Positions 1-64,000 of a DNA stretch of 64,000 bases are shown piece by piece; positions within the stretch are counted from its first letter, which is position 1; each line of letters opens with the position of its first letter. The stretch is taken from the NCBI RefSeq assembly GCF_030540875.1, contig NZ_JAUOEM010000001.1:434001-498000 (forward strand). The letters run 5' to 3'. Source of the stretch: Flavivirga amylovorans (GTDB lineage: Bacteria > Bacteroidota > Bacteroidia > Flavobacteriales > Flavobacteriaceae). The notes under the pieces were generated by a model. The model had not been told where the DNA came from and ran no database searches. It worked only from the letters and a program-made list of their open reading frames with translations. Both the position numbers and the translations under genes were made by a program.

Positions 1-820
1 CACTATGTGTATTGCTATATATGGCTCTAAAACTGTTAGTTGCAGTGCCATGATTTACATTTACAGTGCCTTTTAATAATCCAAAAGATCCCACAGATAC
101 TCTTGTATTTATGGTAGATTGATTTAAAAAGGCATTTTTTGGTGTTATATGTATAGTACCACCCAGACCGGCTCCGTAGATGCTAGAAGTAGCACCTTTA
201 ATAATTTCGAAACGAGATATGGTATTTAATTCGAAATCTTCAATAGTAGTTTCTCCGCTACCAGTTGTTAAAGGAATGTCTTTAAAATAGGCTCTTATTT
301 TAGCAGTTCCGAATAAGTTTCTGGAACCAATACCTCTAATCGTAATTCGGTTGGTATTAAGAGCACCACTTTGCATGAAGACTCCAGGGGTTCTATTTAA
401 AATGGAGGCTATATTAATATCATTACCAAATTCGATATCTTTTAAAGGAATAATGCCGATAGAAGTTGTTGCTTTTTTTAGTTTTTTAGGAATGTGATTT
501 GAGTTGATAATGACTTCATTTAATTGAGAAGGATTTATATCTAGTTGAATAATGTAATATGCCTTATTTTTTAATTCGAGAATTTTTTCAAAGTAACCTT
601 CTTTTTTTAACGAATATTTGCTGGTTCCTTTGATTTCAAAGGTTCCATTTAAATTGGATACTGTCATAGTTTTTGTGCTAAGGTTTGTTATTTGTACGTT
701 TGATAATGCTGTCCCATTGTCTCTGTCAATAATCTTTCCTTTAATTTTTGATTGTCCTAAAACACTCAATGTGAATCCAATAGAGAGTAAAATAAGAATT
801 CTTTTTTTTATATAATTCAC
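1..820 (-). CDS. TonB-dependent receptor, N-terminal part (runs off the window)
   Basis: Reading the minus strand from a GTG at 820 gives an open frame to base 1 without a stop, about 273 codons. It begins with a Sec signal peptide (charged Lys-Lys-Arg, then a hydrophobic run ending ...SVLGQ). A carboxypeptidase-regulatory-like beta-sandwich of about 80 residues follows, then a TonB plug domain with typical text such as 'ILNRTPGVF', 'RITIRGIGSR' and 'EIIKGATSSIYGAG'. The family imports iron chelates, cobalamin or oligosaccharides through the outer membrane using TonB energy. The plug resembles siderophore/FecA-like receptors more than SusC, but the substrate cannot be told. There is no in-frame ATG upstream, so GTG is chosen. 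The C-terminal barrel lies outside the window. It points away from the tRNA and is not part of the island. Confidence 0.85.
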   Translation of the reverse strand, partial: MNYIKKRILILLSIGFTLSVLGQSKIKGKIIDRDNGTALSNVQITNLSTKTMTVSNLNGTFEIKGTSKYSLKKEGYFEKILELKNKAYYIIQLDINPSQLNEVIINSNHIPKKLKKATTSIGIIPLKDIEFGNDINIASILNRTPGVFMQSGALNTNRITIRGIGSRNLFGTAKIRAYFKDIPLTTGSGETTIEDFELNTISRFEIIKGATSSIYGAGLGGTIHITPKNAFLNQSTINTRVSVGSFGLLKGTVNVNHGTATNSFRAIYSNTHS

Positions 821-936
821 AAGTAAATAGTATGTGTTTAAGCGTACTAAATTATGGCTTTTTTGAAAATGTGCTTCTGATTATATTTTGCGGTAAATAT
901 TTTTAATATAAAAAACGGTGTAATGGATAAAAAGTC

Positions 937-944
937 TATATTTG
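937..944 (+). promoter_or_regulatory. Bacteroidota-type -7 promoter box for tRNA-Pro
   Basis: TATATTTG matches the Bacteroidota primary sigma -7 consensus TAnnTTTG exactly. It ends 23 bases before the first base of the mature tRNA, a spacing that fits a short leader. A convincing -33 TTG cannot be fixed in the AT-rich sequence upstream. Confidence 0.55.
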
Positions 945-967
945 CAGTCCTAAAATGATAACCAATT

Positions 968-1042
968 CGGGGTGTAGCGTAGCCCGGTTATCGCGCCGCG
1001 TTTGGGACGCGGAGGTCGCAGGTTCGAATCCTGCCACCCCGA
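968..1042 (+). tRNA. tRNA-Pro (anticodon TGG)
   Basis: The acceptor stem CGGGGTG (968-974) pairs with CACCCCG (1035-1041), with A as discriminator. The anticodon stem CCGCG/CGCGG encloses the loop TTTGGGA, giving anticodon TGG, which reads CCA and other proline codons. The T arm has the canonical GGTTCGAATCC core. CCA is not encoded. The 3' end of the gene is the integration site of the downstream element: its last bases belong to a 21 bp repeat found again at 29117-29137. Confidence 0.97.
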
Positions 1043-1051
1043 CGAACCTAG
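1031..1051 (+). repeat. attL: left copy of 21 bp att core
   Basis: This 21 bp segment covers the last 12 bases of tRNA-Pro and 9 bases beyond. It is identical to 29117-29137. The base just before the repeat differs (C versus T), which sets its left edge. tRNA 3' ends are the usual attachment targets of tyrosine-recombinase islands. Confidence 0.85.
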
Positions 1052-1065
1052 AAATAGGTCACAAC

Positions 1066-1107
1066 AAAACACTGTTAATCATTTGATTTTCAGTGTTTTT
1101 TGTTTTT
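1066..1107 (+). terminator. Intrinsic terminator after tRNA-Pro
   Basis: AAAACACTG (1066-1074) pairs with CAGTGTTTT further on, with an inner AATCA/TGATT stem, and is followed by a T-rich tract. It lies just inside the island end, and a near copy follows the right att site. The element therefore carries a replacement terminator for the tRNA it disrupts. Confidence 0.8.
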
Positions 1108-1154
1108 ACACATTTTTTTTGATGCCAAATAAAACCATTTAAAACTAATAAAAA

Positions 1155-1178
1155 GGTGTGCAATTAGGTGTGCAATAT
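1155..1178 (+). repeat. Tandem GGTGTGCAAT direct repeats near attL
   Basis: GGTGTGCAATT (1155-1165) and GGTGTGCAATA (1168-1178) are direct repeats 13 bp apart, between the att core and the integrase gene. Their position suits arm-type integrase binding sites (inference). Related text occurs beyond the right att site at 29242-29264. Confidence 0.5.
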
Positions 1179-1267
1179 TTCATCAAAAATGTACTAACTT
1201 TATGAGACTTTGAAGCGTGATTTGACTTTCGTATTTACAAATCATTGTTTAATCAAAGTCGCTTAAA

Positions 1268-2509
1268 ATGAGAACAATAAGTACCTTTTCCATTACTTTC
1301 TTCACAAGAAAATCAAGAAGCAACCTCGAAGAGCTTAACATTTATGCACGCATAAACGTTAACGGTAAAAGAGCCGAAATCAGTCTAAAACGGTGTGCAA
1401 ATTCCGCACAATGGGATTCCACCAAAAATAGGGGTAAGGGAAAATCAGAAAATATAAGAGCCCTGAACGCTTATTTAGACCAAGTGTATGGTAAACTACT
1501 CCAATGCCACAAACAGTTTGTAGAAGAGGATAAAATAATAACCTCGAATGCTATTAAGTCCCGATATCTAGGAGAAGATGACAACAGTAAAACATTAAAA
1601 GAATTAATAGCCTATCACAATGATAATATGGTTCATGTACTGAAAGCAGGAACCATGAAGAACTACTATACCACAGAAAAGTATTTACAACGGTTTTTGC
1701 TTAAAAAGAGAAAAGTAAAAGACCTTTACCTAAAACAACTAAACTTTAGGTTTATCACAGATTTTGAGCATTACTTACGGAATTATAAAAATTCTAAAAA
1801 GGAACATGTTTTAAGCAATAATGGCGTTATGAAACATCTGGAGCGCTTCAAGAAAATAATAAACCTAGCCATTAAACTGGAATGGATGGTTAAAAATCCA
1901 TTTAAACAATTTCAGTTAAAGTATAACAAGTACGATAGAGAATACTTAAGCCAAAGAGAATTAGATTTATTGGAAGCCACTGAATTTAAAGTGGAACGAT
2001 TGGAGCGAATAAAGGACTGTTTTATATTTTCCTGCTATACAGGGTTATCCTATGTCGATATAAAGGAACTTAAAAACATCCACATCGTTAGAGGAATTGA
2101 TAATAACTATTGGATACATACTAAAAGAGAAAAAACAGATGAATTAGTAAAAATACCTATACTACCTAAAGCATGGTCAATACTGGAAAAATATAGAACC
2201 ATAAAAGAAACGGACTTTACCGCCAATATTTTGCCCATTAACTCCAACCAAAAGACCAATGCTTACTTAAAAGAAATAGCAACAGCATGCGGTATACATA
2301 AAAATATCACTTTTCATGTAGCCAGACATACCTTTGCGACAACCGTAATGCTTTCCAATGGTGTTCCTATAGAAACCGTATCCAAACTTTTAGGACATAC
2401 CAAGCTATCTACAACACAAATCTATGCAAGAGTAGTAGAGACTAAAATAAGTGAGGATATTGGCAATTTATTGGAGCGGTTTAAAGAAAAGGAAAGTAAA
2501 ATTGCCTAA
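1268..2509 (+). CDS. int: Tyrosine site-specific integrase, IntDOT-like
   Basis: A 413-residue Bacteroidota-type integrase. It has an N-terminal arm-binding region, a SAM-like core-binding domain (about 105-205) and a C-terminal catalytic domain (about 225-395). Visible catalytic residues are His350-x-x-Arg353, His377 (LLGH) and the nucleophile Tyr386 (STTQIYARV); a Lys in the beta hairpin lies near 286-289. The position of the first catalytic Arg is Ser261 (YTGLSYVDI). This substitution is known from IntDOT of the conjugative transposon CTnDOT and many relatives, so it does not imply inactivity. The gene starts 217 bp inside attL and reads away from the tRNA. It should catalyse integration and excision at the tRNA-Pro att site. 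Confidence 0.95.
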   Translation: MRTISTFSITFFTRKSRSNLEELNIYARINVNGKRAEISLKRCANSAQWDSTKNRGKGKSENIRALNAYLDQVYGKLLQCHKQFVEEDKIITSNAIKSRYLGEDDNSKTLKELIAYHNDNMVHVLKAGTMKNYYTTEKYLQRFLLKKRKVKDLYLKQLNFRFITDFEHYLRNYKNSKKEHVLSNNGVMKHLERFKKIINLAIKLEWMVKNPFKQFQLKYNKYDREYLSQRELDLLEATEFKVERLERIKDCFIFSCYTGLSYVDIKELKNIHIVRGIDNNYWIHTKREKTDELVKIPILPKAWSILEKYRTIKETDFTANILPINSNQKTNAYLKEIATACGIHKNITFHVARHTFATTVMLSNGVPIETVSKLLGHTKLSTTQIYARVVETKISEDIGNLLERFKEKESKIA

Positions 2510-2556
2510 ATAGCACTCAAAAGGAGTCTAAGATGTTTTATTGTAGTTTTTTATTA

Positions 2557-2817
2557 TCAGTCGTTGAAACTTAAATAAAAATAACTACTACCTACTTTTG
2601 TTTCTTTATCTAATTCCAAGCCATAAAATGTATTATAAAAAATGCATAGCACATTATAATACTTTTTTATTATAGTAAGTAATAGTTGGTCTTCATTCAT
2701 TATGTGAACCCCAGACATTAATATACTGTTTAAGTGAAAAAAGTCTTTACAGGAATTCTCATTTGCCAGATGTTCGAAGAAATAGGTAATCTCGTTAAGT
2801 TTGATTTCATTTCCCAT
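2557..2817 (-). CDS. Hypothetical protein, 86 aa
   Basis: A short ATG-started frame (MGNEIKLNE...) convergent with the integrase. It is rich in aromatic and hydrophobic residues, with no signal peptide and no motif I recognise. It fills an otherwise empty stretch between the integrase and the RadC-like gene. The amino-acid composition is plausible for a small soluble protein, but nothing independent supports expression. Confidence 0.4.
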   Translation of the reverse strand: MGNEIKLNEITYFFEHLANENSCKDFFHLNSILMSGVHIMNEDQLLLTIIKKYYNVLCIFYNTFYGLELDKETKVGSSYFYLSFND

Positions 2818-2987
2818 AGCAGGATATATTTTTTTGATTAATTAAATATAATTATTTAGTATTCAATTAATTTCTATATAGTCTATAGACGATTGATACA
2901 ATATCATGTAGTTGAAAAAAATCAAACTACTGTCCTGTTTCATACTTTAAAGAGCCTTCGCCATTACCTTTTTTGATAGCAAAAAAA

Positions 2988-3067
2988 CAATATTCAGTTT
3001 TGAACGACGGCATAAACCAGGCTCGTACCTCGCCCTTTTTTATACGTCTTATCAAACCTGAATATTG
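2988..3067 (+). repeat. Inverted repeat (10 bp arms) upstream of the RadC-like gene
   Basis: CAATATTCAG (2988-2997) is the exact reverse complement of CTGAATATTG (3058-3067), enclosing 60 bases that include a GC-richer stretch. It ends 38 bp before the ATG of the RadC-like gene. It could fold as a leader RNA or serve as a protein-binding site. The role is unknown. Confidence 0.5.
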
Positions 3068-3105
3068 AATAAGGCAAGCTTCAAAAATGATAATACCGAG
3101 GCTCT

Positions 3106-3585
3106 ATGAAAAGCAATTCAAAAAAGAAAAAAAGTAAGAAGAACAAAATCAATGAAATAAAAGTTAGCTATAAAGAGTATATAAAAGCATCACATTGGCA
3201 AAAAATAAGTTCTTCAAAAAGTGCAGGAAGATTATTGTATGAAGATTGGAACAAAGATACTATTGAATTACATGAAAACTTTAAAGTGGTGCTATTGAAC
3301 AATAGCAATAAAGTCAAAGGGATATACGAGCTATCCCAAGGAGGTATTACAGGAACACTTATCGATTTGAGAATACTATTTGCTGTAGTGCTAAAGACAT
3401 TATCAGTAGCAATTATTCTTTGTCACAACCACCCATCTGGAAATTTAAAACCCAGTGTACAGGACAAATACATCACCAATAAAATCAAGAAGGCAGCCAA
3501 AATGTTTGATGTAAAAGTTTTAGACCATATAATTATGGCTCCAAATGGAGATTATTTTAGTTTTTCAGACAATGAGTTATTGTAA
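3106..3585 (+). CDS. RadC-like JAB/MPN-domain protein
   Basis: A 159-residue protein with a Lys-rich N-terminus and a RadC-type JAB (MPN+) fold. The metal-binding signature is visible as 'CHNHPSG' followed by 'DHIIM'. The HxHPSG...D set is the zinc-ligand pattern of JAMM-type metallohydrolases. It lacks the N-terminal helix-hairpin-helix region of full-length RadC (about 220 residues), like the short RadC forms common on Bacteroidota mobile elements. Their biochemical role is unsettled; the old 'DNA repair protein RadC' label is not well supported. It stands alone between the integrase and the cargo block. Confidence 0.85.
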   Translation: MKSNSKKKKSKKNKINEIKVSYKEYIKASHWQKISSSKSAGRLLYEDWNKDTIELHENFKVVLLNNSNKVKGIYELSQGGITGTLIDLRILFAVVLKTLSVAIILCHNHPSGNLKPSVQDKYITNKIKKAAKMFDVKVLDHIIMAPNGDYFSFSDNELL

Positions 3586-3625
3586 TTTAAAAGAAGAAAA
3601 TTAGCTTTTAAAACGATTTGAAGCA

Positions 3626-3718
3626 TTACACTTAAAATTTCATTGAAAAGGTTAAAAATACTTTGAGCAAACAAACGATATAAAATCAATACAATTTTAA
3701 TGATGCTTTAATATCTAA
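3626..3718 (+). repeat. Left copy of ~90 bp direct repeat bounding a cargo block
   Basis: The sequence starting TTACACTTAAAATTTCATTG and ending near TTTAATATCTAAA recurs at 15352-15440 with only a few mismatches and in the same orientation. All genes between the copies read on the minus strand. The copies may mark a nested insertion or a duplication that brought in the 11.6 kb lipoprotein block. Confidence 0.75.
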
Positions 3719-3722
3719 AACC

Positions 3723-4619
3723 TTATAAAAAGTCTTTTAAGTCAATATCTGTTTGAGGATAGGACAAATCCGTTGTTCCATTTGGTTGATATAAACAAAT
3801 AATGTTTTTTCCAAATTCTTTGTAAAAACTCCCTAGTCCATCTGGTGTGCTTACGTCAACCTCTGCTTCACCAAAAATCATTTTTCCATAAGTCTTCCCA
3901 TCTCTACAACGAATAAAAAAGCCTTCTTCTTTTCCTGTTAATTTATATGTAGTTACATAGCCTTTTATAGGCGCGGTAGTCTTTTCATAAACCAAGGAGG
4001 ATTTAATTTCATCGTCAAATATTGGAATCAACCCACCTTTATTAGAAGTTACAATTGTTGAAGGCAATCCTTCTTTGTTTTCAATTCTATACCAAAAGTC
4101 TGTTTGTGTTGTGTCGGAGTTTGTTTTTAAGGATTTAAAGTCAAAGCCAAATGATTTAGCATTCTCAAAATCCATTTCTTCTCCATTTTTATCTGCTGGA
4201 ATACGAACTTTAAGATATGGAGGGTCTTTATACAAAACAGTACTGGTTATAAGAGTTGGGTTTTCTTTTCCTTTTTTTAGTTTCAAATTAACTTCAACTA
4301 CATTGTCTTTAAGTTCATTATGGCTTCTGCTTGGCTGGTAATCATCCGCTACTGAGGCAACATCAACTTTGTGTCCCTTGCTAAACCTAGTTTCATACCA
4401 GCCATAGTTATCTGTTGTCAACGTTTCTTCATTAAACGAATTATCGTCAATATTGTGATGATACCAACAACGAACAAGAACTTCGGCGTTTGGAATCGGT
4501 TTCCCTGTTATTTCGTCAATCACTTGTCCAGTTACGACAATATTACTTTTATCGTCATTGCAAGCTAAAGTTGTCAAAACAATTAGTAATAGTAGTATGT
4601 TATGTAAGGCTGTTCTCAT
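3723..4619 (-). CDS. Lipoprotein with carboxypeptidase-regulatory-like domain
   Basis: A 298-residue protein with a lipoprotein signal ending TLAC (Cys20). Residues about 28-115 look like a CarboxypepD_reg-like (transthyretin-like) beta-sandwich ('VTGQVIDEITGKPIPNAEVLV', 'TDNYGWYETRF'). That fold often sits at the N-terminus of Bacteroidota surface proteins. The remaining ~180 residues are not recognised. It is probably anchored in the outer membrane or periplasm. It ends the minus-strand cargo block and its stop lies beside the 90 bp repeat. Function is unknown. Confidence 0.7.
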   Translation of the reverse strand: MRTALHNILLLLIVLTTLACNDDKSNIVVTGQVIDEITGKPIPNAEVLVRCWYHHNIDDNSFNEETLTTDNYGWYETRFSKGHKVDVASVADDYQPSRSHNELKDNVVEVNLKLKKGKENPTLITSTVLYKDPPYLKVRIPADKNGEEMDFENAKSFGFDFKSLKTNSDTTQTDFWYRIENKEGLPSTIVTSNKGGLIPIFDDEIKSSLVYEKTTAPIKGYVTTYKLTGKEEGFFIRCRDGKTYGKMIFGEAEVDVSTPDGLGSFYKEFGKNIICLYQPNGTTDLSYPQTDIDLKDFL

Positions 4620-4718
4620 CTAAATCTTATTTTAAAAAGTAGGTTTTCATACTTTGCTCAAGCGTATTTTTTATTTATTGCGTTTACCTTTTGCTGAGGT
4701 GTTTGTTTCTCTATTTTT

Positions 4719-5096
4719 CTAATGCCTTGCAAAAGGTTTTGTTAGTTTTTCAAATCCAGATAATGGATGTAATTTCCAAGATTCTGGTTTCTGTTCTTCT
4801 CCTATCAATACAAATTCAATACTTCCATTAACCCTTTGAATCTTGACATTATTATTAGTCAAATTTTTTCCGTCATTGAACAATTCTGTCTCCTCTTCAA
4901 ATACAGTTTTACCAAGACTATCTGTGTAACTCAAAATCATATGATGGTCAGAAAAAGGGGCACCTGGTTCGCGATACGTAATTCTAAATATTCCCGAGTT
5001 AAATTCATGATGTATTAATTCTCTTTCTGGAGGTGTTTCACAGCCTATAAGAAATAAACAAAAGAAAACACTAATAGTAAATTTATAACGTACCAT
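4719..5096 (-). CDS. Small lipoprotein, unknown function
   Basis: Starting at the ATG at 5096 gives about 125 residues with a lipoprotein signal (FFCLFLIGC). A TTG two codons upstream (5102) is a weaker alternative. The mature part is hydrophilic and unrecognised. The start lies 2 bp past the stop of the upstream RNA ligase gene, so the two are probably cotranscribed, although one product is exported and the other is cytoplasmic. Confidence 0.6.
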   Translation of the reverse strand: MVRYKFTISVFFCLFLIGCETPPERELIHHEFNSGIFRITYREPGAPFSDHHMILSYTDSLGKTVFEEETELFNDGKNLTNNNVKIQRVNGSIEFVLIGEEQKPESWKLHPLSGFEKLTKPFARH

Positions 5097-5098
5097 TT

Positions 5099-6136
5099 TC
5101 AAGTAGCCCTAACAAAAGTTATTACCTTCTTTATTTCAGCATAAACTCTCTCATCAATCCATTTTTTTTCATCATTAGATAACTCTTCCAAAAGATTCTC
5201 ATTGTCTTCGTTAAAGTCAACTAATATATCTCTAAAGAATTCAGATTCAATATCAGTTACTCTTTGCTCATTGGTGAAAACCAAAGCTCCTATTTTAGAG
5301 ATAGCACTTTGTAATCTGTTTGTATTTATATAATTTCTCAATTCGTCAAATATGAAAAATAAATCTTCTGATTTAGATGAAATATTAGGAGTGTATGTCC
5401 ATTTTTTAGCTTGATGATATTTCTTTTCTTCGTCAAACTCTTTGTTTTTTAATTTGATTATAGGTCTTGAATGAATCAATTTATAATCAATCTGATTAAA
5501 GGGTTTTATGACAACACCTTCTATTAGGTTTTCTTTTATTTCAGGGAGCTTTAGCTGCTGCGGTATGATAGAATTAATTCTTCTCCTAAAATTTAAAGCT
5601 TCTATGAGCTTTCCAATTAATAATGGTTTAGCATGAAATACTTTGTGTTTTTCAAAGTAAGAGAGTGATGATTCATAATCCAGGTACCGCTTAGATTGTA
5701 TATCATCTGTTTCTATCGCAATATCAAAAGCACAAAAATTGATTTTTGGTGAATAATATACACCCGTTTGAATAGCATGTAAATTGGGGATTGGTTCAAT
5801 ATCTGGATGAGGATACATACCTCCAAATAATTCTCCATAAATAATGTATTTCGTAGCTTCTATTTTAAAACTTAAATCTTCGAATAACCTTAAAATATTA
5901 TTCTCTATGTTATTTACCACAATTTGAAAACCAAAAAAGTCATCATTCCATGATAAATACTCTTTTCTTTTCGCATATTTTAAAGTTCTATTTTCATAAA
6001 CAAAACTAAAATTTGCACCATGAATTTTTTCAGTAACCACCCATTGAAGTTTTTCCATCTTTGAAAAATCACGGTCATTTAATCCTAGTTTTTTTAAATT
6101 ATTAGACATTTTCTCATATTCCGAGAACTCACTCAT
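5099..6136 (-). CDS. RNA ligase, T4 Rnl2-like
   Basis: A 345-residue nucleotidyltransferase of the RNA ligase 2 family. Motif I is 'EKIHGANF' with the predicted adenylated Lys37, almost the same as in T4 Rnl2. 'GELFGG' (101-106) fits motif III, 'EGVVIKP' (206-212) motif IV and 'KLKNKEF' (from about 228) motif V. A C-terminal alpha-helical region follows, as in Rnl2. Family members seal 3'-OH/5'-PO4 RNA ends, often after cleavage by tRNA-targeting nucleases. All nucleotidyltransferase motifs appear intact, so activity is plausible. On this defence-bearing island a repair or anti-nuclease role is possible, but the flanking genes are secreted proteins and do not indicate its substrate. Confidence 0.9.
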   Translation of the reverse strand: MSEFSEYEKMSNNLKKLGLNDRDFSKMEKLQWVVTEKIHGANFSFVYENRTLKYAKRKEYLSWNDDFFGFQIVVNNIENNILRLFEDLSFKIEATKYIIYGELFGGMYPHPDIEPIPNLHAIQTGVYYSPKINFCAFDIAIETDDIQSKRYLDYESSLSYFEKHKVFHAKPLLIGKLIEALNFRRRINSIIPQQLKLPEIKENLIEGVVIKPFNQIDYKLIHSRPIIKLKNKEFDEEKKYHQAKKWTYTPNISSKSEDLFFIFDELRNYINTNRLQSAISKIGALVFTNEQRVTDIESEFFRDILVDFNEDNENLLEELSNDEKKWIDERVYAEIKKVITFVRAT

Positions 6137-6168
6137 TTTGTCTTTCTTTTTTAATTTCTACAAACGGT

Positions 6169-7326
6169 TTACTTTTTACTAAGCTCATATATTTTATCAT
6201 ATAACTTTTTAAAGTTTGTTGTTGAGTCCATTACTGTTTGACAAGTGACTATATGATAATTTCTTTTAGTATAATGGTTGGATTTAGGTATAAAACCTTC
6301 TAATAACAACAAAGACGAGCCGTCGTTGTCCGGTCCTGCTCTATCGATTTTAAAAGGCATTGTCCAAAAATTCATTTGGTTTGTCAATTCAATAAAGTCA
6401 TTCCATTCATTAGCTTTTATTTTTTTTTCAGAATAATCAAAGGGGAGGATGTCTTTGGGGTCAGGTCTATATTTTGATGTTCCTAACTGTTTCTTTATTA
6501 TTAACTCGATAGCATTCTTATTCTTTTGCATTCTAATTACAGTTATCGTACCATCAAGATATATGTTAGTAAGGCGATATGTCTCTGAAGTCATTTTTCT
6601 TAAATCCGGTTCATTCATGCTATCCCATCTATTCCACCAAAATTTTTTCTCCAAAATAGTTTTAATGTCTAAAGACGCTATTATACTGTCATTTTTCTTA
6701 ACAAGATTATAGCCAATATCGCAATCATTTTTTAGTCTATTTCCTTTTTCGTCTATCATAAACCATTCATCGCTTTCAACTTTTTTGTGTTTGTCCATAT
6801 TTAAATATTCCGTTGCATTGTATGTTACTTCTGCTTTTCCGTTTTTAAATGATTTGGCAAAATCATATACACAAGGAATAACGACTTGTCCAAATTTATT
6901 GGCAAACCCCATTTTTCCATTTCGAATCACCCTTGTTAACCCCTCAACAAAAGGCTCCGGACCATTGTTAAACACCACAGCATCAAACAAAACATTCTGA
7001 TTTCTGTCTATAGCAATCAGTCTTCTGTATGTAGTGTCATTTGGATGTTCAAGAACATTGGCATAATACTCTAAAGTATCTGTTCCATAGTAAGCATATT
7101 TTCCAAACGGGATTATCGTATCATTCTTTTCATTTACATATGCTACTCTTACCCCATATTGAAGGTGTTCTTCATCTGTGACGGCTATCAACTTTTCTGT
7201 TGAGATAGTGTCGGATACCGATTTATCAAAATATTGATGATTGGTTGTTTTCTTGTCAATATATTCCCTACAAGAACTAACTAACATTAAACTAAAAATT
7301 GATATTACTAATCGTGTTATTTTCAT
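6169..7326 (-). CDS. Lipoprotein with WG-like repeats
   Basis: The preferred start is the ATG at 7326, where a lipoprotein signal begins (MKITRLVISIFSLMLVSSC). An upstream in-frame start at 7386 would put 20 odd residues before the signal. The product is about 385 residues. Segments such as 'EGLTRVIRNGKMGFANKFG' followed by 'VIPCVYDFAKSFKNGKAEV' match the WG (KWG) beta repeat found in many Bacteroidota exported proteins. The C-terminal half is unrecognised. It is likely periplasmic or surface-anchored, function unknown. It follows the STM3941-like gene closely (66 bp gap). Confidence 0.7.
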   Translation of the reverse strand: MKITRLVISIFSLMLVSSCREYIDKKTTNHQYFDKSVSDTISTEKLIAVTDEEHLQYGVRVAYVNEKNDTIIPFGKYAYYGTDTLEYYANVLEHPNDTTYRRLIAIDRNQNVLFDAVVFNNGPEPFVEGLTRVIRNGKMGFANKFGQVVIPCVYDFAKSFKNGKAEVTYNATEYLNMDKHKKVESDEWFMIDEKGNRLKNDCDIGYNLVKKNDSIIASLDIKTILEKKFWWNRWDSMNEPDLRKMTSETYRLTNIYLDGTITVIRMQKNKNAIELIIKKQLGTSKYRPDPKDILPFDYSEKKIKANEWNDFIELTNQMNFWTMPFKIDRAGPDNDGSSLLLLEGFIPKSNHYTKRNYHIVTCQTVMDSTTNFKKLYDKIYELSKK

Positions 7327-7392
7327 TTCTTTTAAAGCTTTAAAACATATGCAGTAATGTGTTTTTGGGTTTACAATGCCATACAAATGAGC

Positions 7393-7980
7393 TTAGCTTT
7401 TTATTATTTTGGTTTCAGAGATGAAAAATTTGCCTTCTTTTCTGGTTGTTTTGATTTTCTTCGCCTTTAAACCATCTTCTAATACTTGTATCAAATCTTC
7501 TTGACTAATCGCTAGAGAACCTGTTGAAATACTTAATGGAGAGCCATAATTAGCAAAGTTAAATTGCATCATTTTTTTCTTAATCATATTGCTTTCACTT
7601 AGTAACCAATACTCTGGATTGGAAACCTCAATGATTAAATTTTTTTGACTGTTAATTTTAATTTCAGAAAAAGCCATTATACAGTCCCAATCAATTATTT
7701 TACTGTTTGGTTTTTTAGGATACATATGTATACCTTCTGTATCGACAACCAATGCCAATTCTGTTTTTACAATACGTTTAGTAGCAACGTACATACCAAA
7801 TCCAAAAAACAATACACCTAAGAAACCTATTCCCTGAATGAGGTAAGCGCCCTGTAAAAATGAGTTAATAAAAACTTTGGGGTTTATAATAAAATAAACA
7901 CTGAGAGCAATAAAAAATAATGAAATTACAAGAAGTCTCATTGCTTTTTTCTCGCTGGTATATATTTCTGTTTTTCTCAT
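7393..7980 (-). CDS. STM3941-like membrane protein
   Basis: A 195-residue protein with two adjacent transmembrane segments (about 15-33 and 43-66). A soluble C-terminal domain of about 125 residues follows, with 'DTEGIHMYP' and 'IIDWDCIMAFSEI', resembling the STM3941 / PH-like family. The family has no defined function. It starts 7 bp from the end of the upstream FN3-like lipoprotein, so it is probably part of the same minus-strand transcript. Confidence 0.65.
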   Translation of the reverse strand: MRKTEIYTSEKKAMRLLVISLFFIALSVYFIINPKVFINSFLQGAYLIQGIGFLGVLFFGFGMYVATKRIVKTELALVVDTEGIHMYPKKPNSKIIDWDCIMAFSEIKINSQKNLIIEVSNPEYWLLSESNMIKKKMMQFNFANYGSPLSISTGSLAISQEDLIQVLEDGLKAKKIKTTRKEGKFFISETKIIKS

Positions 7981-7987
7981 TTTCTAT

Positions 7988-9109
7988 TTATAAGTTGTTA
8001 AACTCAATAGCATCACATGTCCCTACAAATGGAATTCCTGCATTTCCAAAGGCATAGGTAATAAGGCCTACGTATACCTGATTGCCATATGAGGGCGCTG
8101 TTCCTGGTAATTTACCTGTACCAGTATAAAGTGTCCATTCATCTGGAGTAGCACCATTACTTAGGTTTGGTTGTTGCCAATAAAAAGTAAGCTCGTTATT
8201 TTCATCACCAACAATGCGTATATCTACTCGTCCTAAAGGTGCTATATCTATACCTGCATCATTTACAAAGGAAACGCCATCAACAGTGTTTTTTCCTTCT
8301 ATGGTGAATCTTCTTGCTCCTCTATGACCCACCACTATATGCGAAGAGTTTATAGAATTAAAATCTTCTGCATGCACTTGAATTCCTGCAAAATTATATT
8401 GAGTTCCGTTATGGGATGGTGCTGTTTGCGAATCTGTGGTTGTACCAATACCTATATTTCTTGCTATGACCTCAAAAGGAAAGGTCAATAATTTTGCATC
8501 TAATCGCCCTTGGTCTTGATTAAAATGTAAAGTTTGATTGTTTGTGTTGTCATCTAGAACTGCATGATATCTTCCTGAAACTCTAGTTACATTAGGTAAT
8601 ACTTCGGCATTATTTGTTACATAATCTATTAGCGGACCAGTGCCATCAAAATCATCTAAAATCGAGGCAGTATTGTTTTCTTCTGATTTTGTTGTGAAAC
8701 TATATACAGTACTACTAGTTTCTCCTCCTTGATTGTCCTTTGCGGCTACTCTCCAATAATACGTTTCAGAAAAATTCAATTGATTTGTAGTGCTAAAATT
8801 AGTAGTGGTTAAATTCTCTACATACAAATTTGTTGGAGTTTGTTCTGTACTCAAATACATATCGTACACTACGGTATCTCCATCAGGGTCACTTGCCGTT
8901 TCCCAACTAAAAACTGGTAATACACTTATATCAGTTGCTCCATTAGCTATCTCATTTAAATTAAAAGAGTTTGGGGGGGTATTTTCTTCTGCAGGGTCAG
9001 GTTCTGAAATTGTATCTGGAGCGTTATTGTCGTCACTTCCGCATGAGACAACAAAAACCAATACCATAAGTATCCTTACTACATTAGCCAATTTATTTTT
9101 TGTTTTCAT
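7988..9109 (-). CDS. Lipoprotein: Ig/FN3-like module plus C-terminal jelly-roll-like domain
   Basis: A 373-residue protein with a lipoprotein signal (VFVVSC, then GSDDNNAPD). Residues about 45-140 form an FN3/Ig-like module ('PVFSWETASDPDGD', 'YYWRVAAKDNQGG'). The rest is beta-rich with text like 'VVGHRGARRFTIEG' and 'DIRIVGDENNELTFYWQQP', suggesting a concanavalin-like lectin fold, although I cannot assign a family. The N-terminal ~140 residues are clearly paralogous to those of the neighbouring Kelch lipoprotein (9151-10449), including the GSDDNNAPD linker. The two C-terminal halves were therefore joined to one common surface anchor. Confidence 0.7.
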   Translation of the reverse strand: MKTKNKLANVVRILMVLVFVVSCGSDDNNAPDTISEPDPAEENTPPNSFNLNEIANGATDISVLPVFSWETASDPDGDTVVYDMYLSTEQTPTNLYVENLTTTNFSTTNQLNFSETYYWRVAAKDNQGGETSSTVYSFTTKSEENNTASILDDFDGTGPLIDYVTNNAEVLPNVTRVSGRYHAVLDDNTNNQTLHFNQDQGRLDAKLLTFPFEVIARNIGIGTTTDSQTAPSHNGTQYNFAGIQVHAEDFNSINSSHIVVGHRGARRFTIEGKNTVDGVSFVNDAGIDIAPLGRVDIRIVGDENNELTFYWQQPNLSNGATPDEWTLYTGTGKLPGTAPSYGNQVYVGLITYAFGNAGIPFVGTCDAIEFNNL

Positions 9110-9150
9110 CTTTTATATTTTTTTGGATGCAACATTCAGACGCTTTTTAA

Positions 9151-10449
9151 TTAATCAAATGCCCAAACATCATTTAGGTAACTCCCATCATATCCGCCGA
9201 TTACCCAAACTTTTTCTTTGAATACTGTTGAAATATGGTCGAATCTCTTGGAAAAAGGTGCATTGTTAGTGAATTGTTTCCATTCGGTACCATTGGTACT
9301 ATACCAAACATCATTTAGGCTACTAGGCGCAGCGCCACCAAATAGCCAAATTCTATTGTCATATACTACTGAAGTATGCCTGATTCTTTTAGCAAACGGA
9401 GCTGCAGAAGTGGCTTCTGTCCAATTGGCACCATCTTCGGTATACCAAACATCATTTTGACGGGTATCATCTGTTCCTGCAATTACCCATAGTTTATCAT
9501 CAAATACTACGGAGGTATGAAGTGACCTTTCTGAAAAAATTGAAGTAACAGGTGTGGTTTCCGCCCAGGTTATTCCGTCTTCACTAGACCAAACCTCATT
9601 GTTATTAGTGCCATTATATCCACCAATGACCCAGATTTTATTATTGTAGACTACAGAGGTATGTCTGCCTCTTCCTGAAAATTGAGCAGTTGCAGTTGCT
9701 TGGGTCCAATTTTCACCGTCTTCACTATACCAAATATCATTTAAATATATGTCTCCATTATACCCACCGATAATCCATATTTTATCATCAAACACAACAG
9801 AGGTATGCTCCCGTCTACCAGAGAATGGAGCTTCTGGTGTTACTTGTTCCCACTTAACCCCATCTTCACTTTGCCAAACATCATTTAAATCAGAAAAATC
9901 ATCTGTATTCCCACCAATCACCCATAATTTATCCTCAAACTCTATAACAGATGCTTTGCGTCTATTACTAAATTCTGCATTTAAGGCTATCGGTTCATTT
10001 GGTATTTGTAAATCTCGTGTAGTAAAGCTATGTATTGCACTTTCCGTACTACCGCCTTTATCATCTTTTGCCACCACTTTCCAATGATAATTTTTTAATA
10101 ATCCTAAGCTTTCTGTTGTTTCAAGGTTGGTATTACTTATGTTTTCACCATATAAAATTTCTGGTGGATTTTTAGAATCGAGATATAAATCATAGGTCAC
10201 TGCATCTCCATCGGGGTCTGTACTCGTTTCCCAACTAAAAGTCGGTTTTATATCAGTATCTACCTCACCATCAGCAAGCGAAATAAGATTAAAGGTTTCA
10301 GGTGATTTATTTTCTTCTACAGGGTCTGGATTTGTTACTGGATCAGGTTCTGAAACTGGATCCGGAGCATTATTGTCGTCACTTCCACATGAAGTAACAA
10401 AAACTAAAAACACAAGACTTAAATATTGAATAATTTTGATTGTTTTCAT
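9151..10449 (-). CDS. Lipoprotein: FN3-like module plus six Kelch repeats
   Basis: A 432-residue protein with lipoprotein signal VTSC, a Pro/Asp-rich linker and an FN3-like module (about 50-145). Six ~47-residue Kelch-type repeats follow, each of the form R..HTSVVFDDKIWVIGG then NDVWYSEDG..W. Six copies suit a closed six-bladed beta-propeller. The last copy is short, and the outer strand is probably supplied from the N-terminal side. Such propellers bind proteins or glycans; no catalytic residues (for example of galactose oxidase) are apparent. It is a paralogue of the adjacent 7988-9109 gene over the N-terminal third. Confidence 0.8.
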   Translation of the reverse strand: MKTIKIIQYLSLVFLVFVTSCGSDDNNAPDPVSEPDPVTNPDPVEENKSPETFNLISLADGEVDTDIKPTFSWETSTDPDGDAVTYDLYLDSKNPPEILYGENISNTNLETTESLGLLKNYHWKVVAKDDKGGSTESAIHSFTTRDLQIPNEPIALNAEFSNRRKASVIEFEDKLWVIGGNTDDFSDLNDVWQSEDGVKWEQVTPEAPFSGRREHTSVVFDDKIWIIGGYNGDIYLNDIWYSEDGENWTQATATAQFSGRGRHTSVVYNNKIWVIGGYNGTNNNEVWSSEDGITWAETTPVTSIFSERSLHTSVVFDDKLWVIAGTDDTRQNDVWYTEDGANWTEATSAAPFAKRIRHTSVVYDNRIWLFGGAAPSSLNDVWYSTNGTEWKQFTNNAPFSKRFDHISTVFKEKVWVIGGYDGSYLNDVWAFD

Positions 10450-10532
10450 TGTAATTTTTTTAAATAGGTTATGCTATTGCTGTTTTGGGTTGCTATATTA
10501 TCTAGCTTCGACAAACATTGGAAGAATAAAAA

Positions 10533-10561
10533 CCCCTCGCGGTGCAAAGCCTCATGAGGGG
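10533..10561 (-). terminator. Intrinsic terminator downstream of the collagen-like lipoprotein gene
   Basis: On the minus strand CCCCTC and GAGGGG close a hairpin with a short inner loop, followed by TTTTTATT. It sits between the end of the collagen-like gene (10604) and the start of the Kelch gene (10449), so these are probably separate transcripts. Confidence 0.75.
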
Positions 10562-10603
10562 ATAAGTTTTCAACTGTAAAATTTGGGGGAACTTTTACAA
10601 ATT

Positions 10604-11227
10604 TTACTCTGAAATATTAAATTGAGCTTTAATTTCTCCGTATGACATTTTAGAGTAGTCTACACTTGATGATTTCCCAGAAGAAGACGGTGCTACTGCA
10701 GCTCCACCTGGTATTATAACGTATCGATATTCATCAATTCTATGTACGTTTCCATTCAAGTTAGAGCCATTAATTGACCTTGCTTGAATTTTGATTACTC
10801 CAGTAGCCTTATTCCCACTTGGAGGGGTAATTCTATGACGATATTGTACATCTGTATCATAAAAAGTATAAGGCAATTGAAAAACATCAATATTTACATC
10901 CTCAGCTACCGTGGTGAACCTCCTGCCAAATACCAAGACAACCCCTTGATCTAATACCTTTTCAGTAATTTCAGGCGCTTCAATATCAAAACTTGCGGTT
11001 GGAGTACCTACGCCAGAATCATCATCAAATCCTTTTTCAATCCATTCAGAATAAATAACATTGGCAGTACCTGGTGCGCCATCTTCACCATCTACTCCAT
11101 CTGTACCGTCAACTCCTGCTGGACCAGCTGGCCCTGTCGCACCATCTTCACCATCGGAACATGAGAAAATTGAAATTGATACCATAAGTACCATTACTAA
11201 CCTAACTAATTTCTTTTTTGCATTCAT
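10604..11227 (-). CDS. Lipoprotein with short collagen-like segment
   Basis: A 207-residue protein with a lipoprotein signal (VSISIFSC). Residues about 25-53 are Gly-X-Y triplets (GEDGATGPAGPAGVDGTDG...), a collagen-like stalk common in Bacteroidota surface lipoproteins. The C-terminal ~150 residues are beta-rich and end in a short helix; they are not recognised. An 18 bp motif at 11284-11301 upstream is shared exactly with the SIMPL-domain gene, suggesting co-regulation. Confidence 0.7.
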   Translation of the reverse strand: MNAKKKLVRLVMVLMVSISIFSCSDGEDGATGPAGPAGVDGTDGVDGEDGAPGTANVIYSEWIEKGFDDDSGVGTPTASFDIEAPEITEKVLDQGVVLVFGRRFTTVAEDVNIDVFQLPYTFYDTDVQYRHRITPPSGNKATGVIKIQARSINGSNLNGNVHRIDEYRYVIIPGGAAVAPSSSGKSSSVDYSKMSYGEIKAQFNISE

Positions 11228-11283
11228 AATTTTATGTTTCTTTTAAAATGAACTGGCTAAACTAGTTATGAAAATCAAGTAAA

Positions 11284-11301
11284 TCTTGTATAAAATGGAC
11301 A
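11284..11301 (-). promoter_or_regulatory. Shared 18 bp upstream motif, copy 1
   Basis: TGTCCATTTTATACAAGA on the minus strand lies 57-74 bp upstream of the collagen-like lipoprotein start. The identical 18-mer occurs upstream of the SIMPL gene (14037-14054). A looser version precedes the gene at 13254 (about 13291-13306). It may be a promoter element or an operator of one of the two nearby AraC regulators (inference). Confidence 0.5.
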
Positions 11302-11348
11302 AGGCTATTTTATTCTAGATACCCATTTAAATTGGTCAGGTTTTCTAT

Positions 11349-11537
11349 TTATCTTTCAAAAGAAAAATAGCCCAGCAGTATTAAGAGTAAGAGGCATATA
11401 AGCAAGAGCAAACGTTGTACAGTACTATGCTCGAGCATTTTAGATAAAAAACCTAGTAACCAAAACCAACCTTTTCGAAAAATTAAAAGTGATAAGATAA
11501 TTATCAGCACACTTAATATTACCACTATGTTCTCCAT
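11349..11537 (-). CDS. Small membrane protein, ~62 aa
   Basis: From the ATG at 11537 the product has two hydrophobic helices (about 3-19 and 40-57) separated by a short basic/aromatic loop (FRKGWFWLLG). It has no recognisable family. Composition and two clean membrane spans favour a real small inner-membrane protein, but its isolation between two other transcripts leaves doubt. A TTG at 11552 is an alternative start. Confidence 0.45.
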   Translation of the reverse strand: MENIVVILSVLIIILSLLIFRKGWFWLLGFLSKMLEHSTVQRLLLLICLLLLILLGYFSFER

Positions 11538-11786
11538 AACAATGGTTCTCAATTATAAGTAGAAGTTCTTTTCCACGAGTATATTATTAAGCCCCTAGTG
11601 ATTCTGTACTTACCGTTACCAACTTAAAAGTTGTTTCGTATAAATCAACTCGTATAATAATGCCCGTTTGTACACTCCTGGGTGATACATTTACGTAATT
11701 ATGTAAGATTCACTGAGTGCCCACATCTTCAATAGATGTAACTAAAGCTCTTCTGAAAGTACCGTTATTGTTTTTTTCAATCTTTA

Positions 11787-12623
11787 TCAAGAACGCTGTT
11801 TAAGAACCATTTCCGTTAAACTAACATCACCATTTATAAACTCACTCGGAGAAATTTGCATGAACTTTTTAAATTCTTTAGTGAAAGACGGATGGTCATA
11901 AAATCCACATTCCAATGCCAATTTGGTTAACGTATCTTCTTCATTTTGATTGATACTGGCCATAATGGTATTCCATTGCAAGGTTCTATAGTATTTTTTA
12001 GGGGAAATACCTGTTACCTTTTTAAATAAGCGAAAAAGGTACTTTTGATGCACTCCAATTTTTTCGCTAATCTCTTCTACACTTCTTTTGCCTACAATAT
12101 CTGTTTGCATCAATTCTACAACGACATCTATCAAAGGAATTTTAGGGAGGGCAGTAGGTATTATACTTAATAGATAATTTTCAAAAACTTCTTGTATGCT
12201 TTTTATATCTCTGGGACAATTTTCTAATTCCTTTTCCAATATTTGTGCATCTATAGTAGAGAAATCTGATGGAGGATTATTAGTGAAATTATTTCCATCT
12301 TTATGGAACAAACGATAAAATCCCGTAGGTGTGAACTCAATAAAAAGCTGCTTAACGGTACCTTGGTGGACTATTGAAACCCCTCCTTTCGTTGTTATTC
12401 CTAGTACATAAGCTCTCTTTGGCAAAGGTTCATTTTTTTGGTCATATACATTTCGCATTAAGTCTCCAAAGAAAAAAGTGAGCCCGGTTGTGTCTAAGGG
12501 AGGTATAGGGTGCAATTGGGGTTCTACAGTTTCATTTTCTATATAAGATATACGTTTTACAAAGGGTGTTAAAGCTTTTTCTTTTAACGGTAGGATGGTA
12601 AATTTAAGATTTGACATATTCAT
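11787..12623 (-). CDS. AraC-family transcriptional regulator (copy 1)
   Basis: The ATG at 12623 aligns with the N-terminus of the paralogue at 14156-15004; the longer frame up to 12686 adds an unrelated leader. The product is about 278 residues. It has an N-terminal sensing domain of the type attached to many Bacteroidota AraC proteins ('ISYIENETVEPQLHPIPPLDTTGLTFFFG', conserved in both copies). The C-terminal double helix-turn-helix has 'VGKRSVEEISEKIGVHQKYLFRLFKK' and 'ALECGFYDHPSFTKEFKKFMQISPSEF'. It probably binds a small ligand and controls nearby cargo genes. It follows the 12706-13254 gene on the same strand. Confidence 0.85.
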   Translation of the reverse strand: MNMSNLKFTILPLKEKALTPFVKRISYIENETVEPQLHPIPPLDTTGLTFFFGDLMRNVYDQKNEPLPKRAYVLGITTKGGVSIVHQGTVKQLFIEFTPTGFYRLFHKDGNNFTNNPPSDFSTIDAQILEKELENCPRDIKSIQEVFENYLLSIIPTALPKIPLIDVVVELMQTDIVGKRSVEEISEKIGVHQKYLFRLFKKVTGISPKKYYRTLQWNTIMASINQNEEDTLTKLALECGFYDHPSFTKEFKKFMQISPSEFINGDVSLTEMVLKQRS

Positions 12624-12705
12624 TAATAAAGTTTTAATCGATGTAATTATAGAAGATGTAAATGAGTATATTTTTTGAAGACACACTATATTTAATTTTT
12701 ATCTA

Positions 12706-13254
12706 TTAGTCCATCAGTATTCTAATTTCTGCATGATTTCCATTCCAAATTGGATGTACACCATCAAATCCTCTTTCTGAAATACTTTTGCCTATTTTTA
12801 ACCATAATAATGTTCCGTTTTTTTTTAATCTAAACTTGAATCCCAAATTGATATTACCATTACTGGCTGTTCGTTTTGCCTTGTCATCATCGTCTTCATC
12901 ATCTTTTACTAGATTTATGAATGAATTGGTACTATAATCTACAGTGAGACCTTTAAATGCTACTCCTGTTTCAAAATGTAAAATAACACCTGGTGCTACT
13001 CCTGCAGTAATTCCTGGTGACGCGTATGTCGATGTTTTTTTTGTTATGTTGTATTCTACACTTGGTAAAAACTTAGTCATCATAATGGGGAATGCCACTC
13101 CTTGGCTACCAAAAGCGGCAGGACTTAAATAAAAATTAAATTGAAACTTTTTTGAGGTTACGCTAGCACTTTCAACTTCCTGACCTTGTATATAGAATAC
13201 ACTCATTAGACATATTAAAAGAGCAAAAACCTTTTTTGTTAATTCTATCATCAT
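12706..13254 (-). CDS. Exported protein, possibly small beta-barrel; unknown function
   Basis: A 182-residue protein with a Sec signal peptide ending in 'FYIQGQ'. The mature part alternates polar and hydrophobic residues in beta-strand fashion and carries an acidic DDEDDDD stretch near residue 120. It could be a small outer-membrane barrel or a soluble beta protein. It lies directly upstream of AraC copy 1 (82 bp), and a degenerate copy of the 18 bp motif lies 37-52 bp before its start. Confidence 0.6.
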   Translation of the reverse strand: MMIELTKKVFALLICLMSVFYIQGQEVESASVTSKKFQFNFYLSPAAFGSQGVAFPIMMTKFLPSVEYNITKKTSTYASPGITAGVAPGVILHFETGVAFKGLTVDYSTNSFINLVKDDEDDDDKAKRTASNGNINLGFKFRLKKNGTLLWLKIGKSISERGFDGVHPIWNGNHAEIRILMD

Positions 13255-13380
13255 AAACTGGTGGAAATTAAAGCAGCTTCTCTATCAAAGTCTTTACTTA
13301 AGGACACATTGTATGTAACCCAATTGAAAATTTATTTGGCAAAACCTTGAAGAATAGAAGTTTTTTGAGATTTAAAAAAA

Positions 13381-13986
13381 TTACTCTAGAGTAAAAGTTA
13401 CTTTAACATAATGTTTTTGAAACTCGTGAGGCTTCGAAGAATTAAAGACTCTTGGAGATTTATCAGTGAGAGTTTCTATTTTTTGGATGTCTCCAATCTT
13501 TTTATTGATACCATTAGCTATAGTATTAGCTCTATTCTTAGCATCATTTATAGCTGTTTTATCTAATGTTACAAGGTCTGAGTTCGTGTTTTTCTTAGTC
13601 AAAATTTCAACCCAAGTTATTGTTACCCCTTGCATTGGAAGTCCAAACAAATTTTCTACTTCTTCAAAAGATGTTGTTGTATACTCATAATATGAACTTC
13701 TGGCATAAGCTGAAGTTGTCAAGGGCAGCAATCTATTTCTCTCAAATTTTTCAAAATCAATATTGATTTTTTTTAATTTGTTTTTGTAATCCTCGATGAT
13801 TTGAGCTCTTTTTTTGGATTCAACATTTTGATATCCATCAGCAACAAGTTCTCTAAATTCAAAATGAACGATATATTTTTCGATTTCAAATTTTTTAGAG
13901 GCTTCGCCTACTACCGTGATTGTATTATTTTGTTGTCCAAAAATAGGAGTTGCACACAATAATAATACTACAATTATTTTTTTCAT
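13381..13986 (-). CDS. SIMPL-domain (DUF541) periplasmic protein
   Basis: A 201-residue protein with a signal peptide ending 'PIFGQ'. 'ITVVGEASKKFEIEKYIVHFEF' at the N-terminus and 'AINDAKNRANTIANGINKKIG' in the C-terminal half are characteristic of the SIMPL (DUF541) fold. The family is linked to oxidative-stress protection and outer-membrane maintenance in other bacteria, with no agreed biochemical activity. It carries the exact 18 bp motif 51-68 bp upstream and precedes the 12706-13254 gene on the same strand. Confidence 0.8.
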   Translation of the reverse strand: MKKIIVVLLLCATPIFGQQNNTITVVGEASKKFEIEKYIVHFEFRELVADGYQNVESKKRAQIIEDYKNKLKKINIDFEKFERNRLLPLTTSAYARSSYYEYTTTSFEEVENLFGLPMQGVTITWVEILTKKNTNSDLVTLDKTAINDAKNRANTIANGINKKIGDIQKIETLTDKSPRVFNSSKPHEFQKHYVKVTFTLE

Positions 13987-14036
13987 GTTTTTGTTTTTAA
14001 ACTAACCGATAAATCTAGGTGTAATTATTAGCTAAG

Positions 14037-14054
14037 TCTTGTATAAAATGGACA
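14037..14054 (-). promoter_or_regulatory. Shared 18 bp upstream motif, copy 2
   Basis: Identical to the motif at 11284-11301 and at a similar distance (51-68 bp) from its gene start. It lies between the SIMPL gene and AraC copy 2, whose genes read in the same direction. Confidence 0.5.
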
Positions 14055-14155
14055 TTGACTTTTAAAAACAGGAAAAATGATATTGATATATTCAATTGTG
14101 AAGATTACCAATATTCTATGGTAATGTATTGTAGTTTGAATACCCGAAAATAGTA

Positions 14156-15004
14156 TTAACTATTTCTTTTTAAAGCTAGTTCAGCCAATTGAATATCATT
14201 ATTAATAAACTTACTTGGAGATATTCCCATAAATTTTTTAAACTCTTTTGTAAAAGAAGGGTGGTCGTAAAAACCGCATTCCAATGCAATTCTAGTTAAT
14301 GACTCTTCTTCATTTTCATTTATGATGGTCATGATAGTATTCCATTGCAATGTTTTGTAGTATTTTTTTGGAGATATTCCTATAACCTTTTTAAACAAAC
14401 GGAAAAGATAACGTTGGTTCACCCCAACTTTCTCACAAATATCTTCTACATTTCTTCTACCAGTAATATCTTCTTGCATCAATTCTATTACCATGTTTAT
14501 AAGTGGTATTTCTGGAAGTGCAGTAGGTATTTTGGAAAGTAAGTAGTTTTCAATAACCTCTTGAATGTTTTCTATTTCTTTTGGACAATTTTCTAATTCC
14601 ATTTCCAATGCTTGTGCATTTATGGTGGATAAATCGGCAGGTGGTTTATTTGTAAATTCTTTGCCTTCCTTTTTAAACAAACGATAAAAACCTGTTGGTG
14701 TGAATTTTACAAAAATCTGCTTGACGACACCTTGGTGTACTATTGAAACATCTTCTTTTGTTATAATTCCTGCTATACAAGCTCTTTTATGAAGAAGAAC
14801 AGTTTCTTGTTTATGTTCAGTCCTCATCTGGTCTCCAAAAAAAAAGGTAAACCCAATGGTATCAAGTGGAGGAAGTAGGTGAGACTGGGGTTTGATAGTT
14901 TCATTTTCTATATAGGATATACGCTTAACAAAAGGTTCTAAACATTGTTGTTTCAGTGGTAGTACTGTATATTTTAATGCGGATGTATTTAGTTTGTTGT
15001 TCAT
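14156..15004 (-). CDS. AraC-family transcriptional regulator (copy 2)
   Basis: A 282-residue paralogue of the regulator at 11787-12623, closely similar over its whole length. It has the same N-terminal sensing domain ('KRISYIENETIKPQSH', 'QGVVKQIFVKFTPTGFYRLF') and the same C-terminal AraC double HTH ('VNQRYLFRLFKK', 'FYDHPSFTKEFKKFMGISPSKF'). Sensor positions have diverged (for example LHKRACIAG versus LPKRAYVLG), so the two may read different ligands. It is followed by the SIMPL gene. The paired layout of regulator plus exported protein suggests a tandem duplication within the cargo block. Confidence 0.85.
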   Translation of the reverse strand: MNNKLNTSALKYTVLPLKQQCLEPFVKRISYIENETIKPQSHLLPPLDTIGFTFFFGDQMRTEHKQETVLLHKRACIAGIITKEDVSIVHQGVVKQIFVKFTPTGFYRLFKKEGKEFTNKPPADLSTINAQALEMELENCPKEIENIQEVIENYLLSKIPTALPEIPLINMVIELMQEDITGRRNVEDICEKVGVNQRYLFRLFKKVIGISPKKYYKTLQWNTIMTIINENEEESLTRIALECGFYDHPSFTKEFKKFMGISPSKFINNDIQLAELALKRNS

Positions 15005-15350
15005 AGAGGCAGTTGAAAGTTACAACCTACTTACGATTTGGTGTATATAGAATTGTATAGATTGTTTGCTTTTAGGTATATACAACAAAAACTAGTTTTT
15101 GGATTTTTTAATCCTTTAAAACAATCTTCCTACTTCCATTTAACTCTTTAAGTTCAATCTGTAATTTTTCATTATCTCCAAGAACAAACTTAGGAAGGAC
15201 ATACACAAATCGTCTTTTTTCTCCAGTTTTGATTTCATATAGTAATTGATACTGATGAATAAGAACCTTCTAATTTTGTGGTGTGATAGTGATGTACATT
15301 CGTGTTTATATTTCGTTATCCCTATTTTGATTTTCTTGAAAAAGAACATC
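15005..15350. other. Intergenic stretch without convincing gene
   Basis: AT-rich sequence between AraC copy 2 and the second 90 bp repeat. A 91-codon minus-strand frame at 15140-15415 crosses the repeat and has a basic, low-complexity composition, so I do not accept it. The promoter of AraC copy 2 should lie near 15010-15090. Confidence 0.5.
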
Positions 15351-15351
15351 T

Positions 15352-15440
15352 TTACACTCAAAATTTCATTGAAAAGGTTAAAAATAATTTGAGCAAGCAA
15401 ACGGTATAAAATCAATATAATTTTAATGACGATTTAATAT
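15352..15440 (+). repeat. Right copy of ~90 bp direct repeat
   Basis: A near-identical counterpart of 3626-3718 in the same orientation. Together the two copies bound the minus-strand cargo block. Downstream of this copy the gene content changes to mobilisation genes. Confidence 0.75.
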
Positions 15441-15550
15441 CTAAAGCATCAAAACAAAACAAATAGTCTTGTTTAAAATGAAGAGTTTTTTTGCTAAAAA
15501 ATACAACACTAATTTGTATTTTTAAAGAGCTGTGAAACAGTGATTTTATG

Positions 15551-15746
15551 TATGGTTATTCAATTTTGATTTGACTTTCCAAATAACCATATCATTCAAA
15601 ATGTAAGATGGAACGGAATGTAAATTCCGTAAGTAAGCAACTGACTTTTTTGTCAGTTGTTCGGAGATTTTAATCGCCAAAGCGATTAAAGTTGGAGAAG
15701 CAAGAGGGTAACACGCTAAAGCGGTGTTACGTTTCTCATTTGCTTC
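15551..15746 (+). other. Cluster of five inverted repeats: candidate oriT or mobilisation control region
   Basis: Five hairpins occur within 200 bp upstream of the BfmA-like gene: TATGGTTATT/AATAACCATA (15551-15560, 15582-15591); ACGGAAT/ATTCCGT (15613-15619, 15624-15630); CAACTGAC/GTCAGTTG around a T run (15638-15645, 15652-15659); TTTAATCGC/GCGATTAAA (15669-15677, 15682-15690); and GAAGCAA/TTGCTTC (15697-15703, 15740-15746), which encloses a GTAACAC/GTGTTAC stem. No gene covers the region. Dense inverted repeats beside a mobilisation gene are typical of transfer origins. No nick site can be identified. Confidence 0.55.
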
Positions 15747-15878
15747 GCAAAGCCCTGTATTTATAAGGGTTTCAGAAGATTTGTGTTTTTTGGATAAAAA
15801 AATAAATTGTCACAAATACTTTGAAAAGCCCTGAGAACATTGAAAAATATTGTCACAATTGATAAAAATAAAGCCCAA

Positions 15879-16412
15879 ATGGATGATTTTAAAACAGTAC
15901 GATTAAAAAAGAAAACCTTAATAAGATTTAAACGTTTTTCTAAAAAAGTATCAAAATCCTATTCAGAAACGATGGAACTTGTCATAGATTTTTTTGAATG
16001 GCATGGCTTTTTACCTTCAGACCGATTTGAAAAGAGTATCATACAGGAAATCGCTAAAAATAGAAAGCGTACCGAAGCATCCATAGCCATTATCAAGGAT
16101 ATAGAAAAGAGCCAGACCAAGCCTACCAATGCTATGTTGTCAGCTCTTTTTGGAGAAAGTTTAGTACAAGAAGAACCCTTACTCGTGGAACGCAAATTTA
16201 AGGATACGCCAAGAGAGAAAAAACAGGTAGAAACTACCGTACCAAAAATCCGATATGAAAACTTAGAATGGAAAATGGACTCTGTAAAAAACGATTTTAG
16301 CTACGTACTAGATAATGTAAAGGTTGTAAAAAGCAGTTTCGGAAAGAATTATTTAAGGTTGGAGCTGAACGAGGAAGAACTTGTAAAGTTTAGAAGGATA
16401 CTTAGAAAATAA
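15879..16412 (+). CDS. BfmA/BtgA-like mobilisation protein
   Basis: About 177 residues from the ATG at 15879 (MDDFKTVRL...). A TTG at 15840 would add 13 residues. 'SKSYSETMELVIDFFEWHGFLPSDRF' resembles the ribbon-helix-helix-like DNA-binding N-terminus of BfmA/BtgA proteins, and 'KNRKRTEASIAIIKDIEKSQTKPT' continues the family pattern. These are oriT-binding accessory proteins that work with a relaxase encoded just downstream. Here no relaxase follows: after the stop, the frame opening with ATG ends within five codons and a terminator follows. The element is therefore probably dependent on a helper or no longer mobile. Confidence 0.75.
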   Translation: MDDFKTVRLKKKTLIRFKRFSKKVSKSYSETMELVIDFFEWHGFLPSDRFEKSIIQEIAKNRKRTEASIAIIKDIEKSQTKPTNAMLSALFGESLVQEEPLLVERKFKDTPREKKQVETTVPKIRYENLEWKMDSVKNDFSYVLDNVKVVKSSFGKNYLRLELNEEELVKFRRILRK

Positions 16413-16476
16413 TGTTTCGTTATTAGCTGTTTTAGTGTTTTTTAGTTGTGGTGATTTTTAATGCAGATAAAGGGAA

Positions 16477-16516
16477 AAAGGAAAGTGAACTTGAATAATC
16501 ATGAACACTTTCCTTT
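16477..16516. terminator. Bidirectional terminator between convergent genes
   Basis: AAAGGAAAGTG (16477-16487) pairs exactly with CACTTTCCTTT (16506-16516). It lies between the BfmA-like gene (plus) and the papain-like peptidase (minus), and A/T tracts on both sides suit termination in either direction. Confidence 0.7.
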
Positions 16517-16521
16517 ATTAA

Positions 16522-17733
16522 TTATTTAGTTGATAATTGAATGAATGCAGCCGATTTAAAAATATTGAAACCAGCTCCGGCAATCTTGTCTAATTTGAGA
16601 TTAAAGACTTTTCCATTGTAAGTTATCTCATATTCATCGCCAGAATTAAATTTATAAGAACCTATTAATTTATTTGTGGAACCAGATGTATCAGATAATC
16701 TTAAGATTACTAAATCACTAGATTTATTGAGATAAACACAACTAACTTTTATATCATCAGTTATTTGAATATAATAACCCTTTTTAAGCCAGCCATAAAA
16801 ATCAGATGTCGTCTCAACGAGTCCAAATTCCTTGTCATAGGTTTTAGGTCTAGTCGCTATCGTATACTTACCATAATTATTAGAGTCTATAGCATAATAT
16901 GCTTCATAAATAGCTTTTTTAAAAGCATCATATGAAATATATATGTAACCATCATTACCCGAGTTTGGTCCATACGAATTTAATAATTTAAACTCTTTTT
17001 TGTCATCATCATAGCCAACACACAAAAGAGCGTGATAAAAATATTTCTTGCTTGTATCATTCAATGGTTTTTGCCAAACAAATTTTTTCTTGTTCGGACG
17101 AATATCATCCATGAAATTCGCAATTTTTGAATCTAACCAAACGGCAACTCCAACTGGGTTACCATTAAATATTTCATATTTAATTGGATAGATATCAGAT
17201 ATGGGAATATTTTTGCTTGCATAAATTGTTTTCCAGTCTTCAATAGTGTATCGCTCCGCATTCCTTTTAGCTAGATATGAAGGTGAAGTATTACAGTTTT
17301 TTTCTTTATATGGCATATCATTCCAAAAGCAAACTCCATTCTTTTTTAAAAATTCAAATGCGTTTGAAAAATGAATACCTTCTCCACATTTCCCTGCCAT
17401 ACCTTTTAAGCTATTAAATATAAATGTTGGACTCATCAATATGTTAGGATTATTTTCCTCAATTCTTTCTTGATAAGTTTTTAGACCGTATCCCAAAGTC
17501 CATGCTACGCAACTTCCTTGTGTTGAACCCTGATTACCTGGTATTGGCATCAATGAACTTAAATCTCTTTTTTTTTCAATAAATCTTGGTCGTGCTGGGA
17601 TGAATTTTTGTAGTGGGAGTGAGTCTAAGAGTTCTTGTGAAGGTATTTTTAGTCCGTATTTATTCGTTTGATTTTCCTGAGAAAAAGAAACTGCAGATAG
17701 TATTATTAGAATTAGTGTGACTACTTTTTTCAT
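16522..17733 (-). CDS. Secreted papain-like cysteine peptidase (C1A)
   Basis: A 403-residue protein with a Sec signal peptide (ends 'AVSFSQ'). The C1A catalytic set is visible: the oxyanion Gln and nucleophile in 'QGSTQGSCVAW' (Gln72, Cys75), 'YHALLCVGYDDD' with His234, and 'LLNSYGPNSGNDGY' with Asn252. A ~120-residue C-terminal beta-rich extension follows the peptidase domain. No long inhibitory propeptide is evident between the signal and the catalytic domain. It starts 2 bp after the stop of the upstream gene 17735-19159, so the two are surely cotranscribed and probably act together. The target is unknown. Confidence 0.9.
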   Translation of the reverse strand: MKKVVTLILIILSAVSFSQENQTNKYGLKIPSQELLDSLPLQKFIPARPRFIEKKRDLSSLMPIPGNQGSTQGSCVAWTLGYGLKTYQERIEENNPNILMSPTFIFNSLKGMAGKCGEGIHFSNAFEFLKKNGVCFWNDMPYKEKNCNTSPSYLAKRNAERYTIEDWKTIYASKNIPISDIYPIKYEIFNGNPVGVAVWLDSKIANFMDDIRPNKKKFVWQKPLNDTSKKYFYHALLCVGYDDDKKEFKLLNSYGPNSGNDGYIYISYDAFKKAIYEAYYAIDSNNYGKYTIATRPKTYDKEFGLVETTSDFYGWLKKGYYIQITDDIKVSCVYLNKSSDLVILRLSDTSGSTNKLIGSYKFNSGDEYEITYNGKVFNLKLDKIAGAGFNIFKSAAFIQLSTK

Positions 17734-17734
17734 T

Positions 17735-19159
17735 TTAAAAAGAATAATTAAGACCCAAATAGATACCTTTTGGAGTTGTTTGGAATTTATAAGATAAATC
17801 TTCTTTTAGAACGCTTGTTGAAGAAACAGTTTCATCCAACTTTAAGTCATTTAGTTCTGGTTCCCAAGTCCAAATGGGACCAATTGAAAAAGCAAAATTT
17901 GAAACTGGAATGGAGAATCCACCACCTAAAAGTAAATACGGTCTCTCTTTTGTAGGGTCAACACCAATTTGGATTAACGGAGACAAGAATTGCGAATTAA
18001 TATCAAAGTTTAGGTTTAAGAAAATACCTGTTACAACTGTGTTTTTATCTATATCATTCTGTGTCACAATTAATTCATCTTGGTCATTTGTTGTTACACC
18101 AAAACCATTTAATGTTGCACTAGAGTAAAATAAACCTGTTCCAATTTTTGGGGTTATAAAATCGTATTTCTGTATTAAAAATTTATGCTCTTTTATTTTT
18201 GATTTGTCTTCTAAGGTGAAATCTTTTTTGAGTTCACGTGTAGAAAGTGAAATATTGAGTTTAATGGACTTGCCCTGTTTTAATTTCAAAGGTTTAATTC
18301 TATAATAATTGTTAAAATCAGGTGATTTTTTTTTCAATGAAACCTTTATTTGAATCATATAAGTTTTTAATAGTTCAATTAACCTTTTGATGTTTTTATA
18401 GCTTGATGAAAGCTCTTTATGAAATTGCCGTATTCTCTGTTTTAGAACTCCTTTACTAACGTCATCAATCTTTTTAGCATCATCATTAATCTGAAAAAGC
18501 TTGGCAACAATTTCATTATCGTTTTCTTCAATTCTTTTAATAATTTCTTCTGCTGCAGAATAACTTATTTGTACTTTATTTGGAGAATCAGCTTTATACA
18601 AATTTTGAATAATGTTCTTTACTTTTTTCTCTTCTTCGAGTAATTCCAATTCTAAAAGAGCATCCATCATCTGCCAATACTTGCATAAATCGCTTCCTGC
18701 TTTGAAACTACCTGCCTTGAAACCGTTATAGACTTCTGGGAATATCTTACTTACTCTATCATTACCATTAATATTAGAACAATCTATTGGCTGATAACCG
18801 GACGAACCCGCTTTCAATAATGATGAGCCACCTGCTAAGCCTGTTAAATTTTCTTTGAAGAACTTTTTAACCTCTTCCACTCTTAGGTCATTTATTACGC
18901 TATCTTGAATAACAAGCTTGTACTGAAGGGGGTTAATCCAGTTCAGGTAGATGTCAATCGAGTTTCTTTTTAAGTTCAATGTTACTTCTTTACCTATTGA
19001 TTCTGTATTGCTCTGATACTTTACATCTTTAACAATATAGGTTTCATCCTTGTTGATTGTGAGGAAAAAATTCTCTTTCTTACCGATTTTAATAGGGCTT
19101 TCTTGAGCAAATACTGAAATACTCAGAATAAGAGATAAAATGATTGGTAATTTATTCAT
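17735..19159 (-). CDS. Exported protein of unknown function, partner of the C1A peptidase
   Basis: A 474-residue protein with a Sec signal (ends 'SVFAQ'). Three parts can be seen: an N-terminal beta-rich section (about 20-110), a long alpha-helical, charged middle (about 160-280) that may form coiled coils, and a C-terminal section (about 320-474). The last part has alternating strands ('GTGLFYSSATLNGFGV', 'PYLLLGGGFSIPVSNFAFSIGP') ending in 'YLGLNYSF', like the last strand of an outer-membrane barrel or porin-like domain. It has no family I recognise. It is the first gene of a two-gene unit with the peptidase. A surface-anchored adaptor or substrate for the peptidase is one possibility (inference). 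Confidence 0.7.
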   Translation of the reverse strand: MNKLPIILSLILSISVFAQESPIKIGKKENFFLTINKDETYIVKDVKYQSNTESIGKEVTLNLKRNSIDIYLNWINPLQYKLVIQDSVINDLRVEEVKKFFKENLTGLAGGSSLLKAGSSGYQPIDCSNINGNDRVSKIFPEVYNGFKAGSFKAGSDLCKYWQMMDALLELELLEEEKKVKNIIQNLYKADSPNKVQISYSAAEEIIKRIEENDNEIVAKLFQINDDAKKIDDVSKGVLKQRIRQFHKELSSSYKNIKRLIELLKTYMIQIKVSLKKKSPDFNNYYRIKPLKLKQGKSIKLNISLSTRELKKDFTLEDKSKIKEHKFLIQKYDFITPKIGTGLFYSSATLNGFGVTTNDQDELIVTQNDIDKNTVVTGIFLNLNFDINSQFLSPLIQIGVDPTKERPYLLLGGGFSIPVSNFAFSIGPIWTWEPELNDLKLDETVSSTSVLKEDLSYKFQTTPKGIYLGLNYSF

Positions 19160-19543
19160 AATTAGAATGTTTGGTTGGTTTTTGTAATATAAAACATAAT
19201 AATTATATTACAAAACATAAAGATATTTCTTATTAAAAATTTAGAAATACCCAATAACAGGTATTTTTAACCAGCCATTACCCTTAATATGAGATGAGTA
19301 TGAAAAAAGAGGAGATATCTTTTTGGTAAGTGTTGTTTATGAAAGTAGCAGTGCTATATAGGTGAATAAAACGAATTAGAGGCAATGTACTTTTGCTATA
19401 TACAGTATAGAGGCAGGCAATGTAATAAATACTTAGACCAGAATACATACATGTATTTTTTAGAATTGTTGGAAAATACATTGTTGATTGGTAGATGAGA
19501 TAATGGTGTATGTAAGGTTGTGAAGTTATGTGGTTTGTGGTGA
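19160..19543. other. Intergenic region between peptidase unit and Wadjet operon
   Basis: 384 bp of AT-rich sequence. It should hold the promoter of the 17735-19159 gene and the end of the jet transcript. I see no clear hairpin terminator and no convincing gene; a 65-codon minus frame at 19284-19481 is rich in Tyr/Ile/Ser with no motif and is taken as chance. Confidence 0.5.
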
Positions 19544-20515
19544 TTAAATTATATTCTTGGATTCCAATAATTCAATTAAGCCCATTGACTCCTCTTCAAT
19601 CCAAATGTTTTTGCTAATTAAGCTTTCTATTATTTTAATTTGTGAATCATTATAATCTGACTCTTTTAATCTAGATAGTTTTTCAGGTTTCCATTTGCTC
19701 TTATGATTTGGAGAGTTTACAGGTAAAGCATTATCTAAATTTAATGGCTCTAACAATTCTATACCTTTCCCTTTAGAGTTAAAGATGTTTTTTACTCTTG
19801 AAAAAATAGATAGCCCATGATAATCCCAATCACAGAAGTAATAGATAGGGTATTTGAATTTTTCAAGTGGTAAATCCACAAGAGGTTTAGTGTTGTTTCC
19901 ACCGACATACCATAATTCAATACCATTTCTTTTATACTCAGTGGGTACTTTTAAACATGCGATGTTTTCACATAATACAATTACTTTTGGATTTTTGCAA
20001 TCGACCACTATTCGCCACTGGTTATTTTTAGCATCTTTTTCTGGAAACTCTTCTATTTCCAAAAGTTTTAAAACATCCTTTTTTAATCCAGGTTTGCCTG
20101 CTAAATATTTTGCTCCTTTTCCTTTGAATACTCTATTAGAGAAGGTGTATTCAGTAGTTAAGACTTTTTTTAATTCTTTATTATTATTAAATATGAATAT
20201 TAAAGATTTTAAATCATCTTCTGTATACCTTTTTACTGCACTGTTCTCAATACCAGATTTTTTGAAGAATGACAGGTAGTAGTTATACATATCTTCGAAA
20301 TTTTCTTCATAATATTTATAGTACCTATCACTTGCTTCAATTATTGAATGATTTCCAAGCTTGTACCTAATCAATTTTTTCTGATTAAATAAAACTTGAT
20401 TAATAAAAGCGTTACTAGTTATTTTTAACCTTGTTCGCTTTTTTACATAAAGCTCATTCAATCCTTTTAAATGTCTCCATTCTATATTTTTCAAAGGTGT
20501 AAAATTAATTTTCAT
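19544..20515 (-). CDS. jetD: Wadjet JetD: Toprim-type nuclease subunit
   Basis: 323 residues from the ATG at 20515, which overlaps the end of jetC by 11 bp. A TTG at 20563 would add 16 residues inside jetC. The C-terminal Toprim domain shows its acidic set: Glu183 in 'LCENIACL' and Asp229/Asp231 in 'YFCDWDYHG'. The N-terminal half corresponds to the DUF3322-like arm of JetD proteins. In studied Wadjet systems JetD is the endonuclease that cuts circular plasmid DNA after loop extrusion by JetABC. All key residues seem present, so the system is likely functional. Confidence 0.88.
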   Translation of the reverse strand: MKINFTPLKNIEWRHLKGLNELYVKKRTRLKITSNAFINQVLFNQKKLIRYKLGNHSIIEASDRYYKYYEENFEDMYNYYLSFFKKSGIENSAVKRYTEDDLKSLIFIFNNNKELKKVLTTEYTFSNRVFKGKGAKYLAGKPGLKKDVLKLLEIEEFPEKDAKNNQWRIVVDCKNPKVIVLCENIACLKVPTEYKRNGIELWYVGGNNTKPLVDLPLEKFKYPIYYFCDWDYHGLSIFSRVKNIFNSKGKGIELLEPLNLDNALPVNSPNHKSKWKPEKLSRLKESDYNDSQIKIIESLISKNIWIEEESMGLIELLESKNII

Positions 20516-23500
20516 CAAAATTTCCAAATATTGGTATTGGGTCATAATTGACTCTATCCTCAACTTCTAAATTGTTCTGTAATAAGTATATATTTTGATT
20601 TTTGGCATCTACTTTATTTGGACGGATAGATAATGATAATAATTGATAATCATTTTCTTTTGCGATTTCGTACAACATATCGAAATTACTTCCTAAACCT
20701 TCTGCTTCATCTATAGGCATGAAACGAATACCAGGTTTTGCTTCCTTAGCAAGGGGAGTTTCTTTATCAATCAATGATAATCTAGCTATGCAAAGAAGTG
20801 CTATCGCAGAATATGTTTGACTTGTACTACCAGAATTCTTTCCTAATTTCGACTTAATGAAAAAACTTAAGTCATAATATGATTGAGGACTCAGAAGCAT
20901 TTCAATTGTAGGTCTTATTGTTCGGGAACCACCGCATCTGTGAAACGCTTCAATCATTTTATCCTCTAATGAAACAAAGCTTTCCAATTCGTTAGTAAAG
21001 CTTTTTAATGGCTCCATTAAAGATTTTTCTACTCCAAGGCTTAGCTCTTCATTCACTTTATCTATAAAGTCTTGCATCCACTCTCTAGGAAAAGAATTAT
21101 TGAGACTTTGTTTCAATGTTGCCTTATGATTTCCTGTGATAATCTTATTGTCCGAATTTAAAAAGTTCCTGACTCTACGGACATAGTCTAGCTGTAAACT
21201 TACCTCAGAGTTTACTTCATCAATAATAGAATTGAGTTTTTGTAGTTTCCTTCCATTTAATTGTTGATTTTTAATATTTATATCTCTAAGTCTTTTATTG
21301 ATTCTTTCAATCACTTCTTCTTCTAAGACTTCATCTCCATCAAAAATTTCGGGAGGTAATATCTCTTCACATAATCCTTTAAAATCACCAGTGTCCTTAT
21401 ATCGTTCGTAATTATTCTCCATATAATTACTTGCTAACGTGTTATAAGAAACCAAATAAGAGCGTTCTTTTCCATTCCAATTATTTTCAAGAGATTCGAG
21501 CTCTTCTTTATTAAGTACCCTGTCTTGAATCTCTTTTGCAACCTCCTTATCAAATTCTCGAACAAAATCTATACTTATTTTATTTGCCAATTTTTGTGAT
21601 TCGTCATACTGTTCATCCAGTTCTTTTAACGTTTCTAAAGGGTTAATATCAAGAGTTTTCTCCCTGGTTATAGCTTGCAATTCTCTAAAATAACTTTTAG
21701 AACTTTCAAGTCTGTTAGCTACAATATTATCACTATCAGCCTTATCGCTTTGATAGCCAAACTTTTTTACATATTCACTTATTTGACTTAACTCAATCGG
21801 CTCAACGAAGTCTTCTAATTCAGTTTCTAGATTGTTCAATAGTGTTTTTAGGTTTGTTCTTTTCTTGTCAATTTCGTTGAAAGCTTTATTTGCAAGATTT
21901 ACTTGTTCATCAATTTGGTTGGCACTATCAAATAAAGAAGCATATTTTTCAATTTCATCTGGAGTAAGGTCATATAGTTCGTAATGTTCGGTGTCCTTTA
22001 TCTCTTTACGAGAGTTCCAATCTTGAATATAACCAGAAGGATTGTCAAGGCTCTCGAAGACATCTTTTAGCGTATTATAAAGTGTTTTATTCTTTTGAAG
22101 TTCTGCTATATCGTCTTCAAGCAAGTTACTTTGAGACTTGAAATATTTTTCTATTTCATTTTTATCTAATTTATCAAAGACTGGCTCATTAACATGTTCT
22201 ATAAACTCTTTAATACCATTTAGGTTTATCCAAAAACCGTTTTGCTCTGTTTTATAAACATTGAAATCTTCAATTAATTCTTTTGGTCTTGGAACATATC
22301 TATAATTTGGGGTGCTTGGTTCATCAACCTTAATATCTTCTCTTTGGTATTTATGAATAATACTTTCTTCCTGAAGATTAAGGGCTCTTTTCAAATTCAT
22401 TGCCCAATATGCCAAAGAATTTGGATTATTGATGTTGTTCAAAGATTTTAATTTGTTCTTGGTCAATATGCTCTCACTAATATTATTTATCTCTGTAACT
22501 ATTTCAAGAAGTATATTTTTGCCCCAGGATTTTTGCTCAAAAAATGTAAATATGTCCTTTTGATTTAGTTTTTCTATCAGTAAGTTTATATTATCTATTT
22601 TGCTTTTTGATTTGTGGTATAAACGATATTTATTGAGGACTTCCTCTTTGCCACAATCGAACTTTTCCATCCATCCAAAGAAGAACTTTATGCTATCACT
22701 TTTTGTTTTCCATTCATTTTTGGTATCAACAGTATTTTGATAATTCTTTTCTATTTTATCTAATTCGGATTTAATGATTTCAATCTTTTCACGTACTATG
22801 ACCTTTAAACAAGACAGAGCTTCTATACTTCTGTTGTATTTACCTAAAACCGTTTTTACTTCTTTTTCAGTAATATTATTTTTATTATTTAAATGGTGAT
22901 ACTTAGCCAGAAGATAGTACTCTTTGAGGGTATCTCTTTGTTTTTTAATTTTCAGTAAATCAGCTAATTCTGTATGTTTATTCTTTAGTTTCTGTATTTC
23001 ACTAGAATTTTCTTTATATTCTTCAACATCTGAATTCAACTCAGTTACTGCTTTGTTAAAATTATCTTTAAATTTTTTTTCCGCTTCGTCGCCAAATAAA
23101 AAACGTTTTAACTTCTCACTTTTAGATATATCTAAAGATCTTCTGGAAAAGGCTTGTATTATATTTGAGTAACTAAGTAGTGCTTTACGATTTTTAGATA
23201 TATCAACTGGAATAATAGAGTTTTCTGTATTACACAATATTTTATGATAACGACCTAGTTTCTGCCATGATTCGCAGGTAATTCCTATTACGTCACTTAT
23301 ATGTTCTTTTACTCGTTCAATTGGTAATATTTCTCCGTCTTGAATTAAATCTGAATAACTTAACAAAGTAGAAAATGGCACTAATTTGGTGTCTTCGCTA
23401 AAGTCATTACCATTTTGGATAATAAACATTTGGGAAGCACCTGAACTCTCTAAATAGATACCTATGACAATGTAATTGGCTTCTAAAGTCTCTATGTTGA

Positions 23501-23762
23501 GGAAAGCATAACCATAGTCAGTTCCTCTACCTTTCCTGGGCAGGACCATTGTTTTGGGAAGTCTTTCTTCAGCACTTATGGTTGGAGAATAAAAAACTGA
23601 CGTTCCTACAAAAATCAGTTGTAATAAATCTGAAATTAAACTTTTACCTGAACCGCCCTCACCAACAAAGTCTGTTCTGAAAGAATTGAACTCATAGTCA
23701 AAGTTTTGATGATGAATAATTCCTAGGGTCGATAACCTCTTTATTTTTGGATATATTTTCAT
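20505..23762 (-). CDS. jetC: Wadjet JetC: SMC/MukB-like ATPase
   Basis: A 1085-residue SMC-type ATPase. The Walker A is 'GEGGSGKS' (34-41). A long coiled-coil region with a central hinge-like interval (about 470-720) spans the middle. A signature-like 'SGSTSQTYSAIALL' precedes a Walker B of the form 'FMPIDEAEGLG' (from about 1014). JetC is the MukB-like motor of Wadjet that extrudes DNA loops and senses small circular DNA. Its start overlaps jetB by 4 bp and its end overlaps jetD by 11 bp, giving tight translational coupling. Confidence 0.92.
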   Translation of the reverse strand: MKIYPKIKRLSTLGIIHHQNFDYEFNSFRTDFVGEGGSGKSLISDLLQLIFVGTSVFYSPTISAEERLPKTMVLPRKGRGTDYGYAFLNIETLEANYIVIGIYLESSGASQMFIIQNGNDFSEDTKLVPFSTLLSYSDLIQDGEILPIERVKEHISDVIGITCESWQKLGRYHKILCNTENSIIPVDISKNRKALLSYSNIIQAFSRRSLDISKSEKLKRFLFGDEAEKKFKDNFNKAVTELNSDVEEYKENSSEIQKLKNKHTELADLLKIKKQRDTLKEYYLLAKYHHLNNKNNITEKEVKTVLGKYNRSIEALSCLKVIVREKIEIIKSELDKIEKNYQNTVDTKNEWKTKSDSIKFFFGWMEKFDCGKEEVLNKYRLYHKSKSKIDNINLLIEKLNQKDIFTFFEQKSWGKNILLEIVTEINNISESILTKNKLKSLNNINNPNSLAYWAMNLKRALNLQEESIIHKYQREDIKVDEPSTPNYRYVPRPKELIEDFNVYKTEQNGFWINLNGIKEFIEHVNEPVFDKLDKNEIEKYFKSQSNLLEDDIAELQKNKTLYNTLKDVFESLDNPSGYIQDWNSRKEIKDTEHYELYDLTPDEIEKYASLFDSANQIDEQVNLANKAFNEIDKKRTNLKTLLNNLETELEDFVEPIELSQISEYVKKFGYQSDKADSDNIVANRLESSKSYFRELQAITREKTLDINPLETLKELDEQYDESQKLANKISIDFVREFDKEVAKEIQDRVLNKEELESLENNWNGKERSYLVSYNTLASNYMENNYERYKDTGDFKGLCEEILPPEIFDGDEVLEEEVIERINKRLRDINIKNQQLNGRKLQKLNSIIDEVNSEVSLQLDYVRRVRNFLNSDNKIITGNHKATLKQSLNNSFPREWMQDFIDKVNEELSLGVEKSLMEPLKSFTNELESFVSLEDKMIEAFHRCGGSRTIRPTIEMLLSPQSYYDLSFFIKSKLGKNSGSTSQTYSAIALLCIARLSLIDKETPLAKEAKPGIRFMPIDEAEGLGSNFDMLYEIAKENDYQLLSLSIRPNKVDAKNQNIYLLQNNLEVEDRVNYDPIPIFGNFDEN

Positions 23763-24409
23763 TTTAATTCTTTGAGTATTTCGTCTATATCTTGAATTTC
23801 CTTTTCGTAGAAATTTATTAATCTATCAAAAGCGGGCAATGGTTCAAATTCATCGTTTGATATTGTAAACCATCCTATTTTACTGAATTCATTTAATGCA
23901 TTTTTTATTGTCCTATCTATTGCATCGTCATTAAGATTGCTAGGCAGTAAATTATTTGATTTAGCAATTAATCTATAGAGACCGGGTTTTATATCGTCAT
24001 AGTCTATCCTTATCTTTTCTTTTAGTTTACTAATAGAATTCAATTCAATCTCCTTATGAATAAATAATACTTCGTATATAATCAGACCAATTATCACATA
24101 CTCATTTTTAAGGAAATGTCTATTGTCAGAGGTGATTTTTCCTCTATCATTAGGAGATTCAAAATCTAGGAAATAGTATTTCCTGGGAATTTCACCTCCA
24201 GACGATAGGTTAATTTTGAAGAGGTCTTTATAATAAAGTTTTAGGCTTTCTTCGTTATTAACAATGTAATTGTAAAGCTCTATTTGATTCCCTGCTTGTT
24301 GTATATGCACTCCATCCTTCAAGCTATAATCAAGCTTTGCAAATAAATCTTTTGTATTTCTATGACGTAGAAAGTCTTCTATTTTGTTTTCGTTACTTCC
24401 ATTTTCCAT
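23759..24409 (-). CDS. jetB: Wadjet JetB: MukE-like subunit
   Basis: A 216-residue, mostly helical winged-helix-type protein with no signal or membrane span. It is assigned mainly by position and size between the kleisin-like jetA and the SMC-like jetC, matching the fixed jetABCD order. Text such as 'RHFLKNEYVIIGLIIYEVLFI' and 'GWFTISNDEFEPLPAFDRLINFY' fits a MukE/JetB-like KITE fold. It overlaps jetA by 31 bp and jetC by 4 bp. Confidence 0.85.
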   Translation of the reverse strand: MENGSNENKIEDFLRHRNTKDLFAKLDYSLKDGVHIQQAGNQIELYNYIVNNEESLKLYYKDLFKINLSSGGEIPRKYYFLDFESPNDRGKITSDNRHFLKNEYVIIGLIIYEVLFIHKEIELNSISKLKEKIRIDYDDIKPGLYRLIAKSNNLLPSNLNDDAIDRTIKNALNEFSKIGWFTISNDEFEPLPAFDRLINFYEKEIQDIDEILKELK

Positions 24410-25758
24410 AGTGCTATGTTTTTAAAATATTCGTTGGTTTCCAATTGGTTATAAGTTGTCAACTCTAATTTTTTGTCCTTTCTGATTTTAACAACAATGT
24501 TGAACAAAACTGTAATTGCTATTTCGGAATCATTATCTTCATTTAAAATCTTGTAGAAAACTTCGCTTAAATTCAACTGCTGTCTTAATTCTATTTCTGA
24601 AATAATATAGTTTTCCCAAACTGAGATTTTTTCTTGCCGCTCTATTACCTTTAAAGTCCTCAGTTTGTTTCTCTCAACTATCGAGAGGTTTTGTGGATAT
24701 TTAATAAGTTTCTTGGGCTTTGGAGGGAAAAGCTCTAAGTCCTTTCTTAGAACTGTGAAGTTAGGTACTTCAATGTGCAATTTAGGTGTGGGTACGGAAA
24801 AGGGGAATACAATTGATTTTGAGCTATTTATATATTCAATACTACTTTTGTCTAAAAGATATCTTGTGAATTTTTGAATTTTAGAATTGAATCGAGGTCG
24901 ATTCAAAGTTGAAAACAATTGTCGAATTCTGGGTTGAATTCTTTCTAGTTTTCTATCAATAGTATTCAATCTGGCATTTACCAACCTTATAAATAAATGC
25001 ACTTCTGTGATTAAATCATTTATGTAATTATCATCAATATCTTTTGTATCGAGTATATTTCGTATTGTCTTTGTTTCTTCATAAGCTGACCTTAATTCTC
25101 GGCTTTGTTCTTGTGCAATATCTAGGTTATCTTCTACGCTTTTTAGTACATCAATAAACTTGTGTTCGGTAAAATTTGATTCTTTTTTTAGTTGCTCTAC
25201 TGAGTTGGCTATTTGCTTTTCTAAAAAATCTATTTGCTCTCTTAATTCAGGCTCAAATCTTTTGTATTGATTTTCCAACCAATTTTGTAAATCATTGTCG
25301 TTGTCTATGTCTTTCAGTAGCTTTATTAAGTCAGAACATAATTGCTTAATACGAGTCGGGTTAAATGCTCCCTTTAAAGTGGTTTTGGCGTGTTCACAGA
25401 ACTTATAGGCGTAGTCCTTGAAAAAATATCTTTGACTTTCTTGGTCATAGTCCAAAAAATATTCTTGTAAATGATGTATGTAGGCACTGTAATCTTCCTT
25501 TTGTAATCTTATAGTTGGAGGTCTTACTTTGATAAAGGCATCATGGATGTTTTTCTCTGTAAATAGGTTGTTTATAAAATCACCCGCTATAACTTTTTCA
25601 TACAGAAAGACAATTGCCAAACCAACGGTTTTTTGGGGAAATAGTCGAGCATAAGTATAATCGTCGTTAATCTCATCAAAAAAATTAAATTCTATTTTTT
25701 TGTCTAAATTCAAATTAAATATTATTTCATCATTGATATATTTTCTATTCCAAACCAA
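24379..25758 (-). CDS. jetA: Wadjet JetA: MukF/kleisin-like subunit
   Basis: A 459-residue protein. The N-terminal region (about 20-130) looks like winged-helix folds, the middle is a long helical bundle/coiled coil (about 150-290), and the C-terminal part is a kleisin-like bridge. It is the MukF-like subunit that links the JetC heads and JetB. The frame opens with TTG at 25758 directly after an in-frame stop. No ATG occurs near the N-terminus, so TTG is either the true start or the 5' end has been altered. This matters because the start lies inside the helicase remnant (25722-25910) read in another frame. Confidence 0.88.
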   Translation of the reverse strand: MVWNRKYINDEIIFNLNLDKKIEFNFFDEINDDYTYARLFPQKTVGLAIVFLYEKVIAGDFINNLFTEKNIHDAFIKVRPPTIRLQKEDYSAYIHHLQEYFLDYDQESQRYFFKDYAYKFCEHAKTTLKGAFNPTRIKQLCSDLIKLLKDIDNDNDLQNWLENQYKRFEPELREQIDFLEKQIANSVEQLKKESNFTEHKFIDVLKSVEDNLDIAQEQSRELRSAYEETKTIRNILDTKDIDDNYINDLITEVHLFIRLVNARLNTIDRKLERIQPRIRQLFSTLNRPRFNSKIQKFTRYLLDKSSIEYINSSKSIVFPFSVPTPKLHIEVPNFTVLRKDLELFPPKPKKLIKYPQNLSIVERNKLRTLKVIERQEKISVWENYIISEIELRQQLNLSEVFYKILNEDNDSEIAITVLFNIVVKIRKDKKLELTTYNQLETNEYFKNIALWKMEVTKTK

Positions 25759-25910
25759 TTACTAATATTATCCATCGCATTTGTACTCATTTCAGAAAGG
25801 CGAATTGTAACTAGGTTCTCTTTTGCTCTGGAACAGGAGGCATAACACATATTTTTTGTTTTTTCTTTTCTAACTACTTCTTTTAAATTGGCTAACCTTT
25901 CTTGAATTCT
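25722..25910 (-). pseudogene. Remnant of a UvrD/Rep-type helicase C-terminus
   Basis: Between the TrlF-like stop and the jetA start, one minus-strand frame reads 62 codons to a TAA. It contains 'MCYASCSRAKENLV' and, further on, 'NWFGIENI'. The first matches helicase motif VI of UvrD-type superfamily 1 enzymes (YVACSRAKENL). The frame has no start and no helicase body upstream, because the TrlF-like gene occupies that DNA in a different frame. I read it as the 3' end of a deleted helicase gene. Its tail overlaps the first 37 bp of jetA. Confidence 0.7.
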
Positions 25911-28737
25911 AAAAATTATACTTTTTCTTACGTTTATCGAATGCTTCTGGGCCTCCTTCTAAGACGTCACAAATATGTTCTTGAATGCCTCTTTTATACA
26001 ATACTTCCTTAATTGTATTATCTTCTTCAATCGAATTTTCAATTGAGCCTGAAACGTATTCAAATGTAAATGCCTTATTTTTTGTGTCCTCGCCATTTTG
26101 ATTTGCCACAACAATTAATTCTGCATCAGCACCTAAAACTAAATTAGGGTTATGAGTTACTATGATTATTTGGCGTGCCTTTTTACGTTTCCTTAAAAAC
26201 TTTACAACTTGATTATATATTGACCTATTGTCCAAATCATCTTCGGGTTGGTCTATAAGTATAGGGCATCTACTATCATCTAAATCGATTAACAATCTTA
26301 GTAAAACAAAAGATTTTTTACCTGGAGACATATCAGAAATATCATCATTCTGATAAGTGACTTTAAAGTCATGCATAAACCAATTCTTAAATAGTGAAGT
26401 AATAGCTTCTTTGCTACTTACACCTTCACGTTTTGGAATCTCATTTTTTATAATCTTCCAAGCTTCTTCTTTTAAGAACTTTTTATGTTCCTCTGAACTG
26501 ACAAAGTCATATTCGGTTAGATATTTGTAGTCTTTACTTCGTGTAGTCCTGCCATCGAAATTTTTATTTACAAAAGACTCTTGAAAGTAATCTTTCTTGA
26601 ACCTTGTAACAATATCGAATGACAACTCATCATCAAAATTTGACAAATTAACACTTTTTTTAGCCTCTAAGTAGAGAGCATAGTAATCAGCATTTAGTTC
26701 AGATAAAAGCTCAACATTTTTGCCAATTTGTGCATAAGAATTGTTAATCTCTTTTTCTATATCTATAATGTTTAATAGTATTTTTTCTTCCTTTCCCTTA
26801 TCCTTCATTAGGTCATTTAATGCATTCTGGTCTTTTAATGATTCCCGTAAATCTGTAATACCTTTTTCTTCAACTACTATTTCGTTATTAAGATTCTTAA
26901 TTTTTTCATTAAATGATTCAATTTTTTGAGACATTAAGTTTTGCCAATCAAGTTTATATGATTCAACTTTCTTTTTCGAAAGAACCAGCACTTCTTCTCT
27001 TAAATCGTCATTGATTATATTTTCTATAAGGCTTTCATTTGCATCTATATAGATTTCCTTTAGAGATTTGAGTCTAGAAATATCTTTTGTGATTATATCT
27101 ATATTAGCCTGTTTTTCTTTTATAAGATTTGTGACTCTGTTGAATCTATCCAAATCTTCTTCGCTTACTTTAGATTTTTCTTGTAATCTTTTTATGTCTA
27201 ACGTTAGCTTGTCAATTTGCTTCTTGATACCATCTGAATCGCCTAACTCTTTCTTAAACCTATTCTTTTCAATGTTAATTCCAATATTCTCAAATAGATT
27301 TTTGATGGCAATTTCAATCTTACCTGAAATAGCTTTTTTCCTTTCTTTTAAAGAATCATACCATTTCTTGAAGTCTTTTTTCTGTAATAGTACATCTTGA
27401 ATTATTTCATCAATGTCGCTAGTATTTTCTCCATCATCAACAACCCTATTTAAATACGATTGAGGTATGTAAATGATTCGCTTATCTGGATTCGTGCTTG
27501 AATCAAGGCTGCTTACTTGACCATCTTTCCAAATTACTTCAAAACCTTGAACAGGTCTTTTTTCATCAATTCCAGCAGATTTATTACGTTTTTCATATTC
27601 AACTACATCAGCAGTTTTTGCAGTGCTTCTAAGCAAGATGGATTTTCCTGTAGATTTTCCACCAATTATAGCGGTCATGTTTTGATTACATTGTATAAAG
27701 TCTGTAGTAAATGATGTGTCTAGAAAGCGTAAACTATCTATAACTTCATATATCTTTTTTTCGTCAGGTTTTCTATCAGAAATCCTTACTCTTTCCTCTG
27801 GCTCATAAATAATCTGCTTAAGTCCTTCAAAAGTTGGGTCTGCTTTAATCCAGCATAACTTATTTGCATTCTTTACAAAAAGCTCCTCATAAGTATGAGA
27901 ATCGCTTCCCCAAATGCATGGTTTAAGAGATTTAAACTCTTTAATATATTCCTGGGATGTAGCATTAAATTTTCCCAAGCCCCAATCTCGGGTTTTAGAA
28001 TTTGATGAGAATAAACAATCCGATTTTTGAATAATTACTTTTCGTGTATGATGCCCCTGATTATTCCATGCAACTGCACTTAAATCTTCATCAGATGGCG
28101 TAACAATGAGATATTTTCCTTTAAATATTGATGGTTGAGAAGTTAATAGGTCAGTTATTGTTTCGTCAGAAACAACGGCATTCATCATCCCAGTAAACAA
28201 CTTACTTGAATGTTTTCTGAATTCTTTATGTTCCTCTTGTAATTTTGTTCCGAGTGCGATAAGGTTTTTCTGAGTTAAAGCTCTTCTTTCTCCCGCTTCC
28301 TGAGGCGCACCTTCATAAATTATTTTTAACTGTTGTAGAAAATTTTCATCTATATCTTCGATAGAGACATCATTAGAGAATATTACATGAAAATTAACTC
28401 TATTCTGTTGAACCAATTTGTCTAATCTGAACTCTATATTTGGCAGTAAAAGAATTCTTTTTATTTCACTAATTTGCTTTTCGGAAAATTGTAATTCAAT
28501 AAGCTTTGCATCATTGGATAAATATTCATTCTTGATTTTTTTATAACCTTCGATAGTAAAATAGTCTGTAATCGCAATTACGGCTATTTCGTTTTGAAGA
28601 GCTCTTGTAAACAATTGTTTTATGTATTCATCCCAATCAGCACCAAAACCATTATTTAATGAAGATTCTGGAGTATGAACATGTAAGTCCCATTTTCTCC
28701 ATTCAGACCCTTTTGGGTAGATTTTATTCATAGTCAT
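25909..28737 (-). CDS. PHP-domain plus SMC-like ATPase (TrlF family)
   Basis: A 942-residue protein. The N-terminal PHP phosphoesterase domain shows 'DLHVHTP' (17-23), 'AITDYF' (55-60) and 'GSDSHTYE' (277-284), the metal-binding His/Asp set. An SMC/RecN-like ATPase follows with Walker A 'GGKSTGKS' (359-366), a long coiled coil (about 450-720), 'SPGKKSFVLLRLL' as signature and Walker B 'ILIDQPEDDLDN' (from 826), then 'VTHNPNL'. Proteins of this design are annotated as TrlF-family ATPases and often lie in defence islands; the mechanism is unknown. A phosphoesterase governed by a DNA-binding ATPase is plausible. It is the first gene of the run leading into jetABCD, 150 bp before jetA, possibly under one promoter. 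A second ATG lies at 28731. Confidence 0.88.
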   Translation of the reverse strand: MTMNKIYPKGSEWRKWDLHVHTPESSLNNGFGADWDEYIKQLFTRALQNEIAVIAITDYFTIEGYKKIKNEYLSNDAKLIELQFSEKQISEIKRILLLPNIEFRLDKLVQQNRVNFHVIFSNDVSIEDIDENFLQQLKIIYEGAPQEAGERRALTQKNLIALGTKLQEEHKEFRKHSSKLFTGMMNAVVSDETITDLLTSQPSIFKGKYLIVTPSDEDLSAVAWNNQGHHTRKVIIQKSDCLFSSNSKTRDWGLGKFNATSQEYIKEFKSLKPCIWGSDSHTYEELFVKNANKLCWIKADPTFEGLKQIIYEPEERVRISDRKPDEKKIYEVIDSLRFLDTSFTTDFIQCNQNMTAIIGGKSTGKSILLRSTAKTADVVEYEKRNKSAGIDEKRPVQGFEVIWKDGQVSSLDSSTNPDKRIIYIPQSYLNRVVDDGENTSDIDEIIQDVLLQKKDFKKWYDSLKERKKAISGKIEIAIKNLFENIGINIEKNRFKKELGDSDGIKKQIDKLTLDIKRLQEKSKVSEEDLDRFNRVTNLIKEKQANIDIITKDISRLKSLKEIYIDANESLIENIINDDLREEVLVLSKKKVESYKLDWQNLMSQKIESFNEKIKNLNNEIVVEEKGITDLRESLKDQNALNDLMKDKGKEEKILLNIIDIEKEINNSYAQIGKNVELLSELNADYYALYLEAKKSVNLSNFDDELSFDIVTRFKKDYFQESFVNKNFDGRTTRSKDYKYLTEYDFVSSEEHKKFLKEEAWKIIKNEIPKREGVSSKEAITSLFKNWFMHDFKVTYQNDDISDMSPGKKSFVLLRLLIDLDDSRCPILIDQPEDDLDNRSIYNQVVKFLRKRKKARQIIIVTHNPNLVLGADAELIVVANQNGEDTKNKAFTFEYVSGSIENSIEEDNTIKEVLYKRGIQEHICDVLEGGPEAFDKRKKKYNF

Positions 28738-29116
28738 TGTTATTTTCCCCTGTGTGGGTTTTTATTTTTCATACAACACCTTTGGATAATAAAAAAGCCA
28801 ATGAATACTCATTAGCTCCTACCGACATTTCCCTATGTGTAATCAGCTATAAATATATTAAAATTTTAACATAATTTCTTACGTATTTCTGTAAAAAACT
28901 ACTTATGGTATAGGATTATACTTTCTCCACTGAGAGTAATCGAATTAGGTGCGTTATTTTGAGGACTAATAAAATTTGTACCTTTACAACATCAAAGAAG
29001 AGCAAATTATATCTTCAAAGTTGTTTTTATGGTTTTAGTGTGCAGATAGGTGTACACATTTGGAAAAAATGAAATAAAGTACTGAATAACAGTGTAATAT
29101 AAAGTGGCGGTTAAGT
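28738..29116. other. Right end of the island, no gene
   Basis: About 380 bp upstream of the TrlF-like gene. It must contain the promoter for TrlF and perhaps for the whole defence run. No coding frame or strong hairpin is seen. TGCAGATAGGTGTACACATTT near 29041-29061 recalls the GGTGTGCAAT repeats at the left end and may be an integrase arm site. Confidence 0.45.
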
Positions 29117-29137
29117 CTGCCACCCCGACGAACCTAG
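29117..29137 (+). repeat. attR: right copy of 21 bp att core
   Basis: Exact copy of 1031-1051, but here not attached to a tRNA body: the bases to its left do not continue tRNA-Pro. This is the expected structure of the distal end of an element integrated into a tRNA 3' end. Confidence 0.85.
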
Positions 29138-29275
29138 TAATAGGTTATAGTAAAACACTGTTAATCTTATGATTATCAGTGTTTTTTTGTTTTTGCACAT
29201 TTTATTTGATATCAAATAAAAGCATCTAAACTCATTAAAAAGTTGTGTAAATCGGTGTGCATTTATTCACCAAAA
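29138..29275 (+). repeat. Degenerate copy of the island left end beyond attR
   Basis: Beyond the 21 bp core, similarity to 1052-1195 continues imperfectly for about 140 bp. It includes the terminator hairpin (29152-29188), the 'TTGATnnCAAATAAA' stretch and two GTGTG repeats (29242-29264). Because the matching sequence at the left is inside the element, this looks like the left end of a second element of the same family, now without its integrase. Confidence 0.6.
29152..29188 (+). terminator. Second copy of the tRNA-Pro-type terminator
   Basis: AAAACACTG (29152-29160) pairs with CAGTGTTTT (29177 onward) and a T run follows. It duplicates the hairpin at 1066-1107. No transcript obviously needs it here; it is best explained as part of the duplicated att region. 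Confidence 0.6.
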
Positions 29276-29329
29276 ATCAATAATGATGTCAATAACAGTT
29301 TTTGTTTCATAGTACTGTTCTTAATTGTA

Positions 29330-29397
29330 GCTAACGGTATTCTGTGTATGGTGCGCATCACGAAGGGTATGCGCTATACATCTCTTAGCGTGCGTTG
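29330..29397 (-). other. Imperfect palindrome resembling an attC site
   Basis: Directly downstream of the YD-like gene, GCGCAT (29353-29358) pairs with ATGCGC (29369-29374) and TGTAT (29345-29349) with ATACA (29376-29380), with unpaired bases between arms. Outer AACG (29333-29336) matches CGTT (29393-29396). Unequal bulges and AAC/GTT ends recall integron attC recombination sites, but the R boxes do not match consensus. It could also be a terminator-like hairpin. Confidence 0.35.
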
Positions 29398-29400
29398 TTG

Positions 29401-30339
29401 TTATTCAAAATATTCGTACTCATAACTAATTGTAAAAACTAAACGACTTTCTTCATATACGTCAGCTCTTTCCAATAATCCATTGTCAAGATAAAAATGC
29501 TTGTACAAATAATGGTTGTTTAAACTCATACAAGGGTCACTAAAATAAGTATATTTCTCTTTTATAGAGCCATTTTTATTATATGAAATTTTTGTTGCTA
29601 ATTCCGTAATATCTGAACGATTACCAAATTTCATACGATTAATGCTTTCGATTCGCGAGATGTTTTTCTCTCTTTTTTCTGTTAATCTATTTGACGAATC
29701 ATAATTATAAACGATTGTGTTTGTTACAACGTCATCTCTATAATGAATTTCTTTAGATAAGTTATTGTTGTTGTCATATTCATATGCTTTGCAATAGGTT
29801 TTTAGTTTTTCATATTCCGTTTGTTTCGAAGTCTCAATTATCTCGGTTTTGATAATTTCAGTTTTTACCTTTCCAAAACTTGTCCAATCTATCATTTTTG
29901 TTTTACGAACTATATTTTCTTCATTGTTTTGACTTTTACTTAATTGTTTTATTAGTTGCTCTTTTGAGTTATAAAAATTTTTAAAAGTTTCTTCGCTATC
30001 TTGGATTAATTGATTATTTCCGTCATATACATAAGGAATCGAGTCTATTTTAGTTGTATCTATTTTGTCTATCCAAAGAGTGAAGATTTTATTGTTATTT
30101 TTATCATAAATATTTCTGTAAATAGTTCCCAATCTTCCCATATTCCATTCAATAGAATTCCCTTTCCTGTCATACTTTTTCCAAATAGCAGTACAGCTAG
30201 AATTCGAACCTGAAAAACAGTGCTTTTCAAAAGATTCTTTCACTTTATTCTTCACAATCAAATCTTTATCATTTCCGATTTGTGCAGAAATTGAGTTAAT
30301 AACTCCAACTAATATCAATAATGTTATTTGAACTCTCAT
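29401..30339 (-). CDS. Secreted protein with YD/RHS-like repeats
   Basis: A 312-residue protein with a Sec signal (ends 'NSISAQ'). Several short units of the form 'YDNNNNLSKEIHYRDD', 'YDSSNRLTEKREK' and 'YNKNGSIKEKYTYF' are YD-type repeats, as in RHS proteins but far shorter than full RHS shells. Similar small secreted YD proteins occur widely in Flavobacteriaceae with no assigned function. It lies just outside the right att site, inside what may be the remnant of a second element. Confidence 0.65.
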   Translation of the reverse strand: MRVQITLLILVGVINSISAQIGNDKDLIVKNKVKESFEKHCFSGSNSSCTAIWKKYDRKGNSIEWNMGRLGTIYRNIYDKNNNKIFTLWIDKIDTTKIDSIPYVYDGNNQLIQDSEETFKNFYNSKEQLIKQLSKSQNNEENIVRKTKMIDWTSFGKVKTEIIKTEIIETSKQTEYEKLKTYCKAYEYDNNNNLSKEIHYRDDVVTNTIVYNYDSSNRLTEKREKNISRIESINRMKFGNRSDITELATKISYNKNGSIKEKYTYFSDPCMSLNNHYLYKHFYLDNGLLERADVYEESRLVFTISYEYEYFE

Positions 30340-30679
30340 TGTTCTTCTTATGTACGTTAACGTTAAATGTATGGAAAATCAGAAGCTAGCAAACAAAGCA
30401 ACATCCATAATGTAAGCCTAAAAATAGCTATTTTCTGCATATTGCTAACAAACGTACTAATTTTTACTTTGAGATAATTTGCCATATTTTAGTATGTACT
30501 GTTTGATTTTCATTATGATAAAAGTTCAAATCCTACCATATTTAAATTTAAAGTAAGCCAGAAACAAATATAGTGCAAGCAGAATAGGATTATTAGTTTC
30601 CGAACAATATTTGCATTGACTCTTATTAGTCTTAAAGAATGTGTTATATTTGGCTTTACATCAAATTCATATATTGTTT
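30340..30679. other. Intergenic region before the PUL regulator
   Basis: 340 bp between two divergent genes. It holds the promoters of the YD-like gene and of the hybrid regulator. A perfect 14 bp palindrome AAAATAGCTATTTT lies near 30421-30436. AATATTTG near 30606-30613 is one base from the -7 consensus TAnnTTTG and may serve the regulator. No gene is seen. Confidence 0.45.
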
Positions 30680-33600
30680 ATGAAGGTCAAGATTCTTTCA
30701 ATAATACTGGCTATTTTATCGGTCTGCTCTTCTATTTCTCAAAATAGAAAACTAGAGTATATCCAAAAATATACTATTTCAGAAGGATTAGCGCATAATG
30801 GTGTTACCTCAATATTAGAGGATTCACGTGGGTTTCTATGGTTTGGTACTTTTGATGGTGTAAATAGATTTGATGGCTATAAGTTTACAATTTTTAAAAA
30901 TACGGTCGACAAAGATATACTCACTTCTAATAGAGTAAGGTCTTTGGCAGAAGATGGCAATCATACTATTTGGATTGGAACAGAAAAAGGAATTACTCTT
31001 TATGACCAAACCGAAGCGGAATTTAAAAAAATTAATACAACTAAATCAAATGAGAACATTATTAATAATGCAATAATTAAGCAAATATTAATAGTTAAAG
31101 AAGAAAAAGTTGTTTTGGTTATTACCGAAAATAGTAGTTTATTAATCTTTGATTTTGATTATAATTTTCTGGGAGAATATTTTCCTGGTAATTTGTCAAA
31201 TAAAAAGAATCTTGAATTATTTAATTGTATTAAGCTAGACGAGCAAGATTACTTGCTTAGCAGCTCAGAAGGTCTATATCTATTTAAATTAAAGGATAGG
31301 GTGTTTAAACCATTATTGCAAAATGAGATAGACTACACGGCATATGTAGAGCATTTGGATGATGACCATTTTGTTGTAGCACAAAATGATGAATCCATTG
31401 TTTTAAATTATCAAAAGGATGGTAGAGGCGAATACTTTTTCGATGTTAAAAGAAAGTTTTTAAAGGGATATAGAACCAAAACTTTTATGGTAGATTCTAC
31501 AAATCATTTATGGGTAGGAACTACTAGGAGAGGATTATTAAAAATGAAAGTTTCAAGTTTGCTTTCTAATGAGCAAGATATTAAACCGTATTATTTTGAT
31601 GATGATTTAAACTTGTTGAGAACGAGTAAAATAATTTCAACTTCAAAAAACCTATGCTGGCTTTCAACTTATAATCAGGGCGTGTATCAATTTGATTTAT
31701 TTCAATCGCCTTTCAAAAGTTACAATTCAAAAATGAATTATGACTACGGTCTTAAATCCGATAATGTAAGACATATAACAAAAATAGATAAGGATAGGGT
31801 ATATTTATTATCTCCAGATGCAGACTTAGCAATTTTTAATACAAAATCCCATCAATTTGAGCCAATAAGACCAGCACTTTTAAAAAAAATATCATCAGAA
31901 TTAACCGGTTTATATGTTGATTGTAGAGAGAATTTGTGGTTAAGATTAAGAGGAAAAGCTAATCTGTTCAGGTTAAAAAAGGGAGAAAGTAATCTTGAGT
32001 TGGTTGAACTTCAAGGAGAGTATTCCCCAGATGTCGTTGGCACAGGATTGCGTTATTTTACGGAAGATAATTATGGCAACATATGGGTTGGGACAAATAG
32101 AGATGTTTATAGGATAGTAGTTAATAAAACAAACGAAGTCGTTGAAGTAGAAGCTCTCAATGATAATCCATACTTTTCAGTAGATAAGTTGTCATTAGCC
32201 AGATTTGTTTATGCAGACCCTATTCATGATTTTATTTGGATAGGAGCTAGTTCAGATGGGTTATTTCGTATTGAGAATAAGCGTGGTGTTTCTGTTAAAG
32301 AATTGAGTGTAAAACAATTTAAGAAAGATATTAATGTCCCATTTTCAATATCAAGCGATTTTGTGTCAGCTATTGTAAGATTGCCTAATGAAGAGTTTTG
32401 GATAGGAACAGAAGGTGGAGGGGTTTGTAAAGTTATTGATAGCGATACTAGCCCTAAGTTTATTCCTTATTCTGAAAAGAATGGATTATCTAACAATGCT
32501 GTTAAAAATGTATTATTTGATGATGAATATAATTTGTGGATAACTACAAATGTAGGTCTTAATAAGTTGAATACTAAGGATTTAAGTATTAAAAAGTTTA
32601 GAGAGTCTGATGGGCTTCCTTTTGAAGATTTCTTTTTTGTAGCAACTCATTTGGAAAACGGAGTAATTATATCTTCTGGTATAGATGGTTTTTGCTATTT
32701 TAATCCAAATGATATTGTTAAAACAAAAAAACTCCCCAAAATTTATTTTGAAAACCTTAAGATATTTAACGAAGATATCTCTCCTAATGATACTATAAAT
32801 GGTAGGGTTGTATTAGAAAAAAGTTTAAACCAATTAGATGAAATAGTTCTTAAGCATAACGAAAATAATTTTTCTTTGGATTTGATTAGTCTTCACTTTT
32901 TGAATCCGAAAAATCACAATTTAAAGTATAAACTATTACCGATAAATGATGAATGGCAAGAAGTACCATCTGGTCAAAATACCATTCAATACAATGAACT
33001 ACCACATGGGGAATATGAATTAAGTGTAATGGCATCAAATGTTTTAAATCAATGGTCAGAGCCTAAAAGACTTAAAATAGTTATAGAACCTTCTATTTGG
33101 AATACTACTTTTGCGTATATATTATATGCTATCTTATTTTTTCTGTTAGTCTATGTGGTTGTAAGGGTAATACTAAAAATACAAAGATTGAGTCATGATG
33201 TGGAAATTGAACAGTTAACTATAAATAATGTTAAAGAAGTAAATGAAGCAAAATTACGATTCTTTTCAAATATATCTCACGAGATAAAAACACCAATAAC
33301 ACTTTTGTCAGGGCCAATAGAAACTTTGTTGCAAAATTATAAAGGTAATGCTTCAGCAAAAGATAGGCTAAACCTAATGAAAAGACAAGTTAGGAAGATT
33401 GAACACTTGATTGATCAGGTGCATGATTTTAGAAAGGCAGATGCTAATGTGTTGAAAATGAATTATTCTCGATTTAGGTTTGATCTTTTTATTCAAGAAT
33501 TGATAACTGATTTTAAGTTTTTAGCCCAGAAAGATCAAAAAGAATTGAACGTTGAAAGTGAAAATTCAAAAGTCATAGTTGCAGCAGACAGGGACAAGCT

Positions 33601-34837
33601 GGAGAAAATATTCAATAACATTATCAATAATGCTTTTAAATATACGAAGGTAGAAGATAGTATTACAATTAAGTACTTTGCTGAAGATAAAGACTTGGTA
33701 GTTGTTATAGAAGATACGGGACAAGGCATTGATAATGTAGATCTGCCCCATGTTTTTGAAAGGTTTTACCAATCACACAATAATAAAAACGTTCATGCTA
33801 GCGGATCGGGAATAGGACTTGCCTTTTCTAAACGCCTTATAGAAATGCACTATGGATTTGTAGATGTAGATAGTATCTTTGGTAAAGGTACAAAATTCAC
33901 AATTCGTTTACCAATAGTAAAAAGTCATTCAGAGAGTGAAGAGGTTGTTGAAGACATCTTGTTGCCAGAAGAAGAGGAAGTGATATTTGATACAAAACTT
34001 GTTCAAAAGTTTGTGCCATCACAAATAGAGACCTCAGGGGAATTTACTGAGTCTTTAGTTTTTTATGCAGAAGACAACAGTGAAATGAAGCATTATGTTT
34101 CAGAAGTGCTTTCACGCTATTTCAAGGTGAGAACCTTCAGCAATGGTCAGGAATGTTTGGACGCTATGGAAGATAGGTGGCCAGATATTGTAATTAGTGA
34201 TGTGCAAATGCCTGAAATGAATGGTTTAGACTTGTGCATTAGAATAAAGTCAGATTTAAAAACAAGTCATATACCAGTAATTTTGCTAACAGCCTTAACT
34301 AATATACAAGACCAAGTACAAGGTATTAGAGACGGTGCTGATGCTTATATTAAAAAGCCATTCAATGTGCAGCGATTAGTGACAAATACTGAGGCTTTGT
34401 TGAGTGGTAGGAAAAAGTTAAGTGAACGTTATCAGGTAGGTATTCCACTTACTAGAGATAATAATATTAATGATAGAAATGATAATGCTTTCTTGGACAA
34501 GCTTTATAGCTTAGTTGAAGAGAATTTAGGAAATCAGGATTTTAATCTTAACGACCTTGCTAAAGAAATGTACCTAAACCGTACTCATTTCTATCAAAAA
34601 GTTAAAGCACTGACCAATCAAACACCTTTCGAATTCTTGAAGATGTATAGGTTAAAGAGAGCTGCAGATTTCTTGTTACAAAAAAATATGTCGGTGAAAG
34701 AGGTGTCTATAGTTTCAGGGTTCAAGAGTAGAACCCATTTTGCAAAGATATTTAAAGAGCGATATAAGGTCTCACCAGGTACTTATGCTGAAGAAGTGGA
34801 AACAAGAAAAGAGGCAGATAAACCCCCCACCCCATAA
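30680..34837 (+). CDS. Hybrid two-component system regulator (HTCS) of the PUL
   Basis: 1385 residues from the ATG at 30680, where a signal/anchor sequence starts; a GTG at 30641 would add 13 residues in front of it. Order: periplasmic sensor of repeated two-component propeller (Reg_prop) blades ('ILEDSRGFLWFGTFDGVNRFDG', 'EDNYGNIWVGTN') and a Y_Y_Y domain (to about 800); one transmembrane helix (about 809-830); HisKA with 'SNISHEIKTP' (His near 866); HATPase ('DTGQGIDN', 'GSGIGLAFSKRL'); receiver with 'VISDVQMPEMNG' (Asp near 1172); C-terminal AraC HTH (about 1290-1375). HTCS proteins bind an oligosaccharide of the target glycan and activate the adjacent PUL. It reads into the GH110 gene after 146 bp. 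Confidence 0.95.
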   Translation: MKVKILSIILAILSVCSSISQNRKLEYIQKYTISEGLAHNGVTSILEDSRGFLWFGTFDGVNRFDGYKFTIFKNTVDKDILTSNRVRSLAEDGNHTIWIGTEKGITLYDQTEAEFKKINTTKSNENIINNAIIKQILIVKEEKVVLVITENSSLLIFDFDYNFLGEYFPGNLSNKKNLELFNCIKLDEQDYLLSSSEGLYLFKLKDRVFKPLLQNEIDYTAYVEHLDDDHFVVAQNDESIVLNYQKDGRGEYFFDVKRKFLKGYRTKTFMVDSTNHLWVGTTRRGLLKMKVSSLLSNEQDIKPYYFDDDLNLLRTSKIISTSKNLCWLSTYNQGVYQFDLFQSPFKSYNSKMNYDYGLKSDNVRHITKIDKDRVYLLSPDADLAIFNTKSHQFEPIRPALLKKISSELTGLYVDCRENLWLRLRGKANLFRLKKGESNLELVELQGEYSPDVVGTGLRYFTEDNYGNIWVGTNRDVYRIVVNKTNEVVEVEALNDNPYFSVDKLSLARFVYADPIHDFIWIGASSDGLFRIENKRGVSVKELSVKQFKKDINVPFSISSDFVSAIVRLPNEEFWIGTEGGGVCKVIDSDTSPKFIPYSEKNGLSNNAVKNVLFDDEYNLWITTNVGLNKLNTKDLSIKKFRESDGLPFEDFFFVATHLENGVIISSGIDGFCYFNPNDIVKTKKLPKIYFENLKIFNEDISPNDTINGRVVLEKSLNQLDEIVLKHNENNFSLDLISLHFLNPKNHNLKYKLLPINDEWQEVPSGQNTIQYNELPHGEYELSVMASNVLNQWSEPKRLKIVIEPSIWNTTFAYILYAILFFLLVYVVVRVILKIQRLSHDVEIEQLTINNVKEVNEAKLRFFSNISHEIKTPITLLSGPIETLLQNYKGNASAKDRLNLMKRQVRKIEHLIDQVHDFRKADANVLKMNYSRFRFDLFIQELITDFKFLAQKDQKELNVESENSKVIVAADRDKLEKIFNNIINNAFKYTKVEDSITIKYFAEDKDLVVVIEDTGQGIDNVDLPHVFERFYQSHNNKNVHASGSGIGLAFSKRLIEMHYGFVDVDSIFGKGTKFTIRLPIVKSHSESEEVVEDILLPEEEEVIFDTKLVQKFVPSQIETSGEFTESLVFYAEDNSEMKHYVSEVLSRYFKVRTFSNGQECLDAMEDRWPDIVISDVQMPEMNGLDLCIRIKSDLKTSHIPVILLTALTNIQDQVQGIRDGADAYIKKPFNVQRLVTNTEALLSGRKKLSERYQVGIPLTRDNNINDRNDNAFLDKLYSLVEENLGNQDFNLNDLAKEMYLNRTHFYQKVKALTNQTPFEFLKMYRLKRAADFLLQKNMSVKEVSIVSGFKSRTHFAKIFKERYKVSPGTYAEEVETRKEADKPPTP

Positions 34838-34983
34838 TATTTCATATATGTTAAATCAGGATATTTAGCTTTTAATAATACGGTTTATTTATTCAAAGCT
34901 ACCCGAAATATATTTGTGAATACATAGTAAACACAGTAATTCAGGTATTTTTACAAAACGTTTGTATAAATACATTTAATAAT

Positions 34984-36792
34984 ATGAAATACTATTCAAT
35001 AAAGCTATGTGGCTTACTTTTTTTTATAATCTCTTCTTTGTCTAATGCTACTGAAGTTATTACTATCAATCATGAACATTCAGACATAACTTCCAAGGTA
35101 AGGGAAGCTATAGAAAACGTTACAGAGAAAGATATAAAAATAGTATTTGAAAAAGGTGTTTATACATTTTTACCAGATTATGCTTTAAGTAGACATTCAT
35201 TTATAACTAATCATGGTAATGGTTACAAAAGAGTTGCCTTTCGTTTTGAAGGGTTTGATTCAGTTACTATAGAAGGTAACGGTTCAGAATTTATATTTCA
35301 CGGTCGTATGGCTCCGTTTCAGTTTGAAGATTGTGGCAATATCAAGGTGTCTGGTATTACAATAGATTGGGATATTCCATTGATTTTTCAAGCAGAAGTA
35401 CTCAAGGTAGATGAAAATAATGGCTGGTTTGATTTGCGACCTCTAAAAGAAGGTTACAGTTGGAAATTTAAGGATAATCATATATCCTTCCCTGATATTG
35501 ATGGCTTTAATTTTCATGAATTTGGTCATACCCATTGTTTTGATCCTAAAACTAAGTCTACATTTCATGGAGCTAATGGTCTTCACTTAAACCCAAATCG
35601 CGTAGAAAAATTAAGTAACGGTACTTATCGGTTTCATGAAAAGTTGAAACATTACCCCCCCGTAGGTTGTATTGTAGCTGCTAAAGGAGAAAAAGAACTT
35701 AATAGATATGCGCCTGCTTTTCAAACACAGAATTGTAAAAACGTAAACTATGATAAAATTATTATACACCATGCTTTGGGTATGGGGTTTTTATTTGAGC
35801 GCACAGAGAATATAACCATATCTAACGGTGGTGTTTATACAAGAGATGGTTCGGATAGGTATATTTCAAGTACTGCTGATGCTACACATTTTGCCAATTG
35901 TAAAGGCGATATTTTAATTGAAAATTGTAGGATAGAAGGTATGCTAGATGATGGCACAAATGTTCACGGAACTTATGTGAAAGTGGATAAAGTAGTAAAT
36001 GAAAATACTGTTATTGTAGAATTACACCATTTTGAACAAGCTGGATTTCAGTTTGCAGACTCTGGAGATGAAGTATGGTTTGTACAAAAGCCAAACCCTA
36101 ACCGAGGTGAAGTTAATACAGTTAAGTCCGTTAAATTCATTAATGATACATTTTCAAAAATTACTTTTAAAGAGGTCATTCCTACCACATTAAAAAAGGG
36201 CGATATACTTGAGAACAAAACATGGAATCCAAATTATACAATAAGAGGTTGTAAAATAAGTAAGCATAGAGCCAGAAACTTGATGTTAAAAACACCACTT
36301 AAAATTGTAGTTGAGGGTAATTATTTCTCATCAGATATGTCAGCAATTGGGTTTAGGGGAGAAACGTATAATTGGTATGAATCTGGAGCGGTACAAGATG
36401 TTGTAATAAGAAATAACCATTTTGAATATTGTGTGCATGGTAATCATGATTTACCCGTTTTATGGATTTCTCCCAAATTGAATCGTTCTTTTGACAGAAC
36501 TATCACATATGATAGAAATATTGTGTTTGAGGATAATATCATAGAAACTTTTGGGGATAGGATTGTAACTGCAGAACAAGTAGACGGGTTAATATTCAGA
36601 AATAATACAATTAAACAAACTGACAACGCAAAAAAAATTCATAATAGTAAACCTATGTTTGAATTTAAAAATTGTAAAAATGTTATTGTTTCAGGAAATA
36701 GGTACATAGGTGCAAACACCCAAATTTTGAAAACAGATAAGGCCTCTGAAACACATTTAAAATTTAAAAGAAACAAAGGTCTTAAACTATAA
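34984..36792 (+). CDS. GH110 alpha-1,3-galactosidase
   Basis: A 602-residue protein with a Sec signal (ends 'SSLSNA'). Length, parallel-beta-helix repeats ('CGNIKVSGITIDW', 'ENITISNGGVYTRD', 'VVIRNNHFEY') and the signature region 'ADATHFANCKGDILIENC' followed by 'DDGTNVHGTYVKV' match family GH110. Known GH110 enzymes are inverting exo-alpha-1,3-galactosidases acting on blood-group B or linear alpha-1,3-galactosides. Marine members have been shown to act on fragments of lambda-carrageenan-like galactans. Here it heads the catabolic run and should remove terminal alpha-1,3-Gal in the periplasm. Exact substrate and sulfation tolerance are unknown. Confidence 0.9.
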   Translation: MKYYSIKLCGLLFFIISSLSNATEVITINHEHSDITSKVREAIENVTEKDIKIVFEKGVYTFLPDYALSRHSFITNHGNGYKRVAFRFEGFDSVTIEGNGSEFIFHGRMAPFQFEDCGNIKVSGITIDWDIPLIFQAEVLKVDENNGWFDLRPLKEGYSWKFKDNHISFPDIDGFNFHEFGHTHCFDPKTKSTFHGANGLHLNPNRVEKLSNGTYRFHEKLKHYPPVGCIVAAKGEKELNRYAPAFQTQNCKNVNYDKIIIHHALGMGFLFERTENITISNGGVYTRDGSDRYISSTADATHFANCKGDILIENCRIEGMLDDGTNVHGTYVKVDKVVNENTVIVELHHFEQAGFQFADSGDEVWFVQKPNPNRGEVNTVKSVKFINDTFSKITFKEVIPTTLKKGDILENKTWNPNYTIRGCKISKHRARNLMLKTPLKIVVEGNYFSSDMSAIGFRGETYNWYESGAVQDVVIRNNHFEYCVHGNHDLPVLWISPKLNRSFDRTITYDRNIVFEDNIIETFGDRIVTAEQVDGLIFRNNTIKQTDNAKKIHNSKPMFEFKNCKNVIVSGNRYIGANTQILKTDKASETHLKFKRNKGLKL

Positions 36793-36822
36793 ATATTTAT
36801 AACAACCATTAACAATTTTAAC

Positions 36823-38118
36823 ATGTTAAAAATCAATAAATCAACTATTTTAGTATGTGCAATTTTAATTGCAATTGGCACGTCATGCTCTAAGCAAAAT
36901 AAACAAGTCGTAGAAGAAAGCAATAAAGTTGTTGCACAAACAGTAACAAATAAGCTTTCAGGACTTGCTCCAACACCTCCGATGGGCTGGAACAGTTGGA
37001 ATTGGTATGGGAAGCAAGATATAAATGAGAAAGCGGTTATGGGAACTATTGATGCCATGGCTAGTAATGGTTTACGAGATGCTGGATATAAATACGTTAT
37101 TGTTGATGGCGGGTGGCGTGATACAATACTAGGCCCTAAAGGAGAACTTTTAGTGCATAAAACTAAGTTCCCTAGAGGCATGAAGTTTTTAGCAGATTAT
37201 GCACACGCTAAAGGCATGAAGTTTGGTTTGCACGTCGTTCCAGGAACTCACGATTGTGGGGGAGATGAAGTAGGTGCATACAATAAAGAAGAAGTGCATT
37301 TAAAGCAATTTGTAGATTGGGAATTAGATTTTATAAAGTTAGACCTGTGCAGGTATAATTTAGATCCTTGTGAGCCTTGTACGCCTTACCGCAATTCCTG
37401 GACAGAGGAAACTATTGAGGACGTTTATAAAAAATGGAGTGGGCTTTTAGCAAACTGCGGTAGGGATATTACATTTAGTATTAGTGCCTACACCTTTAGG
37501 GATTGGTACCCAGAAACCTGTAATATGGCACGTACAACGGGAGATATAGAATCGCGCATACACAATGGTGCTTATTTTAATAGAGATACTAAAAAGCATT
37601 CGCACCTTAGTGTGTTAGATATTGCTGAAGTAAACAATCATTATGCAGACAAAGCAGGGAATGGGTATTGGAACGATCCAGATATGATGGTTACAGGAGA
37701 AAATGGCTTAAACGAAACCGAGCAAACATCACATTTTGCGCTTTGGTGTATGATGTCTTCGCCATTATTTATGGGAAGCGACCCTATAACTATAGGAGAT
37801 TTTGAAAAACAATTATTGATGAACAAAGAAATGGTAGCCATTAATCAAGACCCGTTGGAGCAAGGGCGTATTGTAAAACGTGACGGGATATCTCAAGTAT
37901 GGCATAAAAAATTAAAAGATGGCAAGTCTGCACTGTTGTTTTTAAGTTTAAAAGGTGGAAAATTAAAAGGTATAAGTTTTGATCTTCGAAAAATTGGATT
38001 CGATAAAAATGCCAAAATTAGAGATGTTATCAATCATAAAGATTTAAATATCAACAGAGATGTGATTTCGTTTCAGTTAAAAAAGCATGAGTCAAAAATG
38101 CTTGTACTTTCTAAATAA
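36823..38118 (+). CDS. GH27 alpha-galactosidase-like lipoprotein
   Basis: A 431-residue protein with lipoprotein signal 'IGTSC'. The catalytic barrel starts with 'APTPPMGWNSWNWYG', classical for GH27. The nucleophile region is 'DFIKLDLC' (Asp174) and a candidate acid/base Asp241 lies in 'RTTGDIESR'; a small beta domain closes the C-terminus. GH27 enzymes are retaining exo-acting alpha-galactosidases, alpha-N-acetylgalactosaminidases or beta-L-arabinopyranosidases. KLDLC in place of the usual KYDYC and the 'GTHDCGG' loop suggest adapted specificity. It follows GH110 by 30 bp, so both probably trim alpha-linked galactose from the same glycan. Confidence 0.9.
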   Translation: MLKINKSTILVCAILIAIGTSCSKQNKQVVEESNKVVAQTVTNKLSGLAPTPPMGWNSWNWYGKQDINEKAVMGTIDAMASNGLRDAGYKYVIVDGGWRDTILGPKGELLVHKTKFPRGMKFLADYAHAKGMKFGLHVVPGTHDCGGDEVGAYNKEEVHLKQFVDWELDFIKLDLCRYNLDPCEPCTPYRNSWTEETIEDVYKKWSGLLANCGRDITFSISAYTFRDWYPETCNMARTTGDIESRIHNGAYFNRDTKKHSHLSVLDIAEVNNHYADKAGNGYWNDPDMMVTGENGLNETEQTSHFALWCMMSSPLFMGSDPITIGDFEKQLLMNKEMVAINQDPLEQGRIVKRDGISQVWHKKLKDGKSALLFLSLKGGKLKGISFDLRKIGFDKNAKIRDVINHKDLNINRDVISFQLKKHESKMLVLSK

Positions 38119-38145
38119 AATAACGTTTCTAGTAAAACAAAACAA

Positions 38146-39717
38146 ATGAAATATAAAGTGTATACCCAATTGTTTCTTTATGCCTCATGCCTTTTTATAA
38201 TGGCTACAAGTTGTGCATCAAAAGAAAAAAAAGAAAATACTACAAATACGACTCAAACAGAATACGAGCAACCTAATATATTATTTTTTGTTGCAGATGA
38301 TGCCTCAATGAAAAGTTTTGGAGCCTATGGTTCTAAGTACATCAAAACACCTGCAATAGATGCATTGGCAAAAGAAGGCGCTACATTTACAAATGCATAC
38401 AACTGTAACCCCAAATGTGCACCAGCTAGAGCTTGTTTATTAACAGGCAAGTATAGTTGGCAGTTAAAAGAAGCCACAAACCATAACCCTTATTTTCCAG
38501 AAGAATTTAAATTTTACCCAGAACTATTAGGGCAACAAGCAGGCTATTTTACAGGTTTTACGGGGAAAGGTTGGGGGCCAGGTTTATATAAAGGAAAGCA
38601 TAATCCAGCTGGACCAGAGTTTAACAAGCATGAAAAGAAACCACCATTTAAAGGCATAAGTAAAAATGACTACGCTGCTAACTTTGCAGATTTCTTATCT
38701 CAAAAACCAGAAGGAAAACCATTTTGTTTTTGGTTTGGTGTATTTGAACCGCATAGACGTTATGAGTTAGATAGTTGGAAAAAAACAAGCAAACAATTAG
38801 CCGATGCAGATGTGCCTCCATTTTATCCAGATAACGAAACTGTTAGAGGAGATCTATTAGACTATGCAAATGAGGTAGAATGGTACGATACCCAAGTTGG
38901 TAGAGCCATAAAAATATTAGAAGAAAAAGGGTTGTTATACAATACATTAATTTTAATATCATCAGATCATGGTATGCCATTTCCACGTGTAAAGGGGCAA
39001 ATCTATGAAGAAGGGTTCCATGTGCCTTTAATTGCGTACTGGAAAGGTGTGATACAGCCAGGACGAAGCATTGATGACTTTGTGAATTTCCCAGATATAG
39101 CACCGACATTCATGGAGGTTGCAGGGTTAAAACCTCATGAGCAGATGACAGGAAATAGCATCTTAGAACTATTAAAATCAGATAAATCTGGACAAATAGA
39201 TGCTTCTAGAGATCATGTATTGCTAGGAAAAGAACGTCATGATGTAGGTAGAGCAGATGATGAAGGAACAGATTTGTCTTATCCAGTTAGAGCTATCAGA
39301 AATAAGGAATTCTTATATGTTCATAACATAAAACCAGAACGCTGGCCAGTAGGGAATCCGGAATACGGTTATTTAAACTGTGATGGTTCACCAACTAAAG
39401 AATATTTAACAGCTTTGAAACCAGATGATAAAGAATATCATTTTTATGAAATGAGTTTTGCTAAACGTGTCGAAGAAGAATTGTACAATATGCAAAACGA
39501 CCCACATTGCATGAACAATTTAGCGTTATCACCAGAATATAGTGACGTGAAACAAAAATTAAGGACTCAAATGGAAAAAGAGCTTATAGCTCAAGGAGAC
39601 CCTCGTATGCTAGGAAAAGGGAATGTTTTTGATGAATATCCTTATTTTGGTAAACGTCTAAATTATAAAACAGGAGAACGCTATTTAGTTCCCGATTCAG
39701 AAAAACCTAATAAATAG
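38146..39717 (+). CDS. S1-family sulfatase (lipoprotein)
   Basis: A 523-residue protein with lipoprotein signal 'IMATSC'. The S1 formylglycine sulfatase fold is clear: metal-binding 'ADDASMKSFG' near the N-terminus, the modification motif C-A-P-A-R at Cys91-Arg95 and 'DHGMPFPRVKG' later. The Ala at the fourth motif position is less common than Ser but within the CxPxR pattern accepted by formylglycine-generating enzyme. 'DDASM' replaces the usual DDxGYGD, so this is a distinct S1 subfamily from the other three in this locus. It should remove a sulfate ester from the PUL glycan. Confidence 0.9.
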   Translation: MKYKVYTQLFLYASCLFIMATSCASKEKKENTTNTTQTEYEQPNILFFVADDASMKSFGAYGSKYIKTPAIDALAKEGATFTNAYNCNPKCAPARACLLTGKYSWQLKEATNHNPYFPEEFKFYPELLGQQAGYFTGFTGKGWGPGLYKGKHNPAGPEFNKHEKKPPFKGISKNDYAANFADFLSQKPEGKPFCFWFGVFEPHRRYELDSWKKTSKQLADADVPPFYPDNETVRGDLLDYANEVEWYDTQVGRAIKILEEKGLLYNTLILISSDHGMPFPRVKGQIYEEGFHVPLIAYWKGVIQPGRSIDDFVNFPDIAPTFMEVAGLKPHEQMTGNSILELLKSDKSGQIDASRDHVLLGKERHDVGRADDEGTDLSYPVRAIRNKEFLYVHNIKPERWPVGNPEYGYLNCDGSPTKEYLTALKPDDKEYHFYEMSFAKRVEEELYNMQNDPHCMNNLALSPEYSDVKQKLRTQMEKELIAQGDPRMLGKGNVFDEYPYFGKRLNYKTGERYLVPDSEKPNK

Positions 39718-39749
39718 AATACAGAAAAATATCGTAAAAGTAACAAGAT

Positions 39750-41690
39750 ATGAAAAGAAGGAATTTTTTAAGGAATGTAGCAGGAGCAGCAGCGGCAACT
39801 ACTATAGTGCCTATTGCTTGTGTGTCTCCTGGTGAAAAGAACGAAAGTTACTTATCTAATAGAGAAAATGACCAATGGGAATCTCTAGGAACAGGAAAAC
39901 AAGAAATACCAGTAAGAAAAAAAACAGTTCAATATGATGTTGTAGTCATAGGAGCTGGTATGGGAGGGGTTCCTGCAGCTGTATCTGCTGCCAGAACTGG
40001 AGCTAAAACACTTTTAATAAACGATAGACCTGTATTAGGGGGGAATTCTTCAAGTGAAATTAGAGTAACTCTAAATGGTGTAAATCAATTAGAATCAACT
40101 AAATTACCTGAACGGGAGACTGGAATTTTTGAAGAAATTCAAATTGAAAATAGAGCCTATAATCAGCAAGAGTCCTATCCTGTTTGGGATCATGTCTTAT
40201 ATGACTATGTTACGAGAGAGCCTAACTTAACAGTCATGTTAAATACGCAGGCCATTGATGCCATCATGGATGGTGATGATAAAATTAAAGCAGCGCGTTG
40301 TTGGCAGTCTACTACCGAAATGGAATATATTGTAGAAGCGCCCTTGTTTTTGGATTGTTCTGGTGATGGATTAATGGCTGCTAAGGCAGGTGCATTATAC
40401 AGAACTGGTAGAGAAGGTAAGGCAGAATATGATGAGAAATATGCTCCAGATGAAGCAGATGGATGGCAAATGGGATCATCTATTTTAATGCAAGCCAAAG
40501 ATATGGGACGGCCTATGCCTTATAAAGCACCTTCATTTACTATTCCTTTTAAACATGAAGAAAGAGAAGGTAAAGAAAGACGTATCAAACAATATGTTGA
40601 TGGTTTTTGGTGGGTTGAGTTAGGAAGCGAATATGATATTATCGAAGACCAAGAAACAAATCGACATAAATTGATGGGCTATTTACATGGGGTTTGGGAC
40701 TATGTAAAGAACTCTGGAGAACACCCAGAATCAGCTAATTATGCACTTACATGGGTAGGGTCTTTTCCAGGTAGAAGAGAATCTAGACGCTTTATTGGTG
40801 ATTATGTATTATCTGAAAAAGATTTAACGGAATACAGACATTTTGAAGATGCTATTGGATATGGAGGATGGTCTTTAGATGAGCACAACCCTGGAGGAAT
40901 AGAAAGAATAGATTTACCTCCTAGTTATTTCCATCAAAAATTTAAAAAAATGTATGAGGTGCCTTTTAGATGTTTATATTCTAAAAACATTTCTAACTTA
41001 ATGTTTGCTGGTCGTAATGCTAGTTTAACACATATTGCATTGTCTTCTACAAGAATTCAAGGCACTTGTGCGCTTATGGGACAAGCTATTGGTACAGCTG
41101 CTGCCATGTGTGTAGAAAAAGGTATCCTGCCAAGAGAATTTGCTCAAAAACACATCAAAGAATTGCAAGAGCAATTGATGAGAGATGATGTTTATATTCC
41201 AAATGTAAAAGCAAATGATGCTAAAGATTTGGCTAAAAAAGCTAGCACGATTTTTGCCTCTTCTACAAAGACAGGCGATGTAAACTTATTGACAAACGGT
41301 GTTTCTAGAGATATTTTATATAGAAATGAAATCAATCACTGGCAATCTGAATCTTTACCTGCTCAATTACAAATGGAATGGGAAGCACCAATTGATTTGT
41401 CTAAAATTGAAATTAAGTGTGATACCAATCTTCAAAGAAAGATTATGATGCGTAAGCAACCTACACTTAAGCATCATACAACTCAAATTCCGCCTGAACT
41501 TCTAAAAACTTTAGATGCTGAAGTAAGAGTAGATGGTAAATGGGTAAAGGTTGGTGAAAAAGAAGACAATTTAAGGCGTTTAATCAAATTCCATTTCGAT
41601 TCTAAAAAGGTAACAGCTATAAGAATCAATATGAAGGAAACGTATGGACATGATACCGCCAAATTATTTGAAGTTCGTTGTTATTCATAA
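39750..41690 (+). CDS. Tat-exported FAD-dependent oxidoreductase
   Basis: A 646-residue protein beginning 'MKRRNFLR', a twin-arginine signal, with a possible lipobox Cys at 'IVPIAC'. The Rossmann FAD motif 'VIGAGMGGVPAA' (67-78) belongs to the FAD_oxidored (PF12831-like) group. A second nucleotide-binding text 'NLMFAGRNASLTHIALSSTR' lies near 425. The C-terminal ~130 residues look like a beta-sandwich (carbohydrate-binding-like). Proteins of this family are common in Bacteroidota glycan loci and their substrates are largely unknown. Tat export implies folding with FAD in the cytoplasm. Its stop (41690) directly abuts the ATG of the FMN-binding gene, indicating a functional pair. Confidence 0.85.
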   Translation: MKRRNFLRNVAGAAAATTIVPIACVSPGEKNESYLSNRENDQWESLGTGKQEIPVRKKTVQYDVVVIGAGMGGVPAAVSAARTGAKTLLINDRPVLGGNSSSEIRVTLNGVNQLESTKLPERETGIFEEIQIENRAYNQQESYPVWDHVLYDYVTREPNLTVMLNTQAIDAIMDGDDKIKAARCWQSTTEMEYIVEAPLFLDCSGDGLMAAKAGALYRTGREGKAEYDEKYAPDEADGWQMGSSILMQAKDMGRPMPYKAPSFTIPFKHEEREGKERRIKQYVDGFWWVELGSEYDIIEDQETNRHKLMGYLHGVWDYVKNSGEHPESANYALTWVGSFPGRRESRRFIGDYVLSEKDLTEYRHFEDAIGYGGWSLDEHNPGGIERIDLPPSYFHQKFKKMYEVPFRCLYSKNISNLMFAGRNASLTHIALSSTRIQGTCALMGQAIGTAAAMCVEKGILPREFAQKHIKELQEQLMRDDVYIPNVKANDAKDLAKKASTIFASSTKTGDVNLLTNGVSRDILYRNEINHWQSESLPAQLQMEWEAPIDLSKIEIKCDTNLQRKIMMRKQPTLKHHTTQIPPELLKTLDAEVRVDGKWVKVGEKEDNLRRLIKFHFDSKKVTAIRINMKETYGHDTAKLFEVRCYS

Positions 41691-42824
41691 ATGATTTCTA
41701 AAATCCAAATAATAGTTTTTCATAGTTTTATTCTTTTTGCTGCTTTTTTTTTATCAAAACAAAATATAGGTACTAAAAGAGATACAATTATAAAACACGA
41801 TGTTGCGGTATTACATCCAGGTATAGATAATACGAAACCAATACAGCAGACATTATTTGAAGTAGAAAAATCGTATGGTGGTGCTCGTATATTTTATGCT
41901 GAGGTAGAATCTGTTGTTTGTGGTAGTAAAGTGTGTAAAGTTATACCCATGCGTATCTATTGGGATGCACTAGGAAGGTATACACACTATGAGATAGCAA
42001 AAGGCTTTAATCTTGAAAAAGAAGAAGGGGAGCCTTTTGCAAAAGAAGACCATAATAAATTACATCAAATATTAAAGGATAGAAATTCCGTTTTAAAGGA
42101 GTATTATAAAGAAGAGTTGGTAAGTAAGGCAGATAATAATGCCGTTGATGCATTATCTGGTGCAACAATTAGCATAGACCCCAATGCAGTCGTTACAGGA
42201 GCTGTTTGGACCTGTTATACCTTATGGCATTGGGCAAATGGAAGTTTTGTTGAAAAAATAAGAGACATTACATCAAAAAAAAGCGATACTCAACTTTTGC
42301 TAAACTACTTAACTTATGGCGACAAGTATTACAGGGAATTAGCAATAGAAACATTCATAAAACGAAAAATTTATGATGATAATACTATTAAAAATGTTTT
42401 AAAGGCTGCAAACATAGAATCTATGTTACAGCCTATAACATTGGCTTATTTAGAACAATCTTCAGCAAAAAATTATTATAGCAACATTAATTCTTTTTTT
42501 GAATTTGCTGATGAGAAATTTCGTGTCACTATTTTAAATTCCTTATATAAAACAGCTTTTAAAGCACCTGAACCGTTTTACGATGCTTTTAGTGAACAGT
42601 TATTAATGACCAATAATTATCAAGAGATAAATCTTATTTTAGATTTGTTTAAGCTTAAAAAGCATAAATCATCTAAAGTCGTTAACGAAGTTTTAAAGCT
42701 CCTGGATCACAAGGAATTTTTAATTTCGAGAAGAGCTTATTGGTTTTTAAACAATATAACGTTAAGTAATAATCAAAAAACAAGGGTTCTTCAATTTCAA
42801 AAGAAATATAAGAGTAAACTATAA
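41691..42824 (+). CDS. Predicted flavinylated FMN-binding-domain protein with HEAT-like tail
   Basis: A 377-residue protein with an N-terminal hydrophobic signal/anchor. Residues about 65-185 resemble the FMN_bind domain of RnfG/NqrC. D-A-L-S-G-A-T-I-S (153-161) matches the flavin-transferase (ApbE) recognition pattern DxxSGATxS exactly, which predicts FMN covalently attached to Thr159. The remaining ~190 residues are helical and HEAT-like, ending without a membrane anchor. In known systems such domains shuttle electrons outside the cytoplasmic membrane. It abuts the FAD oxidoreductase gene with no gap, so it is the likely electron partner. No ApbE gene is in the window. Confidence 0.7.
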   Translation: MISKIQIIVFHSFILFAAFFLSKQNIGTKRDTIIKHDVAVLHPGIDNTKPIQQTLFEVEKSYGGARIFYAEVESVVCGSKVCKVIPMRIYWDALGRYTHYEIAKGFNLEKEEGEPFAKEDHNKLHQILKDRNSVLKEYYKEELVSKADNNAVDALSGATISIDPNAVVTGAVWTCYTLWHWANGSFVEKIRDITSKKSDTQLLLNYLTYGDKYYRELAIETFIKRKIYDDNTIKNVLKAANIESMLQPITLAYLEQSSAKNYYSNINSFFEFADEKFRVTILNSLYKTAFKAPEPFYDAFSEQLLMTNNYQEINLILDLFKLKKHKSSKVVNEVLKLLDHKEFLISRRAYWFLNNITLSNNQKTRVLQFQKKYKSKL

Positions 42825-42880
42825 GCTTAGTTAAGTTCATAAAATGAGTTCAATAATAATTATTAGAAAAAAGTAAAACC

Positions 42881-44314
42881 ATGATAACATTTTTAGTTTG
42901 TATAGCAGTTTTAATATTGGGTTATTTTATATATGGAAATTATGTTGAAAAACAATTTGGTATTGATGTTAACCGAAAAACACCTGCTATAACCAAACAA
43001 GACGGGGTAGACTATGTCCCATTAAAATTGGGTAAAATATTTTTAATTCAGTTTTTAAATATAGCTGGCTTAGGGCCAATCTTTGGTGCTATTGCTGGTG
43101 CATTATGGGGGCCAGTAGCGTTTTTATGGATAGTTTTTGGTTGTATTTTTGGCGGTGTTGTTCATGATTATTTTTCAGGAATGTTATCTATAAGACATGG
43201 AGGCGATAGTATTCCAGAAATTGTTGGTAAATATTTAGGAGGTGGCGTTAGGCAATTTATGCGTGTTTTTGCAGTAGTATTGCTTATTTTGGTAGGCGTA
43301 GTTTTTGTTAAAGGACCAGCTACTATTTTACAGGAATTAACAGGTGTAAATGTTTCTATTTTAATAGGTGCTATTTTTGTTTATTATTTATTGGCAACCA
43401 TGATTCCCATTGATAAACTCATTGGGAAAGTATATCCATTATTTGGAGCCTCTCTTTTAATTATGGCAATAGGGCTATTTGGTGGTTTATTATTTCAAGG
43501 CTATACTATTCCAGAACTTACGATATCAAATTTTGTTAATATGCACAGTTCGCCCGATAAATATCCCGTATTTCCATTAGTATTTATTACAATTGCTTGT
43601 GGTGCAATTTCTGGCTTTCACTCTACACAATCACCGCTAATGGCAAGATGTATTTCCAATGAAAAAGATGGCAAAAAAGTATTTATAGGCGCTATGATTA
43701 CTGAAGGTATTGTGGCCATGATTTGGGCAGCAGTCGCTATGGCATTTTTTGGAGGTGTTAAGCAATTGGGGGAGACCATGGCTATTGAAGGTCATAACGC
43801 AGCATGGGTAGTAAATATTATTTGCAATACCATGTTGGGGAAAGTTGGAGGTATTCTTGCAATTTTTGGAGTTGTCGCTGCCCCTATAACATCAGGAGAC
43901 ACCGCATTTAGAAGTGCACGATTAACGGTAGCTGATGCTTTTAACTTTAATCAAACCAAGTTAGCGAAGCGTTTGGTTATTACCGTTCCTATTTTTTTAA
44001 TTGCTCTGATTCTAACAAGAGTTGATTTTGCAATTATATGGAGGTATTTTGGTTGGTCTAACCAAATGTTGGCAACAGTTGTATTATGGGCTGCAGCAGT
44101 GTATATGAAACAACAAGGAAAAAAGTCATTATTTATTTTAATTCCTGCTGCATTTATGACGGTTGTTGTGGTAACTTATATATTAGTAGCACCAGAAGGT
44201 TTTCAGTTGCCATATGTCTTATCATGTATTATAGGTGTAGTTATAGCTCTTACTTTATCGGTTTGGTTTTTAATGGCTAAAAATGTTAGTGAATTATCAT
44301 TAAAAACAAAATAA
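42881..44314 (+). CDS. cstA: CstA-family permease (short form)
   Basis: A 477-residue multi-spanning protein. 'LNIAGLGPIFGAIAGALWGP' and 'DYFSGMLSIRHGGDSIPE' are hallmark CstA sequences; about 12-14 hydrophobic segments are visible. It lacks the long C-terminal part of E. coli CstA (701 residues) and belongs to the short class usual in Bacteroidota. CstA proteins transport pyruvate or small peptides. Inside a glycan locus that also encodes pyruvate-releasing enzymes, a role in handling pyruvate or another small organic acid is plausible. It lies 56 bp after the FMN-binding gene. Confidence 0.88.
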   Translation: MITFLVCIAVLILGYFIYGNYVEKQFGIDVNRKTPAITKQDGVDYVPLKLGKIFLIQFLNIAGLGPIFGAIAGALWGPVAFLWIVFGCIFGGVVHDYFSGMLSIRHGGDSIPEIVGKYLGGGVRQFMRVFAVVLLILVGVVFVKGPATILQELTGVNVSILIGAIFVYYLLATMIPIDKLIGKVYPLFGASLLIMAIGLFGGLLFQGYTIPELTISNFVNMHSSPDKYPVFPLVFITIACGAISGFHSTQSPLMARCISNEKDGKKVFIGAMITEGIVAMIWAAVAMAFFGGVKQLGETMAIEGHNAAWVVNIICNTMLGKVGGILAIFGVVAAPITSGDTAFRSARLTVADAFNFNQTKLAKRLVITVPIFLIALILTRVDFAIIWRYFGWSNQMLATVVLWAAAVYMKQQGKKSLFILIPAAFMTVVVVTYILVAPEGFQLPYVLSCIIGVVIALTLSVWFLMAKNVSELSLKTK

Positions 44315-44469
44315 AACTAAATCATAATTAGAGTTGGTTATATATTAATTTCTCATTAAACTCATGTTAGTCAACCAGAAAAGTATATATAGTATCAATA
44401 TTCAATAATTTTAACCTAGAATAACATCTCAATTTCCCATAACATTGTATAATCTTTAAAACACAAACC

Positions 44470-45231
44470 ATGGGATTGGATACATTTTCACTTCAAAATA
44501 AATTGGCCTTAATCACTGGAGGAGGAACTGGCATTGGTTTAGGAATAGCAAAAGCATTTATTAGTGCAAATGCTCAAGTTATTATCACTGGAAGACGAGA
44601 AGAGGTGCTAAAAAAAGCAGTAGAAGAATTAGGCGATAACGCAAATTATATTGTAAACGATATAAGTGATAAAAGCAATATTCCAGAGCTAATTTCTCAT
44701 ATAGAGCATCGTTTTGGTGTTATTGATATTTTGGTGAATAATGCAGGTGTTCATTTAAAGAAATGGGCGCAAGATACCAGTGACAATGATTTTGAAAACG
44801 TCATAAACACCAATTTGCTAAGTGTTTTTTCGTTAACTAGGGAGTGTGCAAGAAAAATGATTGAAAGAAAACAAGGAGCTATTATACTAATTAGTTCCAT
44901 GACAGCATTGTTTGGGATGGATAGAGTCGTTGCCTATGGTACTTCTAAAACAGCTCTAACAGGTTTAATGAATAACTTGGTTACAGAATATTCAAAACAT
45001 CATGTAAGAATAAATGCGATTGCTCCAGGTTGGATTGAATCTGATATGTTGCATAAAGCACTAGATGTTGACAAACAACGAAAAGACAAAATAGTTAATA
45101 GGATAGCTATGAACCATTTTGGACAGCCAGAAGATATTGGTAATACAGCTATTTTTCTAGCTTCAAATGCTAGTAAGTATATTACAGGGGTTACAATACC
45201 TGTTGATGGTGGTGCTAAGATTAACTTTTAA
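44470..45231 (+). CDS. SDR-family NAD(P)-dependent dehydrogenase
   Basis: A 253-residue classical short-chain dehydrogenase. It has cofactor motif 'TGGGTGIG' (16-23), 'NNAG' (90-93), Ser near 142-143, Tyr156-x-x-x-Lys160 in 'YGTSK' and C-terminal 'VDGGAKINF'. It resembles gluconate 5-dehydrogenase/KduD-like enzymes that oxidise or reduce keto-deoxy sugar acids. With the UxaA-type dehydratase and RraA-like aldolase nearby, oxidation of a 2-keto-3-deoxy sugar acid is the best guess. A 155 bp gap precedes it, so it may start a new transcript. Confidence 0.88.
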   Translation: MGLDTFSLQNKLALITGGGTGIGLGIAKAFISANAQVIITGRREEVLKKAVEELGDNANYIVNDISDKSNIPELISHIEHRFGVIDILVNNAGVHLKKWAQDTSDNDFENVINTNLLSVFSLTRECARKMIERKQGAIILISSMTALFGMDRVVAYGTSKTALTGLMNNLVTEYSKHHVRINAIAPGWIESDMLHKALDVDKQRKDKIVNRIAMNHFGQPEDIGNTAIFLASNASKYITGVTIPVDGGAKINF

Positions 45232-45336
45232 AGTGGTTAAAATTATACATTTCATATATTTGTTTGATAAGCATTGGGTGTTATGAAAAAGTCATAGCAC
45301 ATTAGTAAACCACTTTTCTAATATAAAGACTTATAA

Positions 45337-46206
45337 TTGATAACTAAACAAGTAGATAGAAGCAGTCATTTAAATAGTTCATTAGGATTTACTCATAATT
45401 ATTCGGCGTCTTATCTAGATATATGGCATTGTCATCCAGAGTTAGAATTAAATTATAATGCAAAGGGTACTGGTATTAAATTCATAGGTGAGCATATAGA
45501 ACCTTTTCAACCTGGAGATTTGGTTTTAATGGGAGAAAACCTATCCCATCGTTGGCTTTTAGACGATGACTTTAAAGCTAACAATCAAGATAATTTTAAG
45601 CATGCAGAATCTTTGGTTATACACTTTAAAAAAAACTTTGCAGGAACCAGTTTCTATGATATGCCAGAGATGTCTAAGGTGAATGCATTGCTTTCAAAAT
45701 CAAAACTCGGTATCAAATTTTCAGATAAAACTACTCAAGCAGCAGCAGGTATTTTGTTAAAGATGAAAAAAGCATCAAATTTTGATAGATTGGTAATGTT
45801 TATGAAAATTTTGGGTATTCTAGCAGATGATAAACATTATCAAACACTTTGTAGCGAAGGTTATCATAAGGCTTCTTTTACTAACAAAGGAAATTTAAAC
45901 AGTGTATTAGAATATTTAATACACAACTTTCAAAATGAGATTTCTTTAGATGAAATTGCGAAAATTTCAAATATGAGTAAATCCTCATTTTGTCGTTTTT
46001 TTAAGAAAGTAAATGGAAAAACATTTACACAATACCTCAATAATATAAGAGTAGGTTATGCATGCAAATTGTTTCATGAAAAAAGCGATAAGAGTATAAG
46101 TCAGGTATGTTATTCTAGTGGCTATGGAAATTTATCACATTTCAACCGTCAATTCAAAAATATTATGGGGGTTACACCATCAGAATATCTTAAGCAAATT
46201 AAATAG
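45337..46206 (+). CDS. AraC-family regulator within the PUL
   Basis: A 289-residue protein. The frame opens with TTG immediately after an in-frame TAA and no early ATG exists, so TTG is the probable start. The N-terminal cupin-like sensor has 'HCHPELELNYNAKGTG' and 'QPGDLVLMGENLSHRW'. The C-terminal AraC double HTH has 'ISLDEIAKISNMSKSSFCRFFKK' and 'GYGNLSHFNRQFKNIMGVTPSEY'. Cupin-AraC proteins often sense a free monosaccharide or acid in the cytoplasm. It could control the sugar-acid genes around it (44470-50299), as a second regulatory layer beside the HTCS. Confidence 0.88.
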   Translation: MITKQVDRSSHLNSSLGFTHNYSASYLDIWHCHPELELNYNAKGTGIKFIGEHIEPFQPGDLVLMGENLSHRWLLDDDFKANNQDNFKHAESLVIHFKKNFAGTSFYDMPEMSKVNALLSKSKLGIKFSDKTTQAAAGILLKMKKASNFDRLVMFMKILGILADDKHYQTLCSEGYHKASFTNKGNLNSVLEYLIHNFQNEISLDEIAKISNMSKSSFCRFFKKVNGKTFTQYLNNIRVGYACKLFHEKSDKSISQVCYSSGYGNLSHFNRQFKNIMGVTPSEYLKQIK

Positions 46207-46364
46207 TTGCTTCAAAGATTTATTTGAAACATTACCATATATTCTCAAAACACTTATTATTTACTCATAAAAGGCAATATTGTATTAGTTGTTAATAATA
46301 CAGTCGTAGAGTTTTTTCAATATATCCATTATCATTGTAGTTAAATTATTAATATATAATACGC
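46207..46364. other. Intergenic region before the RraA-like gene
   Basis: 158 bp of AT-rich sequence between the AraC gene and the start of the sugar-acid gene run. It probably contains a promoter that the AraC protein controls. No clear inverted repeat is seen. Confidence 0.4.
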
Positions 46365-47063
46365 ATGAGTACACCCATTTGGAAAAATGATGACGAATTA
46401 ATAGCACTTGCAAAAAAAGAATTATTTACAGCCTTAGTTGGAGATTCCTTAGATAAAATTAATTTAAGGCATCAATTTTTACCTGCTCAAGTAAAACCAT
46501 TATCTCCAGAAATGGTAGTGCTTGGTAGAGCTATGCCAGTTGTTGAAGCGGATGTTTACGACGAAATTGTAGAAAACACAAAAAACGAGCTCATGAGTAA
46601 ACCTTTTGGTTTAATGTTTGAGGCATTAGATTCCCTGCAAAAAAACGAAGTTTATATATGCACGGGAGGCTCTCATAATTATGCCATGTGGGGTGGCTTA
46701 ATGTCAACCAGAGCTATAAAATGTGGAGCAGCAGGAGCAGTAGTTGATGGCTATAGTAGAGATACCAATGAAATATTGAGATTAAATTTCCCAACATGTT
46801 CAATCGGAACTTATGCCCAAGATCAAGGCCCTAGAGGTAAGGTTATTGATTATGGAGTACCTATAATTTGGAATGGTATAAAAATAAACCCAGGAGATTG
46901 GGTATATGGAGATCGCGATGGCGTTGTAATTATTCCTAAGGAAGTAGAAGAACAGGTGTTTACATTAGCTTTTGAGAAGGCAAGAGGAGAAAAAAGTGTG
47001 CTAAAAGCATTAGAAGGCGGAATGACTACTGTGGAGGCTTTTGAGAAATTCGGAATTATGTAA
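46365..47063 (+). CDS. RraA-like class II pyruvate aldolase / oxaloacetate decarboxylase family
   Basis: A 232-residue protein of the RraA/HMG-CHA aldolase fold. 'GGSHNYAMWGGLMSTRAIKCG', 'AGAVVDGYSRDTNEI' (Arg-Asp metal/substrate site) and 'GDWVYGDRDGVVIIP' are the conserved blocks. Members are either RNase E regulators (RraA proper, shorter, in proteobacteria) or metal-dependent aldolases that release pyruvate from 4-hydroxy-2-keto acids. In this context the aldolase role is far more likely. It is followed by the two UxaA-type genes at spacings of 23 and 12 bp, so they form one unit. Confidence 0.85.
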   Translation: MSTPIWKNDDELIALAKKELFTALVGDSLDKINLRHQFLPAQVKPLSPEMVVLGRAMPVVEADVYDEIVENTKNELMSKPFGLMFEALDSLQKNEVYICTGGSHNYAMWGGLMSTRAIKCGAAGAVVDGYSRDTNEILRLNFPTCSIGTYAQDQGPRGKVIDYGVPIIWNGIKINPGDWVYGDRDGVVIIPKEVEEQVFTLAFEKARGEKSVLKALEGGMTTVEAFEKFGIM

Positions 47064-47086
47064 CATCTTAAAGGTAAATTCATTTT

Positions 47087-47419
47087 ATGAAACAGGCATT
47101 AATAAAGATTCACAATGATGATAATGTAGCCACAGCTTTAGAAAAATTAAGTATTGGTTTGGTGTCTTTTCGTGATACAGAAAAAAAAATAGTGCAAGTA
47201 GATGTTATTGAAACAATTAATGCTGGGCATAAAATAGCTTTAAAAGATTTGAAACAAGGCGAGCCTATTGTTAAATATGGTGTTATTATTGGTTATGCAA
47301 GTATTCCCATAGGTTTAGGAACTTGGATACACTTGCATAATTTAGAGAGTAAATTTGATGAACGCTCAAGTACTTTAGATACAGAAACTGGCGCTCCAAC
47401 AGATATTGAATATCTATAA
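47087..47419 (+). CDS. UxaA-type dehydratase, small (SAF-domain) subunit
   Basis: A 110-residue protein matching the N-terminal SAF domain of altronate/galactarate dehydratases: 'ALIKIHNDDNVATALEKL', 'INAGHKIALKDLKQGEPIVKYG' and 'LGTWIHLHNL'. In E. coli UxaA this domain is fused to the catalytic part; here it is a separate gene, as in many Bacteroidota and archaea. It lies 12 bp before the large-subunit gene. Confidence 0.88.
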   Translation: MKQALIKIHNDDNVATALEKLSIGLVSFRDTEKKIVQVDVIETINAGHKIALKDLKQGEPIVKYGVIIGYASIPIGLGTWIHLHNLESKFDERSSTLDTETGAPTDIEYL

Positions 47420-47431
47420 ATTGCAGCTACA

Positions 47432-48646
47432 ATGAACAAGGAGATACTTCAAACAACATGGGATGGCTATTTACGGAATGATGGTCGTAAAGGCATTCGT
47501 AATTTAGTATTAATAATATACACAGTAGAATGTGCAAGTTTTGTAGCTCATCAAATAGCCAAAGATGAAGATGATGTACATGTAATTGGCTTTCCTGGAT
47601 GTTATGACAATGCTTATGCAATACGAATGTTGTTGGCTTTAGCACGCCATCCAAACGTAGGCGCTGTATTGGCCGTTGGTTTAGGATGTGAATATACAAG
47701 GCCAGAAAAAATAGCGGAAGTAGTTCGCAGTTCTGGTAGGCCGGCAGATAGTTTTTTTATTCAACATTTTGGAGGTACAACAAAAAGTATTACCAAAGGA
47801 AAAGCCATTGTAAATACCTTTAAAGAAGAAATCTCTAAAGTGCCAAAGGTAAAAATGGACCTCAAAGATTTAGTAGTAGGTGCAGAGTGTGGTGGTAGCG
47901 ATGCTACCTCTGGGTTGGCAGGAAATCCAGTAGTGGGAAGGTTTTATGATATTTTGGTAGAACAGGGTGGTACGGCAATTTTTGAGGAAGTTGTAGAGTT
48001 AATTGGCTTAAAAGATATTCTAGTAGATCGAGGAAAAACAGAAACTGCAAAACAATCTTTGGCACAAGCCTATGATAAGGCAATGAGCTACTGTAAAGAT
48101 GTACGGCAATGGTCTACATCACCAGGTAATTTTGAAGGCGGTCTCACTACTATTGAAGAAAAAAGTATGGGAGCCTTTGCCAAAAGCGGCTCTAAACCCA
48201 TAGAAGGTGTTATTAAAGTATCAGAAATACCATCCCAAAATGGTTTGTGGTTGCTAGATTCGGTTCCAGATAAGCATTTTATGCAGTTTGGGTACACCAA
48301 TCCAAATGATAGTGAAGGGATTTTAGATTTAATAGCAACAGGTGCTCAGGTTGTATTGTTTGTAACAGGTAGAGGCTCTGTTATAGGAAGCCCTATTGCA
48401 CCTTTATTAAAAGTAACAGGAAATGCGGAGACCTTTAAAAATATGGAAGGGGATATGGATTTTGATGCGAGCAAAGTACTATCTGGAGAACAAACTATGG
48501 AAGAAGCCGCCTTAGATTTAGCTAAACTAATTATAAATGTGTGTTCTGGTATGGCTTCTAAGCCAGAGGCTTTAGGACACAGAGAGTTTTTTATTCCTTA
48601 TAAACATCAAGATACACCATCTCTTGCTAATGGCTGTAGAGCTTAA
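47432..48646 (+). CDS. UxaA-type sugar-acid dehydratase, large subunit
   Basis: A 404-residue protein. '[24 protein letters not shown]', '[18 protein letters not shown]' and '[17 protein letters not shown]' are the conserved blocks of the UxaA/GarD catalytic domain, including the Cys residues likely to bind the metal. These enzymes dehydrate sugar acids (altronate, galactarate and relatives) to 2-keto-3-deoxy acids. The family name does not fix the substrate; a galactonate- or fuconate-like acid would suit this locus. It works with the small subunit directly upstream. Confidence 0.9.
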
Positions 48647-48676
48647 ACATATATAATAATAAGTACGTAAAACAAT

Positions 48677-50299
48677 ATGGACATTAAACTAAACAATATA
48701 GACTTAATTATAATCGTGGTATACTTATTAGTCATTCTGTCTTTGGGGTGCTGGTATTATATTAAAGCCTATATTGATAAAAAGAAAGTCCAAACCGATA
48801 GTAAAGGGTATTTTTTAGCTGGTGGTAACCTTAAATGGCCAGTGATTGGCCTATCATTATTTGCTACCAATATATCTACAATTCACATGGTAGGTTTGGC
48901 TCAAGCGGGTTATGAAGATGGCCTGTTAAATGGCAATTACGAATTAATGTCTGGTTTTGTCATTATTATTTTGGCTATATTTTTTGTGCCCTTTTACATA
49001 AGAAGCCGTGTTGCAACCTTACCGGATTTTTTAGAACAACGTTTTGATAGAGCTTCGCGAGATTGGGTTGCAGGTATATCTATAGCATCAGCAATATTGG
49101 TACATATTGGTTTTTCACTTGTTACTGGAGCAGTTGTTTTAGAGGGCATGTTTGGGTTTGATAAAACAGCGAGTATTTTATTAATTGTTCTGTTAACGGG
49201 AGCCTATACAATTGTTGGCGGGTTAAGAGCAGTGGTGTTTACAGAGTCCTTACAAGCTATTATTTTAATATTAGGAGCTATTGCAGTTACCGTTGCAGCT
49301 TATTTAAAGCTAGGTAGTTGGGATGTATTGGTTAATAATATTGATAAGAGTGCTTTAAATTTGTTGCGTTCCGGAGAAGAATCGCACTTCCCTTGGTATG
49401 CAGTATTTTTAGGATATCCAGTAATTGGAATATGGTATTGGTGTACAGATCAAACTATCGTGCAACGTGTTTTAGGAGCTAAAGACGAAGAACATGCTAG
49501 AGTAGGAGCTATTTTTTCGGGTTTTTTAAAACTCTTGCCCATGTTCATTTTTGTATTGCCAGGGCTTATGGTAGTGGCTTTAATAAATACAGGGAAAATA
49601 GACGATACGTTATTGGAAAGTAAAGACACACTATCATTCTTAATTCGTAATCTTTTGCCTCCAGGGCTAACAGGTCTAATGGCGGCAGCATTATTGGCAG
49701 CTGTAATGAGTTCGGTTTCAGGAGCTTTAAATTCAATTTCAACATTGTTTACCTACGATTTGTACAAAAGGTTCAAACCTAAAACGCCAGATAAAAAGTT
49801 AGTACGTATAGGTAGAATAACAGCTTTTGTCGCCATGATAGTTTCTGTATTATGGTCTTTTGCTATTGAAGGGAAAGAAGGAATTTTTAACGAAATGGTT
49901 GGTATTGTGGTATTAATTTCGCCACCTCTAACTATGGTTTTTTTATTCGGTATTTTTTGGAAAAAAGCATCGTCTTTTGCCTCAAAATGGACACTTTGGT
50001 TGGGGTCTTTAGCAGGCGTATTGGTTTATGTATACCATAGAACTTATGAAATTTTTGGTTTTCCAGAATGGAAACCCAAAACTCTTATGGAAGGGGTATA
50101 TTTATCTATAATTTGCACCATTATTATGGTAGTGTTTAGTTATTGGAAACCCCAAGAGCAAACTGAAAAAAGTAAAGCGCTAACATGGGCTTATTTTTGG
50201 GAACCTCTAGAACCTAAAGGATGGAAGGGAATAGGAAATTATAAGTTTTTGAGTGTGTTATTACTCTTAGCAATGGCTCTCATATACATTATTTTTTAA
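48677..50299 (+). CDS. Sodium:solute symporter (SSS/SGLT family)
   Basis: A 540-residue membrane protein with about 14 transmembrane segments. 'GYFLAGGNLKWPVIGLSLFATNIS' and 'GLTGLMAAALLAAVMSSVSGALNS' are SSS-family core motifs around the sodium sites. Members of this size import sugars, sugar acids or other solutes with Na+. Placed between the sugar-acid enzymes and GH29, it should import the released monosaccharide or its oxidised form across the inner membrane. Confidence 0.92.
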   Translation: MDIKLNNIDLIIIVVYLLVILSLGCWYYIKAYIDKKKVQTDSKGYFLAGGNLKWPVIGLSLFATNISTIHMVGLAQAGYEDGLLNGNYELMSGFVIIILAIFFVPFYIRSRVATLPDFLEQRFDRASRDWVAGISIASAILVHIGFSLVTGAVVLEGMFGFDKTASILLIVLLTGAYTIVGGLRAVVFTESLQAIILILGAIAVTVAAYLKLGSWDVLVNNIDKSALNLLRSGEESHFPWYAVFLGYPVIGIWYWCTDQTIVQRVLGAKDEEHARVGAIFSGFLKLLPMFIFVLPGLMVVALINTGKIDDTLLESKDTLSFLIRNLLPPGLTGLMAAALLAAVMSSVSGALNSISTLFTYDLYKRFKPKTPDKKLVRIGRITAFVAMIVSVLWSFAIEGKEGIFNEMVGIVVLISPPLTMVFLFGIFWKKASSFASKWTLWLGSLAGVLVYVYHRTYEIFGFPEWKPKTLMEGVYLSIICTIIMVVFSYWKPQEQTEKSKALTWAYFWEPLEPKGWKGIGNYKFLSVLLLLAMALIYIIF

Positions 50300-50327
50300 T
50301 TAATGAATTTTAAAAATTTTTGATAAA

Positions 50328-51836
50328 ATGAAAAAAAGTATAATCCAAGTTATTGTTTTATTACTGGTTTTATCATCCTGTAATAAAGGCATAAAAAAAG
50401 AATCCAGTACATCACCAGAAGCTTTTCGGTATGAAGACAATTGGGAATCTATTCGATCAAAATATGAGGTGCCAGAGTGGTTTAGAGATGCTAAATTCGG
50501 TATTTTTATTAATTGGGGGCCTTATGCAGTTCCAGCTTACAGTAGTGAGAAATATGGAAAAGGTATCTACAGTCCTAAATGGCAACGTGGGGGGGAGTAT
50601 CCATATACATACCACAAAGAACACTATGGAGATGCTTCAAAGTTTGGTTATAAAGATTTAGTACCATTATTTAAGGCTGAGAATTTTGATGTCAAATCAT
50701 GGGGTGATTTATTTAAAAAGTCCCATGCAAAATATGTAGTACATGTAGCGGATTATCATGATGGTTTTGCCATGTACAATGCCAACCACACCAGATGGAA
50801 TGTAGCTAACATGGGGCCTAAAAAAGACATTATGAAAATGGTTGCAGAGGAGTGCAAATCCTTAGGATTAAAATTTGGAGTATCTTCTCATTTTGCACTA
50901 AACAGACAGTATTATAGTCGTAGCAATCCAGATTGGGATACTAACGACCCTAATTATTATGATTTATATGGAGAGCCTATAAAAAAAGGAGACCTGCCAA
51001 CACAAAAGTTTTTAAATCATTGGTGGGACAGAACAACCGATGTTATTGATCAATATGAACCCGATTTATTATGGTTTGATTTTGGATTGGATAAACCTGG
51101 GTTTGAGTCAGTTCACAAAAAAATTCTGGCATATTATTATAACAAAGGATTAGATTGGGATAAGGAAGTAGTATTTCAAGATAAAAATATGAAAAACGAA
51201 TCTTTTCCCGAAGATTTAATTGTGTTGGATATAGAACGCGGGCGTATGGATGGAATTTTTAAATACCCTTGGCAAACCGATACATCAGTTGGTAAAATTT
51301 CTTGGGGTCATATTAAAAATGAACAGTATAAATCGGTTAATTATCTGTTAGATGAACTCATTGATATTGTTAGTAAAAATGGTTGTTTATTGTTAAACAT
51401 TGGGCCAAAAGCCGATGGTACTATTCCTCAAGAATCTGAAGATATTTTAACCAACATGGGAAAATGGCTAAGTGTAAATGGAGAAGCTATTTTTGAAACA
51501 CGACCATGGAAAATTTATGGGGAAGGCCCTACTAAAGTTAGTAAAGGGCATCATTCAGAGAAAGAAAATAAGTTGGCTACAGCAAAGGATATTCGTTTTA
51601 CAACAAAAGAGAATTACTTGTATGCAACTGCTTTAAATTGGTCAGAAGACGGCACTTATACTATCAAGTCTTTAGCTAAGAATAATCCTTATGATAGTCG
51701 AAATATTGAATCGGTAGAATTCATAAGTGGAACTAATAATATAATTTGGGAGCAAACTTCAGAAGGACTTGCCATAAAAGTTGAGGGAAATAAGCCCTGT
51801 GAAGCGGCTTATGTTTTTAAAATTCAACTCAAATAA
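50328..51836 (+). CDS. GH29 alpha-L-fucosidase-like lipoprotein
   Basis: A 502-residue protein with lipoprotein signal 'VLSSC'. GH29 blocks are evident: 'WFRDAKFGIFINWGPYAVPAY', 'YVVHVADYHDGFAMYN' and the nucleophile in 'PDLLWFDFGLDKPG' (Asp251). 'NGCLLLNIGPKADGTIP' marks the barrel end, followed by a C-terminal beta-sandwich. GH29 enzymes are retaining exo-alpha-L-fucosidases; some accept alpha-L-galactosides. 'DYHDG' in place of the common 'KHHDGF' is a variation near the active site. In a galactan locus either terminal fucose or L-galactose is possible. Confidence 0.9.
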   Translation: MKKSIIQVIVLLLVLSSCNKGIKKESSTSPEAFRYEDNWESIRSKYEVPEWFRDAKFGIFINWGPYAVPAYSSEKYGKGIYSPKWQRGGEYPYTYHKEHYGDASKFGYKDLVPLFKAENFDVKSWGDLFKKSHAKYVVHVADYHDGFAMYNANHTRWNVANMGPKKDIMKMVAEECKSLGLKFGVSSHFALNRQYYSRSNPDWDTNDPNYYDLYGEPIKKGDLPTQKFLNHWWDRTTDVIDQYEPDLLWFDFGLDKPGFESVHKKILAYYYNKGLDWDKEVVFQDKNMKNESFPEDLIVLDIERGRMDGIFKYPWQTDTSVGKISWGHIKNEQYKSVNYLLDELIDIVSKNGCLLLNIGPKADGTIPQESEDILTNMGKWLSVNGEAIFETRPWKIYGEGPTKVSKGHHSEKENKLATAKDIRFTTKENYLYATALNWSEDGTYTIKSLAKNNPYDSRNIESVEFISGTNNIIWEQTSEGLAIKVEGNKPCEAAYVFKIQLK

Positions 51837-51842
51837 AAAAGT

Positions 51843-53000
51843 ATGAAAAAATTAGTTCATGCATCAATTCTATGCATTTTAATTTGGTCCTGTAGCTCAA
51901 AAGTTGAAGAAAAAATGCTTGTCGATTTTTTTCAACCAATGCCTTTACAAGCGCCTTTGGTTTCAGATGGTATTTGGGGGGCGCCAAACGTTATTCCTAG
52001 AGATACAGCTAATGGATTGGAAGACCCAAAATTAAAAAACTGGAATTATTGGGATGGACGTATCGTAAAATCTGATGATGGTAAATATCACTTTTATGGT
52101 AGTCGTTGGACACAAAGTGTAAACCATAGCAAGGGATGGCATGATGAATCTAAAGGAATACATGCTGTTAGTGACAATGTTATGGGACCTTATAAGGATT
52201 TAGGTGAAATTTGGCCACAATGGAACAATGGAAAAGGAAGTAATGTTATAGGCTTAAGAATGCACGATGGGAGGTATGCAGTTATTACAAGCGAGATCAC
52301 TAAAGGAGAGGTTTTTGTATCCGATAATCCGAATGGGCCATTTAAACTTCTTGGTGAAATAAAAATAGATTTAAATGGCTTTCCTTATGAGTTAGCTCGC
52401 TATGATGAAAATAATAAAGGCGCAGTTAAAAACGGTATGGTAGGAAATATGTCTAACGTCAAAATATTGTTAAGACCAGACGGAAACTATATGATTATTC
52501 CAAGGTCAACAGCACCTATGCTAAGTACTAATGGTATTTTAGGACCTTATAAAATAATGGGAGATCGTGTTTTTGTAAAGCAATTTCCCGAGTATAACGT
52601 TTGGCACATGGAAGACCCAAGCGTATGGTACAATAATGGTATATACCATATTATTGTAAACCATTGGCCTACAAAAACCACACATCATTTTACATCTTTT
52701 GATGGGATTAATGATTGGGAATATCAAGGTGTAGCGTTTAAAAAGGAGGCTAATATTTTTAAATATACTAATGAGATAGTTAACGATTGGGTATTTGTAG
52801 AAAGGGCTACACCTTATGTGGAAAATGGGCATGTAACCCACATTATTTTTTCAGTATTAGATGTTAAAAAAGGACAGGACAAAGCCAATGATAAACACGG
52901 GAGTAAAATTGTTGTAGTGCCTTTTGACGGTAAAGCATTTGATGATTATATGCATAGAAAACTGAAGTTAAAAAAAGAAGCATTTAATAATAAAGATTAA
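51843..53000 (+). CDS. Five-bladed beta-propeller putative glycoside hydrolase (copy A, lipoprotein)
   Basis: A 385-residue protein with lipoprotein signal 'LIWSC'. Repeated propeller text ('YWDGRIVKSDDGKYHFYGSRW', 'AVSDNVMGPYKD', 'WYNNGIYHIIVNHW') resembles the GH43/GH117-type five-bladed fold. Candidate acidic residues sit where that clan puts its catalytic triad: Asp71 (WDGR), Glu257/Asp258 (MEDPSVW) and Glu320 (FVERATPYVEN). I cannot place it in a named GH family. It is 6 bp after GH29 and 11 bp before a sulfatase, and a close paralogue follows that sulfatase. Substrate is unknown. Confidence 0.75.
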   Translation: MKKLVHASILCILIWSCSSKVEEKMLVDFFQPMPLQAPLVSDGIWGAPNVIPRDTANGLEDPKLKNWNYWDGRIVKSDDGKYHFYGSRWTQSVNHSKGWHDESKGIHAVSDNVMGPYKDLGEIWPQWNNGKGSNVIGLRMHDGRYAVITSEITKGEVFVSDNPNGPFKLLGEIKIDLNGFPYELARYDENNKGAVKNGMVGNMSNVKILLRPDGNYMIIPRSTAPMLSTNGILGPYKIMGDRVFVKQFPEYNVWHMEDPSVWYNNGIYHIIVNHWPTKTTHHFTSFDGINDWEYQGVAFKKEANIFKYTNEIVNDWVFVERATPYVENGHVTHIIFSVLDVKKGQDKANDKHGSKIVVVPFDGKAFDDYMHRKLKLKKEAFNNKD

Positions 53001-53011
53001 ACTAAACTTTT

Positions 53012-54826
53012 ATGAAAACTAGTATGAAGTTATTGGGGATATTTATTTTGCTAATATTTTCCTGTAATGCCAAAGCAAAGCAAAAAAATGAGGCTCAGAA
53101 CAATGATGCACCACCAAATGTTATTGTTATTTTAACAGATGACCAAGGTTACGGTGATTTAAGTATTCATGGCAACCCTTACCTTAAAACACCTAATTTA
53201 GATGTACTTCATGCAGAGAGTGTACGTTTAACAGATTTTCATGTTGCTCCTGTATGTACGCCAACAAGAGGACAACTTCTAACAGGACAAGATGCTATGC
53301 ATAATGGCGCATGGTCTTGGGCATACGGTCATGAGATGATTAAAACAGGTCATAAAACCATAGCAGATATTTTTAAAGCTAATGGATACGCTACAGGACA
53401 TTTTGGAAAATGGCATTTAGGAGAAAACTATCCATACCGTCCACAAGATAAAGGGTTTGATGAAACTGTAACCCATGGAGGGGGTTCAGTACATCAGTCT
53501 CCAGATTATTGGCAAAATGATAATTTTGATGATCACTATCATGATAAAGATGGAAAATGGCGTCAATATAAAGGCTATTGTACTGATGTATGGTTCGACC
53601 TTTCTATGGATTTTATGAAACGAAAAAAAGTTTCCGGCGAACCGTTTTTTTTGTATTTACCAACCAATGCACCCCACGGCCCTCATTATGTAGCTGAAAA
53701 ATATAAGGAACCTTATAAAGATATTAAAGTAACGGGACGTCATAATGCTAAAAAAGTAGCATCTTTCTTTGGAATGATTTCCAATTTTGATGAGAATATG
53801 GGACGTTTAGAAACTTTTCTTCATGAAAATGGTTTAAAAGAAAATACAATACTGGTATTTTTAACTGATAACGGAGGAACAGCAGGTGTATATGTACATA
53901 ATGCTGGAATGAAAGGGTACAAATCGCAATATTATGACGGTGGACATAGAGTGCCATGTTTTATAAGATGGCCAAAAGGTAATCTTAAGCATAATACTAG
54001 TTTTGATCAATTAACACACGTTCAGGATATTTTACCAACACTCATGGATTTATGTAAATTAGAATCTGATGATGAGATTCAAGAGAAACTTGATGGTGTA
54101 AGTTTAGAAAAGTTAATTACTGGCGAACAAGCATCGATTGACGATAGAAAATTAGTGGTGCAATGGACAGGACTAGATGAACCTACTTACGGGAAGTCGG
54201 CAGTTTTATGGAACAAATGGCGTTTGGTTCATAATAAAGAATTGTATAATGTTTCTGAAGACATAGGTCAAAAGCACGATGTAGCAAATGAGCATCCAAA
54301 TGTTGTAAAAAAAATGCAAGATCATTATAAAGAATGGTGGAATGCTATTACTCCAGAAGCCAAAGCTTATGCTCATATAGGCATTGGGGGAGAAGAGAAT
54401 CCAGTTATGCTATCTTGTTTTGATTGGACTGAAAAAACAACGAAAGCCAATGTAACACTTCAAACACCTATTTGGTCGGGAGATCAAGCCAATGGCAAAT
54501 GGAAAATTAATGCTGAAAAAGCAGGAACTTACCGTTTTGAATTAAGACGTTATCCAGCTTCAGTCAATGCAGAATTAACTAAAGCTTTGCCTGAAGTGCA
54601 AGAAGAATATAGAAAATTCCCAGCTTGTATAGCTATGCCAATAGCAAGCGCACGGTTAAAAGTAGGTACGTTTGATAAAACTATTGCAGTTAGTTTAACA
54701 GATAAAGCAGCAATTTTTGAAGTTAATTTGCCTAAAGGAAATTCTGAGTTAAAAACTTGGTTTTTAGATGCTTCAGGTAATGAACTTAGTGGTGCCTACT
54801 ATACAGATATCTTTCTCATTAAATAA
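53012..54826 (+). CDS. S1-family sulfatase with C-terminal extension (lipoprotein)
   Basis: A 604-residue protein with lipoprotein signal 'LLIFSC'. 'ILTDDQGYGDLSIHG' gives the metal site, C-T-P-T-R at Cys82 is the formylglycine motif, and 'GKWHLGENYPYRPQDKGFDE' and 'LTDNGG' are conserved S1 blocks. About 140 residues beyond the usual sulfatase end (from about 465) form a beta-rich domain ('ANVTLQTPIWSGDQANGKWKI'), perhaps carbohydrate-binding. It lies between the two propeller paralogues, so the three gene products probably act on one sulfated motif. Confidence 0.92.
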   Translation: MKTSMKLLGIFILLIFSCNAKAKQKNEAQNNDAPPNVIVILTDDQGYGDLSIHGNPYLKTPNLDVLHAESVRLTDFHVAPVCTPTRGQLLTGQDAMHNGAWSWAYGHEMIKTGHKTIADIFKANGYATGHFGKWHLGENYPYRPQDKGFDETVTHGGGSVHQSPDYWQNDNFDDHYHDKDGKWRQYKGYCTDVWFDLSMDFMKRKKVSGEPFFLYLPTNAPHGPHYVAEKYKEPYKDIKVTGRHNAKKVASFFGMISNFDENMGRLETFLHENGLKENTILVFLTDNGGTAGVYVHNAGMKGYKSQYYDGGHRVPCFIRWPKGNLKHNTSFDQLTHVQDILPTLMDLCKLESDDEIQEKLDGVSLEKLITGEQASIDDRKLVVQWTGLDEPTYGKSAVLWNKWRLVHNKELYNVSEDIGQKHDVANEHPNVVKKMQDHYKEWWNAITPEAKAYAHIGIGGEENPVMLSCFDWTEKTTKANVTLQTPIWSGDQANGKWKINAEKAGTYRFELRRYPASVNAELTKALPEVQEEYRKFPACIAMPIASARLKVGTFDKTIAVSLTDKAAIFEVNLPKGNSELKTWFLDASGNELSGAYYTDIFLIK

Positions 54827-54833
54827 AACGAAA

Positions 54834-55982
54834 ATGAAAAGACGTTTAACTTTGGTTATACTTCTTATTGCAACATTAGGTTATGCTCAAAAACATAAAA
54901 CCCAAAAAAATTTGGTAGACTTTTTCCTGCCAATGGAACCACAAGCGCCCTTGGTTTCTGAAGGAATATGGGGAGCTCCAAATGTGCTACCTAGAGATAT
55001 TAACAATGGGTTAGAAGATGCTAAACTTAAAGATTGGTGTTACTGGGATGGTAGAATCGTTAAAGGTGATGATAATAAATACCATTTCTATGGGAGCCGA
55101 TGGAACCAAAAATATTCTCATGCAGATGGTTGGAAGCATAACTCAAAAGCGATACATGCGGTTAGTGACAATGTGATGGGACCATATAAAGATAAGGGCA
55201 TGATTTGGCCACAATGGAACGAGGGAGAAGGATGTAATGTAATAGGACTTAGAATGAAAGATGGTAGATATGCAGTGGTTACAAGTGAAACCACAGAAGG
55301 CGAAGTATTTGTATCTGATACACCCGATGGGCCATTTAAGTTTTTAGGAAAAATTCAAGTAGATCTTAATGGTTATTCTAAAGGATTGGCAAGATATCAA
55401 AATAAAAAAGCGCCGCATTACCAGCACATGTCTAATGTAAAAATAATTTTGCGTCACGATGGTCGTTATATGCTTATAGGTAGATCAACTGCTGTTATGA
55501 TTAGTGATAATGGCATACTTGGGCCATATAAAATTATGAATGATAGAATTTACCGTGCCTACCCTGAATTACCTCAAACACGCAACGAAGATCCTACGAT
55601 TTGGTATAGCGGAGGTATGTATCATATTGTTTATAATCATTGGCCATCAAAAACCTGTCACCATTTTTCATCAGTTGATGGTATAACCGATTGGAAATAT
55701 AGAGGTATAGCCTACAAAAAGGGAAGAGATCCAATTTTTAGATATACTGATGGTACCGAAAATAAGTGGACATTCATTGAGCGTCCTACAGCTTTTGTTG
55801 AGAATGGGCATGTAACACATTTTATATTTTCAGTGATTGATTTAGGGAAAGGCCAAGATAGACCTAATGATAATCATGCAAGTAAAATTGTTGTAGTCCC
55901 TTTTGATGGCGAGGCTTTTGATACGTATATGCAAGCCCTTTTAAAGGCAGAGGAGAGCACATTAAATAAGCATAAAAATTAA
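54834..55982 (+). CDS. Five-bladed beta-propeller putative glycoside hydrolase (copy B, secreted)
   Basis: 382 residues from the ATG at 54834, where a signal peptide begins ('MKRRLTLVILLIATLGYAQ'). The longer frame from 54768 overlaps the sulfatase and is rejected. It is a close paralogue of 51843-53000 along its whole length, with the same acidic positions ('WDGRIV', 'NEDPTIW', 'FIERPTAFVEN'). It differs in export: a plain Sec signal with no lipobox, so soluble periplasmic. A loop insertion around 'KNGMVGNMSN' in copy A is changed to 'HYQHMSN'. The pair probably arose by duplication and took related but different linkages. Confidence 0.75.
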   Translation: MKRRLTLVILLIATLGYAQKHKTQKNLVDFFLPMEPQAPLVSEGIWGAPNVLPRDINNGLEDAKLKDWCYWDGRIVKGDDNKYHFYGSRWNQKYSHADGWKHNSKAIHAVSDNVMGPYKDKGMIWPQWNEGEGCNVIGLRMKDGRYAVVTSETTEGEVFVSDTPDGPFKFLGKIQVDLNGYSKGLARYQNKKAPHYQHMSNVKIILRHDGRYMLIGRSTAVMISDNGILGPYKIMNDRIYRAYPELPQTRNEDPTIWYSGGMYHIVYNHWPSKTCHHFSSVDGITDWKYRGIAYKKGRDPIFRYTDGTENKWTFIERPTAFVENGHVTHFIFSVIDLGKGQDRPNDNHASKIVVVPFDGEAFDTYMQALLKAEESTLNKHKN

Positions 55983-55996
55983 AGAATAGTGTTTAT

Positions 55997-56033
55997 AAAA
56001 AAAGTGCTTTAGAATTTCTAAAGCACTTTTTTT
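55997..56033. terminator. Bidirectional terminator at the convergent junction
   Basis: AGTGCTTTAGAA and TTCTAAAGCACT form a 12 bp stem with a one-base loop, flanked by A7 on the left and T7 on the right. It lies between the end of propeller copy B (plus) and the end of a sulfatase (minus), so it can stop transcripts from both sides. Confidence 0.88.
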
Positions 56034-56050
56034 ATAATAGTAAAGGATTA

Positions 56051-57535
56051 TTATTTATCAAACGGAAATAATTCTGATGGGGTATGCGAGTTTTTAATAA
56101 GCTGTTTAAGCTTTTCTACCATTTCAGGATGCTCACTAGCAATGTCATGTATTTCTTTTTTATCTATAGATAAATCGAAGAGTTCAAACTTACCGCCATT
56201 GTTCTTATGAATATTGTACCAAACACCTTTCCACTTTCCTTGTCTTATAGCTTTTCTACCACCTCTATTGTTAAACTCCCAATACAAATAGTCGTGCTGC
56301 TTTTGATTGTTTTCGGCTAAAAGAGTTGGTAAGAACGAAATACCGTCACTAGAAGTTGGCGTTTCAGCCCCTGTAATATCAGCTACAGTAGGCATAACAT
56401 CCCAAAAAGCAGAAATGTGATCTGATGTTTGTGCAGCTTTAATTGTTCCTGGCCAAGAAACAATGAATGGCGCACGAATACCACCTTCGTACAGATCGCG
56501 TTTTACACCACGCAGACCACCTGTACTATCAAAAAACTCGGGTTCGGCACCTCCTTCAACATGGGGACCGTTATCGCTTGTAAACATGATTATGGTATTG
56601 TCTTCAATGCCCAAGGCTTTAACCTTTGCAACGATTTCACCAACATAGTTATCTATTCTTGACACCATGGAAGCAAATACAGCTAGTGGAGTCTCTTGCG
56701 AGCAGTAACCGCTAACTTCCAAATCAGGGCCATAGTCAGATGTTTTTTTATCTCTAAAAGGAGTTTCCTCAAATTTGCCTAAATACTTTTGTAAAATGGA
56801 ATCTTTTGGAGAAATTAATTCGGCATGTGGTTGTATTAACGGCACATAAGCAAAAAATGGTTGGTCTTTATTTTTTTCAATAAAACTTAATGCTTCTTCG
56901 TGAATTTTATCTGGTGCATATGTAACTGTATTTGTCCAATCGTTGCCTTCTAAAAATTCTTTGTCTTGATTTCTCCATAAGTAAGTAGGGTAGTACCTAT
57001 GGGCAACACGTTGGCAGTTGTAACCGTAAAACTCATCAAACCCTTGGTTTACAGCATCACCATCTGAACCAATAAAGCCTAATCCCCATTTTCCAAAGGC
57101 TCCTGTAGCATATCCTTGATCTTTAAGTATTTCTGCAATAGTTATAGAACTTGCGGGTAAAGGTGTTTGTCCCTCCTGACCTTTTAATTCTCTATTACCA
57201 CGAATTGGAGTATGTCCAGTATGTTGTCCAGTCATTAATGAAGAACGTGACGGTGCACATACGGTAGAACCACTATAATGCTGTGTAAACTTGATACCAT
57301 TCTTCGCAAGGGCATCAATGTTTGGAGTTTCAATCTTTTGCTGGCCGTAGCAACCTAAATCGCCATAGCCTAAATCATCAGCAAGGATATAAATAATATT
57401 TGGCTTTCCTTTTTCTACTTGAACAGTATTTTTACTTTGTTCGTTATTATCCTTTTTATTTTTATTGGTATTACAAGAAAAAACACTTAAAACAAGTACC
57501 CAAATAAAAATGTTTATTAGATTATGTTTTTGCAT
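56051..57535 (-). CDS. S1-family arylsulfatase-like lipoprotein
   Basis: A 494-residue protein with lipoprotein signal 'SVFSC'. 'ILADDLGYGDLGCYG' is the metal site, C-A-P-S-R at Cys93 the formylglycine motif, followed by 'LMTGQHTGHTPIRGN'; 'GAFGKWGLG' and 'TSDNGPHVEGG' are further S1 blocks. This is the typical arylsulfatase A-like design with full CxPSR. It has its own upstream region after the terminator of the next sulfatase, so it may be transcribed separately. Confidence 0.92.
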   Translation of the reverse strand: MQKHNLINIFIWVLVLSVFSCNTNKNKKDNNEQSKNTVQVEKGKPNIIYILADDLGYGDLGCYGQQKIETPNIDALAKNGIKFTQHYSGSTVCAPSRSSLMTGQHTGHTPIRGNRELKGQEGQTPLPASSITIAEILKDQGYATGAFGKWGLGFIGSDGDAVNQGFDEFYGYNCQRVAHRYYPTYLWRNQDKEFLEGNDWTNTVTYAPDKIHEEALSFIEKNKDQPFFAYVPLIQPHAELISPKDSILQKYLGKFEETPFRDKKTSDYGPDLEVSGYCSQETPLAVFASMVSRIDNYVGEIVAKVKALGIEDNTIIMFTSDNGPHVEGGAEPEFFDSTGGLRGVKRDLYEGGIRAPFIVSWPGTIKAAQTSDHISAFWDVMPTVADITGAETPTSSDGISFLPTLLAENNQKQHDYLYWEFNNRGGRKAIRQGKWKGVWYNIHKNNGGKFELFDLSIDKKEIHDIASEHPEMVEKLKQLIKNSHTPSELFPFDK

Positions 57536-57556
57536 AAGTTTACTTTTAGTTATGAT

Positions 57557-57592
57557 AAAAAAAGCGGATTCAATTTAGAAACCGCTTTTCTT
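57557..57592 (-). terminator. Intrinsic terminator between the two minus-strand sulfatases
   Basis: On the minus strand AAAAGCGG and CCGCTTTT close a hairpin with a ~15-base loop, followed by a T run. It lies 12 bp after the stop of the 57604-59166 sulfatase and overlaps the promoter side of the 56051-57535 sulfatase. Confidence 0.75.
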
Positions 57593-57603
57593 TTTTTAAT
57601 ACT

Positions 57604-59166
57604 TTATTTTAACTCTAATTGTTCAATTTTTTTGAAGTCGTCTCCTCTTAAAGCTACAAACTCTTTTAATAGTTCTTTAACTTTTTCAGGATGTTCTTTA
57701 GCAAGATTATGTTGCTGTGCAAGGTCTTCTTTTAAATTGAATAATTGTTCTTCATCAGAATTACCTAATTCAATTTCAACTTCATGATTTACAGCAGGTC
57801 CTTCGTAAGCTGGGATATATAGCCAATCGCCACTTCTTAGGGCAGTTCTACTTGTAGCTTCAATTACAAGGTTGTCTCTACCTTTATCGCTTTTACCCAT
57901 AAGCACATCTAGCAATGCTTTACTATCAGCAGTATTGGCTTTTGAGTCTACTAAGTCTGCAACAGACGCTAAAACATCCATTTGACATACCAATGCATCA
58001 GAAACTTTAGGTTGTATTTTTCCTTTCCAATAGGTAATAAAAGGCACGCGTGTTCCTGCTTCATACAAACTATATTTACCACCTCTTAGACCTCCATTTT
58101 GGTCATGAGTCTTAATTTTTTCGACAGCATCATCATTATAGCCATCGTTAAGTACTGGGCCATTATCACTTGAGAAAATAATTAAGGTATTGTCTAAAAT
58201 ACCTTCTTCTTCAAGGGTTTTTATGAATTCACCCACACACCAATCGGCCTCTACAATAACATCACCGCGTGGTCCTAGACCAGATGTTCCGACAAAACGC
58301 GGGTGAGGCGTGCGTGGTACATGTGGCTGTTGCATGGCGTAGTATAAAAAGAAAGGCTTGTCCTTATGTGTTTTTACATATTCCTGGGTTCTTTTTAAGA
58401 AGTTATCTGCCATATCGGTATCTGTCCATTTAGCAGATTCGCCACCTTTCATATAACCGATTCTTGGAATACCGTTAACGATTGAACTGTTATGCCCATG
58501 ATGCCAGGTCATGGTTAATAATTCAGGATTGTCTTTTCCATTAGGTTGCCCAGGGAAGTTTTCTTTATAGTTAATTTCAATAGGGTCGTTCGGATCTAGA
58601 TTTGCAACATGTCCATTTTCTATATAAACAGTTGGTACTCTATCCTGTGTTGCGGCCAAAATATAAGATTCATCAAAACCAACTTGATTTGGTCCAGGTG
58701 TTATCTCTTTGTTCCAATTTACATGACCAGTACCCAAACCAAGATGCCATTTACCTATAACCGCTGTTTGGTAGCCTTTAGCTTTCAACATTTTTGGTAA
58801 TGTTAATTGGTCTGTTCCAATTAATAGCGGAGCTGTACCAGGTAATATTTTTGCATTTTTATTGCGCCATGGATAAACACCAGTTAACAATGCATATCTA
58901 CTTGGTGTACACGTTGCAGAAGATGCATAGCCGTTAGTGAATTTTACACCATCTGAGGCCAATTTATCGATATTTGGTGTTTGGAATTCTTTTGCACCAT
59001 AAGAACTTAAATCACCATAGCCTAAGTCATCTAGATATATTACTACAATGTTGGGTTGTTTTGGTGTTTCTTTTGATGTAGCCTCCTCTTTGGCTTCTTT
59101 TTTATTTTGTTGGCAACTTGCTAATACACAAACAAAAACAAGAAAGATAATTTTTAGTTTTTTCAT
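57604..59166 (-). CDS. S1-family sulfatase (lipoprotein)
   Basis: A 520-residue protein with lipoprotein signal 'CVLASC'. Metal site 'IYLDDLGYGDLSSYG', formylglycine motif C-T-P-S-R at Cys86 with 'YALLTGVYPWRN', 'AVIGKWHLGLG' and 'FSSDNGPVLNDG' are all present. 'NKNAKILPGTAPLLI' after the motif is typical of GALNS-like S1 sulfatases that act on galactose-type sugars, though I do not assert a subfamily. It is separated from the SusCD operon by a strong terminator. Confidence 0.92.
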   Translation of the reverse strand: MKKLKIIFLVFVCVLASCQQNKKEAKEEATSKETPKQPNIVVIYLDDLGYGDLSSYGAKEFQTPNIDKLASDGVKFTNGYASSATCTPSRYALLTGVYPWRNKNAKILPGTAPLLIGTDQLTLPKMLKAKGYQTAVIGKWHLGLGTGHVNWNKEITPGPNQVGFDESYILAATQDRVPTVYIENGHVANLDPNDPIEINYKENFPGQPNGKDNPELLTMTWHHGHNSSIVNGIPRIGYMKGGESAKWTDTDMADNFLKRTQEYVKTHKDKPFFLYYAMQQPHVPRTPHPRFVGTSGLGPRGDVIVEADWCVGEFIKTLEEEGILDNTLIIFSSDNGPVLNDGYNDDAVEKIKTHDQNGGLRGGKYSLYEAGTRVPFITYWKGKIQPKVSDALVCQMDVLASVADLVDSKANTADSKALLDVLMGKSDKGRDNLVIEATSRTALRSGDWLYIPAYEGPAVNHEVEIELGNSDEEQLFNLKEDLAQQHNLAKEHPEKVKELLKEFVALRGDDFKKIEQLELK

Positions 59167-59300
59167 TTTTAAGGTGAATAGATAATTATGATTTGTTAAT
59201 AATTTAAATATAATAATTTCTTTTAAAAAAAATATTTAAAATATAAGTAAGGCTACTATATAGTAGCCTTACTTAATATACAGTAAAAATTATTTAATTA
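59167..59300. other. Gap between SusCD operon and sulfatase
   Basis: AT-rich spacer holding the palindromic terminator (59244-59275) and, below it, the promoter side of the sulfatase gene at 59166. No gene. Confidence 0.5.
59244..59275 (-). terminator. 32 bp perfect palindrome acting as terminator of the SusCD operon
   Basis: Arms TAAGTAAGGCTACTAT and ATAGTAGCCTTACTTA are exact reverse complements with no loop. On the minus strand it is followed by an AT-rich stretch containing T8. It lies 25 bp past the stop of the last gene of the susC-susD-lipoprotein run. An operator role cannot be excluded. Confidence 0.75.
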
Positions 59301-59816
59301 CTATAATACTACTATAGTAATAGGTATGGTTAATACCCATTGATCTCCATTAGGTACAGCAGTTATAACGGAACTATCATCCTTGGTTACACTTACTTCC
59401 TCGTTAAATGTGAGTTCTAAAGTAATATTATAAGTGCCTGCTGTTCTATAAACTAGATGTAATCTTTCATCAGATGTGGTAGTTCTTCCAGAAATAATGA
59501 AAGGGATAACATCCGTGATATCTTCTGCATCCAAAACCTGTGGGTTGTTAACGATCATTACGTTAGGACCAAAACTGGAATCGGGATCTACAGTCCATTT
59601 TCTGCTTACAACTCCTTGAGATGCATCAATAAAAGAAAATACTTGTCCAACACCAGCAGGATAGCTTGTTCTTACAAATTTAGACCGTAAATTGCTATTT
59701 GAAATAACTACTTTTGGTGTATTATCTACCTCAATCTCGTCTTTTTCACATGAAAATGTGGAAATTATTGTTAGAACCAGGAGAGTTCTCGATATATATT
59801 TAATTGCTTTTTTCAT
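59301..59816 (-). CDS. Small surface lipoprotein of the SusCD operon (PKD-like)
   Basis: A 171-residue protein with lipoprotein signal 'ISTFSC'. The mature part is beta-rich, with 'SFIDASQGVVSRKWTVDPDSSFG' and 'VYRTAGTYNITLELTFNEEV', a PKD/Ig-like fold typical of glycan-binding surface proteins encoded after SusD. Its ATG overlaps the SusD stop (TAATG), so translation is coupled. A surface glycan-binding protein helping SusCD is the likely role. Confidence 0.75.
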   Translation of the reverse strand: MKKAIKYISRTLLVLTIISTFSCEKDEIEVDNTPKVVISNSNLRSKFVRTSYPAGVGQVFSFIDASQGVVSRKWTVDPDSSFGPNVMIVNNPQVLDAEDITDVIPFIISGRTTTSDERLHLVYRTAGTYNITLELTFNEEVSVTKDDSSVITAVPNGDQWVLTIPITIVVL

Positions 59817-61555
59817 TAGTCTATATTGTTATTAAGAGTTCTTTCTTGTTGCGGTAATGGTAGCCAACCATTGTTGGTAGTATCATAGCTAATGCCATCA
59901 TAATCTATAAAATCGCCACTAGGATCTTCAACTATAAGATTGTCAATTTGTGGTGTTGGTGCTGTTTGACCATCTGGAACTTCGAATGTAAACTCTGTGA
60001 AATTGTAAGATCTGGCCTGTAAATCTGCATATCTTGCTGATCCTATTCCCCATCGTCTTAAATCTATAGCACGGATACTAAACCCTTCTGCTGATAACTC
60101 TAATGGTTTTTCAACAAATCTTAAATGATTTCTAAGTGCTTCTTGACTATTAACATCCACACCTATATCGGTTAGTGATCTTAGACCCCATCTGCTTCTA
60201 ATGCTTTCTATTTCTGTAACAGCTTCTGGCAACATATTTTCTTCTATATAACACTCCGCAAGCATAAGTACAACTTCAGCATAACGGGCCACCATAATAT
60301 TTTTACCAGATCTTAGCTCTCTGTTGTTATTACCTGGTATTTCTTGATCTATAATATCATGATTGGTATACTTTTTATAGAATGATGCATAACCTCTACC
60401 AAAGAACACAGCCAAAGCAGCAAAGTCTCTTTCGTAATACTCAGTAATTATATCTTGAGGTACAGCAATCATTGCAGATGTTCTTAAGGATACTGGTCTA
60501 AGTTCTCCATTAACAGTATTACGGTTATCGGTAGGGTCTATTTCTTCAGATGTGTATGCAATCGTTAGCCAATATGGAGGGGTTAAATAAGAGACTCCTT
60601 GACCTCCTCCAGAAATATCATTTACTCTTAGGGTTGGACGTCTAAATCTAACAGCTGTTGGTGGCGCTGTTTCTCGGGTAACATGGTTCGTGGTATTACC
60701 TAGTATACTTTCACCTGTAAGATCATTTACATTGTAAGCCAATTCAAAAATGGACTCATTGCTAAATTCTTGACTTTCTGAAAACATATTAACAGCAGCA
60801 TTACCAGATAGTAGGCTATATTGACCTTGTATTGAAGGATTGGTGAGCCATTGTATTGCTTGAGTGTAGTTGCCTTCATAAAGATAGCTTTTACCCAATA
60901 AAGTTGCAGCAAAACCTTTAGATACAAAACCATTAGCTGTATCTTCAGCTTCAAATAGGTTTTCGAAGGCATACTCTAAATCAGCTCTAAAGAAATCTAT
61001 AACTTCTTGAGATGTACTTAAACTTTTAAATGCTGTATTTAATACAACTGGAGCATCCTGAATAATAATTTTACCTTCATTAAATACTGAATGCAAGAAA
61101 AAGTGATACATACCTCTTAAACAACGTGCTTGAGCTTTTTGATACTCTTGTACTTCTGTTAATGAACCATTTTCTTCTTCAAGTTGATTAAGTCTATCTA
61201 AAGTGACATTTGCTTGTAAAATACCTTTATAATGCGCATTCCATTTTCCTTCTAAACGTTCATCTATAGCTGGATTTGATATATCTTGATTATAAAATGT
61301 AGTATAAGGGAAATCATTAGCATTGCTAGTAACTAGTGGACCTATTCTTCCTACATCTGATCGTAAAGATTCAAAAGCGATTCCAAGAACATCTTCGTCC
61401 TGTAGTTCTGCATAGGCAGCAAATAACAAGTTTTGAGGGTCTGAATTAGTAACAGTACTATTTGGGTTTTCTACATCTAAATACTCATCACAAGAATAAA
61501 ATGTGGTCCAAACAACTGTAAGCGTAAGTAATATGATTATTTTTTTCATTTTCAT
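59816..61555 (-). CDS. susD: SusD-like surface glycan-binding lipoprotein
   Basis: A 579-residue RagB/SusD-family protein with lipoprotein signal 'TTFYSC' followed by 'DEYLDVENPNS'. TPR-type helices ('AQARCLRGMYHFFLHSVF', 'GKSYLYEGNYTQAIQWL') and the C-terminal 'RRWGIG' text fit SusD proteins. It forms the lid over SusC and binds the target oligosaccharide at the cell surface. It is separated from SusC by 6 bp. Confidence 0.95.
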   Translation of the reverse strand: MKMKKIIILLTLTVVWTTFYSCDEYLDVENPNSTVTNSDPQNLLFAAYAELQDEDVLGIAFESLRSDVGRIGPLVTSNANDFPYTTFYNQDISNPAIDERLEGKWNAHYKGILQANVTLDRLNQLEEENGSLTEVQEYQKAQARCLRGMYHFFLHSVFNEGKIIIQDAPVVLNTAFKSLSTSQEVIDFFRADLEYAFENLFEAEDTANGFVSKGFAATLLGKSYLYEGNYTQAIQWLTNPSIQGQYSLLSGNAAVNMFSESQEFSNESIFELAYNVNDLTGESILGNTTNHVTRETAPPTAVRFRRPTLRVNDISGGGQGVSYLTPPYWLTIAYTSEEIDPTDNRNTVNGELRPVSLRTSAMIAVPQDIITEYYERDFAALAVFFGRGYASFYKKYTNHDIIDQEIPGNNNRELRSGKNIMVARYAEVVLMLAECYIEENMLPEAVTEIESIRSRWGLRSLTDIGVDVNSQEALRNHLRFVEKPLELSAEGFSIRAIDLRRWGIGSARYADLQARSYNFTEFTFEVPDGQTAPTPQIDNLIVEDPSGDFIDYDGISYDTTNNGWLPLPQQERTLNNNID

Positions 61556-61561
61556 TTTTTT

Positions 61562-64000
61562 TTAAAATTCTACAGAAAGACCTAATGAATAAAGTGCAGT
61601 AACGGGACTTCTTCCTCTGTCAACACCTTTGGTAGACAAAGGGTTTCTTTCATCAAAATCACCACTTACTTCTGGATCTAAACCAGAATATTTAGTTAAA
61701 GTTATTACATTATTACCAACTGCAAAAATACTGAACTTGTTTATACCTAAACGTTCTGTAACTTCTTTCGATAAATCGTATTGCAAACGAATAGATCTTA
61801 ATCTAGCAAAATCAGCATCTTCAAGATATCTATCGTTATTACCAAATAAATTAGGATTAAACCTTGCATTACCATTTTGTCTTGCAGAACTTGTTTTTGG
61901 GGTATTAGAAGTTGGATTTAGTACCTCATCAAATTGGTTTAATAATTCTAATGAACGTCCTCTAAAGAAATGGTCTGCTGCTGCACCATTGTATATTTTA
62001 GCTCCAAAAGCACCATACCATAGCATATCTAAACTCCAGTTTTTATATGCTAATTTCAGGTTAAATGATAAATCAAAATCTGGTAATGTGGTGCCAGAGA
62101 AAACTTTATCATCTCTGTCTAATTTGCCATCTCCGTTAGTGTCTACGTATTTCAAGTCTCCAACTTGAGGTGTGTAAGCACCAGATTGTATTTCGTTGTC
62201 TGCATTAGGAACTTGGGCTATATAGTCTGCCAATTCATCAGCATTTTTAATTACGCCGTCAGTTTCAAATAAGAATAAAGCTCCAGCAGAATACCCTTCC
62301 TGCAAGAAAGATACATTAGATTGCCCAATACCAGCATTAAGACCTTGTCCTGCTATGGTTTGATTGTTTAATTGGTAACGAACAATATCTCCATTTTCAT
62401 CTCTAGGGAGGTTAGTTAAGATGTTTTCAAATGTTGAATAATTTGCTCTTGCCGACCACTTAAAGTTTTTCTTTTTGTTTGATTTATAACCCACAGATAA
62501 TTCAAGACCTTTATTCTCTAAATCTGCAAAGTTTTGTATAGTTCTATTGAATAATACATTATTTGGTCTTGTAGAGTTGGCACCAGCAGAACCTGGAAGT
62601 ACACGTTCAAATAATAAATCTTTTTTATCTGTTATGTAATAGTCTGCTGTAACAGTAAATTTATTTCTTAAGAATCCTAAATCAATACCAATATTCCTTT
62701 GTACGGTAGTTTCCCATTTAATGTCTGGGTTTGGAATTTCTTGAACTTGTAAAACAGGATTTATTTCAGTATCTGAAGTAGGGTAGCTTCCTACAGGTAC
62801 TACAAACCTGTTAGATAAGTTAGATGGTATTCTATCATTACCAGTATTACCCCAACTAGCTCTTATTTTAAAATTGTTTACGACATTTGAAATACCACTC
62901 CAAAAGTTTTCATTAGAAACATTCCATCCAGCTGTTACAGAAGGAAAATATCCAACACGGTTACCCTCGGCAAATTTAGAAGATCCATCACGTCTTACTA
63001 GACCAGTTAATAAATATCTGTCATCATAATTATACATAAATCTACCTACTGCACCTAAAATACGATCTGTTCTATTGTAAGAAAAATCAGGTATGAAAAC
63101 ATTCGCATTTGTTATGATACCATCACCTATGATTTGACCTTCGGGAAAGTTTCCAAAACCTGTAGCATTAGGATCAATAGAGCCTTCAGCTCGTGCCGTG
63201 AATGCTTTATATGTTCTATCTTCGGCAGAAATAACTCCTAAAAGCGTTAACCTGCTTTTACCGAACTCTATATTGTAGGTTAAACTACCGTCAATACTAA
63301 ACTCTTTAACTCTATCTATGGATCTCATTAATAAACTTCCTCTACCAACGTCAATAAATTCTTGATTGTCAACATCAAATATTCTAGTTTGAGGTCTTGT
63401 GTGAGTAGTTTGCCTGTGAGTAGTTATAAAACCTACGTTACTTGTAAATACTAATTTTTTAGATAAGTTATAGCTTAACCTTAAGTTAGTATTCATTCTA
63501 TCTCTTATTTGTTCTCTACCTAAGTTAATAAAATTAGTAGCATCAAGACTACCTTCTTCTCCTCCTAGATTACCATTAATTTCAAATACCGTAGTATCAC
63601 CATTAATTGGAGATAAAAGAGGGCTATATCGCTGTCCTCTACTAAATGACTGACCAGAAGATCGTTCTGAATTTTCAGCTATAAAACCGACACCAAATGT
63701 TAAACTTAATTTATCTCCTCTATAGCTTGCATTTATTCTTCCGTTATAACGACTGAAAGATTCAGAACCCCTTAATACACCCTCTCCACCAAAATATCCT
63801 GCATTGGCACTAAAAAACATTTTTTCGCTACCACCAGATACTGATGCATCGTGTGTTGTAGTAAGGCCATCATCTATAACAAGATGATCTAGTAAACTTG
63901 AATCATTAAAATAAGATGCACCTCCTATATTATTGTCTATTAAATCAGCTGTGTTAGACTCTGCTAAATTCTGAGCTAAAAATGTCTCACGAGCATTCAT
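61562..64000 (-). CDS. susC: SusC-like TonB-dependent outer-membrane transporter (5' part outside window)
   Basis: 812 codons of the C-terminal part, running off the window end. The frame's first Met (64000) is internal: 'DASVSGGSEKMFFSANAGYFGGEGVL' is the post-plug start of the SusC barrel, so perhaps 200-250 N-terminal residues (signal, CarboxypepD_reg, plug) are missing. Barrel text such as 'YFPSVTAGWNVSNENFWSG' and 'NFKIRASWGNTGNDRIP' is typical, and the C-terminus 'ALYSLGLSVEF' ends in aromatic Phe, as outer-membrane barrels need. It imports the oligosaccharides of this PUL with SusD. Confidence 0.96.
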   Translation of the reverse strand: MNARETFLAQNLAESNTADLIDNNIGGASYFNDSSLLDHLVIDDGLTTTHDASVSGGSEKMFFSANAGYFGGEGVLRGSESFSRYNGRINASYRGDKLSLTFGVGFIAENSERSSGQSFSRGQRYSPLLSPINGDTTVFEINGNLGGEEGSLDATNFINLGREQIRDRMNTNLRLSYNLSKKLVFTSNVGFITTHRQTTHTRPQTRIFDVDNQEFIDVGRGSLLMRSIDRVKEFSIDGSLTYNIEFGKSRLTLLGVISAEDRTYKAFTARAEGSIDPNATGFGNFPEGQIIGDGIITNANVFIPDFSYNRTDRILGAVGRFMYNYDDRYLLTGLVRRDGSSKFAEGNRVGYFPSVTAGWNVSNENFWSGISNVVNNFKIRASWGNTGNDRIPSNLSNRFVVPVGSYPTSDTEINPVLQVQEIPNPDIKWETTVQRNIGIDLGFLRNKFTVTADYYITDKKDLLFERVLPGSAGANSTRPNNVLFNRTIQNFADLENKGLELSVGYKSNKKKNFKWSARANYSTFENILTNLPRDENGDIVRYQLNNQTIAGQGLNAGIGQSNVSFLQEGYSAGALFLFETDGVIKNADELADYIAQVPNADNEIQSGAYTPQVGDLKYVDTNGDGKLDRDDKVFSGTTLPDFDLSFNLKLAYKNWSLDMLWYGAFGAKIYNGAAADHFFRGRSLELLNQFDEVLNPTSNTPKTSSARQNGNARFNPNLFGNNDRYLEDADFARLRSIRLQYDLSKEVTERLGINKFSIFAVGNNVITLTKYSGLDPEVSGDFDERNPLSTKGVDRGRSPVTALYSLGLSVEF

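Follow-up and report, generated by a model that had tools for sequence, protein, structure and literature searches.

The closest described systems to the gene pair reported here are the flavinylated fumarate-reductase-like oxidoreductases (PF00890 plus FMN_bind; urocanate and fumarate reductases), which, according to the main flavinylation survey, combine an extracytosolic FAD enzyme with an ApbE-flavinylated electron-transfer domain (PMC8238504). One partner of our pair also recalls RnfG/NqrC (FMN_bind, PF04205) and the multi-flavinylated FMN_bind proteins (PDB 8p2b), while its setting recalls the carrageenan utilisation loci of Zobellia and relatives, which are likewise sulfated galactan loci (PMC5698469). 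The Figure 9 legend of that paper labels genes as fumarate reductase/succinate dehydrogenase, possibly not equivalent to our FAD enzyme, and as isoquinoline 1-oxidoreductase, and neither FMN nor FAD appears as a term in its accessible main text. Another report briefly notes a FAD-dependent oxidoreductase close to a SusC/D pair (PMC11345257). In open-access PMC, we found nothing joining FMN-binding or flavinylated proteins and a FAD-dependent oxidoreductase with polysaccharide utilization loci, nothing on FMN-binding plus FAD-dependent oxidoreductase in a sulfatase, CstA, marine or planctomycete setting, nothing joining flavinylation and FMN with the flavobacterial periplasm from 2019 onwards, and, for PF12831, nothing beyond a Brucella flavoproteome.

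The window (the whole 64,000-nt stretch of DNA analysed) contains the following features, in which P1 and P2 denote the two genes of the pair and their products:

34984..38118, + strand: GLAA-B-type protein (which we take to be GH110-like) and melibiase/alpha-galactosidase, same locus
38146..39717, + strand: sulfatase (PF00884, Pfam match), directly 5' of P1
39750..41690, + strand: P1, Tat-type FAD-dependent oxidoreductase, exported (PF12831), 646 aa, FAD domain at aa 63-476
41691..42824, + strand: P2, predicted flavinylated electron carrier, 377 aa
41919..41936, + strand: conserved cysteine pair C77-x4-C82 of P2 (36 of 36 members)
42147..42167, + strand: predicted ApbE flavinylation motif of P2, DALSGAT (aa 153-159), acceptor Thr159
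42282..42821, + strand: C-terminal helical repeats of P2 (aa 198-377), with AlphaFold2 block means of 94-98 beginning at residue 200
42881..44314, + strand: CstA-type permease (PF02554), gene after P2
44470..50299, + strand: SDR, AraC regulator, RraA-like protein, two altronate/galactarate dehydratase parts and sodium:solute symporter
50328..64000, no strand assigned: remaining glycan locus, with alpha-L-fucosidase, three more sulfatases, SusD and TonB receptor
59816-61555, within the preceding interval: SusD
61562-64000, within the same interval: TonB receptor

P1 and P2 abut without an intervening base (41690/41691), exactly as first annotated in both coordinates and lengths. A reading of 51843-53000 as GH117 was dropped, as this segment has neither a Pfam match (E 0.001) nor a PDB sequence match (E 0.1). 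The glycan setting recurs elsewhere: at least one sulfatase is present in 51 of the 74 named P2 loci, and neighbours of P2 include GH16, GLAA-B-type and lambda-carrageenase-like genes (among the matches listed, which cover 25 of 52 neighbour families). The adjacency of the two genes across many marine bacteria whose gene clusters target sulfated seaweed sugars suggests extracytoplasmic electron traffic to or from a sugar.

With modest confidence, we read P1 and P2 as an extracytosolic dehydrogenase and its covalently flavinylated carrier, serving sulfated-galactan loci. In the mechanism that we infer, P1 would leave the cytoplasm through the Tat pathway with FAD already bound, and, once outside, would dehydrogenate a sugar residue or an oligosaccharide of a sulfated algal galactan. 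Exported P2 would have FMN attached at Thr159 in trans by an ApbE flavin transferase, be reduced by the P1-bound FAD and hand the electrons on to a membrane or cytochrome acceptor; its helical tail may dock P1 or this onward acceptor.

P1 matches PF12831 (FAD_oxidored) over model positions 1-416 (E 1.5e-89, 301.6 bits, cut-off 27). All 34 aligned P1 members match this family too, and their invariant positions include R343, E344, R347, D377 and H379. Its N terminus, MKRRNFLRN, is a twin-arginine signal of the kind that defines Tat substrates; by a crude pattern such a signal is found in 80 of 104 neighbouring FAD_oxidored proteins, the fit in one (locus L052) being probably due to chance. A second P1 (62% identity) is encoded in the same genome without P2. 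AA3/GMC enzymes are FAD-containing sugar dehydrogenases of glycan breakdown, and P1 may share their role in extracytoplasmic sugar oxidation although its FAD family differs; we know of no flavinylated carrier for them. In the 3-keto-glycoside pathway, hydratase or keto-glycoside hydrolase genes partner the dehydrogenase.

Electrons could also run the other way, from respiration via P2 to P1, making P1 an extracytosolic reductase of an unsaturated or oxidised sugar or an organic acid. We consider this unlikely, though the likeliest of the alternatives. Known flavinylated FAD enzymes paired in this manner are reductases (PMC8238504), and the best PDB sequence matches of P1 are flavocytochrome c3 fumarate reductases. 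However, this similarity spans only about 40-55 residues at the start of the FAD-binding region, and a profile search of PDB sequences with PF12831 enzymes gave 18 matches at E 1e-8, all confined to that same start. Against PF00890, P1 aligns at model positions 1-38 of 414 only, which falls short of a domain-long match; the pair further differs from fumarate-reductase-like oxidoreductases in that its carrier is encoded separately, belongs to an unnamed family and ends in a helical-repeat tail, and in its glycan-locus setting. P2 does occur in three loci whose titles read Kiritimatiellae, Kiritimatiellales or Kiritimatiellia, and Kiritimatiellota live anaerobically, which would suit a reductase, but these three loci (L107, L116, L145) lack a neighbouring P1. 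Most P2 hosts are instead marine Bacteroidota, which are presumably mostly aerobic.

Alternatively, P1 and P2 might be an electron-transfer pair whose substrate is a small acid or substituent (lactate, pyruvyl or methyl, for example) rather than a backbone sugar, with the CstA permease importing the product. A permease of this type follows P2 in the window and comes directly after it in 24 of 109 loci, and in 28 it sits no more than five genes away; the window protein resembles an NCBIfam model named pyruvate/proton symporter, and an acetolactate decarboxylase flanks P2 in locus L116. On the other hand, CstA is absent among the neighbouring genes examined in 81 of the 109 loci, and the window CstA scores 86 bits against that NCBIfam model, far below its cut-off of 1188. 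The C-terminal region of P1 has no Pfam match in the window protein, but DUF7402 is present in 7 and F5/8 type C in 2 of the 34 P1 proteins (E up to 0.01; neither in the window P1), and the F5/8 type C fold is often carbohydrate-binding. A small-acid substrate seems to us rather doubtful, and a galactan-derived sugar or oligosaccharide remains our preferred substrate.

P2 consists of a hydrophobic N-terminal segment, a beta-rich FMN_bind-like domain and C-terminal helical (HEAT-like) repeats. The first-pass annotation had placed DALSGATIS at residues 153-161, where it is indeed present; D-x-x-[S/T]-G-A-[S/T] is the motif published for ApbE (PMC12052999). Of 99 distinct P2 members, 77 carry this strict motif at the equivalent alignment position, whereas only 3 of the 1331 remaining ORFs (90 aa or longer) in the fetched loci have it anywhere, so that its presence exceeds chance. 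Loss of the motif in orthologues had been set in advance as grounds for abandoning the reading; it is kept, the acceptor Thr being invariant in two overlapping sets of members (36 of 36, and 74 of 74). Each of the two cysteines is found in 73 of the 74 members from named loci, and the pair may form a disulfide or a dithiol. The 36 diverse rows used for the first contig search contained no conserved stretch.

Assignment of P2 to the PF04205 FMN_bind family failed, as none of 36 members matches at E 0.01, and a PF04205 profile search of the genome retrieved one other protein only, missing P2. Against NCBIfam rnfG, P2 reaches 20.7 bits for a cut-off of 102. P2 belongs to a family without a name in Pfam or NCBIfam. 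Absence of an FMN_bind fold, the remaining ground for abandonment set at first pass, is countered only weakly: with the N-terminal domain modelled by itself, because the whole P2 model in Foldseek retrieved helical-repeat and other proteins but none at E 0.001, RnfG and NqrC chains took ranks 1-5 and 7 in a library of 350,542 chains, although at non-significant values (E 0.47-1.6, TM 0.28-0.35). Profile comparison of P2 with 18 PF04205 proteins (hhalign) gave 72% over only 19 motif-centred columns, against 0.1% and 0.2% for two controls, and the N-domain profile aligned with FMN4 domain 1 in PDB 8p2b around its motif (E 0.04, third of ten). The N-domain is beta-rich and appears distantly like RnfG/NqrC, with which P2 shares the SGAT-type motif and N-terminal hydrophobic segment. 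It differs from them by its conserved C-x4-C pair and helical tail, and no Rnf/Nqr genes were seen beside P2 on reading the window ORF lists; unlike the 8p2b proteins, it combines a single motif and a single such domain with the tail. The helical repeats of this tail, suspected at first pass, are borne out by the confident model.

Could P2 instead function without flavin, helping P1 as an adaptor or in its assembly by means of the helical-repeat tail, with the motif a leftover? The family falls outside PF04205, the strict consensus is not kept in 22 of the 99 motifs, model confidence is low in the motif loop, and very few loci have ApbE near P2. Yet the acceptor Thr never varies, and low loop confidence would be expected of a ligand-free model. 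The strict motif is also broken in 13 of the 18 PF04205 proteins aligned here (GGT). Moreover, two of the 113 loci, from different families, have ApbE inside the operon: L097 (P1-ApbE-P2) and L201 (P2-P1-ApbE). A flavin-free P2 is accordingly improbable in our view. In locus L150, ApbE is on the opposite strand, 5.7 kb away. The window contains no ApbE, and the genome search proposed at first pass located two ApbE genes elsewhere; such genome-level presence was discarded as evidence, since 118 of 120 family genomes have ApbE.

A FAD_oxidored gene adjoins P2 in 34 of 35 loci, in 65 of 74 named loci and in 4 of 4 further loci. Pooling the first two sets, which share contigs, gives 99 of 109 loci, where random placement within the same loci predicts 20.6, so that the linkage in other genomes, whose absence the first-pass annotation would have counted against itself, is found. 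It is seen mainly in Bacteroidota: a neighbouring P1 is missing in 10 of the 109 loci, including 6 of the 7 from Planctomycetes, Verrucomicrobia and Kiritimatiellota, the link being kept in one of these seven. P1 and P2 distances co-vary (Mantel r 0.84, with 0 of 2000 permutations as high, species phylogeny being ignored), the link holds even where gene order is reversed (3 of 85 distinct pairs, and L201), and it is common to several P1 architectures. Among 249 related genomes, the 11 that have a close P1 (58% identity or more) are also the 11 that have a close P2 (196 bits or more; Fisher p 2e-19). That the two are chance neighbours without joint function, some proximity being expected of two glycan-locus genes and random placement alone yielding the 20.6 loci given above, is largely refuted by this adjacency, shared occurrence, co-divergence and breadth of architectures, and we regard it as very improbable. 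Joint action of P1 and P2 is well supported on genomic grounds. The original proposal is supported in part, namely in linking an exported FAD enzyme with a flavinylated-type protein in a glycan locus.

More tentatively, we suggest that these unnamed, non-PF04205 carriers, flavinylated by ApbE, may constitute a dedicated acceptor for several exported FAD_oxidored architectures, which would give marine Bacteroidota (and at least one Planctomycetes) a respiration-coupled oxidative step in extracytoplasmic breakdown of sulfated seaweed galactans. Carrier family, partner family and setting would all be new to flavinylation-based electron transfer. The main survey relied on PF04205 and ApbE searches and their neighbourhoods (PMC8238504), and would therefore miss the P2 family unless ApbE lay nearby, which is rarely so. 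The pair offers PF12831 enzymes a candidate physiological electron partner open to testing. Should oxidation of the glycan be confirmed, a redox step would be tied to electron transport in seaweed-polysaccharide breakdown, such loci would be read differently, and the cofactors to supply in enzyme assays would change.

No membrane acceptor is conserved beside the P1-P2 pair among the 109 loci. A cytochrome partner near P2, sought by CxxCH, was rejected as a general feature: 12 genes in 10 of the 109 loci carry the motif, some of them ferredoxins. In locus L100, the gene next after P2 encodes a PSCyt1/DUF2231 protein.

The first-pass annotation described an exported FAD oxidoreductase gene (P1) followed by a gene for a predicted flavinylated electron carrier (P2), and the pair stands as described, with 0 bases between the P1 stop and the P2 start:

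39750-41690: P1, 646 aa, FAD_oxidored (PF12831)
41691-42824: P2, 377 aa, with the DALSGAT motif

P1 carries a twin-arginine signal at its N terminus (MKRRNFLRN) and matches the whole PF12831 FAD_oxidored model (301.6 bits, cut-off 27). The motif occupies residues 153-159 of P2, and the hydrophobic stretch at its start (residues 2-20) is read here as a putative signal or anchor. A 2025 review gives the ApbE motif as D-x-x-[S/T]-G-A-[S/T] (PMC12052999).

The linkage of the two genes extends well beyond the window. Among 249 genomes of the family, 31 contain a P2 match, and a P1-like gene adjoins P2 in 34 of 35 cases (34 fetched regions and the window). Scanning named GTDB contigs yielded 74 P2 loci, spread over Bacteroidota, Planctomycetes, Kiritimatiellota and Verrucomicrobia, with P1 on the same strand within 300 bases of P2 in 65; P1 also lies beside P2 in all four further loci. 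In the pooled set of 109 loci (window, L034-L067 and L081-L154, with contigs common to the sets), the two are neighbours in 99, whereas random placement of the gene inside its own locus would give 20.6. Across 85 distinct pairs, the gap is at most 30 bases in 69, the order is reversed in three, and P1 and P2 distances correlate with r 0.84, uncorrected for species phylogeny (0/2000 permutations as high). The ten loci without a neighbouring P1 are L097, where ApbE sits between P1 and P2; L107, where the end of a 999-aa FAD_oxidored gene lies 3.2 kb upstream; L123, where the contig end cuts P2; and L065, L100, L116, L139, L141, L144 and L145. Of the seven loci labelled Planctomycetes, Pirellulaceae, Verrucomicrobia, Pontiellaceae or Kiritimatiell-, P1 adjoins P2 in L110 alone.

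Co-occurrence agrees with this linkage: P1 at 58% identity or more (19 places, 11 genomes) and P2 at 196 bits or more fall in the same 11 of 249 family genomes and the other 238 have neither (p 2e-19), with cuts chosen post hoc where the values break widely, from 58 to 44% identity and from 196 to 101 bits. Each sample comprised 249 genomes, and the genome handles that are listed agree between both. The five genomes that carry a second P1 group (about 42% identity, full length) all have P2. A third group (about 760-830 aa) is independent of P2, since it is also found in the P2-less genomes G017, G019, G094, G115 and G121. Partners of P2 come in architectures of about 640-655 aa (Tat signals), about 597 aa (Sec-like signals, by our reading), about 450 aa and 1056 aa. 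The F. amylovorans genome (G000) also encodes a second Tat-type P1 paralogue (62% identity; G000:C1:104635-106566, L205 7636-9570) without its own P2, in a locus apparently rich in GH2 and sulfatase genes; the genome's one P2 may serve this paralogue too, in trans. In L042 and L043 (contigs of L117 and L121), a second 614-aa FAD_oxidored with no visible signal peptide directly follows P2.

T159 is present in 74/74 named loci and 36/36 family members (overlapping sets, with contigs in common), and D153, C77 and C82 are each present in 73/74. Identity to the window P2 is 18-42% across members; C77, C82, W91, G95, K110, F116, L128, D153, T159, G170 and W179 are invariant in all 36. A disulfide between C77 and C82 may bridge a hairpin. 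The strict ApbE motif occurs at the aligned position in 77 of 99 distinct P2 sequences and in 3 of 1331 other ORFs. The remaining 22 mainly have Ala replacing Ser/Thr or Glu replacing Ala. Such departures are not peculiar to P2, because GGT replaces GAT in 13 of 18 PF04205 proteins from the same order, which we read as RnfG/NqrC-type.

P2 had been assigned to the FMN_bind domains, and profile searches did not place it in PF04205: none of the 36 members, window P2 included, matches that family at E 0.01. The window P2 has no Pfam match at E 0.001, and two members each hit some other family in isolation at E 0.01. With NCBIfam, rnfG is sub-threshold for the window P2 (20.7 bits, cut-off 102), and one other member has one stray match. 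The full-length model (mean pLDDT 91.3) combines an N-domain of five strands with an all-helical tail, and pLDDT is < 50 in the motif loop (146-159); its fold search gave no match at E 0.001, and most of the weaker hits were helical-repeat proteins. For the N-domain modelled alone (mean pLDDT 84.6), RnfG (8ahx, 8rb9, 8rb8) and NqrC (4xhf) took ranks 1-5 and 7 in a 350,542-chain library, as individually weak matches (E 0.47-1.6, TM 0.28-0.35). Profile comparison with the 18 PF04205 proteins gave 72% over 19 columns at the motif; control comparisons against the P1 alignment gave 0.1% and 0.2%. In a PDB-sequence profile search, an FMN4 domain (8p2b) came third of ten, with E 0.04 and its alignment at the motif, behind two repeat proteins matched elsewhere. 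We read P2, on sequence and predicted structure, as a probable remote FMN_bind relative outside PF04205.

A search for the presumed flavin transferase found two ApbE genes in G000, one roughly 8 kb from the genome's only PF04205 gene (putatively NqrC) and the other beside a DUF3570 gene. At the latter (L068 8474-11585, G000:C8), thioredoxin-like, ApbE and DUF3570 genes are consecutive; DUF3570 is a published ApbE substrate in the main flavinylation survey (PMC8238504). ApbE is encoded in 34/34 P2-bearing genomes tested and does not discriminate at genome level, since 118/120 family genomes carry it. Within loci, it occurs in 2/109 (L097; L150, other strand, 5.7 kb away) and in one of four further loci (L201, from another family of the class, with adjoining SusC/SusD-like genes). 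The operon-like orders P1-ApbE-P2 in L097 (Flavobacterium sp. 7A) and P2-P1-ApbE in L201 are the most direct hints, few as they are, that P2 may be flavinylated.

The window locus contains GLAA-B-type, melibiase-type and fucosidase genes together with four sulfatases; SusC/D, a sodium symporter and an altronate-type dehydratase are encoded there too. One or more sulfatases occur in 51/74 named loci, and recurring neighbour-group representatives include GH16, GH2, GLAA-B-type, GH127, GH106 and lambda-carrageenase-like proteins. This setting most readily suggests sulfated algal galactans as the putative substrate. The FAD of P1 would take electrons from a sugar residue, the FMN of P2 would receive them, and a further acceptor would take them on. 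The reverse direction is an alternative, because the characterised flavinylated FAD enzymes of PF00890 type are reductases (PMC8238504). A small-acid product is also possible, since a gene for a CstA-type permease directly follows in 24/109 loci. The survey, which searched by PF02424 and PF04205, does not mention HEAT, PF12831, sulfatase, polysaccharide, Bacteroid or sugar in the text searched (PMC8238504). Combined searches of the open-access literature on flavinylation, or on FMN-binding proteins together with FAD oxidoreductases, in glycan loci gave no paper, which is no proof of absence.

In L100 (11039-12061, from Pontiellaceae), the gene after P2 encodes a PSCyt1 cytochrome/DUF2231-like protein that is a candidate electron acceptor. 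Some P2 loci may include a molybdenum hydroxylase, as suggested by nearby genes for XdhC and a MobA-like nucleotidyltransferase (L136 12822-13853, L044 1426-2079). In L132 (13255-15947), and also in L092 and L099, P2 has ferredoxin-like, ferredoxin reductase and zinc alcohol dehydrogenase genes close by, reminiscent of the oxidative demethylation set for 6-O-methyl-galactose. In the window, 51843-53000 and 54834-55982 encode similar-looking proteins (385 and 382 aa), neither of which has a Pfam match; the former also lacks a PDB sequence match. Four genes at 19544-28737 on the reverse strand (459, 216, 1085 and 339 aa) have a Wadjet-like layout; a PADLOC model is matched by the 339-aa protein alone (JetD, E 1.9e-6), and the adjacent 942-aa gene matches the Ppl model (E 3.7e-21).
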